Below the pieces are notes generated by a model that worked only from the letters and a program-made list of their open reading frames with translations, did no database searches and was not told where the DNA came from. Of a stretch of DNA of 34,840 nt, positions 1 through 34,840 are shown piece by piece. The stretch's first letter is position 1. Each line of letters begins with the position of its first letter. A program made the translations under genes and the position numbers. This stretch comes from Cytophagia bacterium CHB2 (GTDB lineage: Bacteria > Zhuqueibacterota > Zhuqueibacteria > Zhuqueibacterales > Zhuqueibacteraceae), in contig SZPB01000015.1 in NCBI GenBank assembly GCA_030263535.1, positions 1 to 34,840 on the forward strand. The letters are read 5' to 3'.

Positions 1-1542
1 CAGCCGGCCATCCACGACTTCCACGACTTTGCTCGCAATCGCATTGATAAACGCGCGATCGTGCGAAATGAAAAGCAGTGTTCCCTCATAATCTGCCAGC
101 GCGTCCTCCAAAATTTGCCGCGACAAAATATCAAGATGATTCGTCGGTTCGTCCATCACCAGCAAATTGGCCGGACGCCCGAGCATCTTTGCGAGCGCTA
201 CGCGCGCTTTCTCTCCGCCGGATAACACCGAAACCGGTTTAAAAATATCATCTCCAGTGAACAGAAAAGCGCCGATCAGAGTACGGCGCTGTTCGGGAAG
301 CAGATGGCCGGTCACGCTCGAAATTTCTTCAAAGATAGTCGCCGCCGGATTGAGAATCTCGAGTTGGTGCTGAGCATAATATTCAACCGTCACGTTGTGA
401 CCGTACAAACGTTCGCCATCTTCAATCGGCAAAACGCCGGCAACAATTTTAAGCAGGGTTGATTTGCCCGCGCCGTTGGGCCCCACCAATGCCACCTTTT
501 CGCCGCGCGCCAGATGGAAATCAAGATTGCGGTAAACGAGTTTATCCCCATAGCGCTTCTCGACGCTGCGCAGTTGCAGGACATCGATGCCAGAACGTTC
601 CGGCTGCGGTAACCGGAACTTCATGACACGCGGCGCATCATTTTCAACTTTAACCCGCTCCATTTTTTCGAGCATTTTGATGCGGCTCTGCACCTGCCGC
701 GCTTTGGTCGCTTTGTAGCGAAACCGCTCGATGAATCTTTCCGTCTGCTCAATTTTCTTCTGTTGATTTTTGAATTGGGCCTCGAGCTGTTCGCGCTTCA
801 CCGCTTTCTGCTCGGCATAGGATTCAAAATCGCCGATATAGGTATGCAATTGATGCAGACTGATTTCGAGAATACGTTCGGCGATGCTCTGCATGAAAAC
901 CTGATCATGCGTCGTCAGCACGATAGTGCCGGGATAGTCCATCAAAAAAGATTCCAGCCAGACGACGGATTCCAGATCAAGATGGTTCGTCGGTTCATCC
1001 AGCAGCAAGATATCCGGTTTACTCAGCAGCAATTTCGCCAGCGCAACGCGCATCATCCAGCCGCCGGAAAACGTGTGCAACGGCTGCGCGAACTGCGCCG
1101 GCTGAAAGCCGATGCCACTCAAAATTCTCTTGGCCTCGTGCTCGATGGCATAGCCGCCGAGCGCTTCGAATTTTTGACGCAATTTGCCGTAACGTTCGAT
1201 CAATTCGGCGTCGTGATTTGTCGCCATGGCGTTTTCCAATTCGATCAGACTTTGCTCCAGCGCTTGCAGTTCCGGAAAACCGGCCAGCACCTCGGCAAGG
1301 ATGCTGCGCTCGGGATTATTCCAAACCTCCTGTTTAAGATAGCCAACACGCGCGCCTTTGGAAATAACGAGACTGCCTTCATCGATATGCTCCTCGCCGA
1401 TGAGCATGCGGAACAGCGTCGTCTTGCCGGAGCCGTTGGGACCGACGAGGCCGACGCGCGTATGCGGCGGAATATGCGCCGAAGCGCCCTCAAAAACGAC
1501 CTGCGGGCCGAATTGTTTTCTTAGATTGTGAATATGGATCAT
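1..1542 (-). CDS. ABC-F family ATPase (translation factor type), 3' end cut by window edge
   Basis: Two ABC ATPase cassettes lie in one chain with no membrane segment, the ABC-F plan of ribosome-associated translation or antibiotic-resistance factors. About 514 residues are present; family members usually have 530-650, so the tail lies outside the window. The first cassette starts at the N-terminus (MIHIHNLRKQFGPQVVFEG) and has Walker A GPNGSGKTT, a signature region (TFSGGWMMRVALAKLLL) and Walker B LLLDEPTNHLDLES. A charged helical linker rich in K, R and Q follows, the P-site tRNA interaction motif of the family. The second cassette has GPNGAGKST, LSGGEKARVALAKML and LVMDEPTNHLDI. The ATG at 1542 is chosen because cassette 1 begins right there; the ribosome site before it is weak. 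The subfamily (EttA, Uup, YkpA and others) cannot be fixed from the partial sequence. It stands alone, with no neighbour on the same strand to explain its role. Confidence 0.95.
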   Translation of the reverse strand, partial: MIHIHNLRKQFGPQVVFEGASAHIPPHTRVGLVGPNGSGKTTLFRMLIGEEHIDEGSLVISKGARVGYLKQEVWNNPERSILAEVLAGFPELQALEQSLIELENAMATNHDAELIERYGKLRQKFEALGGYAIEHEAKRILSGIGFQPAQFAQPLHTFSGGWMMRVALAKLLLSKPDILLLDEPTNHLDLESVVWLESFLMDYPGTIVLTTHDQVFMQSIAERILEISLHQLHTYIGDFESYAEQKAVKREQLEAQFKNQQKKIEQTERFIERFRYKATKARQVQSRIKMLEKMERVKVENDAPRVMKFRLPQPERSGIDVLQLRSVEKRYGDKLVYRNLDFHLARGEKVALVGPNGAGKSTLLKIVAGVLPIEDGERLYGHNVTVEYYAQHQLEILNPAATIFEEISSVTGHLLPEQRRTLIGAFLFTGDDIFKPVSVLSGGEKARVALAKMLGRPANLLVMDEPTNHLDILSRQILEDALADYEGTLLFISHDRAFINAIASKVVEVVDGRL

Positions 1543-1927
1543 GCCAACTTAACTCAAAACGAGTCGGATCTCGGACTAAAAATCAGGCGGGGAATATAAG
1601 CATACGAAGGGCAAAAAACAACGAGGCGGCCTCATCATCGAACGCGAACAGGGCAGGAGAAAAGAGATGCGGAGAACGGCAGGCGAGGTGACGGCTGTAC
1701 AACCTCCACTCGATTAAACACGAGTTTCCCGAGCCGGGCAAACATCGTCGCCGTTATTTCTTTTCTTTTGATTTCGCAGTTATCCTAAGCGAGAGGCATA
1801 ATTTCAGCCTGTAGTTCCACGGTTAGTCTTGCTTAAAAACACTTAAATGAAGGGATAGTCTTTATACAAAAAATCGTTATGGTCTCTGTCCCGAGTTATT
1901 CCAATAACTTGCAAATGCTACCGGCGA
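1543..1927. other. Intergenic region between ABC-F and LytTR genes
   Basis: No convincing reading frame is seen here. The right part holds a short perfect hairpin, AGTTATT-CC-AATAACT (1894-1909), just past the end of the LytTR gene. It has no T run, so it is a poor intrinsic terminator. The left part carries the candidate promoter of the ABC-F gene. Nothing else is recognised. Confidence 0.5.
1593..1621 (-). promoter_or_regulatory. Candidate sigma-70 promoter for the ABC-F gene
   Basis: On the minus strand TTGTTT (1621-1616) and TATATT (1598-1593) are separated by exactly 17 bases, about 50 bases upstream of the ABC-F start. The -10 box matches 5 of 6 consensus bases, the -35 box only 3 of 6. 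Confidence 0.4.
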
Positions 1928-2344
1928 TCAGTGCATGGAGCGCACGGCTTTCATAAAATCTGCTGTGCGATAGCGGCTGACGAGCACGGCGCTATGCATG
2001 AAATCCTTCATGGTGAGTTGGCAACGGCCATCGGACAGCGGCGTGATCTTTTCGATTTGTTTGAGATTCACGATCACGGAACGGTGAATGCGAAAAAACG
2101 TGCTGGAGGCAAGACGGCTGTACAGTTCTTCCATCCCGAAATCAAGCACGTGTTGCTTGTTCTCGGTGTAAGCATACACGAGTCGATGTTTGGTGCCAAT
2201 CCATACGATTTTTGCGACGGGCAAAAAGAATTGTTTTCCGAGACGTTGGATCGGCAACCGGTCGCCGGGCTGGGAATATGACGCGGGGTTAAAACTGTTT
2301 TCCAACAAAAAGGCGGCGGGTGTGCTTGATTGCACCGAAATCAT
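1928..2344 (-). CDS. Stand-alone LytTR DNA-binding domain protein
   Basis: This 138-residue protein is almost entirely a LytTR DNA-binding domain. The typical order is visible: LPVAKIVWIGTKHRLVYAYT (first strands), LDFGMEELYSRL, then FFRIHRSVIVNLKQIEKI, the most conserved LytTR stretch, and a final strand before VSRYRTADFMKAV. The first ~30 residues are a variable tail. There is no receiver domain and no sensor kinase nearby, so it is not a classical two-component regulator; such solo LytTR proteins may respond to another input or be controlled by a membrane partner elsewhere. The start at 2344 is supported by AGGAG seven bases upstream. It is divergent from ilvE with 188 bases between the two starts, so it could control itself and ilvE. 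That is inference. Confidence 0.9.
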   Translation of the reverse strand: MISVQSSTPAAFLLENSFNPASYSQPGDRLPIQRLGKQFFLPVAKIVWIGTKHRLVYAYTENKQHVLDFGMEELYSRLASSTFFRIHRSVIVNLKQIEKITPLSDGRCQLTMKDFMHSAVLVSRYRTADFMKAVRSMH

Positions 2345-2532
2345 AACAGGCTCCTGAATTGGGTGAGAGGACTTGTTTCGAATAGACGCTCATAATTTCG
2401 AAAATGTTCAAAGAAAGTTTCACATTGCATTCCACTCGAAAAGGGATTAATTTACTTTCGTCCATGTGCGACGATTAAACTCCGGGGCTGATTTTTCCCG
2501 GTCATGATCCGTTGTGCTAACCGGAGGTTTGT

Positions 2533-3783
2533 ATGATCCCCGCTCTGCAACGACCAGAAGCGCCTGCCGAAAAGACGCGGACGATGTCGCTGCCCATTCG
2601 AAAGCTCTCTCTGCCCGATTTCGACCATTTGATTTTTGATGTATATCGCACCGCCAATATGTACTTGGCCTGCCATGTTACAAGTGATGATCCCGATGAG
2701 GGCAAACATTGGCCCAATCCCTGCTTGGATATTGGCTGGGAATTTTATTACTCGGATGATTGCCCGGAAAATGGATGGCGCAGCGTCGCCAATAAAGCGC
2801 TCATCCCCATGCAGCATTTGTCTCTGCATCCCGCAACCTGCGCCTTGCATTACGGCGCTGCCGCGTTTGAAGGCACAAAAGCTTTCATTTCGGCAAAAAA
2901 AAGAGTCGTGCTGTTTCGACCGGAAATGAATGCTCGGCGCCTGCAAAAATCGGCGGCGCGTGTATTGATGCCGAAAGTGCCGATTGAACTGTTTCTTGAA
3001 GGGGTCACAGAGACCGTGCGGGCAAACCGCGAGGCCATCCCGCCCTACCGCGAGGAGAATTGGGCGTGGCAGACGCGCAATCCGCAATGCTTATACGTGA
3101 GGCCGTTGCTCATGGGTCATGGCCCGCAATTGGGCGTGCGCCCGGCCAAAGATCATCTATTTCTTATCTATGCCTCGCCCGTGCGTTCTTATTATCCCGT
3201 GGAAGGCATGAGTGTCTTGATTACTCGCGGCTTTCATCGCGCAGCGCCCGGCGGCACCGGCAACACCAAAACCGCCAGTAACTATGTTTCCGGTTTATTA
3301 CCGACACAGCTCGCGCGCCGGGGATATGATTGGGTGGAGGGCAAGCCAGTTCAGGTGAGTGACAAGCCGTTCAATGACGTTCTTTATTTGGATGCCGTTC
3401 ACAATCAATACATTGAAGAATTCTCCGGCGCGACTTTTCTGGCGGTGTCAACCGAGGGCAAACTGATCACTCCGCAATCCGACACCATTCTGCCGGGTGT
3501 CACCCGCGATTCGGTGATGATTCTGGCGCAAGCTCTGGGCATGTCCGTGGAACAACGGCCGCTGCACGTGGATGAAGTGATGGACGAAAAACGCATTGCC
3601 GAAGTGTTTTGCGCCGGCAATGCCGCCGTAGTGACGCCCATTGTTTCGATTTATTACGGCGGCAAAACGCGCAAATTCCAACTGGAAAAACTCCACACAA
3701 CGCGGCGATTGTGGGATATGCTCGTCGGCATTCAACTGCAAACGAGGGAAGATCCGTATGGCTGGGTGCGCGAAATCGGTTGA
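2533..3783 (+). CDS. ilvE: Branched-chain amino acid aminotransferase (PLP fold type IV)
   Basis: Catalyses reversible transamination between leucine, isoleucine or valine and their 2-oxo acids with glutamate/2-oxoglutarate, in the cytoplasm. The sequence follows the eukaryote-like long BCAT form: LHYGAAAFEGTKAF, FRPEMNARRLQKSAARVLMP, YVRPLLMGHG, then GGTGNTKTASNYVSGL, in which Lys246 is the expected PLP Schiff-base lysine, and later YIEEFSGATFLAV, TILPGVTRDSVMILA and EVFCAGNAAVVTPI. At 416 residues it is longer than the usual 350-370, mainly through a ~50-residue N-terminal extension. CCGGAGG five to six bases before the ATG at 2533 fixes this start. The next gene (leuS) is more than 300 bases away, so the two are not clearly co-transcribed, although both concern leucine. 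Substrate preference within the family cannot be read from the motifs. Confidence 0.95.
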   Translation: MIPALQRPEAPAEKTRTMSLPIRKLSLPDFDHLIFDVYRTANMYLACHVTSDDPDEGKHWPNPCLDIGWEFYYSDDCPENGWRSVANKALIPMQHLSLHPATCALHYGAAAFEGTKAFISAKKRVVLFRPEMNARRLQKSAARVLMPKVPIELFLEGVTETVRANREAIPPYREENWAWQTRNPQCLYVRPLLMGHGPQLGVRPAKDHLFLIYASPVRSYYPVEGMSVLITRGFHRAAPGGTGNTKTASNYVSGLLPTQLARRGYDWVEGKPVQVSDKPFNDVLYLDAVHNQYIEEFSGATFLAVSTEGKLITPQSDTILPGVTRDSVMILAQALGMSVEQRPLHVDEVMDEKRIAEVFCAGNAAVVTPIVSIYYGGKTRKFQLEKLHTTRRLWDMLVGIQLQTREDPYGWVREIG

Positions 3784-4114
3784 CGCCAATCCGGCGGACA
3801 AGCTGCAACTAAAGGTTCTTAAAAATGCCGCCAACGAATGGAAACAACCCAACCGGTAAAATTTTTGTCACCTGGGCCGAGTGCTGACGAGCCATGATGG
3901 AGCAGTTTTACATCACTGTATCTGATCTTTAAACCTCTCCAAGCCCGCACTTCCCTCTTATAAAAAAGCGTTAACAAATTTACCGCAGCAAGAAAACTTT
4001 CCGCACAGGCCATAAAATGAAAGGTTGTGCTTTTTTTGTTGTGAAATTTTGTGTATTTTTCCGCTCCATCTGCAATAAAGTTCACCTCAGATTCTTTACA
4101 TGTAAGGAATGTAC
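3784..4114. other. Intergenic region ilvE-leuS, leuS leader
   Basis: No gene is recognised. The right half is AT-rich (about 4000-4070) and should hold the leuS promoter, but no well-matched -35/-10 pair could be assigned. I see no T-box-like specifier/antiterminator and no intrinsic terminator. Confidence 0.4.
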
Positions 4115-6778
4115 ATGAGTAGTCAAACAGATAACACCACCCCGCCAGGGCGCTACAATTTCGCCGCCCTCGAAGCCAAATGGCAAACCTATTGGGAAAA
4201 ACTGGGTTTGAGCAATACCGGCAACGACCCCAGCAAACCTAAAAAATATATTCTCGATTTTTTCCCCTATCCTTCCGGCGAAGGCCTGTCCGTCGGCCAT
4301 TGCCGCAACTATGTGCCAACCGATGTGGTGACGCGTTATCATCGCATGCGCGGTTTTAATGTCCTGCATCCCATGGGCTGGGACGCCTTCGGCCTGCCCG
4401 CAGAAAATGCCGCGATCAAAATGAAAACGAATCCGGCGAAATTGATCGCACAATTTTCCGCCAATTACAAACGCCAAATGAATCTCATTGCGGCAACCTA
4501 TGATTGGGAACGTGAAATCAACTCCAGCAAGCCGGAATACTATCGCTGGACGCAATGGATTTTTTTGCTGCTCTACAATTCGTGGTACGACACACGCGCC
4601 AATCAGGCACGCCCCATCGAAGAATTGGAAGCCGAACTGGCGAAACACGGCACCCAAAACCTCGCACTGCAGGCCGGCGTCGCCGCAGTGTTGCCGCAAC
4701 AGTGGCAAGCATTGTCGCTGCGTGAAAAGCGGCACTACTTGAGTCATTTTCGCCTGGCCTATCGTGCGGCGTCCGCGGTGAATTGGGATCCGGTGGAAAA
4801 AACCGTGCTGGCGAACGAAGAGGTTGTCGATGGCCGCGGCTGGCGCAGCGGCGCGTTGGTCGAACGTAAAATCTTGCAACAATGGTTTTTCAGAATCACC
4901 GCTTATGCCGAACGCTTGATCGCTGATCTCGACACGATAGATTGGCCGGAGAGCATCAAGGCGATGCAACGCAATTGGATCGGCCGCAGTGAAGGCGCAG
5001 AGGTTTCATTCAAAACCGAGGCGGGCGATCTCGTCATCTTCACGACGCGGCCGGATACACTGTGGGGCGCAACCTTCATGGTGTTGGCGCCCGAACATCC
5101 ATTTGTGGAGCAATTGACCACGGCGGCGCAACGCCAACAGGTTGTGGCCTACGTCGAAGCGGCAAAGAAGAAAAACGAAGAAACGCGCAGCGAGGAAACG
5201 CGTGAGAAAACCGGCGTGTTCACCGGCAGCTATGCCGTCAATCCGGTCAATAACAAGCGCATTCCGATCTGGATTGCGGACTATGTCATGATGGGCTACG
5301 GCACGGGCGCGATCATGGCCGTGCCGGCGCACGATCAACGCGACTTTGAATTTGCGCGCATGTTTCATCTGCCCATTCGTGTGGTGATCAAACCGGTGGG
5401 CGTCGATCTTGAGCCGGAATATATGACGCAAGCTTATGATGCGAATGCTGGCGAGATGATCAATTCCGATGACTTTGACGGCACACCGGCGGATATTGCG
5501 GTGAACAAAGTTACGGCTTGGCTCGAAAAAACCGGCAAAGGCCACCGCCGCGTCAATTACAAATTGCGCGACTGGCTCATCAGCCGCCAGCGCTATTGGG
5601 GCACACCGATCCCGATCGTTCACACTGAGGAGTTTGGGGAAGTCGCATTAGCTCCGCATGAATTGCCGGTGCAGTTGCCAGAGGTGCCCAACTATGAGCC
5701 AACCGAGACCGGTGAGTCGCCATTGGCTGCGATAGCAGAATTTGTGAATGTGACGTTGCCCAACGGCGTCACCGGCCGCCGTGAAACCGACACCATGGGC
5801 ACGTTTGCCTGCTCCTCCTGGTATTTTTTGAGATTTGCCAGCCCGCACGAGGACCAAGCGCCCTTTGATGCCGAAGCCGTGAAGTATTGGCTGCCGGTTG
5901 ATTTGTATGTTGGCGGCGCCGAACATGCCGTGATGCACTTGCTTTACGCGCGTTTTTGGACGAAGGTTTTGCACGATCGCGGCCTGGTGCCGTTTGTCGA
6001 GCCGTTCAAAAAATTGCGCAATCAAGGCATGTTGCTTTCTTATGACAATCAAAAGATGTCGAAGTCACGCGGCAATGTTATCACGCCGGACGCCGTCGCT
6101 GCCGCCAACGGCGTCGATGCCTTGCGAGTTTATATTCTGTTCATCGGGCCGTTCGAGGCCGAAACGAAATGGGAAGAAACCGGTATCAAAGGCGCGAGCC
6201 GCTTTCTGCAACGTTATTGGGCGCTGGCAAATGACTTTACCGATGCGCAATTTTTTGATCACTCCGACGAACGCGAACGCGCATTTCGTCGCATCATGCA
6301 CACGACCATCAAACGCGTGACATACGATATCGAGAATTTTGAATTCAACACCGCCATCGCGGCGCTGATGGAATTCCTGAATTTCTTTTACGATTGCCGG
6401 CGCGAACAGAATGTTTATGGTATTTCCGCGGCATTGTGGCGTGAAGGTTTGGAAGTGTTCACCCGCTTGCTCGCGCCGGTTGCGCCGTTCATTACCGAAG
6501 AAGTTTGGCAGGAGATTTTGCGCCATCCCGGCCAATCCGTGCATCTACTGCCCTGGCTAGAGCATGATGAGGCCGCGCTCGCGGTTGACGAAATCACAGT
6601 TGTAATTCAGGTGAATGGCAAACTGCGCGGCCAGCTTACGGTGCCGGCGGAAATTGACAACAGCACCTTGCAACAAATGGCGCTGGCAAGCGAGCAAATC
6701 AAGAAATTCGTGGACGGCAAAACCGTGAGAAAAGTGATTGTGGTGCCGAAGAAGCTGGTGAATATTGTGGCGGGATAA
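4115..6778 (+). CDS. leuS: Leucyl-tRNA synthetase
   Basis: Charges tRNA-Leu with leucine. It is a class I synthetase of 887 residues, within the family range. The N-terminus reads YNFAALEAKWQTYWEK, with the HIGH-type signature SVGH at residues 59-62 after FFPYPSGEGL. The CP1 editing domain carries TTRPDTLWGATFMVLAPEHP and GTGAIMAVPAHDQRDFEFA. KMSKS is intact (residues 647-651, NQKMSKSRGNVITPDAV) and the anticodon-binding helical domain follows. Between residues ~165 and ~225 lies an insertion (from about RANQARPIEEL to LREKRHYLSH) like that of Bacteroidetes LeuRS as I remember it, absent in E. coli. The start at 4115 is preferred over the in-frame ATG at 4109 because AAGGA sits six bases before 4115 but abuts 4109. 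A strong hairpin terminator follows the stop. Confidence 0.98.
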   Translation: MSSQTDNTTPPGRYNFAALEAKWQTYWEKLGLSNTGNDPSKPKKYILDFFPYPSGEGLSVGHCRNYVPTDVVTRYHRMRGFNVLHPMGWDAFGLPAENAAIKMKTNPAKLIAQFSANYKRQMNLIAATYDWEREINSSKPEYYRWTQWIFLLLYNSWYDTRANQARPIEELEAELAKHGTQNLALQAGVAAVLPQQWQALSLREKRHYLSHFRLAYRAASAVNWDPVEKTVLANEEVVDGRGWRSGALVERKILQQWFFRITAYAERLIADLDTIDWPESIKAMQRNWIGRSEGAEVSFKTEAGDLVIFTTRPDTLWGATFMVLAPEHPFVEQLTTAAQRQQVVAYVEAAKKKNEETRSEETREKTGVFTGSYAVNPVNNKRIPIWIADYVMMGYGTGAIMAVPAHDQRDFEFARMFHLPIRVVIKPVGVDLEPEYMTQAYDANAGEMINSDDFDGTPADIAVNKVTAWLEKTGKGHRRVNYKLRDWLISRQRYWGTPIPIVHTEEFGEVALAPHELPVQLPEVPNYEPTETGESPLAAIAEFVNVTLPNGVTGRRETDTMGTFACSSWYFLRFASPHEDQAPFDAEAVKYWLPVDLYVGGAEHAVMHLLYARFWTKVLHDRGLVPFVEPFKKLRNQGMLLSYDNQKMSKSRGNVITPDAVAAANGVDALRVYILFIGPFEAETKWEETGIKGASRFLQRYWALANDFTDAQFFDHSDERERAFRRIMHTTIKRVTYDIENFEFNTAIAALMEFLNFFYDCRREQNVYGISAALWREGLEVFTRLLAPVAPFITEEVWQEILRHPGQSVHLLPWLEHDEAALAVDEITVVIQVNGKLRGQLTVPAEIDNSTLQQMALASEQIKKFVDGKTVRKVIVVPKKLVNIVAG

Positions 6779-6794
6779 GACGCGTTTAAGGTTC

Positions 6795-6830
6795 AGCCAC
6801 GGCTTGGCCGTGGCTTATTGTTTTATTGTG
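6795..6830 (+). terminator. Rho-independent terminator of leuS
   Basis: AGCCACGGC-TTG-GCCGTGGCT (6795-6815) is a perfect 9-bp stem followed by a T-rich run (TATTGTTTTATT). It lies 17 bases after the leuS stop, between convergent genes. Confidence 0.85.
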
Positions 6831-6846
6831 TTTGGAGATTTCATGG

Positions 6847-6861
6847 GACGGCCTGGCCGTC
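6847..6861. repeat. Second GC-rich palindrome between leuS and the EIIA gene
   Basis: GACGGCC-T-GGCCGTC is a perfect 7-bp inverted repeat about 30 bases after the leuS terminator. No T run follows on either strand, so it is not a normal terminator. It may stabilise the 3' end of the minus-strand EIIA-like transcript. Confidence 0.4.
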
Positions 6862-6889
6862 GCAAAACAATATGCGGTATTGCTGCGAT

Positions 6890-7396
6890 TTATTCCCACT
6901 GCCGCAACAAACGAATCATTTCGCCCGGGTCTTCAACCGCCATCAACTCCTTGACCGCGTTGTGAAAGGTGCTGATCTCGGCGAGGTGTTTATAAATACG
7001 CAAATATAAGCCGTCATCCTCATGGCCGGGCGCAACGACGACGAAGAAGATATGCGTGGGCTGGCCGTCAAGAGAGTCAAAATCCAGGCCCTCTCGCGAA
7101 CGCGCGATGGCAATCGTCAGTTCGCGCAGGTAGCTCGTGCGCACATGCGGCACCGCCAAACCGCGCCCGAGCGCAGTGGTGGCGCGGCGCTCGCGATTGA
7201 TCATGTCGGTGAGCAGTTTGCGCTTGTTCGTGACGTTGCCGGATTTCTCCAAGAGTTCGACAAGCTCTTCAATGATTTTTTCTTTTTGCTGCTGGCGAAA
7301 TTTTTCGAGATTGGCTGCGGGATCATCCGGCGGCGTGAGCGGAGACTCCATTTCCAGCTTGATTAAATCCGTCGAGAGATAGCGCGTCAAATTCAT
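6890..7396 (-). CDS. PTS EIIA type-2 / nitrogen-regulatory (PtsN-like) domain protein
   Basis: A 168-residue cytoplasmic protein with one EIIA fructose/Ntr-type domain from about residue 35. The active-site region is RERRATTALGRGLAVPHVRT, with His84 as the expected phosphorylated histidine. FFVVVAPGHEDDGLYLRIYKHLAEI then matches the family's conserved second half. EIIA-Ntr proteins pass or sense phosphate from EI/HPr-type partners and regulate rather than transport sugars. No permease, EI or HPr gene is adjacent here, which favours a regulatory role (inference). The first ~35 residues (LEMESPLTPPDDPAANL) are an unusual, probably flexible extension. The ATG at 7396 has AAGG nine bases upstream. 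It is convergent with leuS. Confidence 0.88.
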   Translation of the reverse strand: MNLTRYLSTDLIKLEMESPLTPPDDPAANLEKFRQQQKEKIIEELVELLEKSGNVTNKRKLLTDMINRERRATTALGRGLAVPHVRTSYLRELTIAIARSREGLDFDSLDGQPTHIFFVVVAPGHEDDGLYLRIYKHLAEISTFHNAVKELMAVEDPGEMIRLLRQWE

Positions 7397-7445
7397 AACG
7401 AATGGCCTTGCGAATTTTGACTTTGATGAATTGCACGGAACAGAA

Positions 7446-7474
7446 TTGACACAAATCTACAAAATCGTTATCAC
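7446..7474 (+). promoter_or_regulatory. Sigma-70-like promoter upstream of the DUF2914 gene
   Basis: A perfect TTGACA (7446-7451) and TATCAC (7469-7474) are separated by 17 bases, 51 bases upstream of the ATG at 7526. The -10 box matches 4 of 6 consensus bases. Confidence 0.55.
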
Positions 7475-7525
7475 CTGAAACTCAAATTCACTCATACCAA
7501 GGACTCTTTTCAAGGAGGACAACTG

Positions 7526-7930
7526 ATGAAAGCATTCAAAATCCTGGCAAGCTTGGGTATCACGCTGCTCGCCATGGCGCCGGCAATGGCACAAGAGGCC
7601 GATACCATTAAGGTCAACCGCGTTGCCATTTGCACCGCGGTGGTTGAACGCGAACCTTCCGGAGAAGCGTTGGAGTTCGACGCCACCACTCCGATACTTT
7701 ATTGTTTCACTGAGCTTGAGGGCGCAGCAGGTGAAGTGACGCATGCCTGGTTTCAAGGCGACTCGCTGCGCGGCGAGGTGAAACTCAACAAAGGCCGGGA
7801 AGGGCGTTGGCGCACCTGGTCGAGCAAAACCATGACAACCGAAATGTCCGGCTCCTGGAAAGTCGAAATTCGAGACGCTTCGGGAAACACTCTGAAAAGC
7901 GCAAGCTTCACTTTCGGAAAAACAGAATGA
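7526..7930 (+). CDS. DUF2914 domain protein, exported
   Basis: A 134-residue protein with a clear Sec signal peptide (residues 1-22, ending APAMA before QEAD). The remainder is a single DUF2914 domain: VNRVAICTAVVEREP, then LYCFTELEGAAGEVTHAWF, then GRWRTWSSKTM and GSWKVEIRDASGNTL. The C...LYCFT...H.W(F/Y)...WRTWSSK...GSWKVE pattern is the family's hallmark. It probably folds as a small beta sandwich in the periplasm or at the envelope; the molecular function of the family is not known to me. AAGGAGG lies seven bases before the ATG, a very strong ribosome site, and a good promoter lies just upstream, so it looks like a well-expressed single-gene unit. A long stem-loop follows its stop codon. 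Confidence 0.88.
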   Translation: MKAFKILASLGITLLAMAPAMAQEADTIKVNRVAICTAVVEREPSGEALEFDATTPILYCFTELEGAAGEVTHAWFQGDSLRGEVKLNKGREGRWRTWSSKTMTTEMSGSWKVEIRDASGNTLKSASFTFGKTE

Positions 7931-7936
7931 CATTCT

Positions 7937-7974
7937 CATCGCCTTCCGAAGGCCGGCGCTTTCGGGAGGCGATG
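7937..7974 (+). terminator. Long hairpin after the DUF2914 gene (possible terminator)
   Basis: CATCGCCTTCCGAA (7937-7950) pairs with TTCGGGAGGCGATG (7961-7974) over 14 positions with one G-U wobble and a 10-base loop. It begins six bases after the stop codon. There is no clear T run, so it may work as a 3'-end stabiliser or with Rho. Confidence 0.5.
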
Positions 7975-8039
7975 TTCATCGTGCAGCATGTCATAATAAA
8001 TCTTGCCTCCCCCGGCTTCGGGACTTCCTCTTGTTGACC

Positions 8040-8242
8040 CTATCTCACCAGACTCATCGCCTTCGTATCCTGTTGCGCCCCACTTTCCAAACGGAAATAC
8101 TGCACGCCATTTGCCACGAGATTTCGCCGGGCGTCACGGCTATCCCAGCTAATTTCGTGTCCCCCCGGGCAGGCTGTTCGCCTTCGAATAAAATAACAAT
8201 CTCCCGGCCGTTCACATCAAAAATCTTCAAACGCACGAGGCT
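8040..8242 (-). pseudogene. Relic of a C-terminal FlgD-Ig / type IX sorting-like domain, frameshifted
   Basis: On the minus strand, 8236 down to about 8168 reads VRLKIFDVNGREI...LFEGEQPA. After a shift at the run of six G (8166-8161) the adjacent frame reads HEISWDSRDARRNLVANGV, then QYFRLESGAQQDTKAMSLVR, then TAG at 8042-8040. Joined, this is a typical FlgD-Ig-like module found at the C-terminus of secreted FCB-type proteins (compare the C25 peptidase end at 33240-33540 here). The NYPNPF-type beginning of the module and any larger protein upstream are missing, so this is the tail of a lost gene, not a free-standing gene with one sequencing error. The flanks show no mobile element. Confidence 0.75.
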
Positions 8243-8634
8243 GGTGTAAAGCACATTGTCTGATCGCGCTTTACGTTGTCGCAATGCGTGAACTGACAGG
8301 GGCCAACAAAAATCTTGCATTTATGGCGCATGCGCTATATATTCATCCTTCGTTTTTAAAGCAAGAACTTTGTTTCGATTTGATTCACACCACAGGTAAG
8401 TATGATGCAATCGGATTTGCTCAAAACGCGTGAGTTCAAAAAGCGGCTGCTTATTAATGCCATGCACGATGAGCGATACATGCTTTTCTGCGTAAAGCTT
8501 CTCGCGTCCGCGAGAAAAAATTCGAATGCACCTGCTTGCCAGGTGCATTTTTGTTTTTAGCTGGATTATTGCTTTTGTTGGCTCTTGGGCTTTGGTACAA
8601 CTATTCAAACGAATCTTTTTAAGATGGGAAACAT
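8243..8634. other. Non-coding stretch with hairpins upstream of the zinc-ribbon gene
   Basis: No convincing gene is seen. It holds a GCGCATGCGC palindrome (8326-8335), a perfect 8-bp hairpin TTCTCGCG-TC-CGCGAGAA (8499-8516) and a strong terminator (8525-8558). A 52-codon frame from 8403 on the plus strand runs into the terminator and has no good ribosome site. The terminator with no gene before it makes a small RNA possible; no known RNA family is recognised. Confidence 0.4.
8525..8558 (+). terminator. Intrinsic terminator with no obvious gene before it
   Basis: AATGCACCTG-CTTGC-CAGGTGCATT is a perfect 10-bp stem with a 5-base loop, followed by TTTGTTTTT. It sits 77 bases before the zinc-ribbon gene and about 550 bases after the previous plus-strand gene. 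Confidence 0.8.
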
Positions 8635-9363
8635 ATGCTAGCCTCCGTTCTTCAAACCCTATTAGAAGTACAAAAAATTGATCGGCAATTGCTCCGCCTG
8701 GAAAAAGCCAAAGGCGATTTGCCGCAACGCTTGGCCGAGCTTAAGCAGCGCCTTGCCAGCTCAGCGCTCAAACTGGAAGATAACAGGGCCAAGCTGGCCG
8801 CAACTGAGCGCGAGCGTCGCGCACTCGAAGGCGCAATTAGCCTGGCGAAAGAACGCAAAAAGAAATATGAGACACAGCTTTTCTCCGTGAAAAACAACAA
8901 AGAGTACGACGCCATCACGCTTGAAATCGAAACTGTGGAAAAAGAAAACGATCAAGGCGAGACTAAAGTTCTGGGCTATTTCGAAGAAGAGAAAAAACTC
9001 AACGACGACGTCTCGTCTCAACAAGCGGCTTTGCAACAGCTGGAGCAAGAGGCGCGTGAACAAGAGGCCGAGTTGAATCTCCTGCTGGAGGAGACAAAAA
9101 ACCATGTTGCCGAATTGACCAACATGCGCGCCGGCCTAGCGCAAAGCGTGAAACCGAATTTGTTACGCACCTATGAACGCATCCTGCGTAGCCGGGAAGA
9201 CTCCGCCGTGGTGCAGCTTTCACGAGGCGGCTGCGGGGGTTGCGGCACGCGCATTCCACCGCAGCGCATGATGGAGATTCGTGAAATGAAACAGATTTTT
9301 TTCTGCGAAAATTGCGGTCGCATTTTGGTTTGGCAGGAAGACGAAGAAGCCGTGGCGGTTTAA
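8635..9363 (+). CDS. Coiled-coil protein with C4-type zinc ribbon (COG1579 type)
   Basis: A 242-residue cytoplasmic protein. Residues ~5-175 form a long antiparallel coiled coil rich in K, E, Q and L (LQTLLEVQKIDRQLLRLEK at the start, then LFSVKNNKEYDAITLEIE, a conserved element of the family). A C-terminal zinc ribbon has CxxC pairs at Cys200/Cys203 (GGCGGCGTRIPPQ) and Cys224/Cys227 (FFCENCGRIL). This is the architecture of the COG1579/DUF164 family, sometimes thought to bind nucleic acid or to act in envelope and secretion systems; the exact role is unknown. The ribosome site before 8635 is weak, but the family pattern starts at this ATG. The RNase P RNA begins two bases after its stop codon, so the two may be transcribed together. 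Confidence 0.9.
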   Translation: MLASVLQTLLEVQKIDRQLLRLEKAKGDLPQRLAELKQRLASSALKLEDNRAKLAATERERRALEGAISLAKERKKKYETQLFSVKNNKEYDAITLEIETVEKENDQGETKVLGYFEEEKKLNDDVSSQQAALQQLEQEAREQEAELNLLLEETKNHVAELTNMRAGLAQSVKPNLLRTYERILRSREDSAVVQLSRGGCGGCGTRIPPQRMMEIREMKQIFFCENCGRILVWQEDEEAVAV

Positions 9364-9364
9364 A

Positions 9365-9729
9365 CGAAGCGAGCCGGATCATCGCGTCTCGCCTCGCGCA
9401 AGCGAAACGAGACGAGGAAAGTCCGAACACGATAGAGCAGAGTAAGAGGTAACGCCTCTCGCTAGTGATAGCGCTATAGGGCCACAGAAACCAGGTCTGT
9501 TCCGCCCTGCGGAATAAGAGTGAAAAGGGTAACCAGTACTCCGTGCAAATGCAAATAGGCTTACGCTTGTCCCGCTTTTAAAAATTTTCAACGCTCTGGC
9601 GGGACATGAAGAGCGGCTCGCTCGAGTAAGCGGGTAGCATGCTCGAGGTTGCCGGCGACGGCAGCCCTAGATAAATGATGATCAGCCCGTTTCAGCGGGA
9701 TACAGAATTCGGCTTACAGGCTCACTTCG
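9365..9729 (+). ncRNA. rnpB: RNase P RNA (bacterial class A)
   Basis: This is the catalytic RNA that matures tRNA 5' ends. The universal core is plain: GAGGAAAGTCCGAACAC (from about 9412) near the 5' side, ACAGAAACCAGG in the middle, and the 3' core ACAGAATTCGGCTTACAGG (about 9702-9720). The P1 stem pairs CGAAGCGAGCC (9365-9375) with GGCTCACTTCG (9719-9729), with one mismatch, which sets both ends. The ~365-base length is normal for class A. An internal arm near 9569-9608 pairs TGTCCCGC with GCGGGACA around an AT-rich loop. It lies two bases after the zinc-ribbon gene and is followed at once by a strong terminator. Confidence 0.97.
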
Positions 9730-9731
9730 AC

Positions 9732-9768
9732 AAGGGCATTCCGTCACGACGGAATGCCCTTTTGTTTG
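9732..9768 (+). terminator. Terminator of rnpB
   Basis: AAGGGCATTCCGT-CACG-ACGGAATGCCCTT is a perfect 13-bp stem with a 4-base loop followed by a T-rich run. It starts three bases after the P1 stem of the RNase P RNA. Confidence 0.93.
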
Positions 9769-9972
9769 TATCCAATTGCGCACTGTATGCGCCCCCGCTG
9801 AAGCAGTTTTGATGATTTTCTCATTTCATTCATTTGGTGGTATATTTGTTTTGTCGGCAGGATCGACGATCGCAGCAGAGACGATCGGGGTTGATTATTT
9901 TTGTGTAGAAAACAAAGGCCACACGTTTACCAAGAACTTCAACCGTAGATTTCAAAATTCAAAGGACACAAC

Positions 9973-10836
9973 ATGAAAGGTATTATCCTGGCCGGCGGCA
10001 GCGGCACACGCCTCTATCCCATCACCCACGTCATCAGCAAACAACTGCTGCCGGTTTATGACAAACCGATGATTTATTATCCGCTGTCGGTTTTGATGCT
10101 GGCCGGTATTCGCGATATCCTCATCATTTCCACGCCGCAGGATTTGCCGCGCTTTCGTGAGTTGTTGGGCGATGGGCAGCGCTTCGGCTTGCAATTCAGT
10201 TATGCCGAACAACCGCGCCCCGAAGGTTTGGCGCAGGCCTTCATCATTGGCGAACAATTCATTGGATCGGATAACGTCGCGCTGGTATTGGGTGACAACA
10301 TTTTTTATGGCCACGGCTTTCCCGAAATACTCCGCAACGCGGCGCAGCAAAAATCTGGCGCAACGGTGTTTGCTTATTTCGTGCGCGACCCCGAACGCTA
10401 TGGTGTGGTGGAATTCGACAAGAATTATCGTGCGCTTAGCATCGAAGAAAAGCCGGTCAAGCCAAAATCAAATTATGCTGTTACGGGACTCTATTTTTAT
10501 GATAACCAAATCGTCAGTATCGCCAAGCATCTCAAACCCTCGACGCGCGGCGAATTGGAAATCACGGATGCGAACCGCGCCTACCTCGCCTCCAATGCCC
10601 TGCATGTTGAAGTGCTGGGCCGGGGCTTCGCCTGGCTCGATACCGGCACGCATGATTCGTTGATCGAGGCAGCAACCTATGTTGCAACCGTCGAAAAACG
10701 CCAGGGGCTGAAAATTTCCTGTGTTGAAGAAATTGCCTATCGCATGGGTTATATTGATGCGCAACAACTGCGCGCGCTCGCCGCGCCGCTTGCCAAAAAT
10801 GAATACGGCAAATATTTGCTGGATTTGCTGCGGTGA
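9973..10836 (+). CDS. rfbA: Glucose-1-phosphate thymidylyltransferase
   Basis: Makes dTDP-glucose from dTTP and glucose-1-phosphate, the first step of dTDP-L-rhamnose and related dTDP-sugar synthesis for surface polysaccharides. The full-length 287-residue chain has the nucleotide-binding loop [11 protein letters not shown] near the start, [20 protein letters not shown], the metal-binding [49 protein letters not shown] and [15 protein letters not shown], all typical RmlA signatures. AAAGGA precedes the ATG at suitable distance. The other rml genes (B, C, D) are not next to it, which is unusual compared with the common rml clusters; they are presumably elsewhere in the genome. Confidence 0.96.
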
Positions 10837-10980
10837 GAACGATGTCCGGCGCTCATAACAATTCGGCCATGACGAATCAGCACGATTGAAAAAATTTCAA
10901 ATGGCGATGGAATAAAGCCGCCTGCCGCGAGTAGAATAAGCAAAACAAATTTTGTTTGGATCATTCTGCCGGAGAGCTCT

Positions 10981-11565
10981 ATGAAGTCGCCTGTAATTTT
11001 TCTGCCATTCTTGTTGATGGCGTTCAGCCTGGCAAACGGCCAGGGCCTCATCATTCGCCCGGATTTTCAGCCCACCGAACTGGAATTGCGCCGTCATGCA
11101 ATCAATGCACAGTTACATGAACAAATGGCCGTCGTGACGGTCGAGCATGAATTTTACAATCCCGGGGCAACGACCGTTGAGGGCACATTTCTTTTTCCCC
11201 TTCCAGCCAACGCGCACGTTTCGCGCTTCAGCATGAACGTCGACGGCAAGGAGATGGCCGGAGAGCTATTGAGCGCCGAGGAAGCGCGCGGCATTTACGA
11301 AAATATCGTGCGCCAACAGCTTGATCCGGCATTGCTGGAAATGGCTGATTACCGCACCTTTCGCGCGCGTATTTTCCCCATTCCTGCCAAAGCCACACGC
11401 AAGTTAACCCTGCGCTACGACGCCAGTCTCGCGCGCGAGGGCAACACGGTCACGTTTCAATATCCCATGCAGGGGAATCTGACCCATCGCCGCGTCCCCT
11501 GCCTCCTCGCCCGATTGCTCCAATTCCGTTCGAGCGCGAGCGCTCGCAGCAACCTGAAAGGGTGA
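10981..11565 (+). CDS. VIT domain protein, first part of a frameshifted VIT-VWA gene
   Basis: A signal peptide (MKSPVIFLPFLLMAFSLANG) is followed by a VIT (vault/inter-alpha-trypsin inhibitor) domain: VTVEHEFYNPGATTVEGTF, FPLPANAHVSRFSMNVDG, LLSAEEARGIYENIVRQQLD, FRARIFPIPAKATRKLTLRY. After TFQYPMQG (about 11475) the frame turns into unrelated Arg- and Ser-rich sequence and stops at 11565. The missing continuation is found at once in the -1 frame (ESDPSPRPLPPRPIAPIPFE, leading into the next entry). I therefore read 10981-13214 as one gene of about 740 codons with a one-base loss in the GGGG run at 11472-11475, or a slippage site. CGGAGAG a few bases before 10981 supports the start. The product should be exported to the periplasm or surface. 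Confidence 0.85.
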   Translation: MKSPVIFLPFLLMAFSLANGQGLIIRPDFQPTELELRRHAINAQLHEQMAVVTVEHEFYNPGATTVEGTFLFPLPANAHVSRFSMNVDGKEMAGELLSAEEARGIYENIVRQQLDPALLEMADYRTFRARIFPIPAKATRKLTLRYDASLAREGNTVTFQYPMQGNLTHRRVPCLLARLLQFRSSASARSNLKG

Positions 11566-13214
11566 AATCACAACAGAGCTTTTTGCGCATTGAAATGCAG
11601 TCGGAAACCGCATTGCGAAATATTTATTCACCTTCGCATCGCGTCGAAATCCGGCAGCCTGACGATCGCCATGCGACTGTAGAATGTGAAATGACGAATG
11701 CGCTGGACGGTCGCGATTTTCTGCTCTACTACTCACTCGATCCCAACGAAATCGCCACGACCCTGTTAACGCATCGTCCGGAAACCGGAAAACCCGGCTA
11801 TTTCATCCTGCTCATCTCGCCGCAAGTCGAGCTTAATGAGAATCAAGTTCAGGCCAAGGATTTGGTCTTGGTACTCGACACCTCGGGCAGCATGGCGGGC
11901 GAAAAAATCGAGCAGGCCAAAGCAGCCTTGCGTTATTGTTTGCAACGGCTCGGTGAACGCGACCGTTTTGGGCTGGTAACCTTCAGTTCCGAGGCCAGAG
12001 TTTTTCGGTCGACACTAGCGGGTATTACTGAACGCGAGGATGCGCTTTGGCAGGTTGATAAACTGGAAGCCACCGGCGGTACGAACATCAACGAAGCCTT
12101 GCTTGCTGCGCATAAACTTTTGCGTGACTCACCGGCGGGACGCGGCATGATCATTTTTCTTACTGATGGCTTGCCTTCCGTGGGCGTGCAAGATGAAGGG
12201 CAAATTCGGCGCAACCTCCAGCAGGCCAACAGCAACGAGGTTCGCCTGTTCTCATTCGGCGTCGGCTTCGATGTCAACACCAAATTGCTCGACGGCCTCG
12301 GCCGCGATCATCACGCTTTCGCCGATTATATTTCACCGCAAGAGAATATCGAAGAACGCGTATCGACATTCTATGATAAAGTCCGCTACCCGGTGATGCG
12401 CAACATGGAATACGAATTTCGCGGCACGGACGTAAGGCTGTTGTCTCCGCGCCAACTGCCGGATTTATTCAAAGGCGGGCAAATTATTCTGGCGGGCCGC
12501 TACCAGCAAGCGGGGCATGCCAGCTTGATTCTGCGCGGACAAGCCGGAGAGCAGCGTCAAACATTTCAATATGAATTTGATTTTCCCCGGCGCGAGCGCG
12601 AACGCGAGTTTGTGGCAAGACTGTGGGCCACGCGACGCGTCGGCGATTTGCTGGAGGACATTCGACTCAACGGCGAAAACGCAGAATTAAAAAACGAAGT
12701 GATCAGCCTGGCAAAGGAATTCCGCCTGGTCACGCCCTACACTTCATATCTCGTTCGGGAAGAGGAAACGTTAGCAGGAGATGCTGCAGCTTTGCCTGGT
12801 GTATTCCAGCAAATGGAGAGACGCTGGGCCGCAGAGCCGTCGCGGGAAATGCTCATGAAGGCCTCTTCCGGTGCAGGCGCAGTGGCAATGAGCCAATCCA
12901 TTCGTGAGATGAAGGAGGCCGAGGTTGTCGCTGCACCGAAACAGGCCAGCGTGGTTGTCGTAAAAGGGCGTGTCATGGCGCTAAATCCGGACGGCGTCTG
13001 GATCGATACGGAGTTCAAACCAGTACTCGAGACGGTTAAAATTGTCTTTGCTTCGAATGCCTACTTCACGTTTCTTCGCCTCTTTCCAGAGGCCGGGGAT
13101 TTTTGCCGTCTCGGCCAGAAAGTGATTTTTAATTGGCAAGGTAAATTCGTCGAGATCGGAGAAAAAGGCGAAAAACAAATGGATGCAACCAAATTGCGCG
13201 AGTTGATGAATTGA
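11562..13214 (+). CDS. von Willebrand factor A domain protein, second part of the VIT-VWA gene
   Basis: The frame opens upstream of the GTG at 11562 and carries the continuation of the VIT protein. The VWA domain starts at DLVLVLDTSGSMAGEKI, a complete MIDAS DxSxS motif, continues with GGTNINEALLAAHKLL and IIFLTDGLPSVGV, and ends in the ISPQENIEERVSTFYDKV stretch typical of VIT-VWA proteins. A linker and a conserved beta region (PDLFKGGQIILAGRY) follow, then LVTPYTSYLVREEE, the usual end of the family core. The last ~85 residues (from VVVVKGRVMALNPDGVW) are an extra module not recognised. The metal-binding fold suggests adhesion or protein-protein contact outside the cytoplasm. The GTG (11562-11564) overlaps the TGA of the upstream frame (GTGA), so separate coupled translation is possible, but the product would then lack a signal peptide. 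Confidence 0.85.
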   Translation: MKSQQSFLRIEMQSETALRNIYSPSHRVEIRQPDDRHATVECEMTNALDGRDFLLYYSLDPNEIATTLLTHRPETGKPGYFILLISPQVELNENQVQAKDLVLVLDTSGSMAGEKIEQAKAALRYCLQRLGERDRFGLVTFSSEARVFRSTLAGITEREDALWQVDKLEATGGTNINEALLAAHKLLRDSPAGRGMIIFLTDGLPSVGVQDEGQIRRNLQQANSNEVRLFSFGVGFDVNTKLLDGLGRDHHAFADYISPQENIEERVSTFYDKVRYPVMRNMEYEFRGTDVRLLSPRQLPDLFKGGQIILAGRYQQAGHASLILRGQAGEQRQTFQYEFDFPRREREREFVARLWATRRVGDLLEDIRLNGENAELKNEVISLAKEFRLVTPYTSYLVREEETLAGDAAALPGVFQQMERRWAAEPSREMLMKASSGAGAVAMSQSIREMKEAEVVAAPKQASVVVVKGRVMALNPDGVWIDTEFKPVLETVKIVFASNAYFTFLRLFPEAGDFCRLGQKVIFNWQGKFVEIGEKGEKQMDATKLRELMN

Positions 13215-13392
13215 AGGATTGACTCTCATCGCCCGTTCGTTAAAGACGAAGATTGTCAGCCGAGCCCAACAATCCAGTCATGTTGAAAGCCGGCAAACGC
13301 TTTGTTATTTTGATTTGGAAATTTTCCAGAAACTTTGCATAATGGCGTCATCAACTCTGCATTCCGTTTCAAAGAAATACAGGAGAATAATT

Positions 13393-13800
13393 ATGAGCCT
13401 GTGGGAAAAAATTGCAAAAGATTTGCAGCAAAGCGCCACAACATTCAGTGAAATGGCCAGTGATTTCATTAAAAGCGGCGCCGAAGTGATTCGTGAGGGT
13501 ATTGAAGTCGCTTCCGAAAAAACCGCACAAGCCACCAAGCTCGCCAAGCTCAAGTGGGAAAAGAGCATGATCCATCGTGATATTGAGAAGGCCTTTCTCG
13601 CGCTCGGCGGTCAAGCCTATGAGCTTCACGTGCAGGGAAAGCTGGCAGATTTAGCGACGGTGGCTTTCGATAAGCTCGAAGAGTTGCGCATTCTCGAAAG
13701 CAAGCTTGACGGCAAAGATCAAGAAATTGCCGATCTCCAAAATACCGCCACGGCTAGCGCCCCCAAGCAAGACACAACGGCACATTCGACCCAATCATGA
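13393..13800 (+). CDS. Small helical protein of unknown function
   Basis: I do not recognise a named family. The 135-residue product (MSLWEKIAKDLQQSATTFSE) is predicted to be almost all helix: an amphipathic N-terminal half with regular Ala and Glu, a KLAKLKWEKSMIHRDIEKAF stretch in the middle, a second helix (FDKLEELRILESKLDGKDQE) and a disordered Thr/Ser/Ala-rich tail. There is no signal peptide and no membrane segment. The reading frame is open far upstream, but AGGAG seven bases before the ATG at 13393 fixes this start. It ends 18 bases before the RuBisCO-like gene, so the two are probably co-transcribed; whether they work together is unknown. The repeated small residues recall phasin- or YtxH-like helical proteins, but the resemblance is too loose to name. 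Confidence 0.75.
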   Translation: MSLWEKIAKDLQQSATTFSEMASDFIKSGAEVIREGIEVASEKTAQATKLAKLKWEKSMIHRDIEKAFLALGGQAYELHVQGKLADLATVAFDKLEELRILESKLDGKDQEIADLQNTATASAPKQDTTAHSTQS

Positions 13801-13818
13801 AATAGACAGGAGACCAGC

Positions 13819-14997
13819 ATGAGTTACATCAACAAAGCCTATGAGCCCAAACCTACGGATGTCTTGTGCAGCTATTATCTTGAACCGGCGCCCAAAAGAA
13901 CATTAATCGAGGCCGCCGAGGAGTTATGCAAGAAAGCTTCTGTTGATGTTTTAGGTGGAGAAATCGTGAGCAAGCTGCGCGCTTCCGCATACGAAGTGCA
14001 TGAGGAGGGTACGCAGGTGGCCTTTCCTGCCGAGCTTTTTGAAGGCGGGAATATTCCGCAAATGTTGACGATCATCGCAGGCAAAATTTTTGGTTTGGAA
14101 AAAATTGCAAATTTACGTTTGCAGGATGTGCGCTTTCCGGAATGGTGGATAAAAAGTTTTCGCGGCTCTGCGTTTGGCAGCAAGATTGTCGAGAAGCATT
14201 TCGGCAATCCAGCGCGTCCGCTAGTGGCGTCACTCATCAGCCCGGAAGTCGGCCTGCCCCTCGATGCATACAAAGAAAAGGCGGAGGCCTCGTTCTTGGG
14301 CGGCTGCGACATCGTGCGTGACAGCCCGCAGATTCACAACATGTCCCTCAATCCATTTGAGAAGCGTGTCGACGCAATTTTGGCGTTGACGCGAGAGTGT
14401 TCACAAAAAACCGGCATGCCGAAAATGTATTTTCCCAACGTCAGCGGCTCCGGCGATGTTGTGTTGAGTAGAATTAACTATGTGATGAAAAAAGGCGGGC
14501 GGGGCGTGGTAATTGATTTTCAGGCGTGCGGTTTTAGTATCCTGCAAATGGTGCGCAATGAGTTCCCCGAATTGATCGTTTATGCCGATCGCACCTCGCA
14601 TGCTGCGACAGCACGAAATAAACGCCAAGGCATTTCAATGACAACGCTTGGCAAGCTGGCACGCCTCGCCGGCGCCGATCTCGTCGAAATCGGCTCTATT
14701 ACCGGCGACATGGTCGAAACGGAAGCGCATGTCGTGCAACTGCATACGAATTTATTGGCAGATTTATTCAAGACGCGCGACCCGCATCGGTTTGATCAGA
14801 ACTGGCACGGCATCGGAAATAGCCTGCCGGTAACTTCCGGCGGCCTTAAGGCAAATGACGTGCGCGAATTGCGCAATCGTTTCGGCAATCAGATCGTGCT
14901 GCAATTCAATCGCAGCATGACGGGCAAAGAACACGTCTCGAAGCGCCACATCGAGATGTTCCTGGATGAGCTTGGCCCGCTGGTGCCGCTGGTCTAA
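13819..14997 (+). CDS. RuBisCO-like protein (form IV type), catalytic lysines replaced
   Basis: 392 residues align by eye with the large RuBisCO chain: an N-terminal domain ending IAGKIFGLEKIANLRLQDVR, then a TIM-barrel part with RPLVASLISPEVGLPLDAY, FLGGCDIVRDSP, YFPNVSGSGD, YADRTSHAATARNKRQGISM, LVEIGSITGDM and LPVTSGGLKANDVREL. At the positions of spinach Lys175, Lys201 and Lys334 it has Ser141, Arg167 and Asp297. The metal ligands Asp203 and Glu204 are Ser169 and Pro170, and His294 and His327 are Asp257 and Glu290. Arg295 and the SGG phosphate loop (340-342) are kept. CO2 fixation is therefore excluded, and a carbamate-Mg enolase activity as in methionine-salvage MtnW is unlikely. The substrate is unknown. 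AGGAG eight bases before the ATG supports the start. No methionine-salvage or Calvin-cycle gene is nearby. Confidence 0.9.
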   Translation: MSYINKAYEPKPTDVLCSYYLEPAPKRTLIEAAEELCKKASVDVLGGEIVSKLRASAYEVHEEGTQVAFPAELFEGGNIPQMLTIIAGKIFGLEKIANLRLQDVRFPEWWIKSFRGSAFGSKIVEKHFGNPARPLVASLISPEVGLPLDAYKEKAEASFLGGCDIVRDSPQIHNMSLNPFEKRVDAILALTRECSQKTGMPKMYFPNVSGSGDVVLSRINYVMKKGGRGVVIDFQACGFSILQMVRNEFPELIVYADRTSHAATARNKRQGISMTTLGKLARLAGADLVEIGSITGDMVETEAHVVQLHTNLLADLFKTRDPHRFDQNWHGIGNSLPVTSGGLKANDVRELRNRFGNQIVLQFNRSMTGKEHVSKRHIEMFLDELGPLVPLV

Positions 14998-15033
14998 CAA
15001 ATCGGCGATTGCCATTTCCTTACTTTACCCAAT

Positions 15034-15063
15034 AAAAAAGGCTCGTCCTGCGAGCCTTTTTTT
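15034..15063. terminator. Bidirectional terminator after the RuBisCO-like gene
   Basis: AAAAAAGGCTCG-TCCTG-CGAGCCTTTTTT (15034-15062) is a perfect stem flanked by A and T runs, so it can stop the plus-strand RuBisCO-like transcript and the minus-strand coiled-coil transcript ending at 15083. Confidence 0.92.
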
Positions 15064-15082
15064 ATTTCTTGTTGCGCCGAAA

Positions 15083-15595
15083 TCAGGCTGCTTCGAGTTG
15101 CGTGACTCGAACATTCAAATTACTCTGGGCCTCATTCTGATCGCTATCAGATTCTTTCAAACGACTGATTTCATCTTTTAAGCGTAATTGTCCCACCCAG
15201 AGCGCGGTTTTTTCTGTATGGAACTCGTCATATTGTTTTCGGACAAAATCCATCATTGTCAAAATCTCGTTGCGCAATTTCGCGTCGTTTTGCTCGATCG
15301 CTTCTATCCTTGCAAGCAGCATGCCTCCAAATGTCGCAAACTGCTTTTGAATCTTCACTTCGAATTTATAAAAGGCTTGTTTCATTTCCTGACGGAGCTT
15401 CGGGGATTCCTTTGCCGATTCCTGGCGAACCTTCTTGAATTCCCTTGCTGACTCTAGACGGACTTTCTTGAACTCTCGTTTTGATTTCCGACGCATTAAC
15501 CCAATTTTGCTGGACAAGCCATCCACTCTTTTCTCGAGTCGACTCGACCCATTATTGGGGAGCCGCCTTGTCTTCTTACGAGATTTCATAGGCAT
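15083..15595 (-). CDS. Coiled-coil protein with 11-residue repeats
   Basis: No family is recognised. The 170-residue cytoplasmic product starts with a strongly basic segment (MPMKSRKKTRRLPNNGSSRL) and then runs as one long coiled coil. Residues ~45-85 contain successive hendecads: REFKKVRLESA, REFKKVRQESA and KESPKLRQEMK. Eleven-residue periodicity gives a nearly straight coil, as in some filament-forming or nucleoid-associated proteins. The C-terminal part (EIEFx-free, with LRNEILTMMDFVRKQYDEFH) stays helical. The start at 15595 is chosen because GGAGGG lies eight bases upstream and a sigma-70-like promoter lies 30-60 bases upstream; the longer open frame to 15745 would overlap the tRNA terminator. 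The basic N-terminus could bind nucleic acid or membrane, which is inference. Confidence 0.72.
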   Translation of the reverse strand: MPMKSRKKTRRLPNNGSSRLEKRVDGLSSKIGLMRRKSKREFKKVRLESAREFKKVRQESAKESPKLRQEMKQAFYKFEVKIQKQFATFGGMLLARIEAIEQNDAKLRNEILTMMDFVRKQYDEFHTEKTALWVGQLRLKDEISRLKESDSDQNEAQSNLNVRVTQLEAA

Positions 15596-15625
15596 AAGGT
15601 TTTCCCTCCAATTTGAATTCGTGGC

Positions 15626-15654
15626 ATGATAACGAGTCGTTTTTTGAGTCGCAA
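15626..15654 (-). promoter_or_regulatory. Sigma-70-like promoter of the coiled-coil gene
   Basis: On the minus strand TTGCGA (15654-15649) and TATCAT (15631-15626) are exactly 17 bases apart, 31 bases upstream of the ATG at 15595. The -10 box matches 5 of 6 and the -35 box 4 of 6. Confidence 0.6.
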
Positions 15655-15680
15655 CCATTTTTTTAAAACCTTTGCAAACA

Positions 15681-15707
15681 ACAAAGGCTCGCACTAAGCG
15701 AGCCTCG
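15681..15707 (-). terminator. Terminator of the tRNA-Lys pair
   Basis: AGGCTCGC (15685-15692) pairs with GCGAGCCT (15698-15705) around a 5-base loop. On the minus strand the stem is followed by TTTGTTGTTT, about 30 bases after the tRNA-Lys(CTT) 3' end. The stem core is the same as in the terminator at 15034-15063. Confidence 0.75.
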
Positions 15708-15736
15708 TTTTTTCCTTCCTCCCTCTTGACCAACAG

Positions 15737-15809
15737 TGCGCCCACTAGGAATCGAACCTAGAACCTCCGGATTAAGAGTCCGCTGCTCTGCCAGTTGAGC
15801 TATGGGCGC
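15737..15809 (-). tRNA. tRNA-Lys (anticodon CTT)
   Basis: The minus strand folds as a complete 73-base tRNA: acceptor GCGCCCA/TGGGCGC with A73, D arm with AGCTCAACTGGCAGAGC, anticodon loop CTCTTAA (anticodon CTT), and T arm with GGTTCGATTCC. CCA is not encoded. It lies 34 bases downstream of the tRNA-Lys(TTT) gene and shares its transcript. Confidence 0.96.
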
Positions 15810-15843
15810 TTGTCGCAAATTTGCCAGTTTAGAAAACAAACTG

Positions 15844-15916
15844 TGAGGGTGGAGAGAATCGAACTCTCGGCCAACGGCTTAAAAGGCCGCTGCTCTACCA
15901 GCTGAGCTACACCCTC
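15844..15916 (-). tRNA. tRNA-Lys (anticodon TTT)
   Basis: A 73-base tRNA on the minus strand: acceptor GAGGGTG/CACCCTC with A73, D arm with AGCTCAGCTGGTAGAGC, anticodon loop CTTTTAA (anticodon TTT), and T arm with AGTTCGATTCT. CCA is not encoded. It is first in the two-tRNA transcript, with a strong promoter 25 bases upstream. Confidence 0.96.
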
Positions 15917-15940
15917 TACCTTTACAAACAAAACGCCGCC

Positions 15941-15969
15941 AATATAATGAATTTGACACTGGCAGTCAA
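15941..15969 (-). promoter_or_regulatory. Strong sigma-70 promoter of the tRNA-Lys pair
   Basis: On the minus strand TTGACT (15969-15964) and TATATT (15946-15941) are exactly 17 bases apart, each matching 5 of 6 consensus bases. The tRNA 5' end follows 25 bases after the -10 box. This is the clearest promoter in the window. Confidence 0.8.
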
Positions 15970-16059
15970 TCTAAATTTCCCTGTAACAAGCGCAAAACCG
16001 CGCCGGCTTTGTCTGCTTCTTGGGGCTTTTTCAGGCCTGGCCGGCCCAACAGTACTCTA

Positions 16060-17883
16060 TTAAATCAATTTGATGCCAAGTTCCTGCAACTGTTTTGGAG
16101 TAACAGGTGAAGGCGAGTTGTCCATCAACGAAACGGCAGAATTGGTTTTGGGGAACGCGATCACATCTCGAATGGATTTGCGCCCGGCCAGCAACATCAC
16201 CAGCCGGTCAAAACCAAAGGCAATTCCGCCGTGAGGCGGCGCGCCATATTCGAATGCCTCCATCAAGAATCCGAATTTTTGTTCTGCTTCTTCGTCGCCG
16301 ATATTGAGCAATTTGAACATTTTCTGCTGAATATCACGGCGATGAATACGAATGCTGCCGCCCGCGATTTCAACGCCATTCAGCACAAGATCGTATGCTT
16401 TTGCACGGACGTCGCCGGGCGCGGAGTCCATCAAAGGCAAATCTTCATCGAGCGGCGAGGTGAACGGATGATGACAGGCCACCCAACGCTGTTCTTCTTG
16501 ATCGAACTCAAGCAAAGGAAATTCTATTACCCACAACAAGTTTATTTTGTCTTTGGGAATAAGATCTTCGGCCTGAGCCAGTTTCAGACGCAACGTTCCG
16601 AGGATCTCGCGGGCTTTTTCTTTCTTATCCGCGATGAACAACAACAAATCATCACCCTGAACGGCGAAGCGGCCATTGACCTGGTTGACAAAACTCTCTG
16701 AGAAAAATTTTGCGGCTGATCCTTGCCAGCCTTCACTCGTGCTCTTGAGCGCCACCAAACCTTGCGCTCCCATTTGTGCGGCCTGCAATGTGAGATCGTC
16801 GATCTGTTTGCGTGAATATTTTGCGCCGCCTTCAAGACAAATGCCTTGCACGGTTTTGCCGCCCTTGGCCGCCTCGACAAAAACGCGAAAGCCGCATTCA
16901 CCGGCCAGGTCGGTAATCTCACGGATTTCCATGCCAAAACGCGTGTCCGGCCGATCACTGCCAAAACGTGATACCGCTTCGGCGTAAGTCATGCGCGGCA
17001 ACGGCAATGTGACCGGCTTCCCGAGAGTTGCCTGCACCATTTCGGCGACCAGGCCTTCCATCATGCTAATCACATCGTTATGATCGACAAATGACATTTC
17101 CACGTCGATTTGCGTGAATTCCGGCTGGCGATCGGCGCGCAAATCTTCGTCGCGGAAACAACGCACGATCTGGAAATAGCGATCCAATCCCGCGACCATC
17201 AACAGTTGTTTATAGGTTTGCGGGCTTTGCGGCAACGCATAAAAATTGCCATGATAAAGCCGGCTCGGCACCAGGTAATCGCGTGCGCCCTCAGGCGTGC
17301 TTTTCATGAGCATCGGCGTTTCGATCTCAATAAAATTATTGCGATCAAAATAGCGCCGCGTGAGCTGCGCAAGTTGATGGCGAATGATCAAATTGCGTTG
17401 CATTTCCGACCGGCGTAGGTCGAGATAACGGTATTTCAGACGCAGCTCTTCCGCCGCTTCAAAACGATCGCCAATCTCAAAGGGCGGCGTTTTAGCCGGG
17501 TTGAGAATTTTCAATTCCGTCGCCAAGACTTCAATTTCGCCGGTGGCAATATTGGCATTCGTCATGCCCGCGGGCCGTGCTTTGACTTTACCTTTGACGG
17601 CAATCACAAACTCGCTCCGCAGGCTCTGCGCCAGCGTGTGCATTTCTTCATTTTCCGGCGCAAACACGACCTGGGTCTTGCCATAGCGGTCGCGTAAATC
17701 CACAAACAAAACGCCGCCATGATCGCGCCAGCTATCGACCCAGCCGTTCAAAATCACATTATTGTCGCAATGTTCTTTTCGCAATGCGCCACATGTGTGC
17801 GTCCGCTTCCATGTTCCGGATTCGTTTAAGCCTGCCATGTTCTTAGATGTGACTCCCTCTTGAGTTGCACGATTTGTTGCCAA
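16060..17883 (-). CDS. aspS: Aspartyl-tRNA synthetase (bacterial type)
   Basis: Charges tRNA-Asp (or also tRNA-Asn in non-discriminating enzymes; which one is not decided here). The 607 residues are full length for the bacterial form. An N-terminal OB fold (LNGWVDSWRDHGGVLFVDLR) binds the anticodon. Motif 1 and flipping-loop regions follow (IIRHQLAQLTRRYFDRNNFI, FIEIETPMLMKSTPEGARDY, LPQSPQTYKQLLMVAGLDRY), then motif 2 (FRDEDLRADRQPEFTQID), the bacterial GAD insertion, and motif 3 (GGIAFGFDRLVMLLAG). The start is a TTG at 17883: AAGGAGG lies six bases upstream, which outweighs a later in-frame ATG at 17838 (MAGLNESGTW) without such a site. It lies upstream of the tRNA-Lys pair on the same strand, but the tRNAs have their own promoter. 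Confidence 0.97.
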   Translation of the reverse strand: MATNRATQEGVTSKNMAGLNESGTWKRTHTCGALRKEHCDNNVILNGWVDSWRDHGGVLFVDLRDRYGKTQVVFAPENEEMHTLAQSLRSEFVIAVKGKVKARPAGMTNANIATGEIEVLATELKILNPAKTPPFEIGDRFEAAEELRLKYRYLDLRRSEMQRNLIIRHQLAQLTRRYFDRNNFIEIETPMLMKSTPEGARDYLVPSRLYHGNFYALPQSPQTYKQLLMVAGLDRYFQIVRCFRDEDLRADRQPEFTQIDVEMSFVDHNDVISMMEGLVAEMVQATLGKPVTLPLPRMTYAEAVSRFGSDRPDTRFGMEIREITDLAGECGFRVFVEAAKGGKTVQGICLEGGAKYSRKQIDDLTLQAAQMGAQGLVALKSTSEGWQGSAAKFFSESFVNQVNGRFAVQGDDLLLFIADKKEKAREILGTLRLKLAQAEDLIPKDKINLLWVIEFPLLEFDQEEQRWVACHHPFTSPLDEDLPLMDSAPGDVRAKAYDLVLNGVEIAGGSIRIHRRDIQQKMFKLLNIGDEEAEQKFGFLMEAFEYGAPPHGGIAFGFDRLVMLLAGRKSIRDVIAFPKTNSAVSLMDNSPSPVTPKQLQELGIKLI

Positions 17884-18037
17884 CGTCGTCCTCCTTGCCT
17901 GTGTCGATTTTTTGCAGGATGCTTTAATCAGATTGCCGCCGCTCAGGCTCTCATGTCATGCACGACAAACGAACACATAAGCCGGCGATAAAATTATCTT
18001 GTTCACACGGTACAATCGTCAGGCCGGAATATAAAAA

Positions 18038-18102
18038 TTTCTAACAAAATAAAAAACCGCTTATCTAGCGACCCAACGCGGTCATCGCTAAAGCAAGCGG
18101 TT
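18038..18102 (-). terminator. Terminator of the TPR-ExbBD-TonB operon
   Basis: On the minus strand AACCGCTT (18102-18095) pairs with AAGCGGTT (18062-18055), with an inner TAGCGA/TCGCTA stem, and is followed by TTTTTTATTTTGTTAG. It lies 26 bases after the last gene of the operon. Confidence 0.88.
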
Positions 18103-18127
18103 CAGAATTAGAGTCAAAACTATTAAA

Positions 18128-19288
18128 TCAGTAACCGAAGGTGTACACCTGTCTAACAGTCGTATTGCCCTTTTTGGGGTCGATTGCACCAAAATCATCC
18201 CACCGCCGGATGCGACTCAGAATACAATCTTCCACTTCAGAATTCGTGCTGCTCTTGGAAATGATTGTCGCGCTTTCGACAGTGCCTTGTGGTGTAATTA
18301 CGAATCTCACGACAACTTTGCCTTTGAGATTCGGGTCACGTTTGATAGCGCGCTGATAGCAATATTCAATCGCCGGACTATGACTTGCCACCACTGCCTG
18401 AATGGATTCGGCATCGCGGCCGGTGCCGCCCACTTGCCCTTCTTCCGTTTCGATCAACGGCTTTTCACTGGTGATCACCAGCTCACCCGAGCGGCTCACG
18501 CCTTTGGCCTTGCCTTCGCCCAGCCCTTGTACCAAAGCGTCAATATTGCCGCCGCCAGTTTCACGACCGCCGCGGACACGGCCTTTACCAGGCCCTCCCG
18601 AGCCAACGCCACTGCCTTCCGCACCGGCTCCGCCTTCAGCCTCGCTGCTGCTGCCGGCGCGTTTGATGCCGCTAACGCCTGCAAGAGCTTCGTCGAGATT
18701 GGCGTTGGGATTGTGATCACCAAGCAAATCAGCCGCTTCGTTACCACTCGCCATTCCGCTGTTGCTCGTCAACAGGCCGAGCAGGCCTTGATTGCCAACT
18801 TGTTCTCGAATAACTGCGCGTGAGCGCCGCCCGCCCGCTGCCGGGCCACTCGTTCCGGCAATTTCACCGCCTCCACCTCCCGGCTCTCCGGTGTCATCTC
18901 CCTGGCCGCTGCTTTGCCCTGTTGTTCGCCGCGACGCTCCGGGATTGACGATGCCCGTAGGCGTGCGAACAGTACTCGCCGTCGGCTCCTCTGAGGGTAA
19001 CTCATCAGGCGCGACATCCAACGGTGTTTCGACAAATTGGGTTTCGCTTGACGCCTTTTCCAAGACAAGCCGGGCAAACTGCTCTTGCACCCGCGCCACA
19101 TCGTGTGTTGGCGGATTTTTTACAAAATAAACAATGACGAGAAAATGGATGATCAGAGAGGCAACCAGCGTCACTGAAAAGCGGCGATCAAGCGTTTGCC
19201 ACCAATTGTACTCGAATTCCTTCGGGAATACGAGGCCAGACCTCGGTGTGCCCTCATGCTGTCGTTGCGTGCTGCTCTGCGCCGGCAT
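18128..19288 (-). CDS. TonB-like protein with AgmX/PglI-type C-terminal domain
   Basis: 386 residues with an N-terminal cytoplasmic tail, one membrane segment (LVASLIIHFLVIVYFV, ~residue 42-58), a long Gly/Ser/Glu-rich periplasmic linker with runs such as GEPGGGGGEIAG and GSGVGSGGPGKG, and a ~95-residue C-terminal domain. This domain (IEYCYQRAIKRDPNLKGKVV, then VRFVITPQGTVESA, ending VEDCILSRIRRWDDFG) matches the AgmX/PglI C-terminal domain, a TonB-C relative named from Myxococcus gliding proteins, with its two conserved cysteines. It should carry force or signal from the ExbBD motor across the periplasm to the outer membrane. The ATG at 19288 with AAGGA upstream is preferred; an in-frame TTG at 19315 has no ribosome site. 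It is the last gene of the operon, followed by a terminator. Confidence 0.88.
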   Translation of the reverse strand: MPAQSSTQRQHEGTPRSGLVFPKEFEYNWWQTLDRRFSVTLVASLIIHFLVIVYFVKNPPTHDVARVQEQFARLVLEKASSETQFVETPLDVAPDELPSEEPTASTVRTPTGIVNPGASRRTTGQSSGQGDDTGEPGGGGGEIAGTSGPAAGGRRSRAVIREQVGNQGLLGLLTSNSGMASGNEAADLLGDHNPNANLDEALAGVSGIKRAGSSSEAEGGAGAEGSGVGSGGPGKGRVRGGRETGGGNIDALVQGLGEGKAKGVSRSGELVITSEKPLIETEEGQVGGTGRDAESIQAVVASHSPAIEYCYQRAIKRDPNLKGKVVVRFVITPQGTVESATIISKSSTNSEVEDCILSRIRRWDDFGAIDPKKGNTTVRQVYTFGY

Positions 19289-19384
19289 ATTGTCCTTCAG
19301 GGTTACTTGGCTCAACAGATTTAAGATTTAATTCAGCAGATGTTGTATTCATCCATGAAACAGAGTCATGGCGGTGCGCTGTAA

Positions 19385-19897
19385 CTATTCGCTGCCTTCG
19401 CGGTAAACGACCAGCCGCATGTTCGGATAGTCCGAAACGCCGCAGGTACGCATCACTTTCACCAATTCGGCGTAGGGCAGCTCTTTGTCGCCCTGGATCA
19501 TGACTCTGCCGGAAAATTTGACGCCGTAATCGACTTCCATTTTCTTCGCTTGTGTACTGTAGTAACGCAGGCGCTCCCGCAATGGTTTGATAATGCCATT
19601 CTCAACCACCGCAGGATTATTGGACATCACGTCATCCATCGTCGCGACTTTCTCGTGATTGACTAGAATAATCTGCTTGGATACGATCAAATCCAAACCC
19701 ACCTGGGCCGGCTCTTCAATCAAGGAGTTCGGCAGTTTCAAATATTCCGAAGGCGAGATGAGCTGGCCCTCGGTGGAGAATGTCTTCAGCAAAAACACGA
19801 GAATGATCGTGAACATATCCATCATCGAGGTGAGATTGAGTTTCACCTCGACGGCTTTGGTGTCGTGCTTTTTGATTCTAGAAGGTATAAAAGCCAT
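19385..19897 (-). CDS. ExbD/TolR family protein with conserved membrane Asp
   Basis: About 170 residues: a short cytoplasmic tail (MAFIPSRIKKHDTKAVEVKL), one membrane helix (LNLTSMMDMFTIILVFLLK) and a periplasmic domain with SGRVMIQGDKELPYAELVKV. The Asp in SMMDMF is at the place of the proton-carrying Asp of ExbD/TolR. The periplasmic part (IVSKQIILVNHEKVATMDDV) is longer than in classical ExbD. The start at 19897 is chosen because the resulting N-terminus (MAF-PS) mirrors its paralogue just upstream; an in-frame GTG at 19930 is possible. It partners with the ExbB/TolQ protein two genes upstream and the second ExbD to form the energised inner-membrane motor. Confidence 0.9.
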   Translation of the reverse strand: MAFIPSRIKKHDTKAVEVKLNLTSMMDMFTIILVFLLKTFSTEGQLISPSEYLKLPNSLIEEPAQVGLDLIVSKQIILVNHEKVATMDDVMSNNPAVVENGIIKPLRERLRYYSTQAKKMEVDYGVKFSGRVMIQGDKELPYAELVKVMRTCGVSDYPNMRLVVYREGSE

Positions 19898-19961
19898 ATC
19901 GCATGCCGGAAAAGTTGTTTCGAATTTCACGAGCGCAGGTTGTGCGCCCCGCCGCCCGCCG

Positions 19962-20504
19962 TCAGATGACGCCGGCGCTCAAAGACACTTGCGGAAAAAG
20001 AATCATGGGCCCACCTTCGAGGCGTATCATGCGCGCCGCGTCCATCGTGCTGACCAGTACTTGGTAACGGATCTTATTCTCAGCCTGAATGATGATGGAT
20101 TCGGAATCCGAGAAGCCGTTGCCAATATTTTGTTTGATCTCATGGAGCTTTTGGGAAAGCGCTTGAAAATCATACTCGCCGTTTGTTTGGATGGGAATGG
20201 TCGGCCCGGTCGCCGTTGCGCCCGTGAGCATTGCCGCCGCGCTGGAAATATAGAAGCCCTGATCGGTGATCGACACTGTGAGATCCAGTTTGCGCTGCGC
20301 TTCTTTGGGCGCGCTGCCGCTCGCCATGCCGGCGGTTGCGCCGGCGGCCGGCGGCAAATTCAGCTCAATGATGCCGATCTTGATGAACTGCGCCGACGAG
20401 AGCAGCAACGGAATCATCACCACCATCAAATTCATGATGGGCGTGAGATTTAATTCCGTGCTCTCCTCCTTGATGTGCCGGCGCTTCGAAGGTTTAAAAG
20501 CCAT
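19962..20504 (-). CDS. ExbD/TolR family protein with Asn in place of the membrane Asp
   Basis: 180 residues: a basic cytoplasmic tail (MAFKPSKRRHIKEESTEL), one membrane helix (LNLTPIMNLMVVMIPLLLSS) and a periplasmic domain ending FPQVSLSAGVI. The LNLTP start of the helix is the ExbD/TolR signature, but the Asp that takes up protons is Asn here (PIMNLM). If ExbD works as a dimer in the channel, a D/N heterodimer with the paralogue at 19385 could have only one proton path; that is inference. The periplasmic part has an Ala/Gly/Thr-rich insert (AAGATAGMASGSAPKEAQRK). The ATG lies two bases after the ExbB stop (TAG-CC-ATG), showing tight coupling. Confidence 0.92.
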   Translation of the reverse strand: MAFKPSKRRHIKEESTELNLTPIMNLMVVMIPLLLSSAQFIKIGIIELNLPPAAGATAGMASGSAPKEAQRKLDLTVSITDQGFYISSAAAMLTGATATGPTIPIQTNGEYDFQALSQKLHEIKQNIGNGFSDSESIIIQAENKIRYQVLVSTMDAARMIRLEGGPMILFPQVSLSAGVI

Positions 20505-20506
20505 GG

Positions 20507-21157
20507 CTATTTATTCCCGGTGAGAAGATTGATCAGCTTCACGGTGTGCTCGTCGATCTCATCGATGATCTTTGCGGTTTTGTTGAACAAAAACGTGTAA
20601 ATCAACACGGCTGGAATGGCCACGGCCAAACCCATCAATGTTGTATTCATTGCCGCACTGATGCCGGCCGCGAGCATGCGCGCCTTCTCCGCCGCATCAA
20701 TTCCCGGAGATGAAACCGCCTTGAAGGCGAGAATCAAACCCCAGATGGTGCCCATAAGGCCGAGCAACGTTGCCACGTTGGCGAGCATGGCCAAAAAACT
20801 GGTGCGCTGATTCAACCGCGGAATCACTTCCAGCGTGCTTTCGTCCACACTGTTTTGAATGGCGCGAAAATCCGTCACTTCCTGCTCCGCCACGCGGCGC
20901 AAGCTGGCGCCCACGACTTGCGCCAACGCCTTTTCCGGCGCTGCGTCACACAAGGCCAGGGCTTTCTTGTATTCGCCGGCGCGTACGAGCTTGCGAATCT
21001 CGGACATGAATTTGCTGGCGTTGATGTTCGAGCGTACCATCAGAAAATAGAAGCGCTCAATGGCGATCGCTGCTGCGAAAGCGCCAACGACGAGAATGGC
21101 ATACATGTAGGGGGCGCCGTCGGCTTCCCACCGAAAGGCTTCGATAAAACTATCCAT
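20507..21157 (-). CDS. MotA/TolQ/ExbB proton channel family protein
   Basis: 216 residues with the three-helix ExbB/TolQ plan: helix 1 near the N-terminus (YMYAILVVGAFAAAIAIERF), a cytoplasmic loop with repeated basic/acidic residues, helix 2 (FLAMLANVATLLGLMGTIWG) and helix 3 (ISAAMNTTLMGLAVAIPAVL). The small-residue and Thr-rich LLGLMGT and NTTLMGL motifs line the channel in this family. It forms the stator-like pentamer around the ExbD helices and uses the proton (or sodium) gradient to move the TonB-like partner. AGGAGG about eight bases before the ATG gives a strong start. It heads the four-gene motor block, 94 bases after the small exported protein. Confidence 0.95.
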   Translation of the reverse strand: MDSFIEAFRWEADGAPYMYAILVVGAFAAAIAIERFYFLMVRSNINASKFMSEIRKLVRAGEYKKALALCDAAPEKALAQVVGASLRRVAEQEVTDFRAIQNSVDESTLEVIPRLNQRTSFLAMLANVATLLGLMGTIWGLILAFKAVSSPGIDAAEKARMLAAGISAAMNTTLMGLAVAIPAVLIYTFLFNKTAKIIDEIDEHTVKLINLLTGNK

Positions 21158-21251
21158 GAAAAAACCTCCTAATACGTTATCCTTAGTTTGTCTGAAAATT
21201 CCATCCGGTGAATTTGGGGGTCTATTTTGTGTATTGCGCTAGACAATACCA

Positions 21252-21662
21252 TCAATCCTTTTTCTTTGCGGGAATTTTCTTAAGCCCGTCAACTTTTTGC
21301 GGTTGATCGATAGTGTCATCGTGCAGCAATATTCCTTTCGAAACAGATTTGAGTTCCCGCGCAAAACTGCGCTCCAGTTCGCGCATCTCTCCGAAATCAG
21401 GTTTGACGCGTTTGGGGATAATATCCACGTTGGGCTTCTCAATGACGGCTTCGATGGCAATGGCTTCCAGCTCAAGCTCATTCAGGTCGGATTTCTCTTT
21501 GGCCGCGGCCGGCAGTTTCTTTGCCGTGTCAGCCGGCGCTTGCTGCCGAACGAGGCCAGAGTTTCTTTGCAGCGAATCCGGCGTGGCCGGCTGCGCTTCC
21601 TGCGCCGACGCTGATCCCACGCCTGCAAGCAAGAGCATTAAAAAAATGGACCGGGCTAACAT
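21252..21662 (-). CDS. Small exported protein of the envelope-machine operon
   Basis: 136 residues with a signal peptide (MLARSIFLMLLLAGVGSASA before QEAQP). The mature part starts with a disordered Gln/Pro/Ala stretch and then has a charged conserved-looking core, ELEAIAIEAVIEKPNVDIIP, followed by KRVKPDFGEMRELERSFARE, and a Lys-rich end. I recognise no domain. A VIEKP-type motif followed by a helix suggests a small periplasmic adaptor that binds a partner by an extended segment. It lies nine bases after the 1550-residue TPR gene and before exbB, so it is surely part of the same transcript and probably of the same complex. Confidence 0.8.
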   Translation of the reverse strand: MLARSIFLMLLLAGVGSASAQEAQPATPDSLQRNSGLVRQQAPADTAKKLPAAAKEKSDLNELELEAIAIEAVIEKPNVDIIPKRVKPDFGEMRELERSFARELKSVSKGILLHDDTIDQPQKVDGLKKIPAKKKD

Positions 21663-21671
21663 CGTTGCGCC

Positions 21672-24600
21672 TCATTTTAAATTGGGTACAATACCGCGCT
21701 CAAAAATGAGCATTTCTTCATAGCGTTCCTTCTTCAACTGCGCTTCCGTCTGGTGTTTTTCCCAGGCCGGCAATGTCTTTAGAAAAATGACCGCCTCCAA
21801 CCCGCCACCGGAATTGTCGGTATCGCGCACTTCGAAGGCGACAACATTGATGCCGCCTTTCAAGAAGTTGGAGAAGTCATGGATGTTCGTTTTACCGCCG
21901 TTCGCCGCAGAATTCATGACTTGCGCAATATATTCGCCATTCACAAAAAGATTGTATGAGTCATCGGCTTGCACCTGAATCTGTCCGAACACAGGCAGGC
22001 CTTTTAACTCAAAGGCTTTGCGAAAATAGGCGGTTTTGACATTGCTGCGACTGACGCTCGAAACATTTGCTGCCTTTTCAACCCGCGGCGCGCCGGACGA
22101 TGAATCAGGCGGCGCTTCGGCCTGGCGATCGCCGGGCAACCACACGCGCTTGGCATCATAACCGCTAAATGCCGTCGAGGCCTCGAGCGCTTGCGCCGCC
22201 TGCCATTGCGCCGCGGCATAATCAATAGCAGTCCAATTACGCGCATATTGCGCCGTCACGGACCAGGTCTCGTCAGTTTTAATCGTCGTATCGGCAATGG
22301 CAAGATTCAACTCTTGCGCATATTTCGCCGGGTCGCTGCGCACGAGCGTCAACGTGATTTTTTCCGACCAGGGATTTTCGATGCTATGATCGCGCATCGC
22401 AAGAAATCCGGCTTCGAGAATTTCTTTTTTACTGTCGGTTAAGGCGAAATTATTTTCTTCGAACGTAAACACGGCATCCTGAAATTGATCTTTTGATTCC
22501 CGCCGCAGCCTCTCTTCGAAGGCAAGACGCTCCGCATTTGCAACGGCCGCCAGCGAATCAACCTGGCGGGCATGGCTGAAAACGAAACTCAGCAATTGAT
22601 CTTCCGTGTCTTCCAGCGCGCGGGCATGCAGATCAGCCTGCTTGGCGCTGTTCAAGGTTTCGAGGTAGGATTGCACCGCCGCTTTGGCAAACGAACGCCC
22701 AAAATCGATCAAATTCGCCATTTCCTCCTTCACATCATCAGCCTGGAAATCGGCGGTTGCAATCATGTTCTTGTATGTGCCAATATCGCCGGCATATTGC
22801 GACATCGCGCGCTTTGACAAACCGACATATTCGCGTGCAAGCGCATTATTGGTTTCAATAATTTTCCGGCGGGAGAGATCCAGCCAGGCGCTTTCGATGC
22901 CGAGCGAATCACATTCTTTAAGATTACGTTGATGCGCCTGAATCGTCTGCGCCACCAACGGTTTGACAAACTTGCTCAGCAACTGATTGCGAAACTCAAG
23001 CGCCGTGATCTTGTCCATGTTTTCCGGCGTCGGCGCGTCGAGCAACTGCTTCATCGAAGCGCTGTTCAACTCCGCGATATCATAGATCACTTCCGACACC
23101 TTGTCTTTGCTGCGTTGAATCCAGCGCCGCGCAACTTGTACCGTCGTGTCTTCCAGGGCAAGCTTGGCATTGCGCACCGTCGTATCCGGAGGATTATTGT
23201 ACTGGCTCGCCAGGCGCTCCAGCGCCAGCGCCGCATGCTTGTATGATTGCAACGAACGTTCGTACAAATCTGTAGCCGCCTGATTGATTTCTTTTTTTGC
23301 GACAATGCGGCGATTTTCGTCGACTTCCGGTATTTCTTGATCCGCCCAGGTTTGCGCAAACTCTTCGTAGGCCGCGCCGATTTTATGTGTGGCTTCATAC
23401 AACCTCAAGGTGCCAAAGCTCGCGACCCGGGTATAACCGTTCACGATGTCGATCAGCGAGTTCTTCTTGCGGTCTTTCGAAGCGTCCATCTGCGCTTTTG
23501 GCAGCTTGAAACGAACTTCGGCGAAATCGCGAAATTTTAGCTCGGTTAAGCGAAACAGCGCTTCGCCGGAAAAGAAATCATTATAATCCATCTCGCGGCT
23601 GCGGAACTCATCGCTTTTGCCCATGGCTTTTTCATACTCGGCGCGCGCTTGCGGCAGCAAACCTTTCCATTCAAAATACTCGCCCCGGCGATAGAACGTT
23701 TCCACCACGCGCGGCGAATCCGGAAAGCGCACGGCATACTCGCCGTACACATTGTTTGCTTCTTCGAGCTGATCGAGTTTGAGGTGATAATTCGCGATAT
23801 CGTAGAACAAATCATCGGCATCCTTTGAACCGGGATATTTATCCACAAACTTGCGATTGACGCGGATGGCGCGTTCCCAATCCTGGGCGCGCACAAAATT
23901 CACGCTGGCATTGAACAAGCTGGTCTCTGCTTTGGCGGCGTCCGGCTCTTCGTTCGCCAGGCGTTCGAACGTGATCGCGGCATTGAGAAAATCATTCAAT
24001 TCGCCGTAGTCATACGCCATGTTATTCAAGCCGCTGAGATAATGCGGCGACTTCGGAAAATTGTCCGTCAAAAGGGCATACGTTTCGACCGCGCGGCGAT
24101 ACTCGCGCGCTTGATCGAATTCAAGTCCGGCGTTGTACAGGGCAAGATCGGCAAATTCCGCATTCGGCACCTCTTCATACACCCGGCGGTATTCTTCACC
24201 GGCGCGCACATGTTGTTCGATATGCGCCAAATCCTCGGCTTGCAAGAAAATGGATTCTGCCAGGCGCTTCTCCGCCTTTACGGCATATTCACGATTCGGC
24301 GAATTGAGCTTGATGCGCTTGGCCACGATTTCGCAGCTTTTGTAATCAAGCTTGCCGAAGTAACTCTCCATTACAAGATACTCGGCATAAGGCGCATCCG
24401 TGCTTTGCGGGAAATGCTTGAGCAATGTTTTAAAATACTTCAAGGCGCCGGCGAATTCATTCTTGTTATAGTACAGCGCACCGGCTTGCGCCAAGCGCTC
24501 CGCGGTTTGCGACTCATGGGGGAAGAGCTTGATATAATTATCCAAGGCTGTCGCCAGGTTTTCTTCGCCGACCGACATCGGAATCGCCTCCAGCTTCAGA

Positions 24601-26324
24601 GCCTGGCGCAAACTGTCGCGGTTCATCTCCACGGCAGCTTTCATTTCGCCGAGCTTCAACGGCAACACCTGCGGCCGGCGCATGGTATCCGCGCTTGCCA
24701 TTTCCTGCGACAACGCCACGGCATTCTCGGCCGCCAGCTTCTGGAAACGGCTGTTCCAATACCGATTGCTGATTTCAATATACTCTTTAAACGCCTCGGG
24801 AGGTTGTTTGAGTTTGGCATCCAACGTCAAAGCGAGATTCCAATGAATCAACGCCGCCATCGTATCTTTGGGAAACGCCACGAGATATTTGCGGCTGTCG
24901 TTCACCGCTTGCGCATAGAGATTGTTGTCGTTATACTCATCCGCTCGCTTGAGCAAGAGATTGACGTTCTCGCGCAGCGCACGCTCCGCCAAGGATTTGC
25001 CTTCCTTCCGAATATCTTCAGAAGTATTGTTTGTCCACCAAGACGTGCCTTCGCGATAATCCATGAACAAGCTGTCGCGCTGCATATAAGCCATTTGTTC
25101 ATCATCGAGCGCGCGATAAGCCTCGGCAATTTTGGCGCGCACGGTCGGAGCTTTCGGCGCGTTGGGATACATGCGCAACAACAGGCGAAAGGCACGGATC
25201 GCATTCTCGTGCTCTTCTTTTACGGTCATGTAAATGTCGCCGATGCGCATGAGAATATCGATGCCGTATTCCCGTCCCCCGAGATCCGCGAGATATTGCG
25301 CGGCCTTGTCCGGGCCTTCATAGTCAAGAAACGAGATGCCAATGTATTCAATCGATTCTTCCAGCAGGCCAGGGTTGGTGATTTGATTTTTGGGATCATG
25401 CTTCTTGGCGCGATGCAGGTCGTCCGCCAGCAGCGTGAAATAAGAAATCGCCTGCGGATAGTTGTTGAATTTGTAGTGCGCCCAGCCGAGACGGTACAGG
25501 GCCTCGTCGTATTTCGGGCTATCGCCGTATTTCAACACTTGTTGATAAATGGCGATGGCGCTGTCGAGCGAGCTTTTGGGAGGGTTGAAATAATACTCCG
25601 CCACCCGAAAGAGCGCATCAGGGATATAGCGACTGTCGCGATACGTTTGAATGAAATCCTGATAGAGCTTGACTGCTTGCTCGCGTGGACCGAGATCCTC
25701 GGTTAAGAATGCAATGTTGTATGCCGCATCGTCGCGCAGCGGACTATCGGCATGCTCATCCAAAATGCGGCGATACAGCGTCAGCGAGGGCGTAAAATCC
25801 TTTTTCGGCTCGACCGGGGTTTCCGTCACCAGGCCGGAATCGAGCTTGGCAAGTTGCCGCGAATAATGCTCCTGGGCGACCGCATAGCTTTCGAGAGACT
25901 TTTCATAGTACAGCTCAGCCAGGCGCAAAATGACTTTGTCTTTCACTTTGCTTTTTGGGTGGCTATTCAAAAAAGTCTCCATGTCCCGAATGCCTTTTTC
26001 GCGCAACAACACGCGTTCGCGTTCGGTGCGCAGCCGCTGGCGTTCATAAAAATCCTTGTATTCGAGCAGCTCGTCGATCGTATAGGATCGCAAGGTCGAA
26101 TCCGGATTCAAACGCGAAATGGTTTTCCCTGCGTCCGGCTGGCGTGAGGGCGCGGTGAAGGGCGTATCGCGAACAATCTGGCCAAAAGCGTGATCGTTCG
26201 CCGCCAGCGCGACGCCGAGCAAGCAGGTCAGCGCGAGCAGTTTGGTAGCCGGCAACGTGGCGCGTTGTTGCGCGAACGCCTGCTTTTTTTGCGATATGTT
26301 GGGGGTGCGATAATTCAAGATCAT
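21672..26324 (-). CDS. Giant periplasmic TPR protein with C-terminal carbohydrate-binding-like domain
   Basis: 1550 residues. The N-terminus has a Sec-type signal (LLALTCLLGVALAANDHAFG, residues ~29-48). Nearly all the rest is helical TPR/TPR-like solenoid: repeats such as LRLAELYYEKS, ALYRLGWAHYKFNNYPQAI, KYDEALYRLGWAHY, FAGALKYFKTLLKHFPQ, FADLALYNAGLEFDQAREY and TFYRRGEYFEWKGLLPQA, the last ones of the kind found in outer-membrane assembly lipoproteins (BamD/YbgF-like). After ~residue 1060 a long charged coiled segment follows. The last ~120 residues (from KTAYFRKAFELKGLPVFGQI, with DSYNLFVNGEYIAQ) look like a galactose-binding-like beta sandwich. It probably acts as a large periplasmic scaffold. 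The start has no clear ribosome site; it follows the upstream TPR gene by 130 bases. Confidence 0.88.
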   Translation of the reverse strand: MILNYRTPNISQKKQAFAQQRATLPATKLLALTCLLGVALAANDHAFGQIVRDTPFTAPSRQPDAGKTISRLNPDSTLRSYTIDELLEYKDFYERQRLRTERERVLLREKGIRDMETFLNSHPKSKVKDKVILRLAELYYEKSLESYAVAQEHYSRQLAKLDSGLVTETPVEPKKDFTPSLTLYRRILDEHADSPLRDDAAYNIAFLTEDLGPREQAVKLYQDFIQTYRDSRYIPDALFRVAEYYFNPPKSSLDSAIAIYQQVLKYGDSPKYDEALYRLGWAHYKFNNYPQAISYFTLLADDLHRAKKHDPKNQITNPGLLEESIEYIGISFLDYEGPDKAAQYLADLGGREYGIDILMRIGDIYMTVKEEHENAIRAFRLLLRMYPNAPKAPTVRAKIAEAYRALDDEQMAYMQRDSLFMDYREGTSWWTNNTSEDIRKEGKSLAERALRENVNLLLKRADEYNDNNLYAQAVNDSRKYLVAFPKDTMAALIHWNLALTLDAKLKQPPEAFKEYIEISNRYWNSRFQKLAAENAVALSQEMASADTMRRPQVLPLKLGEMKAAVEMNRDSLRQALKLEAIPMSVGEENLATALDNYIKLFPHESQTAERLAQAGALYYNKNEFAGALKYFKTLLKHFPQSTDAPYAEYLVMESYFGKLDYKSCEIVAKRIKLNSPNREYAVKAEKRLAESIFLQAEDLAHIEQHVRAGEEYRRVYEEVPNAEFADLALYNAGLEFDQAREYRRAVETYALLTDNFPKSPHYLSGLNNMAYDYGELNDFLNAAITFERLANEEPDAAKAETSLFNASVNFVRAQDWERAIRVNRKFVDKYPGSKDADDLFYDIANYHLKLDQLEEANNVYGEYAVRFPDSPRVVETFYRRGEYFEWKGLLPQARAEYEKAMGKSDEFRSREMDYNDFFSGEALFRLTELKFRDFAEVRFKLPKAQMDASKDRKKNSLIDIVNGYTRVASFGTLRLYEATHKIGAAYEEFAQTWADQEIPEVDENRRIVAKKEINQAATDLYERSLQSYKHAALALERLASQYNNPPDTTVRNAKLALEDTTVQVARRWIQRSKDKVSEVIYDIAELNSASMKQLLDAPTPENMDKITALEFRNQLLSKFVKPLVAQTIQAHQRNLKECDSLGIESAWLDLSRRKIIETNNALAREYVGLSKRAMSQYAGDIGTYKNMIATADFQADDVKEEMANLIDFGRSFAKAAVQSYLETLNSAKQADLHARALEDTEDQLLSFVFSHARQVDSLAAVANAERLAFEERLRRESKDQFQDAVFTFEENNFALTDSKKEILEAGFLAMRDHSIENPWSEKITLTLVRSDPAKYAQELNLAIADTTIKTDETWSVTAQYARNWTAIDYAAAQWQAAQALEASTAFSGYDAKRVWLPGDRQAEAPPDSSSGAPRVEKAANVSSVSRSNVKTAYFRKAFELKGLPVFGQIQVQADDSYNLFVNGEYIAQVMNSAANGGKTNIHDFSNFLKGGINVVAFEVRDTDNSGGGLEAVIFLKTLPAWEKHQTEAQLKKERYEEMLIFERGIVPNLK

Positions 26325-26454
26325 GCTGAATCAGACTCGGTTAAATGGCTTCCTTCCATTCGCTCGAGGAGGTCTTTAGGGTTTATGTTTCAGGCATCGC
26401 GACGGTTGCAACAGAGCTGCGCGGCCGGCAAACGATGCTGTGCTTAACGCCGCT

Positions 26455-29391
26455 TTAGGGCGTGAGTTTTTCCGGAGTTGTGACTGTTTTAGCTGGCGTG
26501 TTGCGCAGCGTTTCAGATTCCGAAGTATCAAAATAGAAAAAATCAAAATACTTCTGATGCTCAAGTTTATCGAGGCGAACCTGTTCCTCCAACAACTCTT
26601 CCTCGATGCGATGCATCTCCTCGTCGAATCGTTTCAAGCGCATTTGCAAGCTTGCTTGCCGGTCGCGCAAGATCCCATCGATGGAGGCGAGATTGCTGGC
26701 TTGCAGCTCGATCTTGTGCTCACGCCGCTCCATTTCTTGAAAGGTGAGATCGCTCAAGCCGAAACCGGAAAAATCCGCCCATTGGTCGAAGTCACTTTGA
26801 ACCTCTTCGATGTCGTAGCTGTTCAGCCAGGTTTGAAACCGATCCATACGATACTTCAGGTCGGTCAAATCTTGCTGCAAAATTTCAAAGTTGGTGGCCA
26901 GTTCCACTTTATTACGGTCACTGCGCGCCAGCAGACTCTGGAATTGCGCCACGCTTTCTTGCAAACGCGTCTGCTCGCTTTCCATTTCCACCATTAAACT
27001 GTCCACGATTTGCTTGCGATAGGCTGCGCCGCTTTCCTTGACAGCAAGCGGGTATTCCACCCAGTAATTCACGGCCTGGACCGCACGATCTGCTTGATAG
27101 GTCTCCAGCGCTTTCACAACGCGATTGCGCTGTTGCACGGCTTCTTTAGCAACCTCGAGCTGGCCGGTCTTTTGCGCTTCGGCAATGACGCGATCGAAAT
27201 AGCGAATCTGCACATACATGCTTTGGCGTTCATCCGCGAATTCATCCATCAATAAATTGCCTTTGGGGCCGCGATAATTAAAATTGAGCAAGATGGCCTG
27301 CAAATTTTGCTTGGCCTGCGCAATCAGCTCATAAAGCGGCTTATCCTGCCGCTCCAATACCTGCTGCTCCATCTGATCAAGCTCGGTGAGCTGCGCCACA
27401 ATCAAACGGCGCTCTTCGTTGTATTCACTGGTTACATCGAGCACGCCGCGGGCATTGGTAACATAGCGAAAATCTTTCATGGCGGAAGCGGGGCGCTCCA
27501 ACAAACGCTTGCAATGCGCGCTCAACGCCAGCGCTTCATAGGTGTAATTCGACGCCAGATAATTGCCCAACAGAGCGTCGGTCTGCGCAATGCTGCTTTC
27601 CAAATTGCCTTGCTTCATTTGCGTCCACGCCAAACCCAGCAAGCTTTGATCATAATGCTCGGAGCCTTTCGACACTTGCTCGAAATAGTTAACGGCTGTG
27701 GCATAATCGGCGCGTTCGTAATAGAGAAAACCCAGCTTGACCAGAGCATTGTTCCGCAGCAGGGTATTGAAAGCGGTGCTCCAGGGCAGCGTTTCCGCAT
27801 TCGCAACAGCGTCGAAGTGTGACAACGCGGCGGAGGCGTTGCCCAGATTCACTTGTGCGATGCCGCGCAGATAACGCGCCGCCAGATGATATCTTGAGCT
27901 TGCAGGAATGCGCGACAACTCGGCTTCCACCGCATTGAAGCGGTCGAGCGCAAGATGATAATAGCCGGCAAGGTAACGCCCGCGCTCGAGAATTCGCGGC
28001 TCAATGCTCGCCGACAGCGAGTCCATTTTCTGATAATAAACGAAGAATTGATCCTGCCATTTCAGCGTCTGGGCAATGCTGATCAAACGCAACAGCGCCA
28101 TGCCGCGAAATTTACTTGCCGGATATTCGTGCAAGAGCTGTTCATAAATCTTGTACGCTTCCGGAAAAATCGCGCGTCCATAAAGCGACTCGGCGCGGTA
28201 AAAAATCACAGCTTCCCAGTTCGGGGAGATTCCGTGCCGCGCAAAATAGGGATCATAGTCCCGCCGCGCGGCTTGAAATTGCAAATCCGCAAGCAAATAG
28301 CGCTCCGCCGCATAATTCAACAAAGCATCGCTGAGATCGCGATTGAGCATGCGCAAAAACGAACGTGTTTCAGCGGTTTGCAATAAATTCTTTTTGAGAA
28401 TCGCGTATTGCGTGCGCTTTACCTCAAACGCCGTGTGCCGCCCGGCGCGCCATTCCTGAAAAGCCTTCTCTAACGTTATCGCCGCGGTGTCGGGCTGTTC
28501 GGAGTATCCCAACAAGTCGATCAGATTTTTATCCAGCTTCGATAGAATTCCCCGGCGTTCCGCCTCCACGTCCACCGCGCCGGTGAGTGTTTGCGCTTTC
28601 CGCTGATCGAGCTTATCAAGTTGTTGCAGAACTTTGGTGAGCTGTTCGACTTCGTTCAAATAGGCTTCGGCAAACGCCGGATCGTCTTGCGTGACGTCGT
28701 ACATTTTAGCGACGATCGCTTGAATCTTTTCCTTCTGTTGCTTGACGATCTGCAACGCGCTTGAATCGCGGCGGGCCACAGCGGCGCGCTCGAATCTTTC
28801 CAGGCGTTCGTACATGCGCAACACGGAATCGACTTCGACGTCGTATTCGCGCACCAACCCGGCTTTGTAGTCGGTGGTGGGCAAGTTCTTTTTGTAAATT
28901 TCACGGCTCTCCACCACGGCCATCAGCCGGTCGCGCAAATCGCTGAACTGTTCGAGCAGCTCGTTGCGGTTTTCTGTGCGCAGCGTTTTGGAGAGCGCCT
29001 GAATTTCATCGAGCATCGCCAGAATCGCTTCCAACTCGGCCGTATAGTCATTGACCATGCGATCCATATCGCCATAGATCTGGGCAAAGCCCGCATGATC
29101 TTTGGCGATGCCTTCGAGGCCGCGCTGCTTGATCTCGGTGTAGAGGTTCTTGATATTCTCCAGCAAAAGGCGTTCTTGCGCGGCAGTTTCAACGAGATAG
29201 GTTTTCGTTTTCTGGTCAAGATAAAACTTGAGCCGTTCGTTGTAGCGCACGGTCTTTTGTTTGTCGAAGACGCCGCTCTCTTGTGCGGTTGCCGGAGAGA
29301 CAAGGATGGGAATGAAATACAGGCCGGAGATGAGCAAAAAAGCACAAGCGTTTTTTCTAGCGCGACCTGTCCTTAGTCCAATAGGCCACAT
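26455..29391 (-). CDS. Large periplasmic TPR/coiled-coil protein
   Basis: 978 residues with a signal peptide (core ACAFLLISGLYFIPILV, cleavage near PATAQES). Residues ~40-350 are long charged helices (KFYLDQKTKTYLVETAAQER, EAILAMLDEIQALSKTL). The middle carries TPR units (YRAESLYGRAIFPEAYKIYE, GFLYYERADYATAVNYFEQV, LLGLAWTQMKQGNLESSIAQ). The last ~250 residues return to coiled coil. The start at 29391 is chosen because GAGGA lies six bases upstream; the frame runs on to a codon at 29499, but that extension would put 36 unlikely residues, rich in Cys and His, before the signal peptide. It is the first gene of the operon, and its promoter should lie in 29400-29650. The partner is presumably the next TPR protein. 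Confidence 0.86.
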   Translation of the reverse strand: MWPIGLRTGRARKNACAFLLISGLYFIPILVSPATAQESGVFDKQKTVRYNERLKFYLDQKTKTYLVETAAQERLLLENIKNLYTEIKQRGLEGIAKDHAGFAQIYGDMDRMVNDYTAELEAILAMLDEIQALSKTLRTENRNELLEQFSDLRDRLMAVVESREIYKKNLPTTDYKAGLVREYDVEVDSVLRMYERLERFERAAVARRDSSALQIVKQQKEKIQAIVAKMYDVTQDDPAFAEAYLNEVEQLTKVLQQLDKLDQRKAQTLTGAVDVEAERRGILSKLDKNLIDLLGYSEQPDTAAITLEKAFQEWRAGRHTAFEVKRTQYAILKKNLLQTAETRSFLRMLNRDLSDALLNYAAERYLLADLQFQAARRDYDPYFARHGISPNWEAVIFYRAESLYGRAIFPEAYKIYEQLLHEYPASKFRGMALLRLISIAQTLKWQDQFFVYYQKMDSLSASIEPRILERGRYLAGYYHLALDRFNAVEAELSRIPASSRYHLAARYLRGIAQVNLGNASAALSHFDAVANAETLPWSTAFNTLLRNNALVKLGFLYYERADYATAVNYFEQVSKGSEHYDQSLLGLAWTQMKQGNLESSIAQTDALLGNYLASNYTYEALALSAHCKRLLERPASAMKDFRYVTNARGVLDVTSEYNEERRLIVAQLTELDQMEQQVLERQDKPLYELIAQAKQNLQAILLNFNYRGPKGNLLMDEFADERQSMYVQIRYFDRVIAEAQKTGQLEVAKEAVQQRNRVVKALETYQADRAVQAVNYWVEYPLAVKESGAAYRKQIVDSLMVEMESEQTRLQESVAQFQSLLARSDRNKVELATNFEILQQDLTDLKYRMDRFQTWLNSYDIEEVQSDFDQWADFSGFGLSDLTFQEMERREHKIELQASNLASIDGILRDRQASLQMRLKRFDEEMHRIEEELLEEQVRLDKLEHQKYFDFFYFDTSESETLRNTPAKTVTTPEKLTP

Positions 29392-29979
29392 GGTCTTCCT
29401 CAATAATGGTAGAAAGCCAGCACGATGCCTGGCGCAACAATCATTTCCTGCGCAGCTCGGAGTCGGCAAATGATTCGACCCGTGGTCTGCGGCATACAAC
29501 CCATCCGTGGATTGCCGATACCTTTTTAAACATTTTTGTCTGAGGCTCTATATACTGGCATTGCCTCGCAATTACGTAAGTAATTTTTTAAAATGCGTGC
29601 GTACCCATTCAAATTGTTACAATATTCTTACAACTGATTCCAATGGCCATGGTACGATTGCCCGGCGCGGGGTGGCAGTTTCACCTCGCAACGCAATAGT
29701 ACCGACAATAAGTGAAAATGCCGATTTTCGCGCCCATCGACGTGCGCGTTCCGTCGAAACGCGCTTGCAATGGAACACGAAACCCGGCAATTTTCGGTTA
29801 AACTCGATAGAAAACAATGTCGCGGGCAGGGATGTTGTTATTTTGTTCCCTCCCAAATGTTGCTTGGGCCAGGGTTGGTTGAGGGTTGTGATCGCGGGAA
29901 TCGCCCCATTGTTTAAGCGCCGCCGAAACCGTTGCAGGAGCATTATCCTCAATGCCTCAGCGCCGGGCAGTATCGAGGC
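29392..29979. other. Long upstream region of the envelope-machine operon
   Basis: No gene is recognised in these ~590 bases. On the minus strand they hold the leader and promoter of the operon. A TATATA box lies at 29554-29549, but no good -35 is placed 17 bases away. Just upstream sit a 6-bp inverted repeat AATTAC-GTAA-GTAATT (29570-29585) and two TTGTAA copies 11 bases apart (about 29617-29634), spaced like an operator. The part 29650-29970 is richer in GC without a convincing frame. Confidence 0.4.
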
Positions 29980-30012
29980 AAAAAAAACGGGGGCGGGAAA
30001 TCCCGCCCCCGG
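29980..30012 (-). terminator. Terminator of prc
   Basis: CGGGGGCGGGA (29988-29998) pairs with TCCCGCCCCCG (30001-30011), and on the minus strand the stem is followed by TTTTTTT. It starts 34 bases after the prc stop. Confidence 0.92.
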
Positions 30013-30045
30013 TAAATTTCAAAGGTGCCTGGCTTGAGAATCAGC

Positions 30046-32130
30046 CTATTGCTCGACCACCTTGCCGCGGTACTGCGGTTTGGAGAGCAGCAAAAGATCA
30101 CAGACGATGTGCCCGCTCTCTTCCAACAGCGGATCCGGCGCATTCTCGATGGTCGGCGCTTTTTCACCTTTTTTAAGCGGAGGCAAACCGCGGGTGGTGC
30201 GGCGCTTGTTTTCAATCATGAGATTTTCTTCTTCCGCAGCCTCACGCTCTTTGAGACGCCTGCTCTCTTGCAATGAGATCGCGGTTTTAGCGCGCTCGCG
30301 TTGATACCGTGTGAGATCTTCCTCCCGGAAACGAAATTCGGGATTTTTCGCGGTGCGCTGTTGTGATTTCGTGCGCAACTGCGGCAAAAACTGCGAAACT
30401 AAATTCCAACGCGTGAAGCCGGTCGGTTGAATTTGATCCCACGGCAGCGCATTGCGTTCCGCGCTTTCACCAATTTCGGAATCACCGGGATCCGAGGGGA
30501 ACTGAATGTCCGGCAACACGCCTTTGTGCTGGGTCGTGCCGCCGGCAATGCGATAGAACTTTGCCGTGGTCAGTTTGACCTGGCCGAGCTTGGCTTCCGC
30601 GGTGGGGATGTAGCGATCGAGGCTGATCAATTGTTGCACGGTGCCTTTGCCGAAGGTTTGATCGCCCAAGACCAGGCCGCGATCATAATCCTGAATCGCG
30701 GCGGCAAAAATTTCCGAGGCCGAAGCGCTGCGGCGATTGACCAACACGGCAAGCGGGCCGTCATACGCGACGTCATTATCGTGATCTTTCAACACTTTCA
30801 CGGAACCGTCGCTGTTGCGAACTTGCACCACCGGGCCGTTGTCGATAAACAATCCGGTCAACTCCACCGCTTCTTGCAACGCACCGCCGCTGTTGTAGCG
30901 CAGATCGATGATCAAGCCGTCAATCCCGGCTTTTTTCAGCTCTTCGATTTTCTGGCGCACGTCGCGCGTCGTGCTTTTATAATTCTTGTCGTCGCGCGCT
31001 TGCGCTGCCATATCGGAATAAAAGGTCGGCAAGCTGACCACGCCGATGCGATAGGTGTGGCCTTCGTGTGTGATTTCGAGCGTGTCACTTTTGGCTTCGC
31101 GATCGGTGAGCACGATCTTGTCGCGCACCAGCGTCAATTTTTTCGGAGGGCCGCCGGCGGTGGCCTCGGCAGGAATGATTTCGAGGCGTACGGTTGTGCC
31201 TTTTTCGCCGCGAATCATTTGCACGACGTCATCCAGCCGCATGCCGACCACGTCAACCATCTTGCCGTCAACGCCCTGCCCCACGCCCACGATTTTATCA
31301 TTCGCCCACAACTCCCGGCTGCGATCGGCCGGGCCGCCTGGGATGATGCGATACACCACGGTGTGCTCGCCCTCGGTCACCAACTGCGCGCCAATGCCCT
31401 GCAGCGACAAACTCATTTGAATGCCGAAGTTTTCCGAAGCGATCGGCGACATATAATTCGTGTGCGGATCAAACGTTTCGGAAAAGCCGTTCATGAAAAT
31501 TTGAAAAACGTCTTCAGACGTGTTTTGTTTGACGCGCTTTTGAAAATTTGTCCAGCGGCTGGTAATGGTGCTGACCACGCCTTCGTCATTCTTGCCCGCC
31601 AGCTTCAAGCCCAGCGCTTCATTCTTCAAGCGCTTGCGCCAAATCTCGTTCAATTCCACAACGGTTTTGGGCCAGGGCGCCTTGTCGCGCGCCGGCTCAT
31701 AAAATTCGTCAAGGGTGAAATCGAATTTTTGATTGGCAGGATTGAGAACGTAGGCAATGCGCTCATCGACCCGCTTGATAAATGTGTTGTAAATATCGTA
31801 CGCCGGCAGCAATTGCCCGGAGGTAACGGCTTCGTCGAATTGATAACGGTACTTTTTGAAGCTCGCGATATCTGAGCTGAGAAAAAAGCTGCGATTGGGA
31901 TCAAGCGCCTCGATATAGTAGTCCAGCAAATGGGAGGACACGGAATCATCGATCGCCATCTGGCGGTAGTGATGGTAGGAGAACAAGCGCGCCACCACTT
32001 TGCTCACCACCGGGTGTTGCCGCTCGGGCAAGAGATCGTCCGCCCGGGAAACATGCACTTGAAAAACAAGCACACTGCAAAGCAAACTCAAAAACATTTT
32101 GGTTGCAAACCTTGAAAAATTAGTTTTCAT
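30046..32130 (-). CDS. prc: Carboxy-terminal (tail-specific) processing protease
   Basis: 694-residue periplasmic S41 serine protease of the Prc/Tsp type, which trims or degrades envelope proteins from their C-terminus. It has a signal peptide (MFLSLLCSVLVFQVHVSRA), an N-terminal helical domain (LDYYIEALDPNRSFFLSSDI), FDPHTNYMSP, a PDZ domain (SLQGIGAQLVTEGEHTVVYR, IIPGGPADRSRELWANDKIV) and the S41 core: GLIIDLRYNSGGALQEAVEL, RRSASASEIFAAAIQDY and TFGKGTVQQ. By the usual 25-residue spacing the catalytic pair is Ser470 and Lys495. The C-terminal extension (RFREEDLTRYQRERA onward) is the helical domain of long Prc forms. GAGGA lies ten bases before the ATG. It is a single gene with its own terminator, downstream of the thioredoxin pair. 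Confidence 0.97.
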   Translation of the reverse strand: MKTNFSRFATKMFLSLLCSVLVFQVHVSRADDLLPERQHPVVSKVVARLFSYHHYRQMAIDDSVSSHLLDYYIEALDPNRSFFLSSDIASFKKYRYQFDEAVTSGQLLPAYDIYNTFIKRVDERIAYVLNPANQKFDFTLDEFYEPARDKAPWPKTVVELNEIWRKRLKNEALGLKLAGKNDEGVVSTITSRWTNFQKRVKQNTSEDVFQIFMNGFSETFDPHTNYMSPIASENFGIQMSLSLQGIGAQLVTEGEHTVVYRIIPGGPADRSRELWANDKIVGVGQGVDGKMVDVVGMRLDDVVQMIRGEKGTTVRLEIIPAEATAGGPPKKLTLVRDKIVLTDREAKSDTLEITHEGHTYRIGVVSLPTFYSDMAAQARDDKNYKSTTRDVRQKIEELKKAGIDGLIIDLRYNSGGALQEAVELTGLFIDNGPVVQVRNSDGSVKVLKDHDNDVAYDGPLAVLVNRRSASASEIFAAAIQDYDRGLVLGDQTFGKGTVQQLISLDRYIPTAEAKLGQVKLTTAKFYRIAGGTTQHKGVLPDIQFPSDPGDSEIGESAERNALPWDQIQPTGFTRWNLVSQFLPQLRTKSQQRTAKNPEFRFREEDLTRYQRERAKTAISLQESRRLKEREAAEEENLMIENKRRTTRGLPPLKKGEKAPTIENAPDPLLEESGHIVCDLLLLSKPQYRGKVVEQ

Positions 32131-32247
32131 AATAAAATCGTCCTCATATCAAGTGCCTGATTCCCGCAATCGTGTGAATTCAAAATTCAGAAGCAGCGCC
32201 GCATTAGCCATCTAGATAATTGAAAGATCGCCAAATTCAGGAAATGT

Positions 32248-32547
32248 TCAAACGCTTGTCCGCATTTTTCGGAGAATGGCCTGCTCATCAACGCGATACT
32301 TGCAAGCGAGCTGACCATTGACCCAAATCAATGGAATGCGGGTGTGATACTCCGCAAACAATTGCGGCTCCGAGGTGATATCGACTTCCTGCAAATTGAA
32401 ACCATGGCGGCGCTGCAATTCTTGCAGCCGGGCTTTGGCTTCGTCACAAAGACAACAGTCCGGTTTGCTGTAAATTTCAACCACCACACCCTCGCCGCTC
32501 TGAGCGTTTGCCAGCCGGCCCAGCCAATGTTTAAGGCGATCGCGCAT
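32248..32547 (-). CDS. Glutaredoxin-like protein (DUF836 type)
   Basis: 99 residues with a thioredoxin fold. VVEIYSKPDCCLCDEAKARL carries the redox motif CCLC near residues 31-34 (C-x-x-C as CLxx in this family; Cys31, Cys32 and Cys34 are all present). EVDITSEPQLFAEYHTRIPL then brings the cis-Pro before IWVNGQLACKYRVDEQAIL. This is the pattern of short glutaredoxin-2/DUF836 proteins. No signal peptide is seen, so it should be cytoplasmic. Its ATG lies six bases after the stop of the exported thioredoxin gene, with GAGG overlapping that stop, so the two are translationally coupled. They probably form one redox unit, although they act on different sides of the membrane (inference). Confidence 0.85.
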   Translation of the reverse strand: MRDRLKHWLGRLANAQSGEGVVVEIYSKPDCCLCDEAKARLQELQRRHGFNLQEVDITSEPQLFAEYHTRIPLIWVNGQLACKYRVDEQAILRKMRTSV

Positions 32548-32553
32548 GCCGCC

Positions 32554-33084
32554 TCAGCTTTTACGCTTCGCGAGAAAATCTTCGTACTTCGTCGTCTTGT
32601 AATGCCCGTCTGCCAAAAATTCCAAAATCGGCATGAATTTATCCGCAGGCACAAACCCGGAAACCAGCGTGATAAACTCGCCATCCGGCCCAATAAAAAT
32701 CGTCGCCGGATAGCCGCGCACGCCGAAACCGGCTGCGAGCTGCTGATACGTCAACTCGTTGTCTTGAAAACGTGTCATCGCCTTGGATTCGGCGTTCACT
32801 TTCGACATAATCAATTTGGCTTTGGCGTATTTGGCCACCTCGGCGTTGCCATACGTGTCGCGATCCATCACTTTACACCAGCCGCACCAATCCGTATAGA
32901 AATCGACCACGAGCATTTTGCGCTCTTTTTTGGCAGCCGCAACGGCTTTCTCGAAATCCAACCATTGAATCGCTTCTTTCTTATTTTTCTCATCCGCCGG
33001 GCTAAGAGAAGCCGTCAAAACAACCGCTGCGATTGCCAGGCCGGCCCAACACCGCCGGCTGTTTCTTGATTTGTCAGTTTTCAT
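32554..33084 (-). CDS. Exported thioredoxin-like protein (DsbD-gamma/SoxW type)
   Basis: 176 residues: a signal peptide or N-terminal anchor (CWAGLAIAAVVLTASLSPA), then a thioredoxin domain opening with WLDFEKAVAAAKKERKMLVV. VDFYTDWCGWCKVMDRDTYG carries the CxxC active site (CGWC), and FGVRGYPATIFIGPDGEFI carries the cis-Pro. The WCGWCK motif with the preceding Thr-Asp is like thioredoxin_7/DsbD C-terminal domains, which pass electrons to envelope proteins. The start at 33084 gives the classical signal peptide; an in-frame ATG at 33114 has no ribosome site. It is the first gene of a two-gene unit with the glutaredoxin-like gene. Confidence 0.88.
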   Translation of the reverse strand: MKTDKSRNSRRCWAGLAIAAVVLTASLSPADEKNKKEAIQWLDFEKAVAAAKKERKMLVVDFYTDWCGWCKVMDRDTYGNAEVAKYAKAKLIMSKVNAESKAMTRFQDNELTYQQLAAGFGVRGYPATIFIGPDGEFITLVSGFVPADKFMPILEFLADGHYKTTKYEDFLAKRKS

Positions 33085-33114
33085 AGATAACTCTGTTTTC
33101 AAGTACTGTGCCAT

Positions 33115-33232
33115 TACTTGAGTTTAACTTTGACTCAAATGGTTAATGATTAATTGCCAATAGTTGATCATTGACCATTAACAATTAGACATTAGCAATT
33201 ACTCATTCGACCTTCATCGTTTTATCCATCAT
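33115..33232. repeat. AT-rich intergenic region made of inverted and direct repeats
   Basis: AATGGTTAATGATTAA (33138-33153) pairs with TTGATCATTGACCATT (33164-33179) at all 16 positions if two G-U pairs are allowed, with a 10-base loop. A second inverted repeat, TTGAGT/ACTCAA, lies at 33118-33138. Towards the C25 gene, TAATTGNTAATG (minus strand) occurs twice with a 14-base period. It separates the C25 peptidase from the thioredoxin pair. Confidence 0.7.
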
Positions 33233-34705
33233 TTACCGCTGCACCACCAACTTGCCCAGTTCTTCCGCGTTTGTGGCGCCCTCGGTTCCATTGCTATAGT
33301 TAGCGATCACTTTGTACAAATAAACGCCGTTGGCAATCTCATCGCCGTCCTGGTCGCGCCCGTCCCACGGAATCATTCTAAAATTGTCGCCATTGCCTGG
33401 CACTTCCAGAGTTCGGATCAAACGGCCGGCAAGCGTATAGATTTTGATCTTAACATTGGCCGCAGGCTGATTGATTTCAAAGGTGAAAGTGGTTTGATTA
33501 CGGAACGGGTTGGGATAATTCATCACTTCGCGCAACACCACTTGATCCGCCGGCGCGACCACAAATTCCGCAGACGCGGTGTTCGAATTGTTGAAATTAT
33601 CCCAGGCTTTCACTTCCACCGTGTGACGGCCCTCACTCAAACCGGTAAGCGGGTAGCGTAGCGTGCCGGCGGTGTAGTTGCCGGAATTGTAATTGAAGAA
33701 ATCCGTCACATCGATCTTGCTGTCATTATTGCCGTCGAGTGTGAGCGTAATTTTATGGCCGATTTCACCGGCGATATTAATACCAGATATACTGTCTTTC
33801 AACGTCACTTGCAAAATCGGATCCGGGCCGACATAACCGCCGGACACAAAATTCTGCACACTTGCAAAACCGATTTGAATTTCCGGGCCTTGCGTGTCAC
33901 TGAAATTTGCGGCGGTGCCGCCAATCGCAATATTTTCACGATAGCCGTTGCCGTCGGTCGAATCGTTCCAGAAATAAACGCTGAAGCGGCCGCGCCGCCC
34001 GCCGTAAGTCAGGTCTTTCGGGGCGATGAATTGCAAATCGAATGCGCCGTTGGTCACCGGCGCTTCACCACGAAACAGCGAGTTGCCCGGCAATGTGTAA
34101 TTGATGCTAAAATTTCCATTGCGATAATTCACGAAGCGTTCGGAGTCAAACACCTCCACGCGCGCCGTGCCATTAAAACCCGCCCACGGCTGGCCTTCGC
34201 GCAAAATCTCTCCGCTGACGCGCGTGAGGCCCAGAGCTTTGATCGTATCCGGCGTGCTCAGGCGCGCGCTGTAGCGCGGAATTCCCAGCCGCATGCTCGG
34301 ATCGCCATAGATGAGAAATTTTTCATCATTAACGGTATTGCGCGTCCCCGCGCGCGCGCCCACCAAAGCCATGCCCAACGTTTCTGAAGTTTGTCCGCCG
34401 CTAAACAGGCTGGTATAATAGGCTTGATTGAGATTGGCATTGGCCGTGGCAAAAACCAACCGCGAGGTTGCCAGTACGGCCACTGCGCCGCGATTCGGCA
34501 CCAGCAGCAATTGCTCGCCGTAACTCTGGCGATCCACCAAATCAAATTGCCCCCACGTGCAAGTCGCCGCTATCCAGCAGGCCTGCAAGTCGCCGTTTTG
34601 AATGCGATCGAAATCAGCGGAATATTCCAGCAGGCGTTCGTGCGCCCACACCGTGGGATTACCGTGGCCGGCATAGTTCACGATCAGCGCGCCGCGTTGG
34701 AGCAG
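33233..34705 (-). CDS. Gingipain-type (C25) peptidase / PorU-like protein, C-terminal part
   Basis: About 490 residues of the C-terminal part are present. The family's catalytic half begins at GALIVNYAGHGNPTVWAHER, with the catalytic His in AGHG (codon 34664-34666). The Cys is in CWIAATCTWGQFDLVDRQSY (codon 34559-34561), followed by NRGAVAVLATSRLVF and FLIYGDPSMRLGIP. Ig-like regions follow, and the end is a FlgD-Ig/type IX sorting-like module: VMNYPNPFRNQTTFTFEINQ, VKIKIYTLAGRLIRTLEV, WDGRDQDGDEIANGVYLYKV. Such proteins are cell-surface peptidases or the PorU sortase of type IX secretion. The rest of the protein is missing: in this frame a TAG appears at 34763-34765, and from about 34690 the composition changes completely. 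The gene is cut there by a junction or an assembly join, not by the window edge itself. Confidence 0.88.
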   Translation of the reverse strand: MLQRGALIVNYAGHGNPTVWAHERLLEYSADFDRIQNGDLQACWIAATCTWGQFDLVDRQSYGEQLLLVPNRGAVAVLATSRLVFATANANLNQAYYTSLFSGGQTSETLGMALVGARAGTRNTVNDEKFLIYGDPSMRLGIPRYSARLSTPDTIKALGLTRVSGEILREGQPWAGFNGTARVEVFDSERFVNYRNGNFSINYTLPGNSLFRGEAPVTNGAFDLQFIAPKDLTYGGRRGRFSVYFWNDSTDGNGYRENIAIGGTAANFSDTQGPEIQIGFASVQNFVSGGYVGPDPILQVTLKDSISGINIAGEIGHKITLTLDGNNDSKIDVTDFFNYNSGNYTAGTLRYPLTGLSEGRHTVEVKAWDNFNNSNTASAEFVVAPADQVVLREVMNYPNPFRNQTTFTFEINQPAANVKIKIYTLAGRLIRTLEVPGNGDNFRMIPWDGRDQDGDEIANGVYLYKVIANYSNGTEGATNAEELGKLVVQR

Positions 34706-34840
34706 GCGCTCTCGGCGGCGGCCAAGCGCCTGCGCGATCCAGAGTTTGACCGCAACGGCCTGCTATGGGACGGCGACCAGCCGCGCGCGTTTACCAGCGC
34801 CAGCGCGCGCGGACTGTGGGCGCTGACCGCCAGCGCGCTC
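34682..34840 (+). CDS. Fragment of an unrelated high-GC protein at the contig end
   Basis: The 53-codon plus-strand frame is open at both sides and reads like a real protein (LEQALSAAAKRLRDPEFDRN, GLLWDGDQPRAFTSASARGL, WALTASAL), with GC-rich third positions. I do not recognise the family. The GC content of 34681-34840 is 118/160 (74%), far above the rest. It overlaps the broken end of the C25 gene in the opposite direction. It could be foreign DNA joined by mis-assembly, or a true insertion. Confidence 0.4.

Follow-up and report, generated by a model that had tools for sequence, protein, structure and literature searches.

A RuBisCO-fold protein of the Zhuqueibacteraceae that lacks the carbamate-metal centre

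Introduction

RuBisCO is commonly seen as chemically frozen around a lysine carbamate and Mg2+. In the plant enzyme, His294 stabilises the Lys201 carbamate (PMC8920986), and Asp203 and Glu204 bind Mg2+ (PMC11189101). Form IV RuBisCO-like proteins (RLPs) are non-carboxylating members of the superfamily that have lost some RuBisCO substrate-binding residues, and those compared here (the DK-MTP-1-P enolases 2oek and 2zvi, the OiaX-like/3nwr proteins and the IV-Photo proteins 1ykw and 2qyg) also keep the carbamate lysine, together with K175, D203 and, outside two cupin fusions, E204 (spinach numbering throughout).

The two cupin fusions come from genomes of the same order as the organism studied here and carry a C-terminal Cupin_2 domain (L018, G011:C113, 1039-2616; L015, G008:C20, 1279-2895; 525-538 aa). 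They keep K175, K201 and D203, with H at E204 and R at K334. Because the MTA-isoprenoid shunt of R. rubrum and R. palustris has an RLP and a cupin at consecutive steps (PMC5893883), such a fusion may be a two-step enzyme.

True RuBisCOs have also been reported from KSB1 (Zhuqueibacterota), as form I enzymes with a Calvin cycle in one order of the phylum (PMC11683472). One survey treats any RuBisCO sequence that lacks the catalytic lysine as form IV and removes it (PMC7895386), a filter that would drop the lineage described below as well. A literature search, whose range stopped short of the core RLP reviews, returned no report of a RuBisCO homologue without K201, D203 and E204.

Here we describe a protein from the same phylum that has the RuBisCO fold and retains none of K175, K201, D203 and E204. 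Its gene lies in a 34,840-nucleotide stretch of DNA (the window) with the following features.

13393..13800, + strand: orf135, a small, probably helical protein of unassigned family, 18 bp upstream of the RuBisCO-like gene
13809..13812, + strand: GGAG, likely ribosome-binding site of the RuBisCO-like gene, 6 nt 5' of the ATG, identified by eye
13819..14997, + strand: gene for a RuBisCO-fold protein with catalytic residues replaced, 392 aa
14239..14241, + strand: S141 codon, at spinach K175 (S or A in orthologues)
14317..14328, + strand: R167-D168-S169-P170 codons, at spinach K201-D202-D203-E204 (carbamate lysine and Mg ligands lost)
14587..14601, + strand: D257-R258-T259-S260-H261 codons, at spinach H294-R295-x-x-H298 (R295 and H298 kept)
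14686..14709, + strand: E290 to D297 codons, at spinach H327 to K334 (loop 6 lysine lost)
14836..14844, + strand: S340-G341-G342 codons, at the spinach S379-G380-G381 phosphate loop (kept)
14911..14913, + strand: R365 codon, an invariant Arg at G404 in the second phosphate-binding glycine loop
15034..15062, + strand: terminator-like hairpin 3' of the RuBisCO-like gene, 13 pairs with a T-rich tail, a consensus match only

Results

An intact RuBisCO-like gene found in one bacterial family

The RuBisCO-like reading frame is intact, running from an ATG at 13819 to a stop at 14995-14997 and encoding a full-length protein of 392 aa. Both Pfam domains are found well above threshold (PF00016 at 119.7 bits, cut-off 30.1; PF02788 at 84.6 bits, cut-off 20.7). 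The best NCBIfam profile is that of type III RuBisCO (TIGR03326), which scores 263.9 bits and misses its equivalog cut-off of 497.45; the mtnW and OiaX profiles also match, weakly. By fold and sequence the protein is thus a member of the RuBisCO superfamily, yet it is no competent RuBisCO. It is the sole RuBisCO_large match in the 7-Mb assembly from which the window comes.

Orthologues are present in seven of eight genomes examined from the GTDB family, the genome lacking one being 79% complete. Identity is 99% within the species, 84-85% within the genus and 60-63% to the sister genus, and a public contig labelled KSB J3 (candidate division KSB1) carries the same gene at 99% identity. Outside the family, no orthologue was found among 82 genomes of the phylum, nor in viral contigs, plasmids or further, partly overlapping sets of 388, 388 and 386 genomes. 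Pairwise NG86 estimates of dN/dS between orthologues lie between 0.07 and 0.29, rough ratios given that most synonymous distances exceed 1, and indicate that the gene is under purifying selection. A sequencing error or pseudogene can be dismissed, as the frame is intact and the substitutions recur in independent genomes whose copies are 60-99% identical.

True RuBisCOs occur in the same family as separate genes. Two of the genomes that carry the RuBisCO-like protein (G002 and G003) also encode an intact RuBisCO (L016, G002:C1; L017, G003:C30) with every catalytic residue, only about 25-28% identical to the RuBisCO-like protein. Each adjoins a PRK-family gene, which fits the report of a Calvin cycle in one order of the phylum (PMC11683472). 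In the tree, the RuBisCO of G002 lies close to 8u66 and does not belong to the main body of form I. In three other genomes (G000, the window's own, G001 and G006) the RuBisCO-like protein occurs without any true RuBisCO, which excludes dependence on, or partnership with, such an enzyme.

The catalytic apparatus is replaced on a conserved scaffold

A MAFFT alignment that includes homologues of forms I, III and IV pairs spinach K175, K177, K201, D203 and E204 with S141, E143, R167, S169 and P170, and H294, H327 and K334 with D257, E290 and D297. The first-pass annotation had mapped seven of these positions by eye (K175, K201, K334, D203, E204, H294 and H327), and the alignment gives the same residue at each. 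It also bears out that R295 (R258) and the SGG loop (S340-G342) are kept, and adds H298 (H261) to the retained set. The earlier description, of a protein missing three catalytic lysines and two metal ligands, holds for all five positions and falls short of the full extent: K177, the T65/W66 loop, N123 and G404 are likewise altered.

The replaced positions are among the most constant of the superfamily. Across 27 comparison homologues K175, K201, D203, E204 and H294 are conserved in 100% and K334 in 96%. The replacements are themselves fixed: all five aligned full-length orthologues, down to 60% identity, have E143, R167, S169, D257, E290, D297 and R365, with position 141 varying between S and A and position 170 between P and H. 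Of the positions at which at least 85% of the 27 homologues agree, 12 are catalytic and 47 are not; 9 of the former but just 12 of the latter are changed (Fisher P = 0.0024, with a catalytic set picked from general knowledge of the spinach enzyme that takes in W66, N123 and G404). The fold has thus been kept while the catalytic apparatus was stripped. Consistent with this pattern, residues invariant in 34 aligned proteins are all kept, for example G88, D103, G116, G120, P142, G145 and D164, as well as D168, R183, N207, R282, G285 and D287.

The requirements of a carboxylase, namely the carbamylated Lys201, the Mg ligands Asp203 and Glu204, Lys175 and the loop 6 Lys334, are all absent. Judged from these residues, the protein cannot form a lysine carbamate or a D203/E204 Mg site, as the first-pass annotation had proposed. 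Its accompanying generalisation, that most form IV enzymes acting as enolases keep the carbamate lysine and the Asp/Glu ligands, agrees with our comparison, in which K175, K201 and D203 are present in every form IV protein and E204 in all except the two cupin fusions. The bisphosphate site is also incomplete, because H327 and G404 are altered and the residues supplied by the neighbouring subunit are lost.

A complete RuBisCO fold with a conserved pocket rim

An AlphaFold2 model built from a 34-sequence alignment has a pLDDT of 88.8 and a pTM of 0.90. The model predicts a complete two-domain RuBisCO fold with an eight-stranded barrel. Foldseek and VIA-align match it to RuBisCO, best to type III (3a12, Z 47.5, 1.9 A over 389 residues). 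Form IV structures are absent among the best 50 structural matches, which proves nothing alone. Strand 2 ends at R167 and strand 5 at D257, and strand 6 ends at 291, directly past E290; the model strands thus end at the aligned catalytic positions, and the register of the alignment is not in doubt.

We considered whether a lysine from elsewhere fills the active site, an outcome that the first-pass annotation had named as fatal to its reading. In the model and the orthologue alignment the pocket has no conserved lysine at its strand ends or in its loops, and the sister genus has S or T in place of the sole rim lysine, K344.

Conserved positions are concentrated at the pocket rim (37 of 48), compared with the remaining barrel (104 of 192, P = 0.005) and with the barrel bottom (25 of 48, P = 0.018), although rim conservation represents few independent changes because just two genera are known to carry the protein. 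This difference argues for a pocket that is used rather than empty.

Affinity to form III and form I RuBisCO

Form III RuBisCO (TIGR03326) is the closest described relative, sharing the fold over 389 residues, giving the best profile and standing nearest in the tree. Representatives are the Thermococcus kodakarensis enzyme (3a12/3a13) and the bacterial proteins L039 and L064, which are 31-33% identical to the RuBisCO-like protein. The two groups have in common the structural glycines, R295, H298 and SGG. In contrast to form III, the RuBisCO-like protein has replaced the three catalytic lysines, both Mg ligands, H294, H327, N123 and G404, has a C-terminus shorter by about 40 residues and sits on a stem branch of about 2 changes per site.

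Trees were built from 42 and then 37 sequences that included solved form III, YkrW-type, IV-Photo and 3nwr-type proteins and left out form II and the A. fulgidus, GOS and AMC types of form IV. A 100/100 branch puts the orthologues together with the carboxylases and, in the best tree, they stand next to a bacterial form III RuBisCO with 71-80% support. We take this neighbour to be that of Thermodesulfobium. AU tests, for which the groups were partly named after the tree was seen and in which long branches are in play, reject grouping with the mtnW-like (P 0.004), OiaX-like (P 0.0036) and IV-Photo (P 0.0002) clades. They leave unrejected a basal branching with form IV on one side and forms I/III on the other (P = 0.43), a position with all form III (0.36) and one with form I (0.26).

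The protein is therefore best described as standing with form III/I RuBisCO by profile score, tree and fold, with the basal position at AU P = 0.43, and an odd form IV protein is not the best description of it. The form IV framing of the first-pass annotation accordingly needs changing. Membership of a known form IV clade, which would have told against the annotation's reading, is rejected for the three clades tested.

Gene context differs between the two genera

In the window's genus the gene order is rmlA, a VIT/VWA gene, orf135 and the RuBisCO-like gene. orf135 is kept at this place within the genus and is absent from the sister genus, where the RuBisCO-like gene has different neighbours. 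No pathway can be read from gene context because the settings differ between the two genera, and the search for gene neighbours that the first-pass annotation had suggested produced no partner conserved across them.

Some of these neighbours have features of their own. The VIT/VWA gene of the window is split into overlapping ORFs (10981-11565 and 11562-13214) by a frameshift or sequencing error; in two genomes of the same genus it is one ORF of 745-747 aa. In the sister genus the gene directly after the RuBisCO-like gene is bAvd-like or has an Lcl_C domain. A nearby ORF in L024 reads by eye like a reverse transcriptase, and this neighbourhood (L023:8769-9323, L024:7425-9278 and L024:5010-6533) looks like a diversity-generating retroelement.

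Known RuBisCO-linked pathways were also sought in the family. A match to mtnA is present in all six genomes searched; no mtnB was found above cut-off in the family genomes searched, which removes methionine salvage via mtnB, and no AMP phosphorylase above cut-off in any of the six, which removes the form III AMP pathway. The single PRK-family match in the window's genome, a 215-aa frame, looks on our reading like a uridine kinase, which would speak against a Calvin cycle there.

Discussion

The reading to which we incline, if by no great degree, is that this is a repurposed RuBisCO-fold protein whose pocket would work independently of CO2 and metal, contain an Arg167/Asp257 pair and bind an anionic, probably phosphorylated, metabolite. 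As H294 stabilises the K201 carbamate in plant RuBisCO, K201R and H294D make sense as a coupled change. By homology, Arg167 (at Lys201) and Asp257 (at His294) would form a fixed charge pair or salt bridge filling the former CO2/Mg site, and the pocket would then need neither CO2 activation nor a metal. An anionic, probably phosphorylated small molecule could be held by Arg258 (R295), His261 (H298), the Ser340-Gly-Gly loop and the new Arg365; binding of a phosphorylated substrate, as the first-pass annotation envisaged, is plausible from these residues. Either acid/base chemistry by Asp257, Glu290, Asp297 and His261 or a metabolite-binding role might follow. RuBP carboxylation and the metal-dependent enolase or isomerase reactions of form IV are very unlikely. 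A metal- and CO2-independent anion pocket is favoured because of the Arg/Asp swap, the partly kept anion-binding set, the new Arg365 and the conserved rim.

The chief rival is that the protein is a pure pseudoenzyme, a RuBisCO-fold dimer or oligomer acting as a scaffold or regulatory partner with no ligand, in which conservation at the barrel mouth reflects folding or an interface. Such a protein could well have lost every catalytic lysine and metal ligand and the neighbour-subunit active-site loop (T65/W66, N123) and would not need conserved metabolic gene neighbours; but its pocket rim would hardly be expected to be more conserved than either the remaining barrel or the bottom, nor its phosphate-binding R295, H298 and SGG to be kept, and as a partner of true RuBisCO it would be idle in the three genomes that have none. 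We regard this explanation as rather unlikely.

A new metal site, formed by Asp257, Glu290 and Asp297 of strands 5 and 6 and loop 6 on the opposite side of the barrel mouth and taking the place of the carbamate centre, strikes us as improbable. The three acids are invariant where RuBisCO has His, His and Lys, the strand ends of the model place 257 and 290 at the mouth and His261 is near in sequence, but the invariant Arg167 and Arg258 would be close and disfavour a cation. A much-diverged form IV protein, whether intact or decaying, from methionine salvage, sugar-acid catabolism or the MTA shunt would draw on the presence of mtnA, the weak mtnW and OiaX profile matches and the unrejected placement at the split between the whole of form IV and the whole of forms I/III. 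Those form IV reactions use a carbamate-bound metal, however, and with the mtnW-like, OiaX-like and IV-Photo groupings rejected, no mtnB above cut-off, and intact frames and purifying selection opposing decay, we give this origin hardly any credence.

A rebuilt pocket conserved by selection suggests that, in place of carboxylation, the RuBisCO-like protein probably does a different job. It is possible, and we advance it tentatively, that a RuBisCO-lineage protein outside the tested form IV clades, with a fixed Arg/Asp pair in place of the carbamate-metal centre and a pocket that now serves metabolite sensing or a new reaction needing neither CO2 nor metal, constitutes a new functional branch of the superfamily. 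For KSB1 genomes, a RuBisCO domain match alone is an unsafe basis for calling CO2 fixation, as the only such match in the window's genome is this gene. If the reading is right, a conserved RuBisCO-fold protein without the carbamate-metal centre would show that the scaffold can enter metal-free function, and the protein offers a natural case for separating the structural from the purely catalytic parts of the fold.

Follow-up and report, generated by a model that had tools for sequence, protein, structure and literature searches.

A seven-gene operon from a KSB1 bacterium as a probable variant of the Agl/Glt core motor complex, with an asymmetric ExbD pair

Background

On the minus strand of the window, by which is meant the whole 34,840-nucleotide stretch of DNA that was analysed, lies an operon of seven genes. 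It probably codes for a variant Agl/Glt core complex, in other words a motor that is driven by protons and works across the cell envelope, together with its force path. Myxococcus employs the Agl proton-driven machine both for gliding and for building the spore coat (PMC3858216). In 2011 a clustered Agl/Glt 'core complex' was described from bacteria that do not glide, where its function was obscure; its carriers include gammaproteobacteria, Geobacter and Fibrobacter (PMC3169522).

The initial annotation of this DNA had raised the possibility of a distinct force-transducing system. That reading is unsupported, because the ExbB protein falls inside the AglR clade, the 136-aa protein is by its profile matches a relative of GltF, and the core complex had already been described (PMC3169522). 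The second module, the difference between the two ExbDs at the Asp site and the sugar-binding-type domain of the 1550-aa protein had escaped that annotation. What appears to be new, as judged against the open-licence literature, is the pair of modules in KSB1, the Asn/Asp rule set out below, the link to GltF, and the sugar-binding-type end of the protein in the GltD position. The motor class is also present in bacterial groups for which no earlier report was found in that literature. The Asn/Asp rule makes the internal symmetry of Agl/Glt-class motors a testable question, and the compact one-operon modules are material for structural work on such motors.

Operon layout

ORF calls and domain searches find all seven minus-strand ORFs in the window, at 18128-29391, with intergenic gaps of about 2 to 131 bases. 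The first gene encodes an exported TPR protein of 978 aa in the GltC position (26455-29391 from its ATG; the ORF itself opens at a TTG at 29499). It is followed by a second exported TPR protein, of 1550 aa and in the GltD position (21672-26324), and by a small exported protein of 136 aa that is assigned to the GltF family (21252-21662). Next come the channel subunit, of the ExbB/TolQ/AglR type (20507-21157, 216 aa), and two ExbDs. ExbD1 belongs to the AglQ lineage (19962-20504, 180 aa) and ExbD2 to the AglS lineage (19385-19897, or to 19930 from a GTG, which gives 170-181 aa). The last gene encodes a TonB-like force transducer of 395 aa (18128-19315, with a likely start at the ATG at 19288).

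A Rho-independent terminator on the same strand closes the operon at 18045-18103, with the hairpin at about 18054-18103 followed by a T-run. An 82-base stretch 3' of the TonB-like gene folds at -28 kcal/mol. Beyond this terminator lies an aspartyl-tRNA synthetase gene (16060-17883). On the other side, a Prc-type protease gene (30046-32130) is followed by a second strong terminator of its own at 29988-30011, and this marks the 5' limit of the operon. The initial annotation's description, seven minus-strand genes ending in a strong terminator, thus stands for every ORF and domain and for the hairpin and T-run.

It had further called the set an ExbBD-type motor with an AgmX-type transducer, and the family models agree: the channel subunit matches MotA_ExbB at 92 bits, the two ExbDs match the ExbD family at 55 and 46 bits, and the transducer matches AgmX/PglI.

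Conservation of the gene order

Loci of relatives were gathered around homologues of the 1550-aa protein. All seven genes occur in the same order and on the same strand in 30 of 33 same-class loci; two of the other three end at contig edges, and one (L066) is without a detected TonB gene. The order is also kept in further families of the phylum and, within a limited sample of other phyla, in six loci (L205, L206, L261, L262, L264 and L269). Chance neighbourhood is thereby excluded. The TPR genes stay linked to the exbB/exbD/tonB block, and the seven genes form one conserved functional unit, as had been supposed.

Within the phylum 69 genomes were searched. Each has at least one relative of the 1550-aa protein, and most hold the full-length module of the window's type, called module A here. 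Some near-complete genomes (for example G022, G035, G046, G048 and G029) show only matches of a second type, module B, so module A is not indispensable.

The channel subunit and its kinship with AglR

The ExbB tree holds 74 sequences. Of these, 23 are other ExbB/TolQ rows, to which the window's own genome contributes four. The ExbBs of KSB1 module A, of KSB1 module B and of the other-phylum modules form one clade with the two AglR-type rows of the genome G109, at an SH-aLRT of 99; the 23 other rows fall outside. This bears out the suspected likeness to AglRQS and the Glt machinery. G109, a 9 Mb genome sampled by kinship search, is used as the myxobacterial reference because its GltC scores 1060 bits (cut-off 450) and it has glt- and aglRQS-shaped clusters. 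Within the clade, the KSB1 A and KSB1 B ExbBs form one clade each, and the former group with the A-type modules of other phyla (SH-aLRT 96). All 33 module-A proteins retain the threonine of LMGTIWGL and both threonines of MNTTLMGL. This means that the channel itself has not decayed.

The tree bears on one rival explanation, in which the operon is a specialised Ton system for nutrient import by way of TonB-dependent receptors. The TPR proteins would be its accessories, in the manner of Vibrio TonB2 and TtpB-TtpD. Such a system does share an ExbBD-TonB motor and extra proteins with the window's operon, the transducer has a TonB-type C-terminal domain, and the TPR protein TtpD2 is essential to TonB2 iron uptake (PMC6957404). 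In Fibrobacter, FSU_2400-2403 are raised on cellulose and import of cellodextrins has been proposed (PMC6851124). The explanation is nevertheless unlikely: the module ExbB lies outside the other ExbB rows, and the window's genome has separate ExbB-ExbD-ExbD loci with Asp in both ExbDs, besides a TolR-like set (L003). Among the neighbours scanned in the window, no TonB-dependent receptor gene lies in or beside the operon, in line with the initial annotation, which had noted the absence of TolB and Pal there as well. The Vibrio system, for its part, imports siderophores and includes TtpC as an additional protein; its description gives a single ExbD per system (PMC6957404), and it does not have a second giant TPR protein.

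An asymmetric ExbD pair

The two ExbDs differ at the residue that binds protons in ExbD, TolR and MotB. In ExbD1 the usual Asp is replaced by Asn25 (codon at 20430-20432, minus strand), with Pro32 seven residues further on (NLTPIMNLMVVMIPLL). ExbD2 has retained the Asp (NLTSMMDMFTIILVFLL; codon at 19817-19819, minus strand).

This is a rule rather than a peculiarity of the window. A comparison of 127 sequences, from which the ExbD matches L250 and L263 were excluded since neither has a module around it, places the module ExbD1s and ExbD2s in separate clades (SH-aLRT 96 and 97), the first with myxobacterial AglQ rows and the second with AglS rows. Asn together with Pro is found in 47 of 51 ExbD1s. 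The remaining four, which are two myxobacterial AglQ-type rows, L245 and L256, have Asp and no Pro. All 51 ExbD2s have Asp, as do the 23 other ExbDs that align, and in the myxobacterium G109 both TolR-type subunits have it. Given that the Asp is missing from the AglQ-lineage ExbD in so many members of the class, the module is treated here as a variant within that class rather than as a replica of the Myxococcus machine. Separate origins of the Asp-type ExbD1s are unsupported, since an AU test does not reject a single clade for them (p 0.29).

In Myxococcus the Asp is present in AglQ as well as in AglS, and the literature gives it as unknown whether the two pair as hetero- or homodimers (PMC9389320). 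The D28N change in AglQ abolishes motor function there (PMC3858216). A natural AglQ-lineage Asn, the same change that paralyses the Myxococcus motor, next to an AglS-lineage Asp that is kept, speaks for a heterodimer that has just one site for protons. The simplest reading is that ExbD1 and ExbD2 would pair and that ExbD2 alone would carry protons. Alternatively, ExbD2 could possibly form homodimers, with ExbD1 in another role. Returning to the heterodimer, we lean somewhat towards a wider claim: most motors of the Agl/Glt class would be obligately asymmetric 5:2 machines, in which ExbD1 is a pseudo-subunit that mimics the neutral state through Asn and Pro while the other subunit alone carries protons. 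The two-Asp gliding motor of Myxococcus would then be the exception, having regained the Asp or kept an older state.

The GltF-like protein

Domain searches assigned no family to the 136-aa protein. Across 13 homologues, L65, I68, I70, E75, K76, P77, V79 and R85 are invariant, which gives the core pattern 'L..I.I....EKP.V.....R'. Run over 6,486 ORFs, an HMM built solely from the KSB1 homologues finds the protein in the GltF position of the myxobacterium (E 2.3e-6); by the second round the search also reaches the GltF of a G1-like cluster (E 3.5e-14). The same KSB1-only HMM also recovers the equally placed small proteins in modules of other phyla. On these matches, which align across the KP motif and on which the family call rests, the 136-aa protein is a relative of GltF. 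Five first-round matches (L188, L190, L191, L205 and L262) were set aside, as they showed signal-peptide similarity alone.

GltF had been placed in the recently acquired set of Glt proteins, and the non-myxobacterial core was reported to have one extra unmatched gene (PMC3169522). That gene may be a GltF relative. The data suggest that GltF is part of the ancient core.

The conserved core motif ELEAIAIEAVIEKPNVDIIPKR (21408-21479, minus strand, from the homologue alignment and the HMM) is a candidate docking strand for the C-terminal domain of the TonB-like protein. GltF has itself been compared to a TonB box (PMC9389320).

The transducer

The TonB-like protein has one TM helix, a Gly-rich linker and, at 18137-18415 on the minus strand, an AgmX/PglI (TonB-like) C-terminal domain that matches NF033768 at 87 bits (cut-off 40). 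It scores 28 bits with TonB_C and 80 bits with the GltG equivalog model, the latter far below its cut-off of 650. Of 30 module-A homologues, 24 have a His within this helix. Such a conserved His is a motor-binding feature of TonB and TolA (PMC12204202), and GltG and GltJ have been compared to TonB in a pulling model (PMC9389320, PMC5349195). Against a plasmid collection the protein gave no match.

The large TPR proteins

Both large proteins have TPRs of the YbgF/CpoB type (117 and 34 bits, the second being the score of the tol_pal_ybgF model on the 978-aa protein). The GltC model matches the 978-aa protein at 42 bits, over residues 505-661 of the 1014-aa form; this is far below the equivalog cut-off of 450 bits, and TPRs inflate such scores. 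Its AlphaFold model is all helical with a mean pLDDT of 73, and has long helices at 50-300, short TPR-like helices at 307-630 and long helices again at 634-952 (978-aa numbering). The architecture is thus modelled as coiled coil, TPR, coiled coil. For the 1550-aa protein, a profile of the paralogous family in module B scores 327 bits against the 1219-aa protein that stands in the GltD position of the myxobacterium. By position and profile score the two proteins resemble GltC and GltD, with a TPR similarity that is partly generic. Searched against the plasmid collection, the 1550-aa protein gave one weak TPR match, in Bacteroides.

The YbgF/CpoB matches could also be taken as the mark of a Tol-Pal replacement, with ExbB-ExbD-TonB serving as TolQRA in outer-membrane constriction or integrity at division and CpoB-like TPR proteins beside it. 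Tol- and Agl-type motors are indeed thought to be mechanistically alike (PMC5349195). This explanation is very unlikely, however. Neither TolB nor Pal was found among the neighbours scanned in the window, there are two ExbDs, and the C-terminal domain of the transducer is of the AgmX type, with just 13 bits for the TolA model. A TolR-like ExbB-ExbD pair lies elsewhere in the genome (L003), and some near-complete genomes of the phylum are without the module. The block differs from an ordinary TolQRA.

The 1550-aa protein ends in a modelled helical bundle followed by a beta-sandwich (mean pLDDT 85 for this C-terminus). The sandwich takes up roughly residues 1344-1518 (21771-22295, minus strand), and NF041573 matches over 1405-1532. 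Foldseek matches in the PDB are GH2 glucuronidases, rhamnosidases and PA14 sugar-binding domains, at E 1e-4 to 1e-3; overall TM-scores are low because a single domain matches. The predicted GH2-like, sugar-binding-type domain suggests a glycan cargo.

Proposed mechanism

Five ExbBs would enclose one ExbD1-ExbD2 heterodimer. Protons would pass via the single Asp of ExbD2, with ExbD1 imitating a permanently neutral state. By the resulting rotation the TonB-like arm would take hold of the GltF-like strand. The TPR scaffolds at the outer membrane would thereby be pulled, and would transmit the pull to a surface or periplasmic polymer. It is tentatively proposed, at less than even confidence, that this polymer is a glycan or a glycan-bearing outer-membrane partner. 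The function would be transport or upkeep at the envelope or surface, and not gliding as such.

Comparison with known systems

The closest described system is the Agl/Glt core of AglRQS with GltC, D, E and G (PMC3169522). Both sets have an AglR-type ExbB, one TolR-type ExbD from each of the AglQ and AglS lineages, a GltG/AgmX-type transducer and exported TPR proteins, and both are clustered outside the Myxococcales. The window's module differs in having Asn instead of Asp in its AglQ lineage, a GltF-like protein in its core, and a GltD-position protein that is larger than that of Myxococcus and has the sugar-binding-type domain. It has no GltE and no third TPR gene, while a GltE-like TPR gene was found in modules of other phyla, for example L254 and L268. 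GltG has a cytoplasmic FHA region that the window's transducer does not have.

Since the ExbB tree and the AgmX-type transducer point to the same core as in Agl-Glt, a gliding machine proper in KSB1 might be considered. This is highly improbable. Neither the operon nor its neighbourhood in the window has a recognisable GltA, GltB, GltH, GltK or CglB, which in Myxococcus gliding are the adhesin and outer-membrane components. Luciano et al. hold that gliding takes more than the core, and that no other copy in M. xanthus can stand in for the motility set (PMC3169522). Models of GldL and GldM, which belong to Bacteroidota gliding and T9SS, match none of the seven proteins.

The Agl-Nfs spore-coat machine of Myxococcus (PMC3858216) has a motor of the same class and carries a glycan-linked complex around the cell surface. 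There the gliding machinery makes use of the Agl motor too, whereas the window has its seven genes in a single operon, with no polysaccharide export genes adjoining it.

The cluster FSU_2396-2403 of Fibrobacter succinogenes (PMC6851124, PMC4619616) consists of genes for OmpA, two TPR proteins, ExbB, ExbD, ExbD and TonB. Judged from published annotation only, it has the same order and similar sizes (TPR proteins of 84 and 147 kDa, an ExbB of 23 kDa, a TonB family protein of 32 kDa), but unlike the window's operon it is adjoined by the OmpA gene. The TPR, ExbB, ExbD and TonB proteins of FSU_2397-2403 occur in envelope proteomes, several of them only or more on cellulose, and an import or cellulose-binding complex has been proposed by the authors of that work (PMC6851124, PMC4619616).

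The vWA force transducers (PMC12204202) likewise combine TPR proteins, one TolQ, two different TolRs and a one-helix transducer. That transducer ends in a vWA fold, and the window's in a TonB-like domain.

A second module and the neighbourhood

The KSB1 phylum also has a paralogous module B, in which the seven families recur with their order unchanged. It starts with one TPR protein of about 450 aa, or with two of 225 aa each, then has a TPR protein of about 960 aa and a small GltF-like protein, and continues with ExbB, ExbD1, ExbD2 and a TonB-like protein roughly 450 aa long. It is usually preceded by a gene for a signal-peptide protein of about 350 aa, which, judged by inspection, may form a barrel in the outer membrane. 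The window's own genome has module B divided between the contigs C256 and C311 (L070 and L071).

Module-B transducers match GltG at 83 bits over residues 37-455, which is most of their length. Sub-threshold Pfam matches to FHA (E 0.0054 and 0.045) and a match to OdhI (E 0.0012) are no more than suggestive of a cytoplasmic FHA domain. KSB1 modules A and B are separate in the tree, but an AU test does not reject a common clade (p 0.22). The duplication into A and B is thus likely, at most, to be older than the phylum.

In 17 KSB1 loci module A lies directly downstream of the F-type ATP synthase genes atpA-G-D-C, and in three loci of other phyla it lies downstream of atpC (and of atpD where the stretch reaches that far), with gaps to the ATP synthase genes as small as 6 bases. 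The genes that precede it in other KSB1 families are those of a V-type ATPase (B-D-I-K). The window has the Prc gene in the upstream place that the ATPase genes hold elsewhere. On the downstream side, an AspRS gene follows module A in most loci.

Genomic neighbourhood of module A

An F-type ATP synthase operon lies immediately upstream of module A, the window-type Agl/Glt-like operon, in the KSB1 loci L035, L036, L040-L042, L045, L051, L054, L056-L059, L061, L067, L068, L140 and L142, and in the other-phylum loci L251, L264 and L269. At L144, L146 and L148-L151, a V-type ATPase operon is found in its place. Downstream, the neighbour of the module in most of these ATPase-linked loci is aspartyl-tRNA synthetase (AspRS). 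The alternation may mean either that one type of ATPase was swapped for the other in place, or that the position itself is important.

In genomes G007 and G009 (loci L068 and L069) module A is far diverged, with a TPR protein of 1360-1380 aa at 23-25% identity. The L068 copy keeps the position between ATP synthase and AspRS.

Variation around module B

Module B is the paralogous seven-gene module of the KSB1 phylum. One family of that phylum has apparently lost ExbB and the two ExbDs from it; the TPRs remain, as do the GltF-like and TonB-like proteins (L158, L162, L177; genomes G029, G050, G055). There was no full module-A match in G029 or G050.

Immediately upstream of module B there is an exported, conserved protein of ~350 aa (L072:5045-6058, L153:4174-5244, and its counterparts at further module-B loci). 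It carries the motif GG[RK]GL.R..[SE]AE, and resembles an outer-membrane barrel. Neither Pfam nor NCBIfam gave a match for the L072 copy.

Other genes in the window

The ORF at 33233-34681 belongs to Peptidase C25, the gingipain family, and also has an FlgD-type Ig domain and a secretion-tail-like end, as do type IX secretion substrates. It opens within the Pfam domain, and may therefore start further upstream, or be broken.

At 13819-14997, a RuBisCO large-chain family protein matches both the N-terminal and catalytic domains; it may be a genuine RuBisCO or only RuBisCO-like. At 10981-13214, neighbouring ORFs with a VIT domain (194 aa) and a VWA domain (550 aa) overlap by four bases, as if a single inter-alpha-trypsin-type protein had been split into two.
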